A stretch of 64,000 bases of DNA from Turnera subulata (lineage: Eukaryota > Streptophyta > Magnoliopsida > Malpighiales > Passifloraceae). Within the stretch, counting starts at the first letter, position 1, and each line of letters begins with the position of its first letter. The notes beneath the pieces are model-generated. The model ran no database searches, was not told the DNA's origin, and saw only the letters and a list, made by a program, of their open reading frames with translations. Below are positions 1 through 64,000 of the stretch, piece after piece. The stretch is from the NCBI GenBank assembly GCA_028386065.3, contig JAKUCV010004254.1, positions 276,971 through 340,970 on the forward strand, given 5' to 3'. The translations under genes and the position numbers were made by a program.

Positions 1-430
1 ACTAAGAAGATTTCTTAATGTTATATTAAATTTAGTTATTCTCTCTTCAGAATTAAAATTAAATTAGTTACTTTCATATCAAAAGAAAAAATTCATTGGC
101 AATATGTGCTTATTTTTATTACTAACTGTTCTCTTCAATTTATTTGCCAAGGATATATGATTAATTCTTCATGTTCAAGATTATCTTACATCTTGTTTCT
201 TCCCATGCATCTGGAGAAAAAGAAAAAGAAGGCCTAGGATGAGAAGAAATATCTTCCTTGAAATCAGACCTGGAGCGACTCAAAGAGGGATTAGTCGTTA
301 AATTCTTTATTGGAACAATGTTCATGATTTCATCGACTCAACAACATTCAGAATCGTGAACCCTTTCAAGCAAAGACATCCCCAAAGGGATAGAAAACTA
401 GGGAGTATAGGGAACTACAAATAAACCATA
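1..430. repeat. Dispersed segment, copy 1 of 3
   Basis: This non-coding stretch is closely matched at 50700-51052 and more distantly at 62640-62920, including the shared phrases gaagaaatatcttccttgaa and gtatagggaactacaaataa. It lies just downstream of the minus-strand F-box fragment and probably began as its 3' flank. The match with the second copy runs on to about 430, which helps define where a copia LTR inserted at 51053. Confidence 0.75.
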
Positions 431-469
431 ATCTACCTCCTTAACATTTACTTTCACCTGTTTGGTCTT

Positions 470-905
470 CATTGTCCTGTGATATAGGATACCAGAATGG
501 TTGGACCTCCTCCTTCACTCAACAGAAAAACCTTGTCCTCTTCTTCTGCCGCTTTACGTTTACCGGTGGATCCAAATGGTATAACTCGGTGAGTAAGTCT
601 TGGATACCTTCCCACCTGGAATGATGATAAAACAAAGTGTAGTCTTGGATACCTTCCCACCTGGAATGATGATAAAACAAAGTGTAGTTTTGTCCAAGAG
701 CTTACCACTGCGTACTCCTTCATAATCCATATGTCAAGACCATCCCATGCCTTCTCCTTTCCAAGAATAAACTCAGCGAACCACGGCACAGTGATACATT
801 GAGGCCACGTGCCTCCCCAATACCCCTTATTTGAGGAGGTGCTGGGATCACAAACCGGACTGCTTCATTCTCTATATCGAACGCACATATGCCCTCGCAC
901 TTCTT
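470..905 (-). pseudogene. F-box-associated (FBA) domain fragment
   Basis: Read on the minus strand, two frames give FBA-type sequence. The upstream frame (about 905-800) contains GICAFDIENEAVRFVIP; the downstream frame (about 800-470) contains DIWIMKEYAVVSSWTKLHFV, a pattern typical of the C-terminal interaction domain of CPR1/SCF-type F-box proteins. Such domains present substrates to an SCF ubiquitin ligase. A frameshift near 800-830 separates the halves, the 5' end with the F-box is replaced by LINE sequence at about 906, and an in-frame 45-bp duplication sits inside. The family call rests on motif recognition only. It is non-functional as read. Confidence 0.65.
598..687 (-). repeat. 45-bp in-frame tandem duplication
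   Basis: Two identical 45-bp units occupy 598-642 and 643-687. On the minus strand they encode the 15-residue block LHFVLSSFQVGRYPR twice, so the duplication keeps the frame of the F-box fragment. Identity of the units implies a recent event. Confidence 0.95.
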
Positions 906-2612
906 TAAACGATAGTTTTTCCATAATCGTCGCCTGATCAAAATTAAATTTGTTAACCGGAATGTCGCCCCACATAAATCTCGATTTTAAGCTGGGTTTA
1001 AACAACTCAGTAAAATAATCTCTAGCCGCTGCCTTCACTTCCTCTGGTTCACTTATCACCGAACCTCCTACCTCAATTTCCCGAATAAAATTCCTCCTTC
1101 CCCGGTTGCATGCATTAACATGAAAGAATCTATTGTTTTTGTCTCCAAGTCTTACCCAATTGATCCTAGACTTCTGCCTCCAGATGCTTTCATGGTTTTT
1201 CTCCCTCTTCTTCAATTCTGCCTTCCACTCAAAGATTTGTTTCCTCTCCTCCTCGCTCAAAACCCGACGACCAGCATCTTTATCCATGTCTTCAATGTGA
1301 CTTTTCAGCTCCTTCATGGCCAAATCCACGTTCCCAAACACATCTTTGTTCCACACTTTCAAAGATTGCTTCACGTAGCCCAACTTCCTAACTAACTTAA
1401 ACTTCCCAGGAAATCGGAGTCCAGCATCCCTCCATATATCAGTCAGAGCTGACCCGAACTTCTCATGAGAAATCCAACAATTGAGAAATTTAAAAGGCTT
1501 AAATCCCCAATCTTTCTGTTCTTGAGATAGGATAATAGGATAGTGATCCGAATCCTCCCTATTCTCAGCCCATAGCTTAATAGAGGGATACAAGGAAAAC
1601 CAACATGGGTCAAAAAAAGCTCTATCTATTCTACTAGCCACCCTATCGTTCCACTAAGTGAAAATTTTCCCCTGAAGTCCAACTTCACATAGATTAGCTT
1701 GAGAAATGAAATTCGATAGAGCCCGAGATCCTCTACTGCAAATTCTTCCACTGATCCTTTCTGATGCCGACAGCACCTCATTGAAATCACCAATTATCAG
1801 CCATGGAATATTCGACTATTGAACAATAGCCAATAAATCCACCCATAAACCATTCATTTCTTCTAAAGAGCAGGGTCCATAAATACCACAAACACCAATG
1901 CGTTTATCACCAGGAACAATACCCTCTACCATAATCCAATTCCTTCCACAACTTCTATTCAAGAAATTAAAAAAAGCAGTTTCCCATAAGAGAGATAGCC
2001 CACCCGAATTCCCCTCTGCATCTACCTCCACAAAATTAAAAGGCCCCCCTCCCCATAATCTACCGAAATCCTCATAACTCCAGCCTTGACATTTCGTTTC
2101 ACATAAGAAAACCATTTTCGCTTGGACTTTCCTCATTAAAACCTTAACACTACTACATTTTTTTAGGAGCCAAGGCCCTTTAATATTCCAAGACAGCATA
2201 GAAAACATATGAAAAGAAAAGCACATAGAGACATACCCGATATACATATCAGGCAGGAGAATTCCTCTCCCTCTTGACCTCATCATCTTCCTTCTCAATA
2301 AGTTGGACCACCACACGAGCAATCTCCTCAGGCTCACCATTCATGGACAACCCCAAAAGCATCCCGACCTCCATAGCTTTTTCCACCTCGTCAGCTTCGG
2401 TCGACCGTGGCTCACTATCTACGGCACACACGCGAGCATTACCCGTCCTTATATCTTCATCCATAGTTGAACTATCACCCGAGGCCAAGGGTTTTAAACC
2501 GACAACTGGAACAATTTTCTTTAGTTTCTTTATTTTTCCATATTGGAAGGTTTTTTTGTTGCGCGCCTTATCCACAAGGACACTAAACTGTTTTCTCAAC
2601 TCCTCAAGAGAC
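906..2612 (-). mobile_element. LINE, 3' part: ORF1 tail, endonuclease, RT start
   Basis: Minus-strand sequence encodes, in order, the end of an ORF1 protein (2612-2249), an AP-type endonuclease, and the linker leading to reverse transcriptase. Endonuclease landmarks are LSWNIKG, ETK, IIGDFNE (about 1780) and SDHYPI (about 1550). The linker has the plant LINE signature WRQKSRINWVRLGDKNNRFFH. In-frame stops at 1816-1818 and in the FT*WNDR stretch near 1655 show decay. The element ends abruptly at about 906, where F-box coding sequence begins, so the catalytic part of RT is missing. Its 5' part continues at 19747-21300. Confidence 0.85.
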
Positions 2613-2773
2613 TAATCTTCTTTCCTCACACCGCTTGCACCGCTTCCACTTCGTTTGCTCTCAACCAAAGTTTTCTTTGTTGCCAGGCTTGGGGCTGCCG
2701 TTCGGGATGTACCCGGTGGCAAGCCTTATAGGCCTTTTTTTTTCTTGCTTTTCTTCTACTCTTTAACAAAGTG
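2613..2773 (+). mobile_element. Short plus-strand retroposon, 5' piece
   Basis: This piece lies between the first copy of the 10-bp target duplication ctcaagagac (2603-2612) and the target duplication of element A (gtaga, 2774-2778). It continues at 19352-19740, where it ends in an A-rich tail followed by the second ctcaagagac (19747-19756). Together the pieces are about 550 bp, fitting a 5'-truncated LINE. No protein domain is recognisable. Confidence 0.75.
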
Positions 2774-3105
2774 GTAGATGTACAGCCCGGGTAAAAATTT
2801 GTATTTTTACCGGGACTGTAAAAGTCTTTTTACCGTGATTGACCGAATGAATTAATCTTGGGTAATTAATTCAAGGTAAATCGGGCGTCGTTTTTTGAAA
2901 CCGAGTCTTTTCCCGTGCTCGAGATTTTTCCGTGGATTTTTCGGACCTAAGTTGGTATTTCTCGGGTCCCGGAATCCTCAGAAAAGTCACACCGGAAATA
3001 ACTAAGGGGGTATGTAGTTATTTTCTGGTCCGGATCGGACTTGCTCCATAACGCAGACAAGCTGCATTATTGAAGGCGGCGCCAATCTTCACAGTGTTTC
3101 TCCAT

Positions 3106-3112
3106 TATAAAG
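3106..3112 (+). promoter_or_regulatory. TATA box of LTR A (5' copy)
   Basis: TATAAAG lies about 330 bp into the LTR, just ahead of the purine-rich leader, and is conserved at 16747-16753 in the 3' copy. Its position suggests that the LTR transcript starts near 3135-3145. Confidence 0.6.
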
Positions 3113-3117
3113 TAGAG

Positions 3118-3365
3118 GAAGGAAACCTGGGAAGAGAAGGAGGAGAAGAAGAAAAAAAGGAGGTGAAAAAAAAAGAGAGAGAAAAGAGAGAAGAAAAAAA
3201 GAGAGAAGGAAAAAAAAAGAGGGGAAAAAAAGAAAGAAAAAAAACCCAGAAAAAAAGAAAAAAACAGAGAGATGAGAGGAAAAGAAAAAAAAAGAAATCA
3301 AAAAGAGAAAAGAAATAAAGGAAAAACTGGAAAAAAAAATAGGAAAAAAAAAAGACAGGGAGAGG
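3118..3365 (+). repeat. Purine-rich (GA/A) tract of LTR A
   Basis: Nearly all bases are A or G for about 250 nt downstream of the TATA box; the 3' LTR has the same tract at about 16758-17010. The long lysine/glutamate frames it produces on one strand and phenylalanine-rich frames on the other are composition artefacts, not genes. Confidence 0.9.
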
Positions 3366-3674
3366 ATGAACAGTTGGCCATCTTCTCAACACTGTTCACC
3401 AGGACGCGTTCCACGGCGCCTCGAGCTCCACTGCCACCAGCCTCGCCTTCGCCGTGCCGTCGCTTTCCATCCGCCGCTTTCCCCCGCCGTTTCCGCCGCC
3501 GGAAGCGCTGCCTAGAGGCGTTGACCCGTCGTGCAACCCGCGGGTCTTCTTCCCCCCGCTCCTGCTCAGCCGCCGCGACGCCTCGCGCTCGAGCCCGCCC
3601 TTGGAGTCGCCTCGAGCTCGCCTTCCTCGCGGCTTCCTTCTCTTCGCGTCAGTCGCGCCGCCGCCGTCATCAAG

Positions 3675-4514
3675 GTGAGCAACCCGTTTTCACGGGCGGG
3701 TCGCGACCTTGTCGCATCTGGTTTGGTTGGGTTGCCCAGCCGGGTTTGGGTTTCCTTTTAAAAAAAAAAGATAAAAAATAATATATATACCTATTATTTT
3801 GCTGGTATTAATTTTTGGGAAAAAAAATATATAGTTATATTCTGAAAAATATGGTAAGTTTTAATTATAGTTTTGGAGAAATATATATATATATATATAT
3901 ATACTTTGATAACTATATTTTGTTTTGAAAAATTAGTATTATGTTATTTAGAAAGAAAGATATATACCTTGAATATATTTCTAGAGTATTCTATAAATAT
4001 GTTGTTCTTGGAAAAATACATATAGGTATATATCTGAAATATATATAATTACTTTGATATATAATTGTTTGGAAAAGTATTTTACCTTTGGAAAATATAT
4101 ATATAAATTTATAAATTCGTATTTATTTCCAGAAAATAAGATTGTATGAATATTTTTTTTGGAAAATGAGTTTTTTAAAGAAAATAATATTTAGTAAATA
4201 TATTTTGGGAAGTATAATATTTTATGGAAACATCTTGGAAAATTAAGAACATATATATATTAATATCTAGGAATTACGGTGTTAATATTTTGAAAAAAAG
4301 TATATTATTTTTTGAAAATATTTTGATTAAATAGTTTGGATATATATTTTTGTAACGATATATTGTTTTTCGGAAAAAGGTTTAAATACAATAAAAGGAT
4401 AATTTTATGATAATATAATCGAGATGTTTTATCGGGAAGTTTGATTTACAGTGTTGGCATCATGACATACCAATTATGTGCATCTTATGTGAGCATATGT
4501 GTTTTGTTATATAG
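3675..4514 (+). other. Predicted intron 1 inside LTR A
   Basis: A GC-rich exon-like block ends CATCAAG|GTGAGC at 3675. After 840 bases of very AT-rich sequence comes GTTATATAG|GT, giving an acceptor at 4513-4514. The 3' LTR has both sites (17305 and 18169-18170). A second strong donor, TAAG|GTGAGGA, follows 76 nt later at about 4591, and a possible acceptor, GTGGTTCAG, at 5398-5399. LTR B shows the same arrangement. Confidence 0.45.
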
Positions 4515-4687
4515 GTTTGATATCGGGCAGTTCCCCGAGGAACCGGCTTTGGACCGATTGATGTTTTCAGAGTTGAGTAATCGGCTAAGGTGAGGATGGA
4601 TTTCCTTCAATATGTGCCTATATTACTCGGTTGTTGTGTTTGATGATTGTTGCACTGTTGATTGTTGCATTTGCTGTGGTTTGTTTC

Positions 4688-5096
4688 GGGATGTTTATCC
4701 CAGTATCTTGATTGGTTTTGGGATGTTTATCCCTATGATTTGATTTTGGGATGTTTATCCCCGTGCATTGAGTTTTGGATGTTTATTTCTGTGTCTTTTG
4801 GTATAAGGATAATGAGTTAAATAATAAAATGTGATAAGGATGTCGATCCTTGGTTTTGGATAGGGATGTCTATCCCGGTGTTTTGGTTAGGGATGTTGAT
4901 CCCTGAGATTTGGTTTTGGATGCTGATAATATAATTGTCACGTGGTAAGTAGTGGTACGACTCGATGGTTTAAGACAGTTTTGTGGTGGCCATGACCTGG
5001 GTTACTTGTGATAAGCATGTCTATGCTTGGGATGTCTATCCCGTGATTATATTTGGGATGTCTATCCCTGGGTTACTATTTTGGGATGTCGATCCC
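4688..5096 (+). repeat. Array of 10 short palindromes in LTR A (5' copy)
   Basis: Ten units read stem-GTNN-stem. Eight are GGGAT-gtnn-ATCCC (starts 4688, 4720, 4748, 4863, 4890, 5029, 5055 and 5083 among them). Two use different but still complementary stems: AAGGAT/ATCCTT at 4836-4851 and AAGCAT/ATGCTT at 5013-5028. A degenerate unit lies at 4777. The 3' LTR has the equivalent array at 18344-18752. The array falls in the second predicted intron of the leader. Confidence 0.85.
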
Positions 5097-5693
5097 TGGG
5101 CTCTCTTGGTTTGGTCTCGCACCCGAAATATGTTGAGAACCAGGTCTGACCCCTAGCTTATTCGTGACGGGGCCCGGAAAGAAAAAATTGGAAATTGGAT
5201 TTTTGTTAAGTCTTTTTGGTCTTGGACCAATTTTGGGTCGAGTCTTTTGGTTTGGTGTATTTTGGCTGTTATGCCTGTTTCCGACCTTGAGTAATTTATA
5301 GTGTTGCATATTGATTGTCTATCCTTCGTCGGTGAGCACTTCGGACGCACCCCTCACCTGCGGGCTTTCATCCCGTAGGTTGAGTTATTTGTGGTTCAGG
5401 TATGATGCATTCCGGACAGTCTGCGGTGTTATCCCTTGGACAGGACTTGGATCCATTAGTTTGCATCAGTGTCGCATACAGTGTCTTTGTGAGTTATTAA
5501 GTCTTCCGTTGTGCTATTTATTGCTATTGTTGGGCCTTGGGCCGGTTGTGATGTTATTGATGTTTATATTTTGGGCTGTTGAGCCAGAGTTACTGATGTA
5601 TACACTGTATACTGGGCTTTGTTTTGTTGGGTCGTTACAGTTCCAGCGCGTGTTTACTGTGTATGGTAAATACGGGCTGGGGCGTTTCATTTT

Positions 5694-5705
5694 TGGTAGC
5701 GGAGC
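5694..5705 (+). other. Primer-binding site of element A
   Basis: TGGTAGCGGAGC begins 4 nt after the LTR end. It resembles the plant initiator-Met primer site TGGTATCAGAGC and matches the sites after LTR B (10073) and copia LTR F (51642), so it marks the start of minus-strand DNA synthesis. Confidence 0.7.
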
Positions 5706-5957
5706 GGGCGTTAGGTCTTGTTGGCTAGTCCTTGTGTGTTTGTTGTTCTTGTTTGCATAGTTCGCTCCATTTGTTTATTATTTTATATCATTTAGTTAGT
5801 GCATTATGGATCCAGTCAAGGGACGCCAGCTGTCGCAGAACAAACACATAAGAGGTAATTGATGCCATAAATAAGCGGAAACATAAATATTATTAATATT
5901 ACAAACATTAATATTACATACATTAAAATTACATTATATTATAAAAAAAAACATTCA

Positions 5958-6131
5958 TCTTCTCGGAACAACGTTGACCCTGAAGCTATTGGGGTCATTG
6001 TTGATGTTCACCCTGATGCTGTCGTTCCACGAGAACCACATGCCGCCCGTGTTGTTCTGGCCAAGAAGCTCAAACCGGTTTGCTGGAGGGAACCCAAGTG
6101 GGATGACACCGTGATCGTCTTCAGGCTGCCA
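5958..6131 (-). pseudogene. LINE endonuclease-like tail, antisense in element A
   Basis: Directly after a TAG stop, the minus-strand frame of the antisense ORF continues with RFELLGQNNTGGMWFSWNDS, like the middle of a plant LINE endonuclease (the GGxWxxWN pattern). It ends at a stop near 5958. It therefore looks like one captured endonuclease piece cut by a nonsense codon. The rest of the endonuclease and any RT are absent. Confidence 0.5.
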
Positions 6132-6541
6132 CTAGGTCTCTGTGAGAAGAACCATGTTGGACTTGTACTGGTTCTTCAGGTCCCTCAGGGTACGCGAGAA
6201 CTCCTGGGAACGCCTAGTGACTCCTCTGCAGTTCCACACCAGTAGCCCGGCCTTTGGCCAAGTTGGGGGTAACCGAGTGACTCTGGGCATGCTCTGGGAA
6301 GTCATCGAGAGCTGGTAGTAGGTGCCTTGGTCCAGGAAATGGCAAGTGGGCTCTAGGTTGAATTCTTGAAGTCTTTCAGAAATGAAAAACATGATAGAAT
6401 TGGCTGAGCCGTAGAAGGAAGTCCTCAGGGTGCCTTGATCCTCCAGGAAGAACGTCTCCTCCATGGGAGTGACGAAGAACCTCGATGAGTAAAGTTCGTC
6501 GACGAAGACCAGACGGGGCATCTTGCCGAGCTCGTTCGGTA
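6132..6541 (-). CDS. Antisense ORF 1 of element A, 3' part
   Basis: Minus-strand frame opposite to element A's transcription. With the piece at 14617-14713 it forms a 168-residue frame beginning MPAPSSVFFIEG; the two halves were separated when element B inserted, and removing B with one copy of its target repeat restores the frame exactly. The last third (GLLVWNCRGVTRR to MVLLTET) resembles the start of a LINE endonuclease. The first two-thirds are not recognised. Additional ORFs, some antisense, are known in plant gypsy elements; whether this one is expressed is unknown. Confidence 0.5.
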
Positions 6542-7297
6542 GTTCCTGTAACGCCCGAATTTCGTTAATTGATTTTTTCGGAATTTTTCAAAATTTTTGG
6601 AATTTAATTTCCAATTTTACCCTCGAGAAATTCCGGGCGTTTTTGGTCAAGAAAATTGTTGTCATTAATTTATTTCCTTGGAAATATATCTTTTATGTGG
6701 GATAATCCTATAGGTTTCGGAATTAATTTGTGTTTCAAGGAGGAACACGTTGTTTGATGTAGTTTTGCCGATACTACGTCGTTTTAAGAGGCCCAAGGCA
6801 TTAAACACAATTTGGGCTGCGTTTTGACTAAGAAGGGTGGGTTGACCAAGCCAGAGACCAAAACGACGTCGTTTTGGCCTCGGCTGGTCAAACCCTAACC
6901 TCTTTCTCCTTTTCCTTCTTTCTCCCCCTCTTTTCTCTTTGGCCGCCCATCCTTTTCTCTTGGGGTATTTCTCTTTGCTTCCCGACGATTTTCTCTTTTC
7001 CCCACAATCTTTCTCTTCTATCTCCCTTGTCCGTCTCACTCAACCCGCCACCATTAATCATCCCTCTTCTCTCTCAAATCGAGCCGCCGCCGCTGCTGAT
7101 GTTCTCCAAGTCGCCGCCCCGAGCTTTGCTGCCATCACGCACCAGTAGCGAACGAAGGAGGAATCAAGGGGAGACTCGGGTCAAGTTCGTCTTGGGCGTG
7201 GCTGCGACTGGGTCAAGGTCGAGGGAAGGCTCGTGTCGGGCTCGTCTTGGGCGTGGCTGCGACTGGGTCGCACCGCCGCCGCTTGCTGAGCTGTCGG

Positions 7298-8810
7298 GTG
7301 AGTGCTGCGTCACCGTCCTCCTCTTCCTTTTTACTTTTCTTCTTGCTTTTTCCTCTGTTGCCGGGTTATGTTAACTGGATTATGTTTTGTTGTGGTGGTG
7401 GACGGGGAGTGCGATTGTAGTTGGTGGTGTGTGTTTGTGTTCGTCGATAGATGTTGTTGGGTGACGAGTTGGCTGTGTGGTGGTTGGCGGCGGGTCGATC
7501 GTGTTCTGGGTGTGGCAGTGTGTGTGTCGACCGCTGGAACGGGTGGTGACGGTGGCGGCAGTGGTGTTGGTATTTTCCGGGCAGAACTCGGGTTTGTGCT
7601 CTGCAACGGAGTCTGGCCGTTTCATGTCTGGACAGTGGGCAGTGATGACCCACTTGCATTTTGGTAAGGATTCTGACCCTCCTTTCCTTTCCATTTCATG
7701 TCTATTTTCTGTGTGGATTGGTTGCTTGTTGGATTCTGTGTTGGTTAGTTCCCATTTTGAAGAAGTCTTGAATATGCGATTTGCTTATCTCTTGGTCATG
7801 AGTTAATTGTTTAACTATAAAGTATGTGGCCATATAACTTGTCTAAGTTAATTAAACTAAACATAGGATTTAGTCTTGGCATGCACACTATTAGATATTA
7901 GAAACAATAATAGTGGACATTAAAATGAATTTGACTGCAGTGACACTTACTATAATGACAACAGTAATGATTCCACTTATTTACTCTAAGCATGCAACCA
8001 GATACTAATTTTTGTGTTGGCTCGGTTGTTGGTGAATGCTTGTGAAGATGAACTAAGTCAGGTTACCAAATTTACTGGCTTTTAAATAACACATTAACTT
8101 ATGATCGGAAGTTTTCGGGCATAAAGTACTTGCTGGAATTTTAGTTGAGTTTGGTTTTTATGTCGCAATTTGACACTAGAGGGATAATGGAGTAGTGTGG
8201 CTGAAACAATTAATATACAAAGTCGGTAGACCATTGTTCTAAAGTAGTTTCGGGTTTCTGACGAGTTATATTAGACTCTTGTTTTAAACCTTGGTGAATT
8301 AAGATAATAGGGGTTGGTCTATATATACATATTAAACACTGTTGGGTTTGAATCTTTATAAGTATGTACATTTGTAAACGAGGTAGTGACAGCCTTGTGT
8401 TAATACTTGGTTGATGTGGTTAATAGTTTCATATAATATGCACCTGCTTTGACATAATAATTAATTTGATTCTAATGAAGACGTGGATGGTAAACTTGGT
8501 TGGACTTTGGACCAAGATTTAAGATATAGGATTCTGGGTTGTTATGCAAGCCTTCCACTGTTTCGCTTAGCTGTTAGTAGTGTCTTTAGTTTCTCTAAGA
8601 TACAACTTGTACGCTTGGTGATTCATTGAACTTGATTTATTGGTTTCTAAATGGCCTTCAATTTTTCTCCAAGAATTTGGGCTTCAGATCCAAGTTTTAA
8701 AAGGGGAATTTTGTAAAGTGTCGAGATAATTCTTGGACATGGTCGGCATGCATGCATTTCGCATCATAATTGTGTACATTTTATGTGATTCCACCTTGCG
8801 ATAAATATAG
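7298..8810 (+). other. Predicted intron 1 inside LTR B
   Basis: CTGTCGG|GTGAGT at 7298 follows a GC-rich exon-like block. ATAAATATAG|GA gives an acceptor at 8809-8810. A 59-nt block then ends CCCAG|GTGAGGA at about 8870, and TTTTTCAG at 9733-9740 can close a second intron. The 3' LTR keeps the same sites (donor 11843, acceptor 13354-13355). The order matches LTR A, although the two LTRs are otherwise only distantly alike. Confidence 0.45.
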
Positions 8811-9744
8811 GAATGGTATCGTGTCGGGAGGGGAGATGGCTTGTCTTTGGAGATGTTATTACGACCCAGGTGAGGACTTATAAACCTTTGTATGCATTAG
8901 TGCCTGCAATGCTCGGTTAATTGTCTTGGAATATAAAGTGGTGTTATTTGTTTGGTCTTTAAAGCTGTATGCATGCTTGCCTGTTGTGCTGTTGTTGCTA
9001 TTTGCAAAGTGAATTATGTTGATGTTACCTATGACGTGGTGTGCCTGATTATGTGGCCTGTTGTCTGATGTGATGTATTGTGCCTGTCTAGTATGACTTG
9101 TTTGGTTATGATAAACACATGTGATATAGATTTGTGGTTTGTGTGGTGGACTATGGCTGGGGCCCGGATTTGAGATTAAGATGTTAAATCAACACAACGA
9201 TGTTTGACAATAACGTATGGTACAACTCTTAAAGGATAAATGAGAATAACGAATTATAATAAAGTCTACTGTGGAGCTGTTGACCGGTTGGTTCGAGCGG
9301 GAAGTAATACCCCTCGGGATGGCATGCGGGTTTGCATGTGGGCCTGTGATGGCCGGTTCTTCCTCCCTCCTTCTACCTCCCCCTTTCTACCTCCCTCTTT
9401 CTCTCTGTCTCTCTCTCTCTCTCAATGGATATGTTTGGGCTTCGTGCCTGGTTTATTTGGGCTTATGCCTGGTTGTCTCATGAGACGGGACCGAGCTCGA
9501 CGCACACAGTAGAGGGCCCTAATAAAATATTTAATCCTAATAACAAAGATAATAAGATAAGTAATGATAAGTGATAGTTGAAGTCTGGTGATGACTTGTG
9601 TTGTGTATTGTGAATTGTTTGTGCACTATGTTTGCTATTGCCTAATGCCGGTGTACTTGTAGTTGATTTGTATTTGTATATTATTGGTTTATTTGTTTGC
9701 GGTGAGACAGTGGTTGGTCTCACCCCCTCACATTTTTCAGGTTA

Positions 9745-9761
9745 ACTGCTCATTGAGCAGT
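9745..9761 (+). repeat. Perfect 17-nt hairpin near the 3' end of LTR B
   Basis: ACTGCTCA-T-TGAGCAGT has 8-bp arms around one base. It begins four bases after the TTTTTCAG acceptor-like site and recurs unchanged at 14292-14308 in the other LTR. Confidence 0.8.
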
Positions 9762-10072
9762 GGTGCCTATCAGTAGGTGGCGGTGCTTTCCTCTCCTCGG
9801 GTCGGATCCATAGAGTTCACTGCATACATGTTATCATATGTATAGTCTTCCGCTGCATACTCGTTGTTGTGTAATTTGTTGTATAATTGTTCATTGATTA
9901 TGTTGTTGATATTGTATCCCGGGGAGAAGGACATTTTGGTCACTTCACATGCTATACATTCTTTAATGGATGATTTGGGATACGGGTGTCCCAGGAATGA
10001 TAAGGGCAATTTGGTCAATCTATAATTAATTTATAACTTATATTAATAAATTGGGACACGGGCGTTTCAGCT

Positions 10073-10084
10073 TGGTAGCGGAGC
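10073..10084 (+). other. Primer-binding site of element B
   Basis: TGGTAGCGGAGC begins 3 nt after LTR B and is identical to the site of element A. Confidence 0.75.
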
Positions 10085-10215
10085 AGGATGTAAATCCTTG
10101 GTTTTAAAAAGTGTCTTAAACTTTGTTTTCAAAGTGTTTTCTGTGTTTAAGCCTGTTTCCCGATTTATGACTTAAAAAGTGTTTTTGACTCATTTGCAAT
10201 CATATAGGCGTCGAT

Positions 10216-10587
10216 ATGGATCACGAGGGACAGCAAAATGCTGAGGATGACGTCGCTACTCATGTCTCCGACAATGTGTCGGTGATGCAGGTTCCTGTTG
10301 GTCAAGGGAACAATAATGTAGCAGACAATAATGCTGCAGGTGGTGGAGGACAGAATGTTGTACCACCTGTTGTGAACCCAGCGTTCCAGCAGTATCAGGC
10401 TTTTCTGCAGTGGCAGCAGTTCTAGCAGTTTCAGCAGCAGCAGCAGGGTGCCCAGCCGGTAGCACCTGCTGCAGCAGGTGGTTTGGAGAGTGGATACAAA
10501 CATATGGATAAGTCTGCTGTGAAGGAATTCTCAGGTGAAGAGGGCAAAGTCAAGGAGTTTGATGATTGGTTTCGCCAGGTTGGATGA
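10216..10587 (+). pseudogene. gag N-terminal remnant of element B
   Basis: The frame starts MDHEGQQNAEDDVATHVSD, passes a glutamine-rich stretch (QQYQAFLQWQQF), meets a TAG stop at 10423-10425, and continues with QFQQQQQG to VKEFSGEEGKVKEFDDWFRQ, which resembles the start of the gypsy-type capsid region. It stops at a TGA near 10587 and no further capsid, zinc knuckle or pol follows. This is a broken leftover of the nucleocapsid gene of a deleted element. Confidence 0.65.
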
Positions 10588-10589
10588 TT

Positions 10590-11107
10590 GGGTCTTGAAG
10601 AACCCAAGGTCTAGAATGATCTGGGATACATATGAGTTTGGTTGAATTGGTGTGTGATTGAGGAAATACATTGAGGTACAGATCATGAAGTTGTTTATGA
10701 ATTTTTAGTTTTGAGGTATTCACTTTGGGAGTGGTAATCTTGTTACGTAGGTAACAATTTGAGATTCTGTTATCTGAGGATATGCTTTGCGGATCAAAGA
10801 TTTGGATATATTTAGTTAAGTGATGATAAAAGAAATTGTTTATGGTTTTGGGTATTATCAATGGTGATGATGGTTGGATAAAACTCTTGGGTTAGTGCTT
10901 TGATCTTACGCTCTTTGATCACGTTTGGCTTAAGTCGATGATCGACTTGGTATATTGGAGATGTTGCTTGGGAATATCATGGATGTCCGTGATGGTTCTA
11001 CTTGGTGGTTTGGCCGACGGTATTTTGATACCGGGTGACACTTGTCTGTGTCAGCTAAGCGCTTGGTTGCTCGACTTATCTTGAAATTTCGTGGACGAAA
11101 TTTTGTT
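10590..11107 (+). other. Non-coding internal remainder of element B
   Basis: About 520 bases without a recognisable frame. It ends in the gypsy-like run gaaatttcgtggacgaaatt just before the polypurine tract. It probably represents the 3' untranslated part left after deletion of gag-pol. Confidence 0.6.
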
Positions 11108-11120
11108 AAGTGGGGTAGAA
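11108..11120 (+). other. Polypurine tract of element B
   Basis: AAGTGGGGTAGAA directly precedes the 3' LTR (11122), as needed for priming plus-strand DNA. Confidence 0.75.
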
Positions 11121-11121
11121 C

Positions 11122-14100
11122 TGTAACGCCCGAATTTCGTTAATTGATTTTTTCGGAATTTTTCAAAATTTTTGGAATTTAATTTCCAATTTTACCCTCG
11201 AGAAATTCCGGGCGTTTTTGGTCAAGAAAATTGTTGTCATTAATTTATTTCCTTGGAAATATATCTTTTAATTTGTGTTTCAAGGAGGAACACGTTGCTT
11301 GATGTAGTTTTGCCGAAACTACGTTGTTTTAAGAGGCCCAGGGCATTAAACACAATTTGGGCTGCGTTTTGACCAAGAAGGGTGGGTTGACCAAGCCAGA
11401 GACCAAAACGACGTCGTTTTGGCCTCGGCTGGTCAAACCCTAACCTCTTTCTCCTTTTCCTTCTTTCTCCCCCACTTTTCTCTTTGGCCGCCCATCCTTT
11501 TCTCTTGGGGTATTTCTCTTTGCTTCCCGACGATTTTCTCTTTTCCCCACAATCTTTCTCTTGTATCTCCCTTGTCCGTCTCACTCAACCCGCCACCATT
11601 AATCATCCCTCTTCTCTCTCAAATCGAGCCGCCGTCGCTGCTGATGTTCTCCAAGTCGCCGCCCCGAGCTTTGCTGCCATCACGCACCAGCAGCGAAGGA
11701 AGGAGGAATCAAGGGGAGACTCGGGTCAAGTTCGTCTTGGGCGTGGCTGCGACTGGGTCAAGGTCAAGGGAGGGCTCATGTCGGGCTCGTCTTGGGCGTG
11801 GCTACGACTGGGTCGCACCGCCGCCGCTTGCTGAGCTGTCGGGTGAGTGCTGCGTCACCGTCCTCCTCTTCCTTTTTACTTTTCTCCTTGCTTTTTCCTC
11901 TGTTGCCGGGTTATGTTAATTGGATTATGTTTTGTTGTGGTGGTGGACGGGGAGTGCGATTGTAGTTGGTGGTGTGTGTTTGTGTTCGTCGATGGATGTT
12001 GTTGGGTGACGAGTTGGCTGTGTGGTGGTTGGCGGCGGGTCGATCGTGTTCTGGGTGTGGCGGTGTGTGTGCCGACCGCTGGAACGGGTGGTGACGGTGC
12101 CGGCAGTGGTGTTGGTATTTTCCGGGCAGAACTCGGGTTTGTGCTCTGCAACGGAGTCTGGCCGTTTCATGTCTGGACAGTGGGCAGTGATGACCCACTT
12201 GCATTTTGGTAAGGATTCTGACCCTCCTTTCCTTTCCATTTCATGTCTATTTTCTGTGTGGATTGGTTGCTTGTTGGATTCTGTGTTGGTTAGTTCCCAT
12301 TTTGAAGAAGTCTTGAATATGCGATTTGCTTATCTCTTGGTCATGAGTTAATTGTTTAACTATAAAGTATGTGGCCATATAACTTGTCTAAGTTAATTAA
12401 ACTAAACATAGGATTTAGTCTTGGCATGCACACTATTAGATATTGGAAACAATAATAGTGGACATTAAAATGAATTTGACTGCAGTGACACTTACTATAA
12501 TGACAACAGTAATGATTCCACTTATTTACTCTAAGCATGCAACAAGATACTAATTTTTGTGTTGGCTCGGTTGTTGGTGAATGCTTGTGAAGATGAACTA
12601 AGTCAGGTTACCAAATTTACTGGCTTTTAAATAACACATTAACTTATGATCGGAAGTTTTCGGGCATAAAGTACTTGCTGGAATTTTAGTTGAGTTTGGT
12701 TTTTATGTCGCAATTTGACACTAGAGGGATAATGGAGTAGTGTGGCTGAAACAATTAATATACAAAGTCGGTAGACCGTTGTTCTAAAGTAGTTTCGGGT
12801 TTCTGACGAGTTATATTAGACTCTTGTTTTAAACCTTGGTGAATTAAGATAATAGGGGTTGGTCTATATATACATATTAAACACTGCTGGGTTTGAATCT
12901 TTATAAGTATGTACATTTGTAAACGAGGTAATGACAGCCTTGTGTTAATACTTGGTTGATGTGGTTAATAGTTTCATATAATATGCACATGCTTTGACAT
13001 AATAATTAATTTGATTCTAATGAAGACGTGGATGGTAAACTTGGTTGGACTTTGGACCAAGATTTAAGATATAGGATTTTGGGTTGTTATGCAAGCCTTC
13101 CACTGTTTCGCTTAGCTGTTAGTAGTGTCTTTAGTTTCTCTAAGATACGACTTGTACGCTTGGTGATTCATTGAACTTGATTTATTGGTTTCTAAATGGC
13201 CTTCAATTTTTCTCCAAGAATTTGGGCTTCAGATCCAAGTTTTAAAAGGGGAATTTTGTAACGTGTCGAGATAATTCTTGGACATGGTCGGCATGCATGC
13301 ATTTCGCATCATAATTGTGTACATTTTATGTGATCCCACCTTGCGATAAATATAGGAATGGTATCGTGTCGGGAGGGGAGATGGCTTGTCTTTGGAGATG
13401 TTATTACGACCCAGGTGAGGACTTATAAACCTTTGTATGCATTACTGCCTACAATGCTCGGTTAATTGTCTTGGAATATAAAGTGGTGTTATTTGTTTGG
13501 TCTTTAATGCTGTATGCATGCTTGCCTGTTGTGCTGTTGTTGCTATTTGCAAAATGAATTATGTTGATGTTACCTATGACGTGGTGTGCCTGATTACGTG
13601 GCCTGTTGTCTGATGTGATGTATTGTGCCTGTCTAGTATGACTTGTTTGGTTATGATAAACACATGTGATATAGATTTGTGGTTTGTGTGATGGACTATG
13701 GGCTGGGGCCCGGATTTGAGATTAAGATGTTAAATCCACACAATGATGTTTGACAATAACGTATGGTACAACTCTTAAAGGATAAATGAGAATAACGAAT
13801 TATAATAAAGTCTACTGTGGAGCTGTTGACCGGTTGGTTCGAGCGGGAAGTAATACCCCTCGGGATGGCATGCGGGTTTGCATGTGGGCCTGTGATGGCC
13901 AGTTCTACCTCCCTCCTTCTACCTCCCCCTTTCTACCTCCCTCTTTCTCTCTGTCTCTCTCTCTCTCTATGGATATGTTTGGGCTTCGTGCCTGGTTTAT
14001 TTGGGCTTATGCCTGGTTGTCTCATGAGACGGGACCGAGCTCGACGCACACAGTAGAGGGCCCTAATAAAATATTTAAACCTAATAACAAAGATAATAAG

Positions 14101-14616
14101 ATAAGTAATGATAAGTGATAGTTGAAGTCTGGTGATGACTTGTGTTGTGTATTGTGAATTGTTTGTGCACTATGTTTGCTATTGCCTAATGCCGGTGTAC
14201 TTGTAGTTGATTTGTATTTGTATATTATTGGTTTATTTGTTTGCGGTGAGACAGTGGTTGGTCACACCCCCTCACAGTCTTTTTCAGGTTAACTGCTCAT
14301 TGAGCAGTGGTGCCTATCAGTAGGTGGCGGTGCTTTCCTCTCCTCGGGTCGGATCCATAGAGTTCACTGCATACATGTTATCATATGTATAGTCTTCCGC
14401 TGCATACTCGTTGTTGTGTAATTTGTTGTATAATTGTTCATTGATTATGTTGTTGATATTGTATCCTGGGGAGAAGGGCATTTTGGTCATTTCACATCCT
14501 ATACATTCTTTAATGGATGATTTGGGATACGGGTGTCCCAAGAATGATAAGGGCAATTTGGTCAATCTATAATTAATTTATAACTTATATTAATAAATTG
14601 GGACACGGCCGTTTCA
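11122..14616 (+). repeat. LTR B, 3' copy
   Basis: Same layout as 6547-10069, ending at target duplication copy 2 (gttcc, 14617-14621). It carries the repeated splice-like sites, the CT-rich run (about 13905-13967) and the 17-nt hairpin. Confidence 0.95.
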
Positions 14617-14713
14617 GTTCCTCTGGACGTTCGTTGATCATGCTGTAGGCCAGCCGGTTTCTTCTGCCTAGGTTGGCACCTTCGATGAAGAAGACGGATG
14701 ATGGAGCAGGCAT
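14617..14713 (-). CDS. Antisense ORF 1 of element A, 5' part
   Basis: The ATG at 14713-14711 begins MPAPSSVFFIEGANLGRRN. Thirty-two codons and one base later, the frame reaches element B. With B and one gttcc removed, the next codon (CTA) completes and leads into PNELGKMPRLVF at 6541. This shows that B broke a pre-existing open frame. Confidence 0.5.
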
Positions 14714-15886
14714 CGTGTTTTGGACGCGTTGGTGTTTTGTTTTTTCTGAGAATTATGGTTTTGTTTGCCTTCGCGTTTTGCTTGGTTTAAGATGCTTTGT
14801 GTTTTTGCTTTCCGTTGTTTTGCCTTTTATAGAAAAATGTTTGCCTGTTTTTCAAAGTATAGACCCACCTGTTCCCGAAAAAAAAAGAAGAGAAGGAAAA
14901 AAAAAGAAGAAGAAGAAGGAAATAGAATAGAAAAGAGGAAAAAAAAGAGGAAAAAAAAGAGACGGAAATGAAAAAAGGAAGAAAAAGTAAGAAAATGAAT
15001 AAAAAAAAGAGAAGGAAGCAGTAAAGAAAAAAAAAAGAAGAAAAGAAGGTAAAGAAAAAGAAAAAGAAAAAGAAAAGAAAAGAAAATAAAATATTTTTTG
15101 GGGATACGAAAAGTAGATTCTTCGAGGTTTTGCTTTTTGAAAATTTCGTCGTTGATCGGATTTTGCTTTTTGAAAATTTTGCCATGGTTTGAAATTTTGC
15201 TTCGTTACCTTATACGTTTTTCTGGCTACAAACGCAAGTGTTTTCAGCTCTTTTCCATCTCGCGATTTTCTATCGCCCTGGCTACCTTGGCGTTTCTTTT
15301 TATGGCTTTTACTATATTTTCCTGCTTCTTTTATCACATGCATCCGTGACTGTTGAGGCTAGATTGATGGGGCCATACCGCGAGTAGAGTGCATGTGCGA
15401 CAAGGATACACATGTTTGGACATCGTGGAGGGATATGATGTCTGGAGGATGTTTTTGGCTTGTGGACAGATGGATATCTTTTCTTTCGAGGACACAGGAC
15501 GTTCTCGTGATCACCACCTTGCGAGTTAACAGGAAACTTTTTCACGAGGGAAACAAACGTCACCATTAGCTGTGCATGTCACGTTTTTCGGGATCGAGGA
15601 TGTTTACGTCCGATTTGAGTGCCGAACATGAAAACATGTTTTTGTTTTAACTTTTTCATGTTTTGGTTTTATTAAACTAGTTTTGTTTTTGGCTTCTTTA
15701 TGTTTGATTTGATATCTTTATTGTTGACTTTCGTTCTGCTTTGAGATGTTTTGTTTTTCTGTTTAACACGAGACTTCGTAACGTAAGAGTTTTGATTTAA
15801 AAAAAAAAAACTTGTTTTATTTATTTTATAACAGTTTTAGAACGGAGAGGAAGTACTCTAAGGAGTTACATGCTTCTCTAGGTCTT
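14714..15886. other. Internal region of element A with purine-rich tract
   Basis: About 14878-15095 is almost pure A/G, echoing the tract in the LTR. Near 15125-15180 the phrase ttttgctttttgaaaattt occurs twice in tandem-like copies. No gag or pol homology is visible. Long frames here follow from base composition. Confidence 0.6.
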
Positions 15887-16234
15887 TTACAAGTTTTTGG
15901 ATGGTTTCACGTGGGGAAACAGTTCCGCACACGCCTGTTCTATCTGCATCACCGCCGAGCTGGCCTTCCCCAGTGAGACGTTTAGCTGCGTCAGTGTCTG
16001 CTGTGGAGTGCTGCTTTCAACCATTGCTTTGCCCTTTTGATCATCAGCTTCTTTGCCAGCACGCTTCTTTCGCCGCCTTGGGGAGACGACCATGTGTTCT
16101 TTCAGACCGACGACGTTTGTCTTGAACTGCTTCTTTGGAGGTTCTTCATCGGAGCTTGTCGAGAAAGCAGTACCACCGATGTAGCTGTTATCCTCGGAGT
16201 CAGAGGTGGTTCTTGATCTCAGTGGAGAGTCCAT
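15887..16234 (-). CDS. Antisense ORF 2 of element A, unknown basic protein
   Basis: A 115-residue frame starts at 16234 with MDSPLRSRTTSDSEDNSYIG and lies just inside the 3' LTR, antisense to the element. It is serine-rich and acidic at the start, has a basic cluster PRRRKKRAGK that could be a nuclear localisation signal (about residues 52-61), and ends with a possible short helix rich in Q, E and A. I do not recognise a family. It has no interrupting stop, and its composition is not simple, so it may be a real captured frame. Confidence 0.4.
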   Translation of the reverse strand: MDSPLRSRTTSDSEDNSYIGGTAFSTSSDEEPPKKQFKTNVVGLKEHMVVSPRRRKKRAGKEADDQKGKAMVESSTPQQTLTQLNVSLGKASSAVMQIEQACAELFPHVKPSKNL

Positions 16235-16418
16235 GGCTGTGTGTGAGTTTGCCAGTCAAGAGGTTCGGTTCTTATAGAGGAAGAGATGTCGCTTAAGAGC
16301 ATAAGCGGTATCTCATGTTGAGTTTGGAAACCTGGCAGAGTGTGCCAGAAGCTTATCGTGGTAGGACCCACGAATAAGACGAAATTTCGAGGACGAAATT
16401 TTTTTATGGTAGGTAGAC

Positions 16419-17493
16419 TGTAACAGCCCGGGTAAAAATTTATATTTTTTACCGGGACTGTAAAAATCTTTTACCGTGATTTACCGAATGAATTAATCTT
16501 GGGTAATTAATTCAAGGTAAATAGGGCGTCGTTTTTCGAAACCGAGTCATTTCCCGCGCTCGAGATTTTTCCGTGGATTTTTTGGACCAAAGTTGGTATT
16601 TCTCGGGTCCCGGAATCCTCAGAAAAGCCACACCGGAAATAACTAAGGGGGTATGTAGTTATTTTCTGGTCCGGATCGGACTCGCTCCACAATGCAGACA
16701 AGCTGCATTATTGAAGGCGGCACCAAACTTCACAGTGTTTCTCCATTATAAAGCAGAGGAAGGAAACCAGGGAAGAGAAGGAGGAGAAGAAGAAAAAAAG
16801 GAGGGAAAAAAAAGAGAGAAAGAGAGAAGAAAAAAAGAGAGAAGGAAAAAAAAGAGGGAAAAAAAAAGAAAGAAAAAAAACCCAGCAAAATAGTAAAAAA
16901 AACAGAGAGATGAGAGGAAAAGAAAAATAAAAAAAATGAAATCAGAAAAAGAAAAGAAATAAAGGAAAAACTGAAAAAAATTGGAAAAAAATAGGAAAAA
17001 AAAAGAGGGAGAGGATGAACAGTTGGCCATCTTCTCAACACTGTTCACCAGGACGCGTTCCACGGCGCCTCGAGCTCCACCGCCACCAGCCTCGCCTTCG
17101 TCGTGCCATCGCTTTGCATCCGCCGCTTTCACCCGCCGGACGCGCCGTCCAGAGGCGTTGACCCGTCGTGCATCCCTCGGGTCTTCTTCCCCGCGCTCCT
17201 GCTCAGCCGCTGCGACGCCTCGCGCCGCCTTTCCACCGCCCTTGAAGTTTCCTCGAGCTCGCCTTCCTTCCCTTCGCATCAGTCGCGTCGCCGCTGTCAT
17301 CAAGGTGAGCAACCTGTTTTCACGGGCGGGTCGTGCCTGGTTTGGTTGGGTTGGCCAGCCGGGTTTGGGTTTCCCTTTAAAAACAAAGAAAAAAAATATA
17401 TATATACCTATTATTTTGCTGGTATTAATTTCTGGGAAAAAATATATACTTATATTCTAAAAAATATGGTAAGTTTTAATTATAGTTTTGGAG

Positions 17494-17547
<54 letters not shown>

Positions 17548-19346
17548 TTTGATAACTATATTTTGTTTTGAAAAATTACTATTATGTTATTTGGAAAGAA
17601 AGATATATATCTTGAATATATTTCTAGAGTATTCTATAAATATGTTGTTCTTGGAAAAGTATATATAGGTATATATCTGAAATATATATAATTACTTTGA
17701 TATATAATTGTTTGGAAAAGTATTTTACCTTTGGAAAATATATATGTAAATTTATAAATTCATATTTATTTCCAGAAAATAAGTTTGTACGATTATTTTT
17801 TCTGGAAAATGAGTTTTTTATAGATAATAATATTTAGTAAATATATTTTGGAAAGTATAATATTTTATGGAAACTTCTTGGAAAATTAAGAATATATATA
17901 TATTAATTTCTAGGAATTACATTGTTAATATTTTGAAAAAAAGTATATTATTTTATGAAAATATTTTGATTAAATAGTTTGGTTATATATTTTTGTAACG
18001 ATATATACAAACGATATATTATTTTTTAGAAAAAGGTTTAAATATGATAAAAGGATAATTTTATGATAATATAATAGAGATGTTTTACCGGGAAGTTTTA
18101 TTTACAGTATTGGCATCATACCATACCGATTATGTGCATCTTATGTGAGCATATGTGTTTTGTTATATAGGTTTGATATCGGGCAGTTCCCCGAGGAACC
18201 GGCTTTGGACCGGTTGATGTTCTCAGAGTTGAGTAATCGGCTAAGGTGAGGATGGATTTCCTTCAATATGTGCCTATATTACTCGGTTGTTGTGTTTGAT
18301 GATTGTTGCACTGTTGATTGCTGCATTTGCTGTGGTTTGTTTCGGGATGTTTATCCCAGTATCTTGATTGGTTTTGGGATGTTTATCCCCATGATTTGAT
18401 TTTGGGATGTTTATCCCCGTGCATTGAGTTTTGGATGTTTATTTCCGTGTCTTTTGGTATAAGGATAATGAGTTAAATAATAAAATGTGATTAGGATGTC
18501 GATCCTTGGTTTTTGATAGGGATGTCTATCCCGGTGTTTTGGTTAGGGATGTTGATCCCTGAGATTTGGTTTTGGATGTTGATAATATAATTGTCACGTG
18601 GTAAGTAGTGGTACGACTTGATGGTTTAAGACTGTTTTGTGGTGGCCATGACCTGGGTTACTTGTGATAAGCATGTCTATGCTTGGGATGTCTATCCCGT
18701 GATTATATTGGGGATGTCTATCCCTGGGTTACTATTTTGGGATGTCGATCCCTGGGCTCTCTTGGTTTGGTCTGGCACTCGAAATATGTTGAGAACCAGG
18801 TCTGACCCCTAGCTTATTCGTGACGGGGCCCAGAAAGATAAAATTGGAAATTGGATTTTTGTTAAGTCTTTTTGGTCTTGGACCAGTTTTGGGTCGAGTC
18901 TTTTGGTTTGGTGTATTTTGGCTGTTATGCCTGTTTCCGACCTTGAGTAATTTATAGTGTTGCATATTGATTGTCTATCCTTCGTCGGTGAGCACTTCGG
19001 ACTCACCCCTCACATACAGGCTTTCATCCCGTAGGTTGAGTTATTTGTGGTTCAGGTATGATGCATTCCGGACAGGCTGCGGTGTTATCCCTCTGACAGG
19101 ACTCGGATCCATTAGTTTGCATCAGTGTCGCATACAGTGTCTTTGTGAGTTATTAAGTCTTCCGCTGTGCTATTTATTGCTATTGTTGGGCCTTTGGGCC
19201 GGTTGTGATGTTATTGATGTTTATATTTTGGGCTGTTGAGCCAGAGCTACTGATGTATACACTGTATGCTGGGCTTTGTTTGGTTGGGTCGTTACAGTTC
19301 CGGCACATGTTTACTGTGTATGGTAAATACCGGCTGGGGCTTTTCA
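16419..19346 (+). repeat. LTR A, 3' copy
   Basis: Begins TGTAACAGCCCGGG and ends CTTTTCA, followed by target duplication gtaga. Compared with the 5' copy it has a longer (AT)n microsatellite at about 17496-17546. Its palindrome array is at 18344-18752, the TATA box at 16747-16753, and the predicted intron at 17305-18170. Confidence 0.93.
18344..18752 (+). repeat. Palindrome array in LTR A (3' copy)
   Basis: The GGGAT-gtnn-ATCCC units of the 5' LTR recur, including the compensated AAGCAT/ATGCTT unit. One unit reads taggatgtcgatcctt here instead of aaggatgtcgatcctt, losing only its outermost pair. Confidence 0.85.
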
Positions 19347-19351
19347 GTAGA

Positions 19352-19740
19352 TCTCTGTTGCTTTTTAAGCAACTTGTTTATATTCCAGTACAGTTTTCCA
19401 GGAGTGCTCCTCGTGATAAATCATAGATGCTACAACAATCTTTATTATCACATCGATGTCGAAGATCTTCTCTCTCTATTACAGGATCTGTTGTTCTTTC
19501 CCTCCCTGGTGGGAGGTAGCACAAGGCTTGTTATGTTTCAGTTTGTCCCTATTCCTTTGGATTTGTTTTCCGTAGGTACTATTACAAGCCTTTGTTTTAA
19601 TCCTCATGTTGGAGGATTTTTCTGTTCTTTTACTGTAATAGTCTTGGAGCTTCTACACTTGACTTGTGTCAAGTTCTGTTGTATCTCTATGTACTATTTT
19701 TTTGTTTAATGGAACGGGTCTACCGGACTTTTATAAAAAA
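19352..19740 (+). mobile_element. Short plus-strand retroposon, 3' piece with A-rich tail
   Basis: Continues 2613-2773 after element A is removed. It ends in 3'-UTR-like sequence (tttgtttaatggaacgggtc) and a short A run at 19734-19740, followed by target duplication copy 2 (ctcaagagac, 19747-19756). Confidence 0.75.
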
Positions 19741-19746
19741 ATACTG

Positions 19747-21300
19747 CTCAAGAGACAGGTCAACCTGCTCATCATTAGACGACGGCGTATCTTCCAACTT
19801 TTGTGTTAGACCAGGTGGACACGGCGGGCTAGAGGTGGTGTTAAAATCTGACCCATGGTACTTATTATTTTGAACCAACCCATTAGAATGCTCAGTTGTC
19901 AATAGTAAACTCGGCCCAGACGCCTTTAAGCCCAAGTCTAATTCTTTTCCCCTTTCGACAGTTAAGTGTTTACTGCCACCAGTCGCACTGCACGAATCAT
20001 ATTCCTCGCCCTCCTGACAATTCTTCGCACGCCTCCCATCCCCACTGTTATGGGAATTCACACTCCTCAAAAACATTCTTTGGCAGTTGATTGTCATAGT
20101 TGCTAAACTTTTTTGAATGGTCTGTGTTGGACGACTCCCCCTTCAAAAAAGTTCTGCCCTTTCCAAGACTCTTGATAGTGTCCAAGATGCCAAAAGGGTC
20201 CTTCGACCCTTGGTTTTCTTTCACAGAGAACCCCTGAACCTTCTTGCCAGAGCTAATCTTCTCATTGGTGCTAACTCCCAAGAAATTATCCGATGATACC
20301 AAGTCTTCCTGATGGTAAGACTACTCCATGTTCTGACAAGAAGAGCATAATGGCTGTGCCTCTTCTACTACAATATCGTATTTGGAAGAACCAATCAAGA
20401 CATTAAAAGTTCTACTGATCGGGGCTTTGTAAGTGGTTAAGATCTTCACTCTAGCCACCTCCAAATTATTGCTATATTCCAGGCTATTATGAAGCTTAAT
20501 GAAACTCCCAAAACGGATAGAAATTTGTTTGAAAAAATCCTCACACCATGCCTGGATGGGAACTCCATACACATTGAGATAGCATTCACGATGAGAGGCC
20601 CCATCTCCAATCTCCCATTCTTTTAACAATACAAAGAAGTCACTGCACCAAGCACTCTTATGTTTCAAGCATGAAATCATCGCATCTCTGGATGCAAAAG
20701 CCACCAGGACATAACACCCCCCCAGAGTCTTCAGCTCGACCTTGAAATTGAAGATTCCTTTGAAACCTTTCCGGACCTCCGCAACATTGACGTCCTCCTT
20801 CATCATTCCGAAGGCACATGATCTAAGCCTGTTGGTGCACTTCTCTGTAGGATTGAAAGTAAAGGATGTGTTTTGAGTTCCTGGATTTTTCAGCAACCCT
20901 TCCCTTTTATCGTCACCTATCTGCACCACCTGAACAAAGGAGCGACCCTCCTTGACCCTTGGGGCCGAACCAACAACCCTATCCTGCCTGCTGCCACCTT
21001 TACTATCGGTGTCCTTTGAAGACTCTATCCTCTTGTTTGCCACCTGAGCAACCAGCATCCCGTTGGTAAACTTGGAGTCATTGATCTTTCTTACCATTGC
21101 TTCCACCTTCCCTTCAAAACGGAACCTGACAAAACCATATCTGCTGCCCAACCAATTCAATCTCCCCGGAATGAAGACATCAAGAACTTTGCCTACCTTC
21201 GATAACTCTTTAAAAAGCACAGCCGCTTGCCATCCGGAAGGGATGTTCTCAATAAAAAAGGCTCACTGCCCTGCCGTCCTCCAGAGCCCTCTGCACCTCA
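19747..21300 (-). mobile_element. LINE, 5' part: ORF1 with RRM-like domain
   Basis: Minus-strand coding from about 21300 downwards gives an ORF1 protein: ENIPSG-like start, then an RRM-like domain with RYGFVRFRF (about 21130), DUF4283-type sequence (NVYGVPIQAWCEDFFKQI), and CSSCQNME at 20321, where a stop interrupts what looks like the start of a CCHC knuckle. Further pieces follow in shifted frames to DEQVDLSLE at 19750. Joining here to 2612 across the nested insertions gives SLEELRKQFSVL in frame, so this is the 5' end of the LINE at 906-2612. Confidence 0.85.
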
Positions 21301-21993
21301 CTCCTAGACCATCTTGAGAAAGAAGATGGGGGTTTTTGGCGGTGGACGTCAGATGGACCCTCTCCCGGTCCTCTACTCCCGCTACTCTTAGGATAAAGCA
21401 TCATCCTTTTCTCAAAAAAAAAATATATATATATGTAGCCCTGTACTCCTTAGCTAGCTATACACTGTAACTCACTTTCATGTTTCAACAAAAGAATCGT
21501 TTTCATCAAAAAAAAAAAAAAAAACTGTACAAGGGAGTACTAGGTTGTCCTGCCAGATTTATTGGGTATATATAGTAGCCCATCCACCATGAATGCGGCT
21601 TGAACGAACAAACCTCGGCAGTGTTTTTTGGGTCCTTTGTAGTCTTTTTCTTGGACACACGAAACAGAATAAAAAACTGCTATATATGAATATAAATCCA
21701 CGTAACAAGTCACATACAAGCAAATTCATTAATCAATAGCTTGTTTTTTTTTTTTTGTTGAATAACGGAAACTAAGTATAAATAAAATCTGAAGAAATCT
21801 TTGATTTAACCATCCAAGCTCGAGTTTTGTACTAGTGTTCCACTACAATCACTTTCCATCGCACCGACTAACTTTTGTTTTCCACGTTTTGAAAAGAAAA
21901 AAATTATATACTTCAAACCCGCGTGGATTTTGGACAATCTGCGAGTACGTAGTGATGAGTGATGACCCATAATCTCTCCACCGCCTCAAACCC
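21301..21993. other. Upstream region of F-box gene 1 with A-rich tails
   Basis: Two A-rich runs (about 21414-21424 and 21509-21525), the second after a 3'-UTR-like tract, suggest retroposon tails. A T-rich run lies near 21745-21757. From about 21940 the sequence matches the promoter remnant at 24190 (gatgacccataatc). Confidence 0.45.
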
Positions 21994-22000
21994 TATAAAG
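21994..22000 (+). promoter_or_regulatory. TATA box of F-box gene 1
   Basis: TATAAAG lies about 65 bp upstream of the start codon. The following leader (gaaagtatagaaacctcc) is shared with the paralogs at 24190 and 38514. Confidence 0.6.
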
Positions 22001-22064
22001 AAACTCCTGCTCCCTTGTACACACTATACTTAAACAAACCCTGGAAAGTATAGAAACCTCCATC

Positions 22065-23225
22065 ATGGCTCCAACCTCAAAGAAAATCAGGAGCTATAGC
22101 TGCTGGGCCAATCTTCCAATCGAACTCTTGGAGAAGATCGGTAGTTCCTTCCAGAATAGCTACCTCGGTATCTTCCGTTTCAGGGCGGTTTGCCGCTCAT
22201 GGCGATCTTCTACTCCCCTCCCTCCCGTAGTCCCATCCCTCACCCTCCCTCCACTTGTCCTTGGTGAGAAGTTTGTATCGTTATATGATAGTGATGACGA
22301 CTCTGACGACGACGACTCTTGCCAGTATGTACTCAAAGAGTTGGCTGTTTATTCAATCCAACCTGCTCATGACCTCTCCGGCACCGCCACGCCCTTGCTC
22401 TTGAGAACCCTACTCACCAAATCCGAATCCAAATCGGATCAGGATAGTGTGACTACCCTGGAAGCATTGAACTACCCGGGACTGGGAACTAAATATTTGT
22501 TTGACTCACGGGATTTTAGAGTGAAGGAGATTTGGTTTGATTATTACCTTGAGGCAGTTGATGGTAGCTCTGACAATGATGAGATTCCAAGAAAAGAAGT
22601 TTCCGTCAGTTCAAGTTTCCGCATGAGGAGTACTGGTGGCGAAAATGATGGGTTTACAGTGATGGTGACGACACCTTTTGGGAATGTGGCGATGTGGAGG
22701 ATGGGAGATGAGAGATGGACTATTATCGAATTGGACTTTCCGTTTTGCAATGTTGTGCACCTCAATGATAAATTTTATGCTTTGGCTTTGACTGGAAAGG
22801 TGGCAGTCATTGATGCAACCATACCAGATAGCGTGGAAAAGATTAGCCCAGAACCAACAACGTTTCTGAGGAATTGTTGGTACAACAACTTTATTTTGGT
22901 GAAATCTTTGGGGCATTTATTTCTGGTGTTTCAAGATGATAAACAGATTTCTGTGGGCATTCTTATGCTGGATGAAGTGAATGGCAAATGGGTTGACCCA
23001 CCACGAGATGATGATGGATTGAGGGAACGATTGCTCTTTGTTACGGAAAAATCATCGTTTTCCATTGTGGCTAAGGATTTCCCAGAGTACAAGGACTACT
23101 GCATTGTCTATCTTCCCAAAAATCCTTTCCCTCAGCATTTCTGTTCAGATAGATGGTTTCGTTCCCACTGCTGTTTGCAGCCGCCAAATTGGGTCCACAA
23201 ATCACAAATTCTAGTACGTTCGTAG
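22065..23225 (+). CDS. F-box protein with DUF295 (SKIP23-like)
   Basis: Single-exon gene of 386 residues. An F-box occupies about residues 14-50 (WANLPIELLEKI to FRAVCRSWRS), the part that would bind SKP1 in an SCF ubiquitin ligase. An acidic stretch (DSDDDSDDDD) follows near residue 75. The C-terminal half is DUF295-like, with LGHLFLVFQDD near residue 285 and FPEYKDYCIVYLP near 345. The length fits the SKIP23 family (about 370-410). The start is supported by the conserved leader and by the same MAP start in its paralogs. No disruption is seen. The target protein is unknown; plant members often form fast-changing clusters. Confidence 0.9.
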   Translation: MAPTSKKIRSYSCWANLPIELLEKIGSSFQNSYLGIFRFRAVCRSWRSSTPLPPVVPSLTLPPLVLGEKFVSLYDSDDDSDDDDSCQYVLKELAVYSIQPAHDLSGTATPLLLRTLLTKSESKSDQDSVTTLEALNYPGLGTKYLFDSRDFRVKEIWFDYYLEAVDGSSDNDEIPRKEVSVSSSFRMRSTGGENDGFTVMVTTPFGNVAMWRMGDERWTIIELDFPFCNVVHLNDKFYALALTGKVAVIDATIPDSVEKISPEPTTFLRNCWYNNFILVKSLGHLFLVFQDDKQISVGILMLDEVNGKWVDPPRDDDGLRERLLFVTEKSSFSIVAKDFPEYKDYCIVYLPKNPFPQHFCSDRWFRSHCCLQPPNWVHKSQILVRS

Positions 23226-24189
23226 TAGGATGAGAAGAAGCCCTCTTTGTAAGTGATTTGTAAGTGAACAAGATCTGTTAAGTCTACGAACAAATCTTGC
23301 TGTTCTCTTTTCCTTGTTGTAACTGTTTATTTGGACATTGATCACTAGTATTGAGTGAAGACAATTTTTGACTAATTTTTTACTCAATCGTCTTTTCCAT
23401 AAGGCATTTTAAGTTTCAACCGATCGACACAACCATATATATATTGTTCTCTCCAACGTGCACGCGGTTTTCTACCTTCTGTGTTCTCATGGTCTCAGCG
23501 GCCTTATGCATCTTAGACTTTCTGCTGTTGTAATTGTTTTTTTAAATATGTATGGTCAGACTCTATGGTCTTGATTTTCTAACCATGTATATATTGGTTC
23601 TACAGGAATAATAATAAGTATAATCCCTTTAGCATAAAAAAAAAAAATCTTCTCCATTATCAGACGCCAAAGCGAACAACCTAGGAATGAATGATTTGAG
23701 GGCCATACCTATCAGCCCAAGGATCATCCTGGAACTTGTATTTGTAGCTATGAAAAATGCTTCACAACATGAACGCCCGAATAACGTAAATGCTAGTGCC
23801 ATATATAGGTGGAAGGAAACATGAACAAGAACCAACGCAACATGAGAACAGGTCATTGCAAAAACTGGAACATGAACTGAGTATAGTAAATCAGAGTCAT
23901 GCAACGTATCATGATAGGGTGGCTGAAGCAGACCGGTCACAGAAAAACCATTAGAATCAAATGAAATAGTACACGGCAAAACAATTGATGGAAGTAAAGT
24001 TTATAGTCAATGAAAGAACAACTAAAACATCAACATATAAGAAAAAAAACCCTGATGTAAATATATTACTATATATATACTACTGAACTTTTTAAATCCT
24101 TTTTTACGGTTAACTTTTTGGCCAATTAAAAAACCGTATGGATTTAATTGCAACAATACAAAATTTTCAAACAAGTACCACAATTTCCC
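23226..24189. other. Intergenic region with paralogous flank
   Basis: No gene is seen. About 23840-24010 matches 36648-36812 (gaacaggtcattgcaaaaac and following), and 24040-24240 resembles 38180-38360 upstream of F-box gene 2. This is shared flanking sequence of a duplicated F-box locus. Confidence 0.6.
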
Positions 24190-24525
24190 GAGTAGCGATC
24201 GATGACCCATAATCCCTCCACCCTACCTATTTGTCAAACCCTAGAAATAGAAAGAAACTCATGTTCTCTTCTGCGGCACTATAATTAAACAAACCTCAGA
24301 AAGAAACCCTAGAAAGTATAGAAACCTCCGCCAACAACCACTTGGTTGTGATGACATTTCCCTTAACCTTAGGGCTTGGTGGGTTGAGGTCCCGGGTTCA
24401 AACCGTGGACAGCGCGTTGTGTGGTGGGATTTAGGATGAGTTTAGTGGGGTTTGGGTAGATCGTTGTATATATAAAAAAAAAGTATAGAAACCTCCACCA
24501 TGGCTCCAAGCAATGCAAGACAGTG
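24190..24525 (+). pseudogene. Promoter and first codons of a lost F-box paralog
   Basis: The sequence follows the promoter and leader of the two intact F-box genes and reaches a start codon at about 24500 encoding MAPSNARQ, then a stop. The rest of the gene is replaced by LINE sequence. A SINE splits the leader 20 bp before the ATG. Clearly non-functional. Confidence 0.75.
24330..24480 (+). mobile_element. tRNA-derived SINE
   Basis: A 151-bp insert flanked by the 16-bp direct repeat aagtatagaaacctcc (24314-24329 and 24481-24496). It contains a B-box-like GGTTCAAACC within gtcccgggttcaaaccgtgg, a plausible A-box upstream (ttggttgtgatgacat), and an A-rich tail at its end. Length, pol III boxes, tail and target repeat together define a plant SINE. 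Confidence 0.88.
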
Positions 24526-24526
24526 A

Positions 24527-24807
24527 GATTACACAGTAGGGTTGAGAATTTTCCCTTTTCTTATCTTGGCTAAGGGAAGTTCTTATGATTAGGAGGCAGG
24601 GTCAAACTTATCAAATCTGTTCTCAATGGATTGCCTTTATATTTTATGTCCTTATTTAAGCTCCCTGTCGCAATATCTAAGAAGCTCGTATCTATCACCC
24701 GAAATTTCTTTGGGGCAGATGGAACGAGAAAGACATGCTTTGTTGCTTGGAACAAGAACTCTATTACTAAAGACAGGGATGGCATGGGCATTATTGACCT
24801 TAATATT
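24527..24807 (+). mobile_element. LINE H, RT C-terminal part (piece 1)
   Basis: The plus frame gives LPLYFMSLFKLPVAISKKLV and DGMGIIDLNI, standard for the region after the RT catalytic core of plant LINEs. The piece is 5'-truncated. It is cut by element D after the Ile codon and resumes at 32579. Confidence 0.8.
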
Positions 24808-26354
24808 TGTGAGAACCCGACCCAAAATCACTTGGGCCTCCTCACCTATTCCTTTCACCCTTTTCCAAGGGTCAATCCCATATCACTGGTGTCGCCATCC
24901 AAGTTTTATTAAGGGCAAAATTTAGGAAAAACCTTCATATGACTCCTTAGGCAACCGGTCGTGGCGAACCAAAGACATGGGATCGGGGGTTCGTCACGGA
25001 TGGGAAGGTGTTAGGCACCCATCCGTGTTGGGTCGAAATCTTGTGCAATCAAAGAGCATAAATGTGACGTGTGTGCGTGTGCAAGTGTGGAAAACAAAGA
25101 AAGGGGGGAGAAAAGACTTGGCTTGCATCCTGTTGTAAAACCGAGACTACCTACATACCCGAGTGATCGGGGTCAAAGCCACGTAGTTCTAAACGTGGCA
25201 CACAGTGGCCACTTACATCAACAAAAGCATCAGCAATCAATCACCAAGAATTTTAGTAAAAGGATTTAGGGTTACCTTATGTAGCCCTCCTCTAGCTCCT
25301 TACAATGGGTCGAGTTCTACACCCACCTTCATGCCACTCCTTAGCTCTATGGTTGATCCTCTTCTTGATTCCTCCTTGCTAGACTACTGCTTGATGCTCC
25401 CCACGGAAATCCTCCAGAGTTTCTGCCTTAGAAAATATTTCTAAGCTTGGAGAAGTAGAGTCTCTCGAAGCAAGAAAAGCTTATGGGTGTGTATGTGAGA
25501 AAGACTGTGTGTCCATTAAAATGTGTGTGAGGGGTTCTATTTATAGTGCTCTGGGAAGCCTAGGGGCGTGGACCTGCTTAATGGTGAAGATTGTGCCCGA
25601 AAATCTGGTCTAAAACCGCGTAGGATCGAAAAAGAAACAAAATCGGAGATTTTCGGAGATCCTGGGCACCCATGACCGCCGTGGCCGGCGGTCATGGCCA
25701 CAAGACCGCAGGACTTGGTGGGCATCCCATGATGACCGTCGGGCCCTCCCGGTTTTGTGCGTTCTTTCCTTTTTTGCTCCTCAATCCCCTTAATTCAGCT
25801 CTGATTCGATCCTACCGCGTAATAAACTCCTAATCTACCCAGAATCACTCAATTACTTGATTAGCACTCCCCCAAATCATTCCATAATCAAAAAATTGCA
25901 TATTAACACCCAAAATCATGCCAAAAAACACAAAATTTACTTAAATGATAATTAACTCTGGTTTTCCCCAAAAATTAGAGCTAAAATTGATCTGCAAGAA
26001 ATGTGTTAATGGGCTGGACAAACTCTGGAGAATAATTAATTTGGACCCTTAAATCCATTCCTAACCCAAGAATAAATCATCTCTTTATTATTGGATAAGA
26101 AACAAATAAAAGGCCCAAGTAATGTATTTTAATGCAAATAAACCTTATTATACATTTTATCCTAAGGTCAAATCATCTCATTAACCCTAGGATTAAACAC
26201 GTGAAGGTTAAATTATCAAAATACATCAATTCCACTAAGTTAAATTCTTATCATGCTTGAACCTTGGACTGAATCATCTCATTAATCCTAAGTCTACACA
26301 TGTTTGAAATCTAATTTTAGTGAAATATTCATGGGTCAAATTTGGGTATTCATA
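24808..26354 (-). repeat. LTR D, 3' copy in element sense
   Basis: Aligns along its length with 31046-32578, with many transition differences, so this element is older than A or B. The end at 26354 reads ttcata where the other copy reads ttcaca. Confidence 0.85.
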
Positions 26355-26475
26355 GATGCCCCTCGTTGATGAGTCCTTAGAGACTAGGGATGAAACAACG
26401 TAAGAACGGAACAACCAATTTTGAATGGTCTAATGTTTGTGTTGCGTGCCACGGGTTGGAGCATCCCATGCTCCG

Positions 26476-26654
26476 CTTCGGGAATCATCTCATCCCGAAG
26501 GTTTGAGGGACTGGCCCTCAGTTTATGGGAATCATCTCTTCCCAGGTTTGTGGTTTTTGGGAATCATCTCATCCCTAGGTGATAGAACCATCTCATCTAT
26601 CAGGTTGTTGGCAAAGAATCATCCCATCTTTGTCAATTGGATACTCAACAATTG
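26476..26654 (-). repeat. Array of seven covarying stem-loops in element D
   Basis: Seven consecutive inverted repeats. Arms and positions: cttcggga/tcccgaag (26476-26500), tgaggg/ccctca (26504-26520), tgggaa/ttccca (26526-26544), ggga/tccc (26559-26575), tgataga/tctatca (26580-26602), caaaga/tctttg (26612-26632), caattg/caattg (26634-26654). Arm sequences differ at nearly every unit but always pair, while the middle is nearly constant (atcatctca, accatctca, atcatccca). In the element's own sense the middle reads TGAGATGAT. The array lies at the polypurine-tract end of the element. Confidence 0.85.
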
Positions 26655-26833
26655 GGATTTATCTCTTTGGGGAAACTCTCTTGAAAATCTATCACCCTTA
26701 CCCTAGAGGGATTTTTTCTAATGCACTATCGGCACGGTACCCTAAGTGGGGTTTAGTTACGTATTCTCACTGCAACCAGGGTGCTTCGCTTCCACAGCAT
26801 CGTTTGTCTTTCTTAGAGGGACATAGTTAAAGA

Positions 26834-27004
26834 GACTAAAAGAGGTATCAAGAGATCTTATCCATGAAGATATAGCCAAGCGACTAAAGGGGGATCAAGA
26901 GATCTTATCCATGAGGATATAGCCAAGCGACTAAAAGGGGGATCAAGAGATCTTATCCGTAAGGATATGGCCAAGTGACCAAAGGAGGATCAAGAGATCT
27001 TGAG
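26834..27004. repeat. Three-copy tandem repeat, about 60 bp unit
   Basis: The unit contains ggatcaagagatcttatcc, followed by ataaggatatagccaagcga-like sequence. It occurs three times with changes, then a partial fourth copy. Within each unit tatcc and ggata form another small inverted repeat. Confidence 0.8.
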
Positions 27005-27139
27005 ATTGGAGGCTTAACATGCCCCTTTATCCATAGCTGGAAGTCTACTCTATTTCTCAAGCTCACTAGTCCATAATCAACACAGGTTCGGGTATCGTGC
27101 CCCTAGTATCATTTCACGAAAGGGTTTGGCCTTACAACT

Positions 27140-27390
27140 CGTTTTATAGTGAATGCCCAAACTCGTTAACAAAAGTTAGGGCTTACATCTCCTTGAATGC
27201 CCAAGCTCACATCTCGACTCTTCAACAAAAGTTGGGGCTTACATCTCCTCGAATGCCCAAGCTCACATCTCGACTCATCAACAAAAAATTAGGGCTTACA
27301 TCTCCTCGAATGCCGAAGACAACAAGCATCAAATTAAAAAACTTGGGCCTTATATCTTCTCAAGAATGCCCAACATCAATTAAAAACTGG
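27140..27390. repeat. Tandem repeat with gggcttacatctcctcgaat units
   Basis: About four units of roughly 55-60 bp containing cttacatctcctcgaatgcc and caacaaaagtt. The units diverge toward 27390. Non-coding internal sequence of element D. Confidence 0.75.
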
Positions 27391-27399
27391 GTGTCGCTG

Positions 27400-29656
27400 T
27401 GCCCCTAGGGTCTGCGGGTGATCATAATGTCTACATCTCGAGTGTGGGCATGGCATGCCCGTTATTCTACAGGTAAAGTCATCTAAAGATTCGGGCATGC
27501 CATGTCCGTCCAGTCATCAACCCTAGGAAATATAAGTCTATATCAAGTGATGAATTTAAGATGTTGTCACTTTCATTGATCATTTATTCTCAACCAAGTC
27601 TACCTTCTCAAGGAATCCATGTTCTACATGTAAATGATGCATGTGCATGTCTAAATGTGTCATCTTTTCAATGCATGGGGATGCCCCTAGTTTCTATATG
27701 TGAGTGCCATGATGTGTTTGCGGTGTGTCAATGCTTCTAATTTCTGCATGCTTGTTTTTGGATGCAAGTACCCCCTCATGATTGCAATGATGTGTTTGCC
27801 CCTCGAATCCAAGTGCTCTCTACTCCTACGTGGATGTATGTGCCTATGACTTATCTTTTCCCTTTTGTCTCCCCTTTTCCTTGATTCTTTTCTTTTCATC
27901 TCCCCTTTCCCTTTAAATGCAAGTGCTCCCTACTTCTATATGATATTTTGTTCTTTTTTTTTTTTGAAATGTAAGAGCTATCTACTTCCATATGTATGAA
28001 TGCGGGTGCGATCTTATTCCTACATGGTGCATTTGGAGGCATGTGCCCCTAGATGCGAGTGCTTTCTACTTCTACGTGTCGTGTTTGGATGTAAATGTCC
28101 TTAATATGATGCATGAGCTTTGAAAATCATTTGAGCCGTAGGTGAGGGTTAAGAAACTTGAAAAAATGTGAGTTATCCAATCTAAAATCACAAAGGCTTC
28201 ACGTGAAAGACTCCCAATGGCCATGAATATGTGTTTCTTTTTTTTTTAACAAGTGCCCCATGAGTGGGCAAAACCAGTAGTAATAAGATGCTTCAAATCG
28301 AAGGTTTTGAAAATCTTCACCAAATCACCGTCTAAAGGGAACTTAGATCAAGACACCCAATCGAGGACTCTTAAGAGTTCATAAAAAAATATTTTAGAAT
28401 TAGAACCCGAACAAAGAAAGATCCCACATGCAATAATGATTCGACGTCATGAAATTTTCAAAAAGAAATCCTATAGGCAAATCGCAGGTCTAAACTCCAC
28501 TATTATGTATAGATACTCTCAAAAGGATCAATAGGTCTTTCATTGAGGATGCTAATGGGCTCATGTGTAGAGGTTCATCAAAGAGATGATAGTGAGGGAT
28601 TCAAAGTTCAAAATCACATCTAAGAAGGGTGAGCTTCTACCGAGAAAACCAAAGTATTCTCAAAGTGCACTTTTTGATTGACATCCAATCTTGAGTTGAT
28701 CGTCTTTCTTTCTTCAAAGTGATTGCTTATGCACACATTCGTTCCTCTTTTGTCTTTGTTTGGATTGTTCGAAATCAACTTCGGGAGCTTTGACGATTTC
28801 TCCTTCGAAATTCCTCCTTGTGTGCACCTTGGCATTTTATACCACACTTGAAAATTCTTTTTGCTTCAAAACAATTTTACTTGTGCACACATTTTCTCTT
28901 TTCTTCTATCGTTGGTGATTTGAATCTGGTGATTTCTCCTTGTGTGCACTTCGGCATTTCATACTATTCTTGAAGCAATTCGTTGCATGGACCGTCTTGG
29001 ATGTGTAGAAATTGATGTGCACTTGTCTTTGAAAAATTCTTTGGTAAAAGATCGTAATGAGATCTTCCCAACGGATTTTGAAACGGGTATGATTCATGAA
29101 ATAAAAATATACGATAGCCAAAGAGGGGACTCCAAGGGTTAATGGTGAGTTAATCGAGGTAATCAAAGAAAAATTGGCTATCACGTTATAGGCTCAAAGA
29201 GGGTTTATCGAGGGATAATGCTACTGGGTAGGTTTCTTGTTGGCCTGCGGGCTTGAGCAAAGAGGGCCTAAATCATATCCTTTATCGAGCATCCATATGA
29301 GAAATTCGCTTTAAAAAGACCTAGCAATTTGTTCTAGGATGCAGATGTTGACGTCAAGATTTTTCAAAAGACTTGCATAGGGTGTTCAGAAAAACAAACG
29401 TCGGGTTAAAAAGTTTAAAACTCCAAGAATTAATCATTGGTCATCCATCAATAAAATTCTCTTAATCACGGCAATTGGTGGATCAGTTTTTCACTCATGG
29501 TGTCCTGCAGGTCTGATTTTCAATCAATTCAGTTCATGGCCGTCAAGAGTCTTAGACTTAGGCTTTGTTTAACTTCAAAAGCGATTGGTGGAAAACAGGA
29601 TGGAATATACTCGCAAAACATGTTCCTTTTCTTTGAAAACAATCTCTTTTATTAAG
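27400..29656. other. Non-coding internal region of element D
   Basis: No gag or pol domain is seen on either strand. It includes a palindrome, gggcatggcatgccc (27446-27460), with a near-copy at 27493, and loosely repeated phrases such as aagtgctccctacttctat through 27700-28080. Otherwise I see nothing recognisable. Confidence 0.5.
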
Positions 29657-29671
29657 AAAACTCAAGTTTCA

Positions 29672-30343
29672 CCCCAGGGTCACTTGGTTTAAACTGTTAT
29701 GGTCAGCTTGCTTTATACCAAAACACAGTTTCATTTCATGGCTTGCCATCTTAGATAAGCTGACAACTCGTGTTAGGCTACGAAATTGGGGTGTCGTTAC
29801 TGATGCAACTTGCCTCCTTTGTTCACAGCATGATGAATCTCGCAATCATCTATTTTTTGAATGCTCATATTCTGCTGAAGTTTGGTCCTCACTTCTGTCC
29901 CTTTGTAACATTTCTCGGCCTGTGCAATCCTGGCAATTTGAGTTCACTTGGGCGCAGCAATTTCTTCAGAAGAAATCCATGAAGGCATTGATATTGAGGC
30001 TTTCTTGGTGTGCCTGCATCTACCATTTGTGGCATGAACGGAACACCAGATACTTCTGCCATTGTTCCAGACCGCCTACTGCTGTTGCAGCTGCTGTTCG
30101 TGCTAATTTGCGGCTCAGATTTTGTGGCTTAACTCTTCTCAAATCTCGCCCATTGTCTCTAGAAGTACATCAGTTATGTGGCTTTTGGGTATAAAATTTT
30201 GTGATTCTGTACTTAGCTGAACTATCTAGTTTTCTTTAGTGGTAGCTTAGTAGCTATACTCTCGCTGTAATGTGACTTTATGTCCATATTGTTAGGGTAA
30301 TCCCTAACCCAGTTTTGGAATACAACAAGATTTGATTCTTAAA
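29672..30343 (+). mobile_element. 5'-truncated LINE inside element D
   Basis: The plus frame encodes a reverse-transcriptase zinc-binding region: CLLCSQHDESRNHLFFECSY (about 29815), YHLWHERNTRYF (about 30030) and a stop after CGFWV at about 30193. A 3' UTR and A-rich end follow. The 15-bp repeat aaaactcaagtttca flanks it (29657-29671 and 30344-30358), defining the insertion exactly. Confidence 0.9.
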
Positions 30344-30358
30344 AAAACTCAAGTTTCA

Positions 30359-31026
30359 ACAAAGACGATACACATTGGCTCGATTTGTTTGATTTGAAAA
30401 ACATGTGATGCAGTGTTCAATGTATGCAAATGGGAATTCCCTAAGAGAAGGTAGACCGGCTGAAGATATATGTCAACTAAGAAACAACTCCAGAAATCTA
30501 ACATCGGTTTAAACATGTATACTTACTCCCCTAGGGCTCCTTTCCTAGACTTGTTAATTCACACCACGTGATCTAGCATCCCACGTAGAGTTAGCACGGC
30601 AATCCCACTAATTATACATATCACACAATAAATAAAAACACTCTTTTTACACATACACGAATCCACAACAATATTCACACAAAATACACGTATCACTTAT
30701 TGATTCATCATGCATGAGAAGCTCAGGGTATGCAGCTAGTTGGGGGCCAAGAGACTGCTGCTAGGGAATAGGTTGACCTACTCACAAGTGATAATGGATA
30801 TTGCGTGAGGTCCGAGGCCAGTTAATTCCCATTATTGCTAAGCATCGAGAAACGGGTTCATGCAAGCCACCATCATTTAAAGAAAGTATGTGGTGGACTT
30901 GGCTTCCCTCGCCCTCTTATGATAAAGGCTTCACATAAATCATCATGAATGCAGGGCACTTATGATGACAAGTAAAAAGGCACACAAAGATCTATGATTG
31001 TACAAGATTTCTTAAACCCACTACTT
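30359..31026. other. Non-coding region of element D near its primer site
   Basis: No coding potential is recognised. In the element's sense this is the leader after the 5' LTR. Confidence 0.5.
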
Positions 31027-31045
31027 CCACAGCGGAGTCGCCAAC
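31027..31045 (-). other. Primer-binding site of element D
   Basis: On the minus strand, directly after the LTR, the sequence is GTTGGCGACTCCGCTGTGG. TGGCGACTCC is the tRNA-Arg-type primer site reported for Ogre/Tat-like elements, as I recall it. Confidence 0.55.
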
Positions 31046-32578
31046 TGTGAGAACCCGACCTAAAATCACTTGGGCCTCCTCACCTATTCCTTTCACCTTC
31101 TTCCTCGGGTCAATCCCATATCACTGGAGTCGCCACCCAAGTTTTATTAAGGGCAAAACTTGGGAAAAACCTTCGTATGACTCCTTAGGCAACCAGTCAT
31201 GGCGAACCAAAGACATGAGATCAGGGGTTCGTCATGGATGGGAAGGTGTTAGGCACCCATCCGTGTTGGGTCGTAATCTTGTGCAATCAAAGAGCATAAA
31301 TGTGTCTTGTGTGCATGTGCAAGTATGGAAAACAAAGAAAGGGGGGAGAAAAGACTTGGCTTGCATCCCATTGTAAAACCGAGACTACCTACATACCCGA
31401 GTGATCGGGGTCAAAGCCACATAGTTCTAAACATGGCACACAGTGGCCACTTACATCATCAAAAGCATCAACAATCAATCACCAAGAATCAATCAAAAAG
31501 GAATTAGGAATACCTTATCTAGCCCTGCTCTAGCTCCTTGCAATGGGTCAAGTTCTACACCCACCTTCTTGCCACTCCTTAGCTCTATGGTTGATCCTCT
31601 TCTTGATTCCTCCTTGCTAGACTACTGCTTGATGCTCCCCACAAAAATCCTACAGAGTTTCTGCCTTAGAAAATATTTCTAAGCTTGGAGAAGTAGAGTC
31701 TCTCGAAGTAAGAAAAGCTTATGGGTGTGTATGTGAGAAAGAATGTGTGTCCATTAAAATGTGTGTGAGGGGTTCTATTTATAGTGCTTTGGGAAGCCTA
31801 GGGGCGTGAACCTGCTTATTGGTGAAGATTATGCCCGAAAATCTGGTCCAAAACCGCGTAGGATCGAAAAAGAAACAAAATTGGAGATTTTCGAAGATTT
31901 TGGGCACCCATGACCGCCATGGCCACAAGACCGCCAGGACTTGGCGGGCATCCCGTGATGACCCGGGCCCTCCCGATTTTGTGCATTCTTTCCTTTTTTG
32001 CTCCTCAATCCCCCTAATTCAGTTGTGATTCGATCCTACCGCGTAATCAACCCCTAATCTACCCAGAATCACTCAATTACTTGATTAGAACTCCCCCAAA
32101 TCATTCCATAATCAAAAGATTGCACACTAACACCCAAAATCATACCAAAAAACACATAATCTACTTAAATGATAATTAACTCTGATTTTCCACGAAAATC
32201 AGAGCAAAAATTGATCTGCAAGAAATGTGTTAATGGGCTGGACAAACTCTGGAGAATAATTAATTTGGACCCTTAAATCCATTCCTAACCCAAGAATAAA
32301 TCATCTCATTATTGTTGGATAAGAAACAAATAAAAGGCCCAAGTAATGTATTTTAATGCAAATAAACCTTATTATACATTCTATCCTAAGGTTAAATCAT
32401 CTCATTAATCCTAGGATTAAACACATGAAGGTTAAATTATCAAAATACATCAATTCCACTAAGTTAAATTCTCATCACGCTTGAACCTTAGACTAAATCA
32501 TCTCATTAATCCTAAATCTACACATGTTTGAAATCTAATTTTAGTGAAATATTCATGGGTCAAATTTGGGTGTTCACA
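31046..32578 (-). repeat. LTR D, 5' copy in element sense
   Basis: Counterpart of 24808-26354. It ends at the LINE H junction (32579), after which the LINE frame continues. Confidence 0.85.
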
Positions 32579-33413
32579 GTGTTATGATCCAGTGTCTTCT
32601 ATTTAAGTGGTTCTGGAATTTTTGTGCGCATGTTGATAGTGCATGGAAGGGGCTAATAATGAGTAAATATGATGTACAACCACCCTTGCTATCTCCAGTT
32701 TTTGCACTACAAAGGTGTTCTTCTACTTGGCGTGATATTGTGTCCTCTATTTCTTCTAGTAGTCAATCAGGTGTCCCTCTGCTTCAAGGCTCACTCATTC
32801 GGATAGGGTCGCTCACTCATTCGGATAGGGTCAGAATCAATGGTTCGATTTTGGCTAGATGATTGGTCCGACCGTGGGTCTTTGAAAGGATTATTTCCCT
32901 GCTTATTCTCCCTATCAACATGCCAGAACTCATCCATGAGGGAGTGTCTCGTTCCCAGCGAAAAGAGCTCCAGATGGGATGTGTCATGGAGACGAACCCT
33001 ATACAGATGGGAGTTGCTGGATGTGGCAGAAATACAGAGTTTACTAGATGATGTGCTTTTTTTTTTCTGCGAACATGGATTCAAGAAGCTCAAATGACAG
33101 TCCAAATAGAATATACTGTTCCAAGCTAGGAAGGGCATTCATTTACTCACAACTGGGTCCTTTACGATCTAAGCCCTATGTGTGGTTCTCCTTGTCTCCA
33201 TTTAAGACAGAGTGTTGGTTGTGGTTAGCTCTGAACAATGGGATTCCAACCAAAGAGGCATTCAGGCAAAGGGGCATTGTCTCCCTCGCTGATTGAATCT
33301 GTAGTTTATGTGGTTCCAGCTTTGAGACCAGGGATCAGTTGCTACTCTCTTGCCCTTTCTCTTGGCAAGTGTGGTGTAAACTATGCAGATGGTGGGGTGT
33401 TTTATGGTGTATG
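32579..33413 (+). mobile_element. LINE H, piece 2
   Basis: After element D the LINE continues with MIQCLLFKWFWNFCAH, then FWLDDWSDRGSL and, in a shifted frame, WLWLALNNGIPTKEAF followed by CSLCGSSFETRDQLLLSCPF, the zinc-binding C-terminal domain. Several frameshifts and stops show decay. A near-duplicate of gggtcgctcactcattcgga at about 32785-32830 is a small tandem duplication. It breaks at 33413 and resumes at 35974. Confidence 0.8.
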
Positions 33414-34900
33414 CTATTCGTTGCAAACAGCTGCAAGTGCACAACGTTGCTGTAGCAAACAAGGTCGAATCACAGGGACTGGAAAATAATATTGGCCTTA
33501 GGCTCTTGATTGATTAAACTGTAATAAACAATAAACAATAAATAAAATTCGATATTTAAGAGTAGTGTTTGAAATCGATGGTAAAATAAATAAACAACGA
33601 GTAAATAAAAGAGATAAGAGTAATATAAAATCAACAAGGGAACAAACAAGAAGTAAATAGCTGGTATGGATTGCTTTGGGCAGAAAACGCAGTGATGGGA
33701 AACCTAGGTTGTCCGGGGTTCACTACAGTGTCGCTGCTTGACAATAATTCGATAACTTGGTAAATATATTCGTCTTCTTTGAAGGGCTACCTAACCTAAA
33801 TTGTCTATAACAACTGTCACATGTTGAAATAAACCTACCCTAGTTTCGAACAGCCCGCTTTCGCCAGGGAAGCTCTTTCCTAGGGTGCAGTGTCGCTGTG
33901 CCATGCGCTGTTATCCTCAACTACCCTAAAATTCTCTTTCGACAATCAGTAAGGTAGAGGCTTGATATAGAACGTTCTGAGTTCCTAGTTTCACCGTTAG
34001 CTCCGTCACTAAGGCGTCTAAGATAGTGTGTGAGGGTGATCAAGCCGCAGACACTGTTAAGCACTCTATATCAAATCAAAGCATAACGAAATAAAAAAAA
34101 CCAAGTCTGAATCATAAATCAAACATCAAGAACAGTAGCTACATCCTATAAACCTAGATATAGTATCTAGTTCATGAAGAAGAAGAAAAAAATAAAATAG
34201 AAAAGAGAAGTCGACATAATAAAAGAAAATATAAAAACTCGACTGAAGCTCCACTTTCTTCCAGCCAAATTCCTGAATTTTTGCTCCTCCAAAAGCTTTC
34301 AATTTCGTCTAGCAAGTCCTCCTTTTATATCTAGGGTTTTATTCCTGAAAGAAAGGAATTTATGCGTGTAGAAATTGGAATAAAACTCCTAGACTTTAGC
34401 TTCAAGAATTCCTCTTTCAATCTTCTTTCCTTGCTAGGAGTGTCTAGGTGCATCCCCTCTTAAATACTCCTGGAAATTAGGTGCAAACCCTAGTATAAAT
34501 AGGGACTTGATGCCAGTGCCACTACAGGGGCGTTGTCAGGCATCCGAATTGTACTAGAACAGTGCTCTTCACAGCGCCTCACTAGTTTTGGGCTATAATC
34601 GTCAAATCTCCTCCATAGCAAGAGATTCTCTGGAAGGAAAAGGTTTAAGAGCAGATATCTCGTAGCAGCGGCGCTGCTAGGCAATTGGTCCAGTGTCTTC
34701 AACAGTGGCGCTGCTAACCCAAAATCATCAAATATGCTCTAAAAAGCTCCAAATTGCACCTAAAAGCATCCAAGGGTACGGAAAGATGGATTTGGCAGTA
34801 TAAGAAATGATTTAATATCTAAATGCATGAATTTATGATGAATGCAATGCCAAAAGACAACAATGTGCGCTGTAAAATATGTGTAATTTCATGCACATCA
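33414..34900 (-). mobile_element. Degraded minus-strand LTR
   Basis: The right end reads gcacatca followed by sequence that on the minus strand is TTTAAGTTTGGGGAAATT, a gypsy-type polypurine tract, so this is a 3' LTR on the minus strand. Its left end, with gcaagtgcac and cacagggactgg, resembles the solo LTR at 44098. The repeat tatggtgtatg at 33403-33413 and 35974-35984 brackets the whole insertion. Confidence 0.6.
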
Positions 34901-35290
34901 AATTTCCCCAAACTTAAACCATTGCTTGTCCTCAAGCAAAATCACAGATCAAAACACAGAGAAAAAAGATGTTGCAGGAAATTACAAGTGTTTTCTCAAA
35001 TTATACACATCAACAGCACCTATCACGCACGCAGCAGTGCTCACTGCTCAATATCCTGCATATTCTCTGATAGAAAAATCATCAGCTCTAATTTAGCAAA
35101 GTTTAGCAGACACAATATGATCAAAAGAAAACAGCAAGTAAGCAGTTAACCTTCAAAGTTCCTCATGCCAATGTAGAAAGTTAAGTACCAGGGCCAAAAA
35201 TTCTATCTCATAGGCCGACTCAAGTTTTCAATTTCCACTAATGACATTCAAAATTCTGTCTGGTCGCTGATTCTGTTTTGCTGGTATTTG
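34901..35290 (-). mobile_element. Internal 3' end of the minus-strand LTR element
   Basis: Begins (plus sense) aatttccccaaacttaaacc and gcttgtcctcaagc, the usual sequence next to the polypurine tract of some plant gypsy elements. No coding domain is visible before LINE-like sequence starts. Confidence 0.5.
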
Positions 35291-35840
35291 CTTGCTTCTA
35301 AGATATTCAGTTGATAGGAAAGTTTCATTGGGTAATTTGATATCTATTTCCGCTGCATATACTGTTATCTGCTTTACTTCCCAACACCTTCACCACTCTG
35401 AAACCTCTTCTCATCTCTTTCTCCATTGTAAGTCCTCTTGGTTGTTGTGGCAGAAGGTTTGCAACAGGCAGCGAGTATCATGGGTCATGCCTGCTTCCTG
35501 CTCTCTTTGGTATTATCATTGGCCTACACTTACGGGTAATAAGCATAACAAAGGCTCTTCGCATATCATCGCTTCTGCAGTATTATGGTTCATTTGGTTA
35601 ACACGCAACGATCTGAACTTCAATGACAAAGAGCCACCTTGGCCTACAATAGCTCAAGCTTAATTCCTTTCTCTATGTTCTGTTTTTTTTTCTCCGTAAT
35701 TAGATTGGTTATATAATATCTCCTCTTACCTTTGAAACTTTTTCTTAGTAATAAAATTTGATTAGAAAAAAAAAAATCAAATTCTGATAGGAGATGTGTC
35801 AAACTGCTTCTCTCGATGGATGCCACCTGTCAGGTTGTTG
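35291..35840 (+). mobile_element. LINE J, 3' fragment
   Basis: The plus frame carries a zinc-binding C-terminus (LHHSETSSHLFLHCKSSWLL, WFIWLTRNDLNFNDKEPP), a stop at about 35661, and an A-rich tail near 35768. The same fragment, including about 70 bp beyond the tail, recurs at 40375-40865, so the two arose by segment duplication, not by two insertions. Confidence 0.75.
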
Positions 35841-35973
35841 TAATTAAGACACATTGAAAATTCAGCGGCATGACCTGTTTTGGGATCCTTCTTGTGTGTT
35901 TGTCTCTTGAAAGATCCAAAGACTCAAGATTTGTAAGGTTTGAAGTAGTGTCACAATCTGGCTTGGCTATGGG

Positions 35974-36390
35974 TATGGTGTATGTTGCGCAGTTGGAACT
36001 TCCTCTCTCTATATTGCTGCAGTCGATTTTCATGGTATATCAACGGTTTATCTGTGCTCGGAACGGTTTGGCTCAAAAGGAACAGTTGGGTCTTTAATAA
36101 CACTACTGCAGATATTGATAGAATTGTGGACCTGTCCCTTGTCCATGCCACATTGTGGATTAAGGCGCTTCAACGGTCAACAAATCGGCAGTGGGTAAGG
36201 GCCTAAAAATGCTTCATGAGTCTTGGAACTTCTTAAACTTGCACATGTAATTGCTGAAACTATCTGTACAATCTGTATATGGTTTCTGTGCGTTCATCAG
36301 TGTTTTGGTGTTTTTTCCTTTGTATTGAACTCCCTGTAACTATCTTTGTGATCATCAATAAAGTTTTAGTATCAAAAAAAATAAAAAAAG
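35974..36390 (+). mobile_element. LINE H, piece 3 with 3' tail
   Basis: Continues piece 2: WCMLRSWNFLSLYCCSRFSW, then VWLKRNSWVFNNTTADIDRI to a stop at about 36204, followed by a 3' UTR and an A-rich end near 36376-36390. This closes the LINE begun at 24527. Confidence 0.75.
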
Positions 36391-36815
36391 AAGAAAATGG
36401 AATGCTTCCGCTGAGGTTGTTTTTGGATGTGTCTAAGCAGTACTGATACCCCTAGGAACAGTACGGGATTGTAAAAAATCCTTCACTAAGATCGTCAGCT
36501 CTTACTTTTAAAATTCCAACACCTTTAAAAAAATAAAAAATTAAAACCCTCAAGACCTGAAGGCACAAATTTCCTACAATTTACAGGTGTTTGCCTAATT
36601 ATTATTTCAATTAGACGGCGTAAACGTTCAAGTATAGCAACAAGATAAGAGGTCATTACAAAAACAGGAACCTGTACTAAGTATAGCAAGATCAAAATCA
36701 TTATAACGTATCAGAGGTGGGTGAAGCGTCGACCCGTCACATAAAAACCATTGGAAACAAATGAAACAGTAGATATGATACAAACAAAATTTTTGATGAA
36801 TGAAGGAACAATTAC
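36391..36815. other. Intergenic region with paralogous flank
   Basis: 36648-36812 matches 23840-24010, flanking sequence shared by the F-box loci. The minus-strand frames in it are not conserved between the copies, so I do not call a gene. Confidence 0.55.
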
Positions 36816-37655
36816 CCCAAATAGGGGCTTGCTCACCTCCAGTGTAAAACCCTCCATTCTCCTCCAGTGTGCCGTAAAGATCTAGACACATCATTTATAT
36901 TTGATCTAATGGATCATATCACAACTTGTTTAAAATTTATCTTTTATTCTAACTTTTTCTTTCTTTTCTTTCCTCGCCTCTCAATATATTTTTTTTTAAA
37001 GAACAAATCTCCTAAAACAAATTAGTGTCTTTTTCTAAATTATAAAATATTGGATTTTTCTATCTTGTGCCTTAGGGGCACATGATAAGACACTAAAAAG
37101 GAAAATACAATCTCCAAATTAATGAGCATTATTTTTATAATGACTGAAATAACCTTTCACTGTTATGTTTTACATAATTACATTATAAAAATTACCTTTA
37201 TGGAAGAGCTATTTCAGACACTAGGAAAATGATGTTCATTGATTGGGAGATTTATTTCCTTTCATAGCGTCTTATCATGTGCTCCTAAGACACAAGATAG
37301 AGAAACCCATTATAAAAAATCAGTTCCAATTTTTTTGGTTGGAGTGACTTATTTTCCCATCTACTTAATGGTTGCAGTGCCTTATTTTTCCATCTAATAT
37401 TTTTTTAACACCTGTAAATACAATCATTAGAAGAAAAAAATTAGTTTTACGGATGTTCATGAGTTTTATGACGGAAGACACTAATTTTTTTTGAAGGCCT
37501 AGTTAGAGAGTGGGAGGAAAAGAAAGAAGAAGGTAGATTAAAAGATAAATTTTAAACACATGAGCCATTAGATCAAATTTAAATGATGTGTCTAAATCTT
37601 TACCACACACTGGAGGGAAATGGAGGGTTTTACACTAGAGGTGAGCAAGCCCCGA
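36816..37655. mobile_element. Long-terminal-inverted-repeat (foldback) element
   Basis: The left arm starts ggggcttgctcacctccagt and the right arm is its reverse complement, ending gaggtgagcaagcccc; the arms match over roughly 170 bp with a few gaps, including aaagat.tagacacatcatt and tttaaaatttatctttt. No transposase is present. Clear target repeats were not found. Long inverted ends suggest a Mutator-like non-autonomous element. Confidence 0.75.
37051..37309. mobile_element. MITE nested in the foldback element
   Basis: Inverted ends of about 55 bp: left ctatcttgtgccttaggggc, right its near reverse complement. Flanks are ttataaaatat and ttataaaaaat (37040-37050 and 37310-37320), 10 of 11 matching, so the target repeat is 9-11 bp, as for Mutator-type MITEs. 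Confidence 0.85.
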
Positions 37656-38370
37656 GTTTATTTTTTGTTTCTCATCCAGTATCCGGAACTTTGCCCGCTA
37701 CCACAAGGGGACGAGAGCCTTCAGCCTAACTGATTACTCAGGCGAGATAGAAGGATCCATGCTCAAGATGGCAATCAAATCTCAAGCCCCTTTGGCAATC
37801 CAGTTAGTCTAAAGGATCGTTCTTGCAAGATCAAAAGAAAATCATTAATCAATTTCATAACCTAGGCTATGCGAAAATCAAGAGAGAGTGTTTTAGAAAA
37901 CCATAGTTTATTATACAAGACTGAGGATTGAACCAGAACATGTCCTCTGATCCATACAATTTGAAAAATCTTATATTTATAGTTGGGGGTCTCTTCCAAC
38001 TTACATCACTGCCTACATCACTGCCTTAATTATTAAAATAATAAGACAATACCGAGTGGTACCATGATCACATGGTGGCTGAGTCTCCCAATGAGAATTT
38101 TCTATTGCTAGAGTTTGTCATATGGCTGGAGGCAAATTAGTAGTATGGGCGGGAAAGAATTCTATACTTGACAAAATTTAATTTCTTTAAAAAAAAACTT
38201 GATGTAATATATATTAATATATACTATGCGGTCCATTAACTGAACTTTTTAAATCCTTTTTTTACGAATATCTTTTTTTTTCCAATTAAAAGAACTGCAT
38301 GCGTGGATTTGGGACAATAAGAAGGACCACAGTTTTCCACCGCCTGACTTACCAAGTATTTGTCAAACCA
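37656..38370. other. Intergenic region upstream of F-box gene 2
   Basis: No gene or element is recognised in 37660-38170. From about 38180 the sequence resembles the upstream region of the lost paralog (24040-24240), for example ctgaactttttaaatccttt. Confidence 0.5.
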
Positions 38371-38377
38371 TATAAAA
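38371..38377 (+). promoter_or_regulatory. TATA box of F-box gene 2
   Basis: TATAAAA about 140 bp before the ATG. The leader contains an internal near-duplication of cctggaaacgaaccc-like sequence (about 38405 and 38475), lengthening it compared with F-box gene 1. Confidence 0.55.
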
Positions 38378-38513
38378 GAAACAGTTGTTTTCCCGCATGT
38401 ACAAACCCTGGAAACGAACCCCGGAAAGTATCTGTTGCTGGTGCCACTCCAGCCCAGAAAGTATAATTAAACAAACCCTAGAAACGAACCCAGAAAGCAT
38501 AGAAACCTCCTCC

Positions 38514-39722
38514 ATGGCTCCAGCCTCATTGAATAGCTGCTGGACCAATCTTCCTGTCGAGCTCGTGGAGAAGATCGAGAGTTCCTTCCTGCAGAATAGC
38601 GATAGCTACCTCGATATCCTCCGTTTCAGGGCGGTTTGCCGCTCTTGGCGGCGATCGGCTTCCATTCGCCTCCTTCCAGGGATCCCATCCCTCAGAGTTC
38701 CCCCACTTAAGGTTAATGGTAAGAAGTATGTCGCGGCTCTACTCAAAGAGTTTGCTGTTTATTCCGTCCAACCAGCTATTTCCGAGACCCCAACCACACC
38801 CTTGATTCTGAAAACCAAATCGACCCAGGAATGCTGTCGTGGTGTGAATGTGATGACACACTTCGAAGCACTGAACTCTTCACTACCGTTGAAAGAGAGA
38901 GCTAGGATCATGGACGCGAGGGATTATAGAGTAAAGGAGATGTCGTTTGATTATGATCTTGTGTCTGTTGATGGTTCTAAAACTCTCAATGCCAGAGGAG
39001 TTGCTGTTAGTTCGAGTTTGGGCAAGACTAAGGCTAATGGTTTTGTAGCGATGGTCCTGATGGATTTTGAGCTGTTTCTGTGGAAGATAGGAGATGATGC
39101 ATGGACAAAAATCACTGACAGCAATACGGGTCGTATGCCTTCTAGTGTTGTATACATGAATGATCATAAATTCTATGTTTCGGATTCGGTCAGAAACGTT
39201 GTAGTAATCGATGCAACCAAACCCGATTCCAAGAACACCAGGCATTTAGTGGTTATGCCAAGGTGGAGTCGGCTTTGTATTCCTCAGTACTTAGTGGAAT
39301 CTTGCGGGGATGTATTTTTGGTGTATGAAGATGATCGAAGACATCAATATATAGTGGAGAAGTTGGATGAGAAAGAGGGTAGATGGGTTAAGCCATCCGG
39401 GGATGAATTCAAGAGACACTTGCTTTTTGCAGGATATCGCGGTTCATTTTCGCTTATGGCTTGTGATTTTCCAGAGTACAAGACGAACTGCATTCATATT
39501 ACTCATCCCCTATACCGATGGTACAATGAACCTGCAGATTGTAGACGTTGTAGCTGGGGTCAAATGCACATTTTTGATGTGGAAGAAGCTCGTGTCAGGA
39601 GTTGGTGTGACTATTACGGATGTATGGTGCGGCCAACTTGGGTCCACCAATTATCACCCTTACTTAACCTGCATAATTCTTTCTTTACGGAATTCAATTA
39701 TAGTACAATTAGGCGTTTCTAG
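38514..39722 (+). CDS. F-box protein with DUF295 (SKIP23-like), paralog 2
   Basis: Single-exon gene of 402 residues. I chose the ATG at 38514 (MAPASLNSCW) and not the upstream in-frame ATGs because it aligns with the MAP start of F-box gene 1 and follows the shared leader. F-box about residues 8-45 (WTNLPVELVEKI to FRAVCRSWRR). DUF295-like region near residues 260-330 (CGDVFLVYEDDRRHQ, VEKLDEKEGRWVKP, LMACDFPEYKTNCIHI). A cysteine-rich tail follows (CRRCSWGQ, WCDYYGCMVRP). It is a clear paralog of 22065-23225 with no disruption. Likely an SCF subunit of unknown target. Confidence 0.9.
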   Translation: MAPASLNSCWTNLPVELVEKIESSFLQNSDSYLDILRFRAVCRSWRRSASIRLLPGIPSLRVPPLKVNGKKYVAALLKEFAVYSVQPAISETPTTPLILKTKSTQECCRGVNVMTHFEALNSSLPLKERARIMDARDYRVKEMSFDYDLVSVDGSKTLNARGVAVSSSLGKTKANGFVAMVLMDFELFLWKIGDDAWTKITDSNTGRMPSSVVYMNDHKFYVSDSVRNVVVIDATKPDSKNTRHLVVMPRWSRLCIPQYLVESCGDVFLVYEDDRRHQYIVEKLDEKEGRWVKPSGDEFKRHLLFAGYRGSFSLMACDFPEYKTNCIHITHPLYRWYNEPADCRRCSWGQMHIFDVEEARVRSWCDYYGCMVRPTWVHQLSPLLNLHNSFFTEFNYSTIRRF

Positions 39723-40264
39723 CTTCAATATGTCAATTTTTCTGATGTCAGTTTGATTTTGCTAGGCTTAACCCTTTTCTATTTTATAAAGCTAGCTTAA
39801 CCATTTGTTGTTTCCATTGGCTGCTGACATTGATCTGGTGGTTCACTTTTTGGGTCATAATTAATTCTCTTAATAATTGTCTGCTATAAGATATTCTGGA
39901 ACACCACACTAGTGGTGTTGGATTACAATATTAAGCAAGCGTTGTCTTGACTAGAATGGTCATTAATTTCTTTTCTTCTCGCTCCCATAATTTGTTTGCC
40001 TTTGAATATTGTATTTTGCAGATTTGTCGTTTGAAGCAGTGGTTTGTTTCCTTTTTTTTTTTTTAAAATGTTTTAGTGGTTTGGTTCCTGCGGGTAGACG
40101 TCGGGACACGCTTTATGGTTCATGTCCAAACTTGGACGAACTGCTGCAGCATTTTGATGGTTCATGTCCAAACTTCTAACATTAAATTACAACTGCACAT
40201 GGAAGCTGCTTCTATTTCTTCTACTTCACAGTTTTACAGTGTTAGTTCATAATTATTACTTCAT
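39723..40264. other. Downstream region of F-box gene 2
   Basis: Presumed 3' UTR and intergenic sequence. The phrase atggttcatgtccaaactt occurs twice (about 40116 and 40159). No gene seen. Confidence 0.5.
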
Positions 40265-40865
40265 CTAGATGGCGTTTAAACTGAGGGCAAATTTTTTATG
40301 GTTCATAAACGGTATCCCAACTCGTGACGCTTTGCGTCTCACAGGGGCGTTTTACAGGAAAATGATTCTAACCATCCCTTGCCTTCACCACTCTGAAACC
40401 TCTTCTCATCTCTTTCTCCATTCTAAGTCCTCTTGGTTGTTATGGCAGAGGATTTGTGACTGGTGGGGAGTATCATGGTTCATGCCTGCATCCTGCTCTC
40501 TTTGGTATTATCATTGGCCTGCACTTGCGGGTAACAAGTATAACAAAGTCTCTTGCCTTATCATCGGTTCTGCATTCATTTCGTTAACACGCAACGATCT
40601 GAACTTCAACGACAAAGAGCCATCTTTGCCTTCAATAGTTCAAGCTTAATTCCTTTCTCGATGTCCTGTTTTTCTTCTCTGTAATTACATTGGTTATGTA
40701 ATCTGGTGTTGTAGTCAGGCTGCCAAGCTAGTTGCTGGATTGTCTCCTCTTACCTTTGTAATTTTTTCTTAGTAATAAAATTCGATTAGCAAAAGAAAAA
40801 AACCAAATTCAAATAGGAAATGTGTCAAACTGGTTCTCTGGAGGGATGCAACATGTCAAGTTGAA
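40265..40865 (+). mobile_element. LINE K, 3' fragment
   Basis: Plus frame FINGIPTRDALRLTG then LHHSETSSHLFLHSKSSWLL and SLTRNDLNFNDKEPS, a LINE zinc-binding C-terminus, with an A-rich tail near 40790. It is closely related to LINE J at 35291 over both the coding part and the sequence after the tail. Confidence 0.75.
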
Positions 40866-40993
40866 ATTTCCTGAAATAAAAAAATCAAACGGTTCTCATA
40901 AAGCGCACTAAATAAGTCCTTCCACTCGACATCCCTTTTATCGCCTTTGTCTTCCCCAGTGAAATACGGAACTTTTGGCACTCCAAGTGGCAT
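40866..40993 (-). pseudogene. clpP: Plastid clpP 5' fragment (copy 1)
   Basis: Minus-strand ATG at 40993 gives MPLGVPKVPYF and later KDLFSALYENRLIFLFQEI, then a stop near 40866. MP.GVPKVP and the LYxxRLxFLxQEx block match the N-terminus of plastid ClpP, the proteolytic subunit of the stromal Clp protease. Only the first exon-like part remains. It differs strongly from the second clpP piece 100 bp away, so two diverged copies existed. Confidence 0.7.
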
Positions 40994-41096
40994 AATATTC
41001 TTCTCCTTCCCGATAGGGAGTTAAGTTGACGCATAAGCATGGAAAAAAATAAGGGGCTTACCTGAAAAGTCCATTCACTTTTTCATGGAATCTGTC

Positions 41097-41805
41097 TTAT
41101 TTTGAACTCCCTTTTTTCTTCTTTTGACGACTTTCGAGACATTCGCTATAGATATTTCGCTTTCTTATACGCCCTTCCGCGATTACATCTTCAATCAGTC
41201 CATAATCCCTGGCTTCTCTTGCTGAAAAAAAAGTACATTTGTCAATGTCTTGGACTATTGTTGATCTGTTTTGCCCTGTTCTTTTTGCAAAAAGATCTGC
41301 CGTGATTTCATACAACTTTTGGACTTGTTCCATTTCATCCAGCAAATCGACTGTGGTTAGGTTTCGATCGTTAGAGAACTTAACCCGTGGTCGACGGAGC
41401 ATTACCCTAGTGGTCGGGAATGCTATACATTTGCTAAACGAACCTCTGGCAAGTAGAAGAGATGCTGTTGAAGCGACAAATCCTAGGCCTATTGTTTGTA
41501 TATCCGGGCGAACTGAAGTGAATTGTATCATAAAGACTGAGTCCCTGCATTATTTCTCCGCCCCGAGAGTTTATAATAAAATGGATATCCTTTCGATAGT
41601 TTTCTATATCCAGCATGAAAATTGTGTCAATAATCCGATTTGCTACCGTACTATCAATCTCTTGAAATAAAAAAACAGCTCTCTCTCGATGAAGCCGATC
41701 GAATAGGTCAATCCTCTCTATGTCCCTAGTTTGATAATAATACGGAGGAACTTTGACTTTTGGAACATGTTTTGGAACAATGACTTTTGGAACATTTATA
41801 GGCAT
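41097..41805 (-). pseudogene. clpP: Divergent plastid clpP, frameshifted (copy 2)
   Basis: Starts [20 protein letters not shown] at 41805, followed by FDRLHRERAVFLFQEIDS and FIINSRGGEIMQGLSLYDTI. A single-base frameshift near 41525 separates this from RPDIQTIGLGFVASTASLLL and the C-terminal half, ending RQKKKKGSSK. The catalytic serine region is kept (VASTAS for AASMGS), but RVMIHQP of ordinary ClpP reads RVMLRRP, so the catalytic histidine is gone. It has an inserted VPK-rich repeat after the start. No intron interrupts it. Read as plastid DNA in the nucleus; the divergence probably predates the transfer. Confidence 0.75.
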
Positions 41806-41847
41806 AGTCCTCCCCATTTCATTTTCCAATACTTTCTTGTTTGAATA

Positions 41848-42120
41848 AGGGCATTTCTCCTTTTGATAGGAACTTCTGTACCAGAACGAATCGTATGTCC
41901 AATTCGAGTCCCCTTGGGATGGAAAATGGATCCCTTCTCACCATCCCCATAGTGTATGAGACAAATCTACACATTTCGATTAGGATCGTATTCTATACAA
42001 TTCGACCATATATGTCTTTTTCATTCCGTCGAAAAAGGTTAATGATACAATCCAGCAAGAAGTTCTGACTGAATTCTTCCATTGATCCGATTTTTCCAGG
42101 AAAAAAAAGAAATAAGGCAA
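41848..42120 (-). pseudogene. rpl2: Plastid rpl2 exon fragment
   Basis: The minus strand gives FRRNEKDIYGRIV, a shifted IEYDPNRNV, a TAG stop, then [20 protein letters not shown] and [12 protein letters not shown]. These match the middle of plastid ribosomal protein L2 ([28 protein letters not shown]). The frameshift and stop make it non-functional. Its position directly upstream of clpP is not the usual plastome order. Confidence 0.75.
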
Positions 42121-42279
42121 GGAATAGCTCCAATTGAAGGAATAATCTTATTCCATCATCAAACTGACTTTGCTATCTATTTTGGAAATCCCTATCCGTG
42201 GATTTTCTTTTGAATTCATACCACCCTTTGCCCAGAACCTTTCTTCAAATTCGAACTCTTCGTTCTTTTTTACTTTTCT
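42121..42279. other. Probable plastid-derived spacer
   Basis: AT-rich, without a gene; continues the rpl2/clpP segment by position. Confidence 0.35.
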
Positions 42280-42960
42280 TGATATAGCCTTATATCTCCT
42301 TTTCTCTAGTGATATAGTTTATAGCTTCTTTTTCTCTAGTGATATAGCCTTATAGCTTCCTTTTCTTGATATAGCCTTATAGCTAGCTTCTTTTTTTAGT
42401 GATATAGCCTTATAGCTAGCTTCTTTTTTTAGTGACATTGCTTGTAGCTTCTTTTTCTTGATATAGCCTTCTAGCTAGCTTCTTTTTCTCTAGTGATATA
42501 GATTATAGCTTCTTTTTCTTGATATAGCCTTATAGCTAGTTTTTTTTTATTGATATGGTCTTATAGCTAGCTTCTTTTTCTCTAGTAATATACCCCCTCC
42601 GTCCCACTCAAGCTGGCGTCTTAGGTTTGGGCACAATAATTAAGGAAATTATTAGCTTTGATTTAATCTAGATAAAGTTTGCTCAAATTGTCTAATTTGC
42701 CCTTATAAAAGATGAGAGAGAATGACAAAAGAGAGAATAGATGTGGAAAGATAGCATTAAAATTTATCTTGAATTCAATAAAGAATAGTTAAAATTATCT
42801 AGAACTTATAAAATGCCAGCTTGAGTGGGACAAATTTTTTTCCTAATACGGCAGCTTCAGTGGGACGGAGGGAGTAGCTTATAGCTTCTTTTTCTTGACA
42901 TAGCCTTATAGCTAGCTTCTTTTTCTCTAGTGATATAGCTTATAGCTTCTTTTGCTCTAA
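42280..42960. repeat. Minisatellite, gatatagccttatagctagcttctttttct-like
   Basis: About a dozen imperfect copies of a 30-40 bp unit built on tgatatagccttatagct and agcttctttttctctag, at 42285-42592 and continuing after the inserted MITE at 42880-42955. Confidence 0.85.
42593..42874. mobile_element. Stowaway-like MITE
   Basis: 282 bp with terminal inverted repeats of the CTCCCTCCGTCCCACT type: left ccccctccgtcccactcaag, right agtgggacggaggg. It is flanked by TA on both sides (42591-42592 and 42875-42876), the Tc1/mariner signature. Inner arms (agctggc.../...gccagctt) also pair. Confidence 0.92.
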
Positions 42961-43310
42961 CTTTTTCTAATTAGCCTTTGCCTTTGTTTTTTTAATTTCT
43001 ATCTATATAATAGAATTGCAAAATTCTATTCCTCTGAATATCATTCATTTTGCGTTCTTCAATTGAAAGAGATTCGAATTCTCAACTCTCTTAGTTATCA
43101 GGGTTAAAAAATTTTCCCAAATAAGTAAACCACAAACCTCCCCCCCCCCTTTTTTTTTCGATTTTGGAAGTGAAGAGAGATACTATTTTCTTCCTAGCCA
43201 ACTAAAAAAAACGCGATGAAAGTCGAATAGAGAATATTTTCGAATATTTTATAGAATCTATTTTATATAAGATAAGAAGATTTTATCTTTCTATAAGATA
43301 TTTTATAGGG
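42961..43310. other. AT-rich spacer, possibly plastid-derived
   Basis: Contains a C9/T8 homopolymer step at about 43141-43159 and no gene. It looks like a plastid intergenic spacer but I cannot assign it. Confidence 0.3.
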
Positions 43311-43735
43311 TTAAGCACCTTTTATATACCCTGAGTTTCTTGTTTGTCCCGATTGTATACCTCGGAGTTTTTGTGTCTCTATTATGTACCCAAGTTTCAA
43401 TATTCGTCCCTTTTGTGTACCTCGGGCAGCCGGCGATGACGTGGCCGTCTGCCCGAGTTCACTTAAAATGTGTCGCGTTTCTATCGGGCCACGTGGAAAA
43501 ATTGTGGGACCCACCATTTTTGCCAGATTTGTTATTTCTAAAATTAGGGAAATTTTTTCCTATTTTTAAATTCATATACCGGCTGGTTGACCCGATTTTC
43601 GTCCCAGTTCGCCCATTCCCATCTCCTTTTAAAAGTTTAAACTCATACCATACATTAATTTTTTTTTTCCTTTCTCACTTTCAATTAAAAAAAAAATCCA
43701 TCTGACTTTTCATCAGAAGGACATCGCCTTCTGCA
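43311..43735 (+). repeat. Dispersed repeat R, copy 1
   Basis: Starts ggttaagcaccttttatata. About 43560-43720 matches the reverse complement of 46468-46600 (for example ggagatgggaatgggcga on the other strand). It behaves as a dispersed repeat present in inverted orientation at the NTF2 locus. Confidence 0.7.
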
Positions 43736-44097
43736 ATTTTTTCTTTTTTTATCACGAGTCTTCTGCAAATGGATATTAAATCCCATCCTTTGGTATAATG
43801 AATAACAATAGCATGCTACATTCACAAAGCATGCAGACACAATCCCGTCCAAAAATTACACAAAAAGGAACTTCAATTTAACAAACAAACTGGAATTAAT
43901 CTTACAAACTATCAACAACCCCAATTGAAACACATCCTCGATTAAACACAAAAAGGAATTAATCTTACAAACTATCAACAACCCCCAATTGAAAACACAT
44001 CCACTGATTAAACACATGTCCCAATTGAAACACATCAACGAAATGGAGTTAATCTTACAAACTATATCTGTTTATTAATCCCTTTTGTGTCGAATAT
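43736..44097. repeat. Tandem repeat with ttaatcttacaaactatcaa units
   Basis: About 43860-44065 holds three copies of a roughly 70-bp unit containing ggaattaatcttacaaacta and caattgaaacacatc. The rest is unremarkable. Confidence 0.7.
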
Positions 44098-46142
44098 TGA
44101 TGCGTTCGTGGTTTCCTGCAAGTGCATAGGGTTGTTGTAGTACGTATCAAGGTCGTATCCACAGGGACTGGGTTGAATCTGTTTTCCTTAAATTTCGGAC
44201 TACTAGACTTGAAAACAAATTGACTGGGATGGATTTTGGTGAATAATAATTAAGAAGCAAATAAGCAGTAAAATAAATGTAGCAACAATTTAAACGAGGA
44301 AAAGGTCAAGAATGGTGAATTCTTAGGCATCCGGGATCCACATGTCCCGAATTATGCTTATAAACTGCTCTACAGCCTCAGTCGCAGACTGACACTGTGA
44401 TGAGGCTGTGGCTAATGAGATGTCTTGACGGGGCTCCCAACCTAAGGCACTACCAACGGCTTTCGATCTTATTAATAGTTCCCTAAACGTCCATCTACCC
44501 CCTGTCACTAGAGCAGACGTCCACTTAGAGATGAAGTTCAATGTAAGTGCGTATTCCCACAGTCTCTCCTTACCTTCTTTCGAATGCTTAAGAAGTGAAG
44601 GTTGACTATTGTAGGTCTAGCACTCCTGGCTTCTCCTTTCGGTCTTTCTCCAGATTGCTACTAAAATGAAAGTATGCTACCCAATAATCAATCAAGAATC
44701 AAACTAGGAGTTGTGTTATCTCTTGAATACACTGTCACAGCGTGAGGCTGTAGAGGACACAGCCTGAAGCTGTCGACAGCAAATTAGTCAGTTATAATGG
44801 TAGGATCTTGCAGGGGCTCTCAACCTATACTGCGCCCATTTGCTTTCGCTCACAGGCGCCTCCCAAGGTTCTCATCTTCCTGGTGCTCTCGCATAGGTCA
44901 AACTCAAGGGGGATGAAGATATGGTGTTGAGGCTAATTCCTCAATTAGTCTCTAACTCTGTCACGAGCTAAGAACTAAGGTTTGGTTGTTGTTTTTCCAT
45001 TGAGCTATGGTTTCTCCCTTCGGTACTTCTCCTAGCCACCTGAGTTCGCATGGGTTTGATCAGAACCTAAACATGGATAAAGGGCTCAACAACTAAAGCA
45101 AGGATGAAGGGATTAAAACGTGAGCAATTCATTAAACACAAATCGGGTACATGCTTCCCCCTTCAACCTAAGAAGGGGTTGTTTAGTACATAATAGTAAA
45201 TACAAAAACAATGGAGGTATGGTATGTCATGGTGTTTTCGAGTGAACTGAGAGTGAGGGGCAACACGATTTCTGCCCAGAAAGGCTGCAGAATCGCGTTT
45301 CCTCTTCGTCCCTTGAATTTCGGGTCTTCTGCTCAACTCACGTCGATCCGTTGCTTTCCTCCTTTCCCCTTTTTGTAGGGTGCACCTCCTCTAGTCTTCT
45401 CCTTTCCTAAATTGCTGGAAAACTCCCTTTGTCTGGGCAAGTTGTCCTGATTATTCTCCAACGTGCGCGTGTGTGTGTCAAGACAGGGGGCGTGATGGGC
45501 AGCAATTGGTGGGTGGTGAGTTCCAAGGCGCCTCTTTGTCTGGGCAAGTTGCAGAATTTCCAGCGGGTGTTGTCAGAGCAAGCGGAATGGGCAGCGCCGA
45601 TTGGTGGGTGGTGAGTTCCAAGACACCCTTTTTGCAGAAGATAATCATTTTCAGAGAGATTCCCTCTAGGTGTCATGTGCCCATTGCTCCTTTTCCTTCA
45701 AAGTGCTCTGGGAATGTCAGGAGATTGATTGTTTAAGTTATTGGAGCAGGTGGCGCAAGTGACGGCGTTCTTTATTCGTTTTGCGTTTTCTCGGTTTCTG
45801 CAGCGTGTACAGACTTACGCTGTGGCTGAGGCTGTAGCAGTTCTTTCTCAAATTCTTCCTTTAATTGGTTCCTGCTTTGGGTCCTTGATGAACGACAGCC
45901 TCAAGAACAGGCTCACAGGCTCTGTCACAGTCTCACGCTGTGACTGAGGCTGTATGTTCATATTCTTCAATGAAATCCTATTGATTTGGCCAAAATGTAC
46001 CTGAAACCACTAATCATACAGTAAGGGATGGAAATTGGAGCGATATGATGGAATATTGCATATGAGGCATATAATCATGATGAATTGAGAGCAATTTGTG
46101 TACAAAATTATGCCTTAAACTATGCATATTTCACATGCATCA
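44098..46142 (-). mobile_element. Solo LTR of a gypsy-like element
   Basis: 2045 bp beginning tgatgcg and ending gcatca, flanked by the 5-bp repeat aatat (44093-44097 and 46143-46147). No internal region is present, as expected after LTR-LTR recombination. Similarity of its left end to the LTR at 33414 (gcaagtgca, cacagggactgg) suggests the same family on the minus strand. Inside, two copies of ggtgggtggtgagttccaag lie at about 45508 and 45601. Confidence 0.85.
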
Positions 46143-46144
46143 AA

Positions 46145-46151
46145 TATAAAA
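46145..46151 (+). promoter_or_regulatory. TATA box overlapping the LTR target repeat
   Basis: TATAAAA lies about 155 bp before the NTF2 start codon. Its first bases are part of the aatat target duplication, so the LTR inserted at this promoter element. Confidence 0.6.
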
Positions 46152-46305
46152 CCCCTTCCACCCTTTTACTCCGTCTCTACTCACTCTCCCTCACTCTCCT
46201 TTTTCACACACATAGACTGCGTGAGCTCAAAGCCAAACCCGAAGAAAACCCCAAACTCGTACCCAAGAAGGAAAAAGAACAGAAAGGGAAGAGAGAAAGA
46301 GAGAG

Positions 46306-46469
46306 ATGGCGATGGATCTCGACGTGTTGGCAATGGTGTTTGTGCAACACTACTACACGACTTTCGACACGAGCAGGGAGCAGATGGCGGCGTTGTACCA
46401 GGAAGAGTTGATGCTGGCCTTCAAAAGGCAGCAGGTGTTGGGATCCCAGAGCATCGTCCTCACCACCTT
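46306..46469 (+). pseudogene. Nuclear transport factor 2 (NTF2), 5' fragment
   Basis: The frame starting MAMDLDVLAMVFVQHYYTTF continues TSREQMAALYQEELMLAF and LGSQSIV, matching the first exon of plant NTF2 (HYYxTFDxxR, LYQExxML, GSQSIV). NTF2 carries Ran-GDP into the nucleus. After about 54 residues the sequence changes to repeat R, so the rest of the gene and any splice donor are missing. The leader is CT-rich and probably authentic. Truncated, and likely inactive. Confidence 0.75.
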
Positions 46470-46745
46470 CGATGAAAAGTTTGATGGATATTTTTTTTTT
46501 GAAAGTGAGAAAGGAAAAGGAAAATTGATGTATGGTATAAGTTTTAAATTTTTAAAGGAGATGGGAATGGGCGATCCGGGATGAAAATGGGTCAACCAGT
46601 CAGTACATGAATTAAAAATAGAAAAAAAATTGGTGAATGATTCGGTGCTGCCCCTTGATCGATATGCACCAGTACATACTCCACGTGGCGAATTCTTATA
46701 GGGCCACATGGCATATTTTTTTTCCATCTTGGAAAATTGAAAAAT
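46470..46745 (-). repeat. Dispersed repeat R, copy 2
   Basis: Reverse-complement match to 43560-43735, joined directly to the NTF2 fragment. The breakpoint in NTF2 falls at about 46469. Confidence 0.7.
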
Positions 46746-47281
46746 ATTTTTAATAAATATTATTCTTATTTATGAAGTCCCTTAAGTTTTAAAGATTGTT
46801 AAATATATCCTAATTTACACCTACCTCTTAACGGAACAACTCCTTGTTTTAAACATTTAAAACAAAATCAAGCTTTGTTTGAATCCCTAATTCCTAAATC
46901 CCCTCTCCTCTATACTAAAGCAATCAACTCAACACCCACGAGATAAACCACATCCCTAACTCCAAAAATAAAAGTTAAAATCCCTAGCACCTATTCCTCA
47001 ATATCCTCTTCCCTTTCCTCGCTTATAAGAAGCTATACTCCAACAACAACCATAATTGCCTGAAATCATAAAAGGAGTATAATTTTTACAATAAAAATCA
47101 GTACCAACAAAACCCCATCTTCTTCTCCCCCTTCTTTCACTTGTGCTTGAAAGACAAACAGAACCCACTTCATATTCCAACCGAGGCACCATAAGGAAGC
47201 CACCTTTAGGTGGCCAGATGCTCAAAGCTTGCATTTTTGTGACGAATTCAGCAGCGAAGAGAAAAACCCAGGTGCAAAATC
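46746..47281. other. Intergenic, nothing recognised
   Basis: AT-rich sequence followed by a stretch with a minus-strand frame at 46998-47234 that I do not recognise. Confidence 0.4.
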
Positions 47282-48452
47282 ATGCTAAAGAACAAGAAGG
47301 TATGCAAGTTGCAGACATCCATTTTTGGATTTAAGCAAGCTTCTAGGAGTTGGAATCTTCGTTTTAATGATGTGATCAAAGAGTTTGGTTTCATTAAGAA
47401 CGAAGATGAACCGTGTGTTTACAAGAAGGTTAGTGGGAGCATTATTGTTTTCTTGTTGTTGTATGTTGACGACATCCTGCTCATTGGGAATGACATTCTG
47501 ACACTACAGTCTGTAAAGGCTTGGTTAGGGAAGAGTTTCTCAATGAAGGACTTAGGAGAAGTAGCCTATGTGTTAGGCATAAAGATCTATAGAGATAGAT
47601 CCAAAAGGCTTCTCGGGCTAAGTCAGAGTACGTATATTGACAAGGTGCTAAAGAGGTTTAACATGCAAGATTCCAAGAAAGGATTCTTGCCCATGTCACA
47701 TGGTGTATGTCTCTCTAAGAATCAATGTCCTAGTACATCGAAGGAGAGAGAGCGGATGAGTAAGATCCCTTATGCTTCGGCAATAGGATCTATCATGTAT
47801 GCCATGTTATGTACTCGACCGGATGTCGCATATGCTTTGAGCATCACAAGCAGATATCAATCTGATCCCGGTGAGAGTCACTGGACATCGGTTAAGAACA
47901 TCCTTAAGTACTTTGAGAAGGACTAAGGATGCATTCCTGGTTTATGGAAGCGTGGATGAGCTTGTTGTAAAGGGTTACAGAGATGCTAGCTTCCAAACCG
48001 ATAAGGATGATTTTAGATCGCAGTCAGGTTATGTGTTTTGTCTTGGAGGTGGTGCTGTATGCTGGAAGAGTTCTAAGCAAGAGACAGTTGCAGATTCTAC
48101 AACCGAGGCTTAGTACATTGCTGCCTCAGATGCGGCGAAAGAGGCTATTTGGATTAAGAAGTTCGTAACTGAACTTGGGGTGGTTTCTAGTATTGAGAGT
48201 CCGATTGAGCTCTATTGTGACAACAATAGGACAATCGCACAAGCTCAAGAACCTAGATACCACCAGAGATCCAAACATATACTCCGACGCTATCATCTTA
48301 TTAGAGAGATCATAGATAGAGGCGACGTCAGACTGTGCAGAGTTCCTTCTGAGAATAATGTAGCAGATCCTTTGACTAAGCCGCTCACACAGCAGAAGCA
48401 TGACGGTCATTGCGCATCCATTGGTATTAGATACATGCCTGATTGGCTTTAG
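47282..48452 (+). pseudogene. Ty1/copia RT and RNase H (3' half of element E)
   Basis: RT part: KLQTSIFGFKQASRSWN, LLLYVDDILLIGND (catalytic YVDD), DLGEVAYVLGIKIYRDRSKR. RNase H part in a shifted frame: YRDASFQTDKDDFRSQSGYV, then a stop in the STTEAEYIA-type motif (STTEA*YIAAS), then LYCDNNRTIAQAQEP and VPSENNVADPLTKPL. Together they form the standard C-terminal end of a copia polyprotein. A frameshift near 47925 and a stop at about 48111 disable it. Gag, protease, integrase and the 5' LTR are absent. Confidence 0.88.
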
Positions 48453-48466
48453 TGCAAGTGGGAGAT

Positions 48467-49983
48467 TGTTAGTGTAATATGCCCAAAAGCCAATCAATGG
48501 ATGTTTATTTGTAATCATGTATACACATTAAGATTATTCCAATAAATATGATTATGAGATAATCGCTTGCACATATTTATAACCCTAGAATATTTATATA
48601 TTCTTAAAATGTCCCTAGTCGATTATTATTATGGACGAGTAGTAATAATAAATTAAGACTAGCGTATGTTAAGAATTGTATGAGATACGAATTCTACATA
48701 CGGGTACAAGTTAGAGAACTTGTGGACTGGACCGACCCACATAAGGACCCTACATGGAACGTTATATGATTGTCATTAGTGGTTCTTATATGTATTGTCC
48801 TTAGACCTGAGATCATCAAGGTTCCCAGCATATGAGTCGTATACTTTGATATTATTCCTAGTCATCCGTAACTGGGTGGTCTTAAGGGTAATCATTGGGT
48901 ATATGATAAATGTGTAGTGGGTTTTTATTGATCAAGATGGGATTTGTCCAACCCATAACGGGTATATTATTAGTTGGGCCTCTTGATAGAGTTGAACTGT
49001 AAAAGCATGGCCATGCTCGCATTATATGATATGGTGATATCATTAGTATCCGTTATACACAGTTAACTCGGGAATCAAGAAACTAAGATTAAACATATAC
49101 GAGATTGACGTTTTCATGTCTCGGTTTAATCTTGATAATGGGACGAAAGGACGATGATATGTTCCGAGGCATATAGAATCAGTACTGATCTTGTCATTCG
49201 GGTAGCAATGATGTGTTGCTAGACGCCGCTCTTTGCTTATAATTGTAAAATGAGATTTTACAATTATTGTTGAACGTTACAAGTGCCTACAGGGTGACAC
49301 ACATAGAGTTGTTGATTCGAGCAGGTGGTTGGACCATGGTTCGACCGGGTGTGGTTGGACCATAGTTGGACCATGGTTGGACCAAGGTCGTTTTGGGCTG
49401 GTTTGGTTCAGTGATTGACAAAATTATTGGACCAAATTAATGCTGTGATGAGTGTTTGTACATTAGTGGAGACATGGTAATGTGGAGACATAATCATATA
49501 AGATAATGGGCCATCATGTTGGCCATTATCCCATTGTCTCTTAGCACTAATTGGGGGTAGAGTAATCAGATTACTCTTGATCCTTCTCACTCTCTCTTGC
49601 CTTCTGAATTCTAGGTTTTTCAGAGCAAGAAACACACACACATCTTCCTCTCTTCTTTGTGAAAGAAAGAGATACCATAAACACCACATATAGCTCCCGG
49701 AAATCCGTACCTAGCACCACGGTTCGGGAGTGCTCGGGTTGGAGATCGTGAGACAGTTTCCAGATGTGATCGACGGTTCGTGTGGATACCATAGAGGAGC
49801 AGGATATCCTTCCGGCTCTAGATGATTCGGTTCTTCAGTTAGGTGAAAGATCCTAACCGTTTCAGCTATGTTTGTTTTGTTGTTCGGTTTAGTTGCTTCA
49901 CATGGATCCTTCATGTGTTTCTGGGTTTCCGCTGTGCATTTGTTGCATTTAGATTGTCTATTTTGCATGACCGGAAGCTTACA
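48467..49983 (+). repeat. 3' LTR of copia element E
   Basis: A polypurine tract (aagtgggagat) leads into tgttagtgtaatatgccc at 48467. The 3' boundary at 49983 (...gcttaca) is set by the abrupt return of thioredoxin exon sequence at 49984. No matching 5' LTR lies in the window. Confidence 0.75.
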
Positions 49984-50430
49984 CTTCTTTCATGAATATG
50001 AAAGTTGGCGTTGAGTCCACTCCGCAATCCTCAGCAACAAGCTAAAAGACAATAGACAGTAAACTAATCAGATAACAACCTTAGATAAAAAAAAGAAAAA
50101 GAAGAAGTTTTACCTTCAATTCATCCACATCCACCGTCATGAAAATGACATTGGTAAACTTCTTAGCCAACTCATCAAGTACAGGGGCCATGAACTTACA
50201 TCACACCCTGAAGCAGTAAAACCCACCACATTCTAATCCAATAACAAAAAAAAAAAAACCCATCAAATAAAATCAGGCAAAGGAACATGAAACCAATGCA
50301 AATAACAAGGAGGGTTTGCTTTGTTAAAATGATACACACCAGTTTGTTGGACTCTGGTCCCTCAGACATCTGGTCGAGCCACATTCTCGTGTCGCAGCAG
50401 GCGATCACTTGTCCCTCCTCGCCGAAACAG
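49984..50430 (-). pseudogene. Thioredoxin pseudogene
   Basis: Matches the thioredoxin gene at 63331-63888 exon by exon. Exon 1-like GEEGQVIACCDTRMWLDQMS has lost the ATG (TTCGGC in place of ATGGCC). Exon 2 (about 50111-50235) has lost the bases coding the active-site stretch ESC. Exon 3 is cut at 49984 by the copia LTR. Introns are kept, so it arose by DNA duplication and not retroposition. Confidence 0.85.
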
Positions 50431-50639
50431 GCTTTGAAATCGGTGGTTTGAGCTATGGAAATGTTAACTGCACTGACCCAAATATTTCTCCGCTGGATCA
50501 ATCCTATACATGGAAAACTTGGACCAAAAGAAAGAAAATAGGGGAAATAGTATTAGTGGTTCATATGATTGATACACGCCGACACATGGGATGCAACCAC
50601 GGGGTTGTTGGATTGATGTAATTGTTAACAAGAGATTAT

Positions 50640-51052
50640 GACCACGTGCCAGTGTTAATTTGATGGTGATGTAAAATTGACTCCGTTCCTTTGGTCTGTT
50701 CTATGATCACCAAGAAAAAACTCATTGGCCGCCATATGTGCTGATTTTTATCACTAACTTTTCTCTTCAGTTGATTTGCCAAGGATATGATTTTGCTCAA
50801 GATTATCTTACTTCTTGTCTCTTACCATGCATCTCCAAAGAAAAGGGAAGACCTAGGATGTCAGGAAGTATCTTCCTTGAAATCAGTCCTAGAGCGACAC
50901 ATAGAGGGATTATTCATTAAATTCTTTATTGGAACAATGTTCTTGATTTCATCGACCCAACAACATTCAGAATCGTGAAGCCTTTTCCAGCAAAGACATC
51001 CCCAAGGGAGAGAAAACTAGGAGTATAGGGAACTACAAATAAACCATAATCT
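50640..51052. repeat. Dispersed segment, copy 2 of 3
   Basis: Corresponds to 1-430, base for base over much of its length, and stops at aatct where copia element F begins. In copy 1 the sequence continues acctcc, showing the pre-insertion state. Confidence 0.8.
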
Positions 51053-51639
51053 TGTTGTATGTGTGAACATGTTATAGTTATTTTGGCATACCGCACATCG
51101 ATGGGAAGTATGGTAAGGAGGGTATGAAAATGCTATAAAAGCGACACTTTGAGTATTAGTTGTATATCTACAATGGTACAAAACACTCTTCTCTTAGTAA
51201 AGCGAGCAGGTCTCCTTAGTGGTGCTCCGGAGACGTAGGCAAAATTGGCCGAACTCCGTTATCAATTTTTTAGTGTGTCATTTCTTTTTTATTCCGCCTT
51301 TATTTTTCCACATTTGTTTATTTGTTTAGTATTCAACATTGGTGGCTAAGCCGCCTTATCTCTCTATTGCCTGGCAAAGCCGCCTTGTTTCATTTGTTGG
51401 CCGGCTAAGTCGTCTTTGTCGGGTATAAGTTGTGAATTATAACACTGTGCAAGTGAGTCCTGTCTAAGAGGCTGGGTTTTAAGTGAACCACTGTTCCTCC
51501 AGTCTTTCCTGAGGATTTATCTAGGAATGATAACTGTGTCTAAGGACATAGGCTATGATATCTTTCCTGGGAATTATTGAATCAGTTCAATTCACTAGTT
51601 GTTTGTTGCAGTGGGAAAATTACCCGAGTTTCCCCAACA
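51053..51639 (+). repeat. 5' LTR of copia element F
   Basis: 587 bp from tgttgtatgtgtg to ccccaaca. A TATA-like ctataaaagc lies near 51132. The left boundary is confirmed by comparison with the empty paralogous site near 430. The sequence gccgcctt recurs in loose repeats near 51350-51415. Confidence 0.88.
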
Positions 51640-51641
51640 AG

Positions 51642-51654
51642 TGGTAGCGGAGCC
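51642..51654 (+). other. Primer-binding site of copia element F
   Basis: TGGTAGCGGAGCC starts two bases after the LTR, as for elements A and B. Confidence 0.75.
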
Positions 51655-51710
51655 GAAGGTTCGTCCTTTGGGCTATTTGAAACAGTTGAATACTTTATTT
51701 TGATTTTGCA

Positions 51711-54700
51711 ATGGCGGAAGTAGGTTTAAAACAGGCTACATCAAGTACACAGTCAGGAGAGATGGCTTCCACATCCAGATGGTCGAGGATCCCAATATCT
51801 AGTTCGAAGCTTGCTGTGGAAATATTTGACGGTATCGGTCATTTTGGCATGTGGCAGTGTAAGGTTCTTGACTCTCTATTCCAGCAGGGACTTGATGTTG
51901 CTATTGAAGAAGAGAAACCTGTCGATATCAATGACAAAGAGTGGGCCGACGTAAACAAGTTGGCATGCGGGACAATTCGATCATGCTTGTCCAGGGAGCA
52001 GAAATATGCATTCAAAAATGAAGTTTCTACACACAAACTGTGGAAGGCATTGGAAGACACTTTCTTGAAGAAAAGTGGTCAGAATAAGCTTCTAATGAAG
52101 AAGAGATTGTTCCAGTTCGAGTATCGACTAGGTTCTACGATGTATGAACACATCACTTTGTTTAAAAAATTAGTAGCAGACCTGTTCAATTTAGATGTTA
52201 TATTTGAAGATGAAAACTTGGCTTTGATGTTGTTGTCATCTCTTCCCGATGGATTCGAGCACCTAGAGACTACGTTACTTTATGGGAAGGAGAATGTATC
52301 GTTAGAGGCTGTATGTTCTGCTTTGTATAGTCATTAGTTGAGACATCAAGATAAAGTGAAGAACAAAACACCTACAGCAAAAGAAGCCTTAGTGGCTAGA
52401 GGACGACAGCAAGGCCAGTCAAAGGGGAGAAGAGGAAGATCCAAGTCGAGAAGCAAAGTTGTCAAAGATGAATGTGCCTTTTGTCATGAGAAAGGGCATT
52501 GTAAGAAAGACTGTCCGAAGTTGAAAAAAAAGGGAAAGACTCCAAAAGATGCAAATGTTGCAGAATGCAAGAGTCATGCAGAGTCTAGTACTTCTTCGGT
52601 TGCTTCACCTTCAACATCACACGTTGATGAGTGAATTTTGGATTCTGGTTACACCTACCATATGTGCCCCATTTGGGAATGGTTTTTTGACCTTGAAGAG
52701 CTCAATGACGGGGTTGTTTTCATGGGTAATGACAATCTATGTAAAACAGCCGGGATAGGTTCAATCAAGCTGAAAAATCATGATGGATCCACCAAAATTT
52801 TGAGAGATGTTCGATATGTTCCAGAGTTGAAGAAGAATCTCATTTCTTTGGGGGCCTAAGAATCAAAAGGCCTAGTTGTCACTATTCGAGATGGAATTCT
52901 TAAAGCAACATCAGGAGCATTGGTGATGTTAAAAGGTGTGAGGAAGAATAATCTATATTACTACCAAGGTAGTACAGTAATTGTGGCAGTTGCAGTGGTA
53001 ACTTCTGGAAGCAAGAAGGATGCAGAGGCAACGAAGCTATGGCATATGCGTTAGGGACATGTTCGTGAAAAATCCTTGCAGATTCTTGCCAAGCAAGGAT
53101 TGTTGAAAGGTGCAAAGACTTGCAAATTGGAATTTTGTGAGCATTGTGTTCCGGGAAAGAAACAAAGAGTGAAGTTTGGCACTGCAATCTTTGATAGTAA
53201 GGGGATTTTGGACTATGTGCATTCAGATGTGTGGAGACCTTTCAAGACTCCATCTCTTGAAGGTAGACACTATTTTATCACTTTTGTTGATGATTTTTCC
53301 AGAAGAGTGTGGGTGTTTACAATGAAGAAGAAGGATGAAGTGCTTGGGATTTTGCTTAAGTGGAAAACTCAGGTTGAGAACCAGACAGGAAGGAAGATTA
53401 AAGTTCTCCAAACAGACAATGGTGGAGAATATACGAGTGATCCTTTCTTGTAGATATGCCAAGATTGTGGCATAGTTCGGCCCTTCACAATTAGAAAAAC
53501 ACCACAGCAGAACGGGGTGTCAGAGCGTATGAACAAGACATTGGTGGAAAAAATTCGTTGTATGCTGTCTAATGCTGGGCAAGGTAGAAATTTTTGGGCT
53601 GAGGCTGTGACATATGCTCAACAACTTGTTAATGGGTTGCCACATTCTGCTTTAGGTGATAAGACCCCTTTGGAGGTATGGTCTGGAAAACCTGCTACAA
53701 ATTATGATTCTTTGCGTGTGCTTGGCTCCACTGCATACTATCATGTGAATGAATCAAAGTTAGTTCCACGAGCAAATAAGGCTCTATTTATGGGTCTTAA
53801 TGCAGGAGTGAAGGAATATCGTCTTTGGTGTCTAGAGACAAAGAAGACTATTATCAGCGGGGATATTACCATTGATGAATCTGCCACATTGACAAAGGTA
53901 AATCCAGAAGAAGCTGGTGGTACTTCACAGCAGGTGGAGTGTGTTTCAAAGCAGGTGGAGTTTGAGTCTACTATGGTGATCCCAGCTAAAAGCGCCAAAG
54001 GTGACTCTCCTATGATAGAGGAAGAGTCAGATGAAGAAGAGGTTCTGACCCAAGAACCTATGCAGCAGTTCGAGTCAATTGCCACTAGTAGACCAAGACG
54101 AGAAAGGAGAAAACCAGAACGTCTCATTGAAACGGTGTCCTATGCACTTCCAGTCGTTGATGATGTTCCTTCCACTTTTTCAAAAGCCATTCGGAGTTCT
54201 GAAAGTAGTAGTTGGAAAGAGGCAATGAAGGAGGAGATGGAATCTCTTCAAAAGAACAAAATATGGAAGTTGACACAACTATCAAAGGGAAAGAAGGCAA
54301 TTGGATGCAAATGGGCATTTGCTAAGAAAGAAAAATTTCCTAACAAGAGTAATGTTCGCTACAAGGCAAGATTGGTGGCTAAAGGTTATGCTCAGAAGGA
54401 GGAAATTGATTATAATGAGGTATTTTCTCCAGTTGTGAAGCATTCCTCCATTAGAATTCTGTTGGCCTTGGTAGTACAGTTGAATTTGGAGCTAGCTCAA
54501 CTTAATGTGAAGACTGCATTCTTACACGGTGACTTGAAGGAGGGAATCTATATGACTCAGCCTGATGGATACAAAGTTGCTGGTAAAGAAAATTGGGTGT
54601 GTAAACTAGACAAGACGTTATACGGTTTGAAGCAATCTCCAAGACAGTGGTACAAACAATTTGACAAGTTTATGTTGGGTCAGAAGTACACAAGGAGCAA

Positions 54701-55592
54701 ATACGACCATTGTGTGTATTTGAGAAGAGTACATGACAGGTCCTACATCTATCTACTCTTATACGTTGATGATATGCGGATAGCTACAAAGAGCCAAGTT
54801 GAAGGCTCAGTTGAGTAGAGAGTTCGAGCTGAAGGATTTGGGAGAAGCAAAGAAGATTCTCGGCATGGAGATAAGCAGAACAAAGATGGAGGCATGCTTT
54901 GGCTGACTCAAAAAGAATATTTGAAGAAAGTACTACAACGTTTTGGCACGAATGAAGGGTCAAAACCTGTAGGTACTCTGCTTGCTCCTCATTTGACGCT
55001 TAGCTGTCAGTTATCTCCGCAGACAGAAGAAGAACGAGAGTACATGGCGAAAGTTCCTTATGCCAATGCAGTCAGAAGCTTGATGTATGCAATGGTGTGT
55101 ACGAGACTAGATATTTCACATGCTATTAGTGTTGTGAGCAGATACATGCATGATCCTAGCAGAGGTCATTGGCAAGCTGTAAAATGGATTCTTCGGTATA
55201 TCAAAGATACCGTAGACGTTGGCTTAAAGTTTGAGCAGGATGAATCACTTGGTCAAGGAGTGGTTAGATATTGTGATTCTGACTATGCAGGAGATTTAGA
55301 TAAGCGAAGATCGATGGCGGGTTATTTGTTCACTTTAATAAAAGCTCCTATTAGTTGGAAGTCCACTTTACCGTCAACGGTGGCTTTGTCTACAACGGAA
55401 GCAGAGTATATAGCTATTACAGAAGCTGTGAATGAGGCAATTTGGCTTCATGCGTTGCTAAATGACTTGGGAGTTGGTCAGAAACAACTTGTAGTATATT
55501 CTGACAGTCAAAGTACTATTCATTTAGCGAAGAATCAAGTGTTTCATGCACGGACGAAACACATTGATGTTCGCTATCATTTTGTGTGGGAA
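51711..55592 (+). pseudogene. Ty1/copia gag-pol polyprotein, decayed and 3'-truncated
   Basis: Order as in the Tork/TNT1-like group: gag (FDGIGHFGMWQCKV, zinc knuckle CAFCHEKGHCKKDC near 52480), protease (ILDSGYTYHMC), integrase (LWHMR*GH, YVHSDVW, FVDDFSRRVW, TDNGGEY, TPQQNGVSERMN), RT (CKWAFAKKE, KTAFLHGDL, LLLYVDDM) and RNase H (CDSDYAGDLDKRRSMAGYLF, YSDSQSTIHLAKN). Five nonsense codons (about 52335, 52632, 52857, 53052, 53451) fall in an otherwise single frame. Two compensating frameshifts lie near 54800-54885. Coding stops abruptly at about 55592 and there is no 3' LTR. Confidence 0.92.
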
Positions 55593-55989
55593 ATTTCTTA
55601 TGTTTTTTTTTTGTCTGCTAACAGGAAACCTATTGTCTTAAATTTAATGTTCCTGACGAATTGGCACGTTCCGTTATGAGAAAAGCAGTACACTACTCCT
55701 CTGCATCATCACACGGCCTTCATTCGTGTTTGTGTTTGCTCTTTCTGTGTTGTGAAATAAAATTGATATAAATTGAGAAACTAATAATACTTACTTGAGT
55801 TGTGTGAATTGATTATAAACATGTGTTGTGTGAATTGAGTACAAATAGATGCAAAAGAGGAAATTTTTTTCGTTTTAATGGCAGCAAAGTTTTACAGGAG
55901 AACCTATTAATTGTGCGGTGGGGGTGAGATGAAACAATAGAATTAAGTTATTTGATTGCTTCCGACATATTTTTTCTTATACTAGAGGA
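55593..55989. other. Intergenic, possible orphan exon
   Basis: After the copia break, ctaacag at about 55624 could be a 3' splice site before a short frame (ETYCLKFNVPDELARS). I do not recognise it. The rest is AT-rich without genes. Confidence 0.3.
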
Positions 55990-56730
55990 GTTTGATACTA
56001 GAGTCCTTTCCGACATTCTTTCCTTCAGTTCATCCCTACCCGGCTTAACCCACTTCCCCTCCTTCTTATCCAACTTCTCCACATTGTATAGCCAAGATAG
56101 TCCCTTTAGGGTGAATGTGCATAGGTGACTATCGACTCTGTCCTATTATTACATGTACACTTGGATCCTGTACTTGTAAATAGCTAGCAATAAAGGTAAT
56201 CGTTTAGCATCAGGAAAATTATACCCCTATCTTATCTTTCATTTTGTACACCCAAAATAAATCCCCCAAAGATTCCACCAGAAAGTTATGACAAGATTTA
56301 CTAGTAGGGACTCCTTCCTCCATCTTTGCCTTAGCAACTGGAGTAATGATCGAGCTGAAGCAATTCCATCATTGGGAAAATCAGTAGTCACAACCATTCC
56401 TCTGTCAGCCAAAGCATAGAATCTATTATTTACATATACAACACTACAAAAAAAGGTATATTTTTCGATAATAGTCCACCTTTCCTCTCCCAACCTCCAC
56501 AAGGCCAAATCCTGTTCAGCCATGACTACCATCACCTTCAGCTCGCCCCCTCCCCCACCATGGCTGATATCACGAAAACTAGAACTAGCAGCAACTTGAC
56601 TTGAATGAATAGTGTTATAGTAATAACTGTAACCATCAGGTACAAGGCAATAAGCATACCACATTTCTTGCACTCTGAGGTCATCCTTACATGTTTTGCC
56701 ATTGGGGAGTTCAATGCTTGAAGGATCACA
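55990..56730 (-). pseudogene. F-box/DUF295 pseudogene
   Basis: The minus strand gives ILQALNS, then in shifted frame PNGKTCKDDLRVQEMWYAYC, LALWRLGEERWTIIEKY, VVYVNNRFYALADRGMVV, then after another frameshift near 56300 SLGDLFWVYKMKDKIG, and finally VEKLDKKEGKWVKPGRDELK near 56040. This is the order of the C-terminal two-thirds of F-box genes 1 and 2. The F-box itself is missing beyond 56730, and about 110 bp of unrelated sequence interrupts near 56110-56220. Confidence 0.82.
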
Positions 56731-56965
56731 TCCCCAGGCCGTGAAGATAGCTCGGTTTCAAAAGCAATGGTGTGGTACTGCCCGAAAGACGAGCCGGTTG
56801 GACGGAATAAACAGCCAACTCTTTGATAGAAAAGTGGGTACCTCGAAGCTCAGGAATCCTAACGGAAGGTACTACTATAGGAGGGAGAAGGGTGGAAGAA
56901 CACCAAAAACGGCAAACGGCCCGGAAACTGAGGATGTCCTGATAGTTATTTTGGAGGCCACTAGC
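56731..56965. other. Unassigned sequence before element C
   Basis: Purine-rich sequence of unknown origin; ends with the target repeat ctagc (56961-56965). Confidence 0.4.
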
Positions 56966-57383
56966 TGTTGAATGTGGTGATCCTGTTACTATGGGCTCAA
57001 TGGTGTTTATTTGTCACATGTTGTAATATGTAATAAACTATATTATGGTAGGTATGCAACCTAGAGTCTTCAGGAGATTTTTAGAAAAAAATATGGTCTT
57101 TGTGATGGATAGGCTTGTAACGAAAGTGTTTGTAAACACAAATACTTCTATAAATATGTAACTAGTTGTATGTTGTGATCAGAGTGTATGTTTGTGAGAA
57201 GTGCGTGTAAAGAGAAATGAAAAAAAAATTGTGTGTATGGAACTATCTTCTCCAGGAGTTTGTGTCTTCATCAAATTCTATTTTGTGAGAGTTTTGTGAG
57301 AAAGTTAAGTATTTTTAGTTTCCTTCACCGATCTCTCCTACTATTTAGCATCTTTGAAATCATGTCCAAAACAAAAACCAACA
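56966..57383 (+). repeat. 5' LTR of element C
   Basis: 418 bp, TG...CA ends. A TATA-like tataaatat lies near 57150. Confidence 0.92.
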
Positions 57384-57384
57384 A

Positions 57385-57397
57385 TTGGTAGCAGAGC
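57385..57397 (+). other. Primer-binding site of element C
   Basis: TTGGTAGCAGAGC, one base after the LTR; close to the initiator-Met primer site TGGTATCAGAGC. Confidence 0.75.
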
Positions 57398-57518
57398 TTT
57401 CTTCTTTTGGGACCCTACATTTTTTCATAAATGGTTTCCATAAACCGTGAAATTGTCTCCACAGAGTAGGTTATTTCTTTACAGGTCCTGTCCTTTTGAT
57501 TTGTTAGAAACCAAGAAG

Positions 57519-57980
57519 ATGATTTCTGATTGGGAGATCATTGCAAGGTTGAGGGAGATTCTTCAATGTTCTAATCTTGACACAATGACAACAAAGATGT
57601 TGTACCAGAAGCTGGAAGAAGAGTTCGACTTGGATTTGTCGGACAGAAAATCGTTTATCATAAATCAGGTGATTTTGTTCCTTGAAAGTGATGAGCTTGG
57701 GAACAATGAAAATGAAGAAATTGAGGATGTTGAAGATGCTGAATCTGAGATAACAAATGGCTCTGATTTGGCTGTAATTGATGAAAATGAAGGTTTGATT
57801 GGTAAGAGTTATGAACTTACTAAAAATGATGAATGTTTGGATGATTTTGGATTAATTGATGAAGTGGTTATGCATGATAAGATTCTTACTGTTTTTAGTC
57901 CTGAAAATGGTACTGAATCAATTTTGTTGTTTGTGAGAATTTGTGTTTGGAGTTTAAAGATTTCTCCAATTGCAAATTAA
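57519..57980 (+). CDS. Captured DEK_C-like domain ORF in element C
   Basis: Frame of 153 residues from ATG 57519. Residues about 1-58 (MISDWEIIARLREILQCSNL, TTKMLYQKLEEEFDLDLSDR, FIINQVILFL) resemble the DEK C-terminal-like domain at the N-terminus of plant SWIB/UAF30-type proteins, a small DNA- or chromatin-binding helical domain. An acidic stretch (NENEEIEDVEDAESE) follows, as in those proteins, but no SWIB domain is present. The source gene is thus probably a SWIB-domain gene of the host (inference). The primer site lies 120 bp upstream and the 5' LTR would supply the promoter. Confidence 0.65.
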   Translation: MISDWEIIARLREILQCSNLDTMTTKMLYQKLEEEFDLDLSDRKSFIINQVILFLESDELGNNENEEIEDVEDAESEITNGSDLAVIDENEGLIGKSYELTKNDECLDDFGLIDEVVMHDKILTVFSPENGTESILLFVRICVWSLKISPIAN

Positions 57981-58345
57981 TTGAAGTTGGGAGTGAAAAT
58001 GGTAGTTCAAGATCAAAAACACAGAATGTTGTTGAAATTGAATGTGTGAATGAAGAGTTTGTTGACTGTAAAATTCTGGAAATTCATGGAAATGGTAAAA
58101 AGCTGAAAATCAAAGGGTGGAAAGAACTTGACAACGTCAGCAGTAACTTGAGCAACAATTTTGATATAGAGGATGTGATCAGATGGAGGCATGAGATGAT
58201 GCAGTTCATATCTGTTGTATTTTTCTTCCATGATAAATATGCAGATAAGGCTTTAAAAAAGTTTAAGATAAAGACAAACTTAGGACAACCTACCCATCAT
58301 ATGTTGGAGCAAAAAAAATGTGGAGATAAGAGGAATTGCAGCTGA
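57941..58345 (+). CDS. Second frame of element C, unknown
   Basis: Overlaps the end of the DEK_C frame in another phase and continues with FDIEDVIRWRHEMMQFISVV and a basic tail. No in-frame ATG near its left edge is needed if a frameshift joined it to the previous frame. I do not recognise it; its amino-acid composition is protein-like. Confidence 0.35.
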   Translation: MCLEFKDFSNCKLIEVGSENGSSRSKTQNVVEIECVNEEFVDCKILEIHGNGKKLKIKGWKELDNVSSNLSNNFDIEDVIRWRHEMMQFISVVFFFHDKYADKALKKFKIKTNLGQPTHHMLEQKKCGDKRNCS

Positions 58346-58374
58346 AGCGTGAAGATAACAGTATCAAGGGGGAG

Positions 58375-58666
58375 TGTTGAATGTGGTGATCCTATTACTA
58401 TGGGCTCAATGGTGTTTATTTGTCACATGTTGTAATATGTAATAAACTATATTATGGTAGGTATGCAATCTAGAGTCTTCAGGAGATTTTTAGAAAATAA
58501 GATGGTCTTTGTGATGGATAGGCTTGTAACGTGGAAGTGTTTGTAAATTTGTGTCTTCATCAAATTCTGTTTTGTGAGAGTTTTATGAGAAAGTTTGGTA
58601 TTTTTAGTATCCTTCTCTCCTAATATTTAGCATCTTTAAAATCATATCCAAAACAAAAAACCAACA
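58375..58666 (+). repeat. 3' LTR of element C
   Basis: 292 bp. The block about 57134-57256 of the 5' LTR, which includes its TATA-like sequence, is missing here; elsewhere identity is high. Confidence 0.92.
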
Positions 58667-59284
58667 CTAGCCATCTTCTCTAGGAGCTCGAGCAGAAGAT
58701 CGGCCCAGCGGCAAGAATGCGGAGAGGTTCGAGCACGACAAGCCGTGGTGGTTGGTTTCTTCTGTTGTATTTGTAAAAAAGCTAGCTAGGGCACAAACAA
58801 GAACACCGAATTCTTCTAAAGAAATGTAACAAATATCCAAAAGTCCACTAAGCCTTACCTGACTCTGGTCGAGATGGATCAACCTATTGGTCTTCTTATA
58901 CCAGGTCGGCCTACGGCTAGAGTAGGGCCACTGAAACGTAAATATTGATTTATGTAAAAAACATAAACAATAATCGCTTCTAATATTATAATTTAATTAG
59001 TCTCAAGATTCAAAATTAAATTAAGCCAAACATAAGGTTTAGAGTAAATTAAAGCAAACATATTTAGATGACTAATAAATACCACTGTTAGTGCTAACTG
59101 AGTGCAAAATATCCTACTCTTAAACTAAATTTTAAATAATTCAGTCAAATTTGAGGAGTTTTCAGGCGATAAAATTGTTTAAAAATAAACTCTACATAGG
59201 GCTTTGGGCCTCCCTTTCTATTAGAATTTTTTTAAAAAAGAACTAATATCTATTCATATATTATTTTGTATGATGTTGTTGAAT
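58667..59284. other. Intergenic, nothing certain
   Basis: The first 260 bases are GC-richer, with a minus-strand frame (LSGLLDICYISLEEFGVLV) that I cannot assign. The rest is AT-rich without genes. Confidence 0.4.
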
Positions 59285-61060
59285 TAAAGGCACAACTGAT
59301 TTGTTTTTGGCAACACAGACTCCTCAGTGGCGCAACTACAGCAGGAAATTGAATCCCTTGAATTGATTGCTGAAACTAGATCCCTGCTCTCCCAAGAAAC
59401 CGAAGATCTATTCCAAAAGAAAGACAACTTCTCCAAAGAATCAAAGCTCAAAGAAATCACTTGGAGGCAAAAATCTAGCAATCGGTGGCTAAGACTAGTG
59501 GACAGAAACACGCGTTTCTTTCACCTTTCTGCTTGTGCAAGAGGTCGGAGAAATATCTCTTCTATCCTAGTCGGCTATACTGTGCTCCAAGAACCGAATC
59601 AGATCAAAAGTGAAGCCTCATCTTTCTTCTCCAATCTTTATAGCGAGCCCATCCCTGTACGCCCCTCTATTGGCAATATTCCCCTCCCAAAACTTGATCC
59701 TCAGTCATCTCTTGCACTTGAATAGCCTATCACCATGGAAAAAATTAAAGCCGCTATTTGGGAATGCGACAGTGACAAGGCCCCTGGCCCAGACGGTCTA
59801 AATTTTTTGTTTTACAAAAAATGTTGGGACCTCTTTAAATTTGACCTGTTTGATATCATTGGCGAATTCTTTGCCACAGGTTCCCTTCCAAAAGGCTTGA
59901 ACTGCTCATATATTACATTGGCTGCAAAGAAAAAAGAATCCGAGACCTTTGATGATTACAGACCCAACACCCTCGTCGGAGGTATCTACAAGATTATTTC
60001 AAAAATCCTCTCCCTTCGTTTGAAGGCAGTCCTCTCCTCTATCATCAATAGTCACCAATCAGCATTCGCAGAGGGAAGATACATTCTTGATGGCGCTTTA
60101 CTTGCCTCTGAGGTGGTTCAACGCCTCAAAAAATTTAAAGACCAGGCTATCATTTGGAAGCTCGACTTCTGCAAAGCTTTCGATTCCATATCGTGGGATT
60201 ACTTATTGCAAGTCCTAAATGCTATGGGTTTTGGCAAGAAGTGGATCTCTTGGATTCAAGCATGTCTCCAGACTTCCAAACTCTCTGTTCTCATCAACGG
60301 TTCCCCATCTCCAGATTTTTTTATGAGTAGTAAAAAGCAGATCAACACTCCCTTCTCAATCTTAAGTGCGTACTTAGATGCTTTGAGCTTCTCTCAGGTC
60401 TATGTATAAATTTTCACAAGAATGCCTTGGTGGGCATCAATATTGAAGCCGATGAGGTCCATTCGCTAGCAGTAACTTTCCATTGTAAGGCTGACTTCCT
60501 CCCATTTAATTACCTTGAACTTCCTATTGGCGCAAGCATGCATAAGACTGCAAACTGGAACCCCATCATTGACAAAATTAGGAGGAAATTAAAAGCATGG
60601 AAATCAAAATTTCTGTCCACTACGGGCAGGGTTACTTTAATAAGGTCATTCCTCTCCTCTCTTCCTCTTTATTTCTTATCCCTTCAAAAAATTCTCTCTC
60701 ACAAAGTGCTCTCTGACCTGGAAAAACATCATCCTCTCTTCTTCCCCTAACAGCCAAACCTCAATCCCACTTTCTGAAGAAATCAGTGTCAAGGTTGGCT
60801 GCGGTTACTCCATCAGTTTCTGGCCAGATGTATGGTGTTCATTAGGTTGACCTCGAACCTGCTTCCCTCGCCTGTTCCAGATCTCCCTCCTTCCTGATGC
60901 GTCCCTCGCAGATTTTCACAACAGGCTAATCTCTTCTCCTATTGAAAAGTGGCCATGGCGTTGCCATACTCTTGGGAAAGAAATGATTGGCTTCTCATCC
61001 AAGACGAACTGAAAGATGTCACCTTATCCCCCTCGGCAGCCGACTCTTTTCAATTTGGGG
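59285..61060 (+). mobile_element. LINE M, endonuclease-RT linker, RT and zinc-binding part
   Basis: Plus frame with the linker WRQKSSNRWLRLVDRNTRFF, RT motifs DSDKAPGPDGLNFLFYKKCW, YRPNTLVGGIYKIISKIL, SAFAEGRYILDG and LDFCKAFDSISWDYL, then a break near 60320-60430 that removes the catalytic YADD block. It resumes in KIRRKLKAWKSKFLSTTGRV and SFLSSLPLYFLSL, then SISFWPDVWC near 60810. Stops and frameshifts make it dead. No 3' tail is found, and its ends at about 59285 and 61060 are breakpoints. Confidence 0.88.
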
Positions 61061-61575
61061 GGAAATAGAATTAATGTCAAAATTAGGAGGGATAGAAAAC
61101 ACAGTACACACAAGTGGGAAAGAAAACACCAACGAGTGGCCTGTAATCTTTTGTTAGAAAACTAAGTTACATTATCCAACATTCCAACTCAACTGGTTCT
61201 GAAGATTTTGTGGAGAAATGATTCTGAAGCTTACACAATATACTAGAGTCTACAAGAATCAAGAATGAAGAACTCATACGTCATGCCTTTAAGGTTTGCT
61301 CATGCTATTGCTAATTGAAGCTAAATGCTAACTTGGTAAGTTTAAATTCTTTCTTTTTGGTGCATAGTCCTTAGGCTACAATCGGTTATCCCAAAAATTA
61401 TATCTACATCTAAAATCTATAAACAAAAAGCGTTTTAAATTGGTTGGCTTCTTAAGATATTGTGGTTATTGTTGGCTGAAACATCTAACTTCTAAGCTAA
61501 AATGAGAATGTGCCCACTAGTTATTTGATCTAATGCCACAACGATCATTACTTGATTCTTTTGGCCAATTTGCAG
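61061..61575. other. Intergenic or intron sequence upstream of the FBA fragment
   Basis: AT-rich without genes; ends in tttgcag (61575), a good 3' splice site for the following exon-like block. Confidence 0.45.
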
Positions 61576-62615
61576 GTGAAAGTTGGAATACAAAGAGCTG
61601 AAGAATTTGGCGATTTTGAGGAGTGGTTTAATTACAGGCTATCAAGCGCAGCTCCTGAAACATGTGCTGATTTCCTTGGAAGTTTTGTTGCCGATGAAAC
61701 AAAATCGCCATTTGCAAAGGGCAGAAAATGGCTTGTTTGGAAATTCGAGGTACAAATTTGGAAATACAACCAACTTCTCTTCATTTAAATCCTACATAAC
61801 TTCCCTGTTTTGTCTGTTCAAGTTCTTCACATGTATCTTGAGTATGATACTGGTGAACATAAATGAGCTAATGCATCAAGTGTGGCTCCTTCGTTCTTTA
61901 ATTCTTGGAATATTGTACATCAACCAGCTATGTCTGTTCCACGTTAAAACATCTTCCCAGTTCAAAATTTACTTTAGGATTTTACAAGTTGCTCTCTATA
62001 TATGGCTCTCAAGCTACTGGAAAAGGTTATGGAGGTATTCAAATTCTTGTATTAGGTATGGAGGACAAGCCTTCGTGGAAGCATGTTGATTCTACTCATC
62101 TTGAAAGCTTTGACAAAAATGATCTTATCCAGGTATGGACTGTAGAAGGAGTCGTTCACATTGCGAAAATAAGCACGAGTCAATCACGGGATCACGAGGT
62201 GATGTCATTCGATCTGGATACCGAGAGTTTCCGTGGTCATAAACTCATGCCGAGGTCTGTGTTCCCGGATGGCTCTGCTGTTTCCTTCGCTCTAGCAAAC
62301 GATGAGCTGCATGTATTGGGGTTGAAAGACTGTCAGGAAGGTAAGTTCTATGGTACGAAGACAACAATTCCATTGCCATTCTTGAAAGAAAATCCAGAAA
62401 TGAGAAGAAAACTTAGGGTTAGGTCTATTTCATTGCATGGACAAAAGATTTGGTTTTGTTGGGAAAATTGTAGTGCATTTATTTACTACATTCGTGAAAA
62501 AAGGAAGGGCCCAGAGGCATGTGTTGGGCGGAATGACAAGCGTACTTCTGTTGCATATCGATCTAGCTTGGTAACATTCAAAGGAATGAGACCCCAACCA
62601 TTGGAGGAAAGCTGA
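61576..62615 (+). pseudogene. F-box-associated-domain gene fragment
   Basis: Exon-like block 61576-61749 (VKVGIQRAEEFGDFEEWF to KWLVWKFE, bounded by gcag and gtac) and a larger block from about 61960 to the stop at 62615. The latter reads FYKLLSIYGSQATGKGYGGI, ILVLGMEDKPSWKHV, VEGVVHIAKIS, VMSFDLDTESFRGHKLMP and ALANDELHVLGLKD, the order expected of an F-box-associated interaction domain (FBA type 1). No F-box or start codon is present upstream, where LINE M ends. The two blocks do not join in phase with the splice sites I can see. Either a lost 5' end or an unusual gene model; I favour a fragment. Confidence 0.5.
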
Positions 62616-62639
62616 AGTATGGGATATTGATATTCATAT

Positions 62640-62940
62640 GAGCCAACTAATAAAATTTTTAATTGTTACGTTAAATTTAGTTTCTTTTTTCTTTTTCGTG
62701 TTGGAGTGTGCCAGACACTAATTTTTATCACAACTGTTCTTCTTTCAACACTGTTTTTTATATATATATATAATTTCTCTTTGAACTGATTTCCTAGAGG
62801 ATATATAATCCTGTTTAGATTATATTATAGGCTTCTTGCAAGAAAGAGAAGACCTAGAATATGAGAAAGCATTTCTTCCTTGAAATCAGACCTAAAGCAA
62901 CTCAAAAGAGGGATTAACTGAAAGCTAATGGATACTACTT
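62640..62940. repeat. Dispersed segment, copy 3 of 3
   Basis: More diverged match to 1-300 and 50700-50930, for example ttccttgaaatcagacctaa. As in copy 1, it follows an F-box-associated-domain fragment, though here on the plus strand. Confidence 0.65.
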
Positions 62941-63330
62941 TGCTGCTTTTAAGCCTTCTACTTGTAGAGAGTAAAGTCACAATTACAACTAAAACATCAA
63001 TCATCATACTCCGGATAAATGACTAAATATTTAACGATTGTTGAGTCTTGGACTGAATTAGATATCAAGATGTGAATGCATATAGAAGTAGAGATAGGAG
63101 ACCAAGATGTCAGCATTATTGGAGTTGAGGCTGCAGGTTTTCGCCTGGATAGAGGGAAGCATGCTATAGATTTAGACGAAATAAATTCCATTCTTTACAT
63201 TCATGAATTTTGGTGCATTCACTTAGCCACGAACCATTTGTTGCAGGATGAGGAAGGGCAGACATAGACACACATATAGCATAAAGTGCTAATTGAAAGG
63301 CAATAAGTTCATAATTCCTCCGTACATCGA
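62941..63330. other. Downstream region of the thioredoxin gene
   Basis: No gene recognised; includes the presumed 3' UTR of the minus-strand thioredoxin gene. Confidence 0.5.
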
Positions 63331-63888
63331 TCATGCCACTGCAACCACTACTGTTGCGTGTGTTTCTGTGAGCTTCTGCAGCTCGTCTTTGTTAGCAGCA
63401 CCCACAAACCTATCCACTATGCGTCCATCTTTCATGAATATGAAAGTGGGCGTTGAGTCCACTCCGCAATCCACAACAACAGGCTAAAAGACAATAGACA
63501 GTAACTAATCAGATAACGGCCTTAGAGAATAAAGAGAAAAATAAGAAGTTTGAATATATGCAGTTAATTACCTTCAATTCATCCACATCCACCATCAAGA
63601 AAATGACATTTGTAAACTTCTTAGCCAACTCATCAAGAACAGGGGCCATGAACTTACAGGATTCACAACATGAAGCAGTAAAACCCACCACAATCTAATC
63701 CAATAACAAAAAAGAAAGAACCCAGCAAATAAAATCAGGCAAAGGATCATGAAACCAATGCAAATAAGAAAGAGGGTTTGCTTTGTTAAAATCATACACA
63801 CCAGTTTGTTGGACTTTGGTCCCTCAGACATCTGGTGGTGCCACGTTCGCAGGTCGCGGCAGGCAATCACTTGTCCCTCCTCGGCCAT
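63331..63888 (-). CDS. Thioredoxin h-like protein with CCESC active site
   Basis: Three exons on the minus strand: 63888-63802 (MAEEGQVIACRDLRTWHHQM), 63694-63572 (IVVGFTASCCESCKFMAPVL) and 63483-63331 (PVVVDCGVDSTPTFIFMKDG, stop TGA), with GT-AG introns; 120 residues. The fold markers of h-type thioredoxins are present: FTAS before the active site, P after it, D in VDVDELK, and the cis-proline STPTF. The usual WCGPC is CCESC: both redox cysteines remain, while W, G and P are replaced. Such a change should alter redox potential and partner choice. Stroma-type transit sequence is absent, so cytosolic. A pseudogene copy lies at 49984-50430. Confidence 0.88.
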
Positions 63889-64000
63889 GTTCTTCTCTGC
63901 AACTAAAATTAATACAGTATTTGGGTGTTCTTTGCAAGCAGGAAAAGGGTTTGATCAGATGGGTGCTTTAAGCTATATATGGAAACATTGTCCAAAAATA
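63889..64000 (-). other. Upstream region of the thioredoxin gene (partial)
   Basis: Only 112 bases of leader/promoter are in the window; tatatata-free near the gene, with agctatatat about 80 bases upstream of the ATG (plus 63970-63980) as a weak TATA candidate. Confidence 0.3.

Follow-up and report, generated by a model that had tools for sequence, protein, structure and literature searches.

A tandem array of same-loop hairpins ahead of the 3' LTR of a Turnera subulata retrotransposon, a candidate signal in its RNA

Introduction

Plant LTR retrotransposons of the Tat lineage reportedly carry hypervariable tandem repeats in their 3' untranslated regions (UTRs), an observation attributed to Macas 2009. 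According to the parts of the papers drawn on here, such repeats characterize the Tat-lineage Ogre and Retand elements (PMC7004042, PMC11963269) and occur in non-autonomous elements as well (PMC7004042), and in a 2025 survey of Retand elements the tandem arrays ahead of the 3' LTR are said to be of unknown origin and function (PMC11963269). These arrays are short, tandem, located in the interval between coding region and 3' LTR, family-specific and variable in copy number, and in all of these respects they resemble the array described below, which belongs to a retrotransposon that we call element D. They are not described as hairpins in the same sources, where the text drawn on lacks the word "hairpin" in both PMC7004042 and PMC11963269 and the word "stem" in the latter. 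In element D, by contrast, the main units all form hairpins around a constant loop, the stems covary, and the loop recurs in U3.

A second comparison is offered by the RM boxes of Sireviruses, which are Ty1/copia elements. As described in the portions of PMC2829016 used here, 12 of the 13 listed motifs have the core CGG-CCG, each element has one consensus, and a function is suspected. The layout is shared with element D: at least eight copies with dyad symmetry, placed in the LTR upstream of the TATA box and in the linker before the 3' LTR (PMC2829016, same portions). In the Sirevirus motifs, however, the symmetric core is constant and the intervening bases are few, whereas element D keeps an asymmetric 9-nt loop constant and its stems differ within the element. 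Element D has three U3 copies upstream of a TATA-like box and the array before its 3' LTR, and in place of a CGG-CCG palindromic core it has ATCATCTCA, in the loop.

RNA hairpins in which a protein reads a fixed loop on a free stem include iron-responsive elements, Smaug sites, phage coat protein operators and retroviral packaging stem-loops. Like the array of element D, they combine a fixed loop with a free but paired stem, often in several copies; their loops were compared with ours through Rfam. Hairpins generated by template switching share perfect short stems with paired changes, but those in the consulted parts of PMC8794818 are described in microRNA and rRNA genes, whereas element D represents a repeated family of many members in which the loop is constant and constraint is indicated. 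A literature search, mostly at the level of titles and abstracts and covering few subscription journals, did not turn up any account of plant LTR elements with same-loop hairpin arrays.

The Hairpin Array in the Window

The window analyzed here is a stretch of Turnera subulata DNA of 64,000 nucleotides (64 kb). On the minus strand, about 120 bp ahead of the 3' LTR of element D, positions 26458-26654 form seven perfect, non-overlapping hairpins with stems of at least 6 bp, plus one 4-bp hairpin. The original prediction had listed seven inverted repeats set end to end. All seven were found at 26476-26654, separated by spacers of 1-14 nt, and a further hairpin without the constant loop lies at 26458-26474. 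The predicted near-constant loop, ATCATCTCA with at most one change (TGAGATGAT in the sense of the element), is present in five of the seven repeats, and so in five of the eight array hairpins, always in the same orientation; the repeats at 26504-26520 and 26634-26654 have other loops.

All units are assigned to the minus strand. Hairpin u0 (26458-26474) pairs GGAGCAT with ATGCTCC around a 3-nt loop. It is followed by u1 (class 1; 26476-26500), with stem CTTCGGGA/TCCCGAAG and loop ATCATCTCA, by u2 (26504-26520), with stem TGAGGG/CCCTCA and the differing loop ACTGG, and by u3 (class 3; 26526-26544), with stem TGGGA/TCCCA and loop ATCATCTCT or, alternatively, a 6-bp stem and a 7-nt loop. The weakest hairpin is u4 (class b; 26559-26575; stem GGGA/TCCC, loop ATCATCTCA), whose stem has 4 bp in the window copy and 3, 4 or 6 bp among eight relatives. 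Next come u5 (class c; 26580-26602; stem TGATAGA/TCTATCA, loop ACCATCTCA) and u6 (class d; 26612-26632; stem CAAAGA/TCTTTG, loop ATCATCCCA), the stem of the latter extending across 26608-26636 with one G.T, and finally u7 (26634-26654), with stem CAATTG/CAATTG and the differing loop GATACTCAA. The array-type loop is also found in three weaker U3 hairpins of each LTR, at 26076, 26172 and 26273 and at 32300, 32396 and 32497. In the 3' LTR these are L1 (26066-26094; weak, loop ATCATCTCT), L2 (26160-26192; imperfect 12-bp stem, loop ATCATCTCA) and L3 (26261-26293; imperfect stem, loop ATCATCTCA); their counterparts in the other LTR lie within 32292-32513 (32292-32316, 32388-32412 and 32489-32513).

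The seven perfect stems of at least 6 bp in 26458-26654 comprise 46 pairs, while 5000 dinucleotide shuffles of the same segment gave 0.56 hairpins on average and never more than 4, with 3.6 pairs on average and at most 26. Measured as paired bases per 200 bp, the array is the top spot of the 64-kb window (92; next, 86). As predicted, the stems differ between units and still pair: in the seven units of 26476-26654, 40 of 42 positions pair with their own partner, a value that only the true assignment reaches among 5040 permutations. For the five array units and three U3 units together, the corresponding figure is 1 to 3 of 40320, varying with LTR copy and arm length. Across these eight units 82.8% of cells are paired, against 50.0% after shuffling and at most 59.4% with slid partners, and 23 cells are changed on both sides, against a shuffled mean of 7.6 (0/500); a weaker measure, the number of pairs with two-sided change, gives 7 versus 5.0 (37/500). 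Loop identity averages 90%, whereas at positions 7-14, counted from the loop, identity is no higher than chance (26-27%).

A covariance model built from the eight units had ten matches in the window with E<1e-4, all on the minus strand of element D, the next best having an E of 0.074. These ten are seven of the training units and three counterparts in the other LTR; the eighth training unit, u5, is absent, perhaps because of a one-base overlap with its neighbor. The fold z-scores of the window array are modest (-2.6 sense, -1.6 antisense). A scan of 24000-33000 against Rfam 15 (E up to 1) matched no family to the array and gave only a sub-threshold U6atac at 24740-24855. Hammerhead-like letters near 26370 (GATGAG...GAAAC) had no Rfam match and were dropped.

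Anatomy and Lineage of Element D

Element D has two direct repeats with TG...CA-type ends, as in an LTR retrotransposon: the 3' LTR (24808-26354, minus strand) and its partner, the 5' LTR (31046-32578, minus strand), are 93% identical. On the plus strand both start with TGTGA, and they end with TCACA (right) and TCATA (left). The flanking 5-mers, checked as a possible target site duplication, are not identical (ATATT and GTGTT). A motif at 25537-25546 on the sense (minus) strand, CTATAAATAG, is what we take to be a TATA-like box, and U3 of the 3' LTR runs from 26354 down to about this box. The short purine-rich tract GAGGGGCATC (26355-26364, minus strand) borders the 3' LTR and is assigned from its position, which bears out the predicted location of the array near a polypurine tract. 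The primer binding site TGGCGACTCCGCTGTGG (31027-31043, minus strand) is presumably complementary to the 3' end of tRNA-Arg. Its TGG begins 2 nt past the 5' LTR, within the 0-5 bp expected of LTR elements according to the parts of PMC6317226 drawn on here, which also relate primer use to lineage. Since the primer site follows the right-hand LTR, the purine tract precedes the left-hand LTR and the TATA-like box is on the same strand, element D reads on the minus strand.

Little coding capacity was detected. The Pfam scan of three of the nine minus-strand pieces (at least 55 aa) of the internal region returned zero matches and no pol piece, and a LINE fragment (zf-RVT) lies within the element at 29637-30194. 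A relative, L138 (contig C5984), is 95% identical over the genome query 26400-26750, and its primer site (L138:3844-3861) differs by one base. It has weak minus-strand gag matches between primer site and array, below the Pfam cut-offs (PF03732, 19.0 bits; cut-off 24.1), and the distance from its primer site to its array, about 4.5 kb, leaves little room for a full pol. The window copy of element D is probably dead and non-autonomous.

Judged by sequence features, element D probably belongs to the Tat group of Ty3/gypsy, given the criteria in the consulted parts of PMC6317226 and PMC7004042; the presumed primer type, tRNA-Arg being one of the primers other than tRNA-Met, would fit, and the tandem arrays ahead of the 3' LTR (47-bp, 56-bp and the hairpin array) fit as well. 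The first two lie upstream of the hairpin array at 26830-27001 (47 bp) and 27161-27318 (56 bp), and their units contain small inverted repeats (TATCC..GGATA, GGGC..GCCC).

The window contains other repeats. The LTRs of a further element, element A (2773-5689 and 16412-19346), likewise bear an array of short hairpins (4680-5105 and 18339-18756), whose loop, GTYK, is nearly constant; the left copy has ten stems of at least 5 bp in 426 bp (maximum 6 in 2000 shuffles). Its stems are mostly GGGAT/ATCCC, with some AAGGAT/ATCCTT and AAGCAT/ATGCTT, and resemble Sirevirus-type palindromic boxes; in the own-partner test they gave a weak result (2505 and 3873 of 200000 permutations). A younger LTR pair (6546-10070 and 11121-14617; 97.6% identical) is nested in the older element A (92%), and the inverted repeat AAATTTCG..CGAAATTT lies directly ahead of the right LTR in both. 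Elsewhere, a degenerate array of TATAGC-rich repeats, each about 31 bp long, occupies 42274-42592 and resumes 300 bp later at 42875-42959, and the short stretch that splits this array has terminal inverted CTCCGTCCCACTCAAGCTGGC-like ends and resembles an inserted small DNA transposon.

Copies Across the Host Genome

In the 518.7-Mb host assembly, the query 26400-26750 matched at 40 loci, which are those scored among 1049 candidates; the other 39 loci were all retrieved. Arrays of this kind are far more numerous: a genome-wide search for three exact loops spaced 12-42 nt apart had 2437 overlapping matches (1142+1295), while the reversed control had 0+0. For covariation, a sample was chosen by the loops alone and comprises 31 of 32 distinct loci among the matches listed, the thirty-second being the already retrieved L113.

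The 40 copies have 5-21 hairpins of the named classes (median 10). Nearly all arrays follow one plan, with classes 1-3-b-c-d, then a repeated cassette a-b-c-d, then a final unit; the cassette measures about 124 bp and occurs in up to three or four repeats, with some losses and substitutions of classes. The arrays thus grow mostly by tandem duplication of four-hairpin cassettes, and the stem classes are copied along. The argument that simple tandem duplication would keep stems identical was therefore half right. Tandem arrays with a second pair other than G-C were found by the genome pattern search in 3 places, versus 1 in the control, so nearly all of the genome's tandem arrays keep the G-A/T-C closing pairs. 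In U3 hairpin L3 the second pair is A-T in 18 of the 40 copies and G-C in 16.

At the loop-selected loci, U3 and the purine-tract side are kept in 29 of 31 (70-93% and 76-92% identity) and the upstream side, 26660-27100, is matched in one of 31. The array therefore stays beside the purine tract while its upstream neighbor differs.

Public collections were also searched. An LTR 19-mer and a primer-site pattern of element D each had 0 matches in the viral_contigs collection, and the plasmid collection held no match to the element. The 17-mer GGGAATCATCTCATCCC occurs in one IMG/VR contig (L001) that has no further likeness to element D, and we take this match as chance. A two-core pattern was found at 10 viral and 78 prokaryote loci; on 89 public loci in all, model R1 gave 27 matches (E up to 0.5, best 25 bits), of which L001 and L021 were read, and these matches are taken as chance or unrelated repeats. 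One of the contigs, from Bacteroidia (L021; L034 is from the same assembly), has a tandem repeat, near-exact and unrelated, in which ATGAGATGATT occurs, and the contig is weakly matched by the model (17.5 bits).

Paired Changes Between Stems

The pairing of differing stems holds in the genomic copies too. Among 343 array units from the 31 loop-selected loci, 5.93 of 8 positions pair with their own partner, compared with 3.93 (sd 0.076) for random partners, and 142 of the units have perfect 6-bp stems of 13 distinct kinds. Homologous stems in this sample differ by paired switches, for example CAAAGA/TCTTTG to CAAGGA/TCCTTG, and at pair -3 of the class-d hairpin the 38 homologous units comprise 18 with G-C (9 loci), 17 with A-T (12 loci) and 3 without a pair. 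Pairs -4 to -8 of the GGGA-type hairpins covary (0/2000 permutations each). Two pairs go in the opposite direction: pair -7 of class c is paired in 26 units where independence predicts 33.5, and pair -9 of class d in 11 where it predicts 16.9. Paired positions covary in counts that include, and are inflated by, the kinship of the copies, so that these counts show paired variation and not a number of events. In a further test within stem classes, pairs varied mostly independently in the dead copies, and the covarying ones numbered 0 of 13 (d), 1 of 13 (c) and 4 of 13 (GGGA-type), with permutation counts of 0 or 1 in 2000.

RNA or DNA as the Acting Molecule

Several properties bear on which molecule the hairpins would serve. 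In minimum-energy folds of 11 copies picked from the 40, sense RNA retains 71 of the 94 array hairpins and antisense RNA 44. In eight copies, sense recovery falls from 41 of 55 hairpins to 35.0 with shuffled spacers and 32.5 with uniform spacers, and antisense recovery rises from 27 to 32.0 and 38.25, respectively. The spacers are 71% A+C in the sense orientation (50-83% by locus), compared with 47% and 62% in the flanks. Together, the spacer bias and the predicted folds favor a sense RNA in which hairpins would be set on unstructured linkers.

These spacer properties tell against a rather unlikely reading in which the units are palindromic DNA boxes, either sites of plant DNA-binding proteins or cruciforms, with an enhancer role to which RNA folding would be irrelevant. 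This reading would fit the placement of units in U3 upstream of the TATA-like box and ahead of the 3' LTR, as for the Sirevirus motifs in the parts of PMC2829016 used here, and the LTR of element A likewise has palindromic boxes. It also gains from the common wobble-type mismatches of the array (u0 -7, u1 -5, u2 -6, u4 -5, u5 -7, u6 -7), which are G.T on the plus strand and A.C, hence no wobbles, in sense RNA; those of U3 are mostly sense G.U. A palindromic protein site, however, would be built in reverse, since here the constant part is the asymmetric 9-nt loop and it is the symmetric part that varies, the outer stems being at chance identity between units. Moreover, the boxes closest to the promoter would be the U3 hairpins, and older changes are not significantly depleted in these in the 40-copy comparison described below.

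Older and Newer Changes

Constraint was examined on a tree of the 40 copies built from U3 and flank sequence, with 11 gappy columns dropped and u0 and u2 counted as hairpins. The counts of substitutions on internal versus terminal branches were 6/96 for inner stems, 5/57 for loops, 34/96 for spacers, 20/90 for the flank and 10/40 for the outermost stem pairs, the last showing no depletion of internal-branch changes. Inner stems differ from spacers (p=4e-5) and from the flank (p=0.007), and loops from spacers (p=0.004) and, less clearly, from the flank (p=0.08). Allele sharing outside CpG-type sites (at least 4 copies versus singletons) gave 2/37 for stems, 16/20 for spacers and 6/21 for loops, in agreement with the tree for stems, the loop result being weak (p=0.11 here; 0.05 with at least 3 copies, to 0.12). 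Changes per site on terminal branches amount to 2.67 in spacers, 1.33 in inner stems and 1.08 in loops, so the contrast may partly stem from alignment or local rate. The smaller number of internal-branch changes in inner stems and loops than in spacers favors selection on the hairpins, and it suggests that selection maintained them during the active life of the element.

What the tree shows about pairing itself is more limited. Of 136 terminal stem changes, 106 break a pair and 10 (five pairs) are two-sided with the pair kept; the 16 internal-branch stem changes include 10 that break a pair, 5 one-sided restorations and 1 that does neither. Two-sided compensation accounts for 0 of these 16, and the within-family signal is therefore one of stem and loop conservation, the paired changes belonging to older splits between classes and subfamilies. 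The original prediction of selection on base pairing thus draws support from the depletion in inner stems and loops relative to spacers and none from two-sided internal changes. It had also named uncompensated stem mutations as evidence against itself; these are present in form, but one-sided mutations in dead copies are expected from decay after insertion, and the active lineage is outside the reach of that test.

The pattern could instead have arisen by mutation without function, with a core-seeded hairpin copied in tandem and its arms recopied by template switching of a polymerase or reverse transcriptase, so that stems change yet pair. We consider this unlikely, although template switching might have produced the stems. 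Template switching is reported to make and maintain hairpins (PMC8794818), and the 3' UTR tandem repeats of Ogre/Tat elements are hypothesized as products of replication (PMC7004042), in the parts of both papers drawn on here. Cassette duplication is evident in our arrays, one-sided intermediates are scarce at class-d pair -3 (3/38), and the five two-sided paired changes on terminal branches are of the expected kind. A mutational origin does not readily explain, however, why internal-branch substitutions are lacking in loops and inner stems but not in adjacent spacers, nor why a constant loop sits beside randomized outer stems. Template switching between strands can, furthermore, invert loops (PMC8794818, same parts), whereas the array side of the 40 copies has 1 inverted and 458 forward cores.

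A Candidate Signal in the 3' Untranslated Region

That the hairpins feed host small-RNA pathways, as miRNA-like or siRNA precursors, or serve as decoys, is very improbable. A correlation of small RNAs with local secondary structure has been reported for maize transposable elements (PMC10760457, in the part used here), but stems of 4-12 bp are far below the length of known plant Dicer substrates, and it is the loop that is conserved.

On sequence grounds, and with about even confidence, we prefer to read the array as a structural signal that acts in cis from the 3' UTR of the genomic RNA, where the hairpins would probably serve as a repeated signal. The main unit would be a short stem presenting a constant 9-nt loop, UGAGAUGAU in the sense orientation, closed by an A-U pair and then, within the array, usually by a G-C pair, and the stems would be interchangeable so long as they are paired. 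The loop might be read in its helix context by a protein, perhaps an RNA-binding protein of the host, perhaps the Gag supplied by an autonomous partner. Many copies would provide avidity, and tandem duplication of four-hairpin cassettes yields the 5-21 units. Such a signal could potentially serve packaging, export, stability or reverse transcription. For Ty3, RNA localization and packaging rely on UTR or POL sequences according to the parts of PMC4974528 drawn on, which provides a distant precedent for a 3' signal. As a speculative and improbable extension, the array might be a modular RNA recognition device, a fixed loop on swappable stems multiplied as cassettes, by which a non-autonomous element would outcompete or recruit the Gag of its autonomous partner, with array length tuning packaging.

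In this family, one tandem array ahead of a 3' LTR resolves into same-loop hairpins with covarying stems, present in very many copies in one genome. This makes the function of such an array testable, and it provides a natural alignment that is big enough for covariation statistics on a candidate RNA signal.
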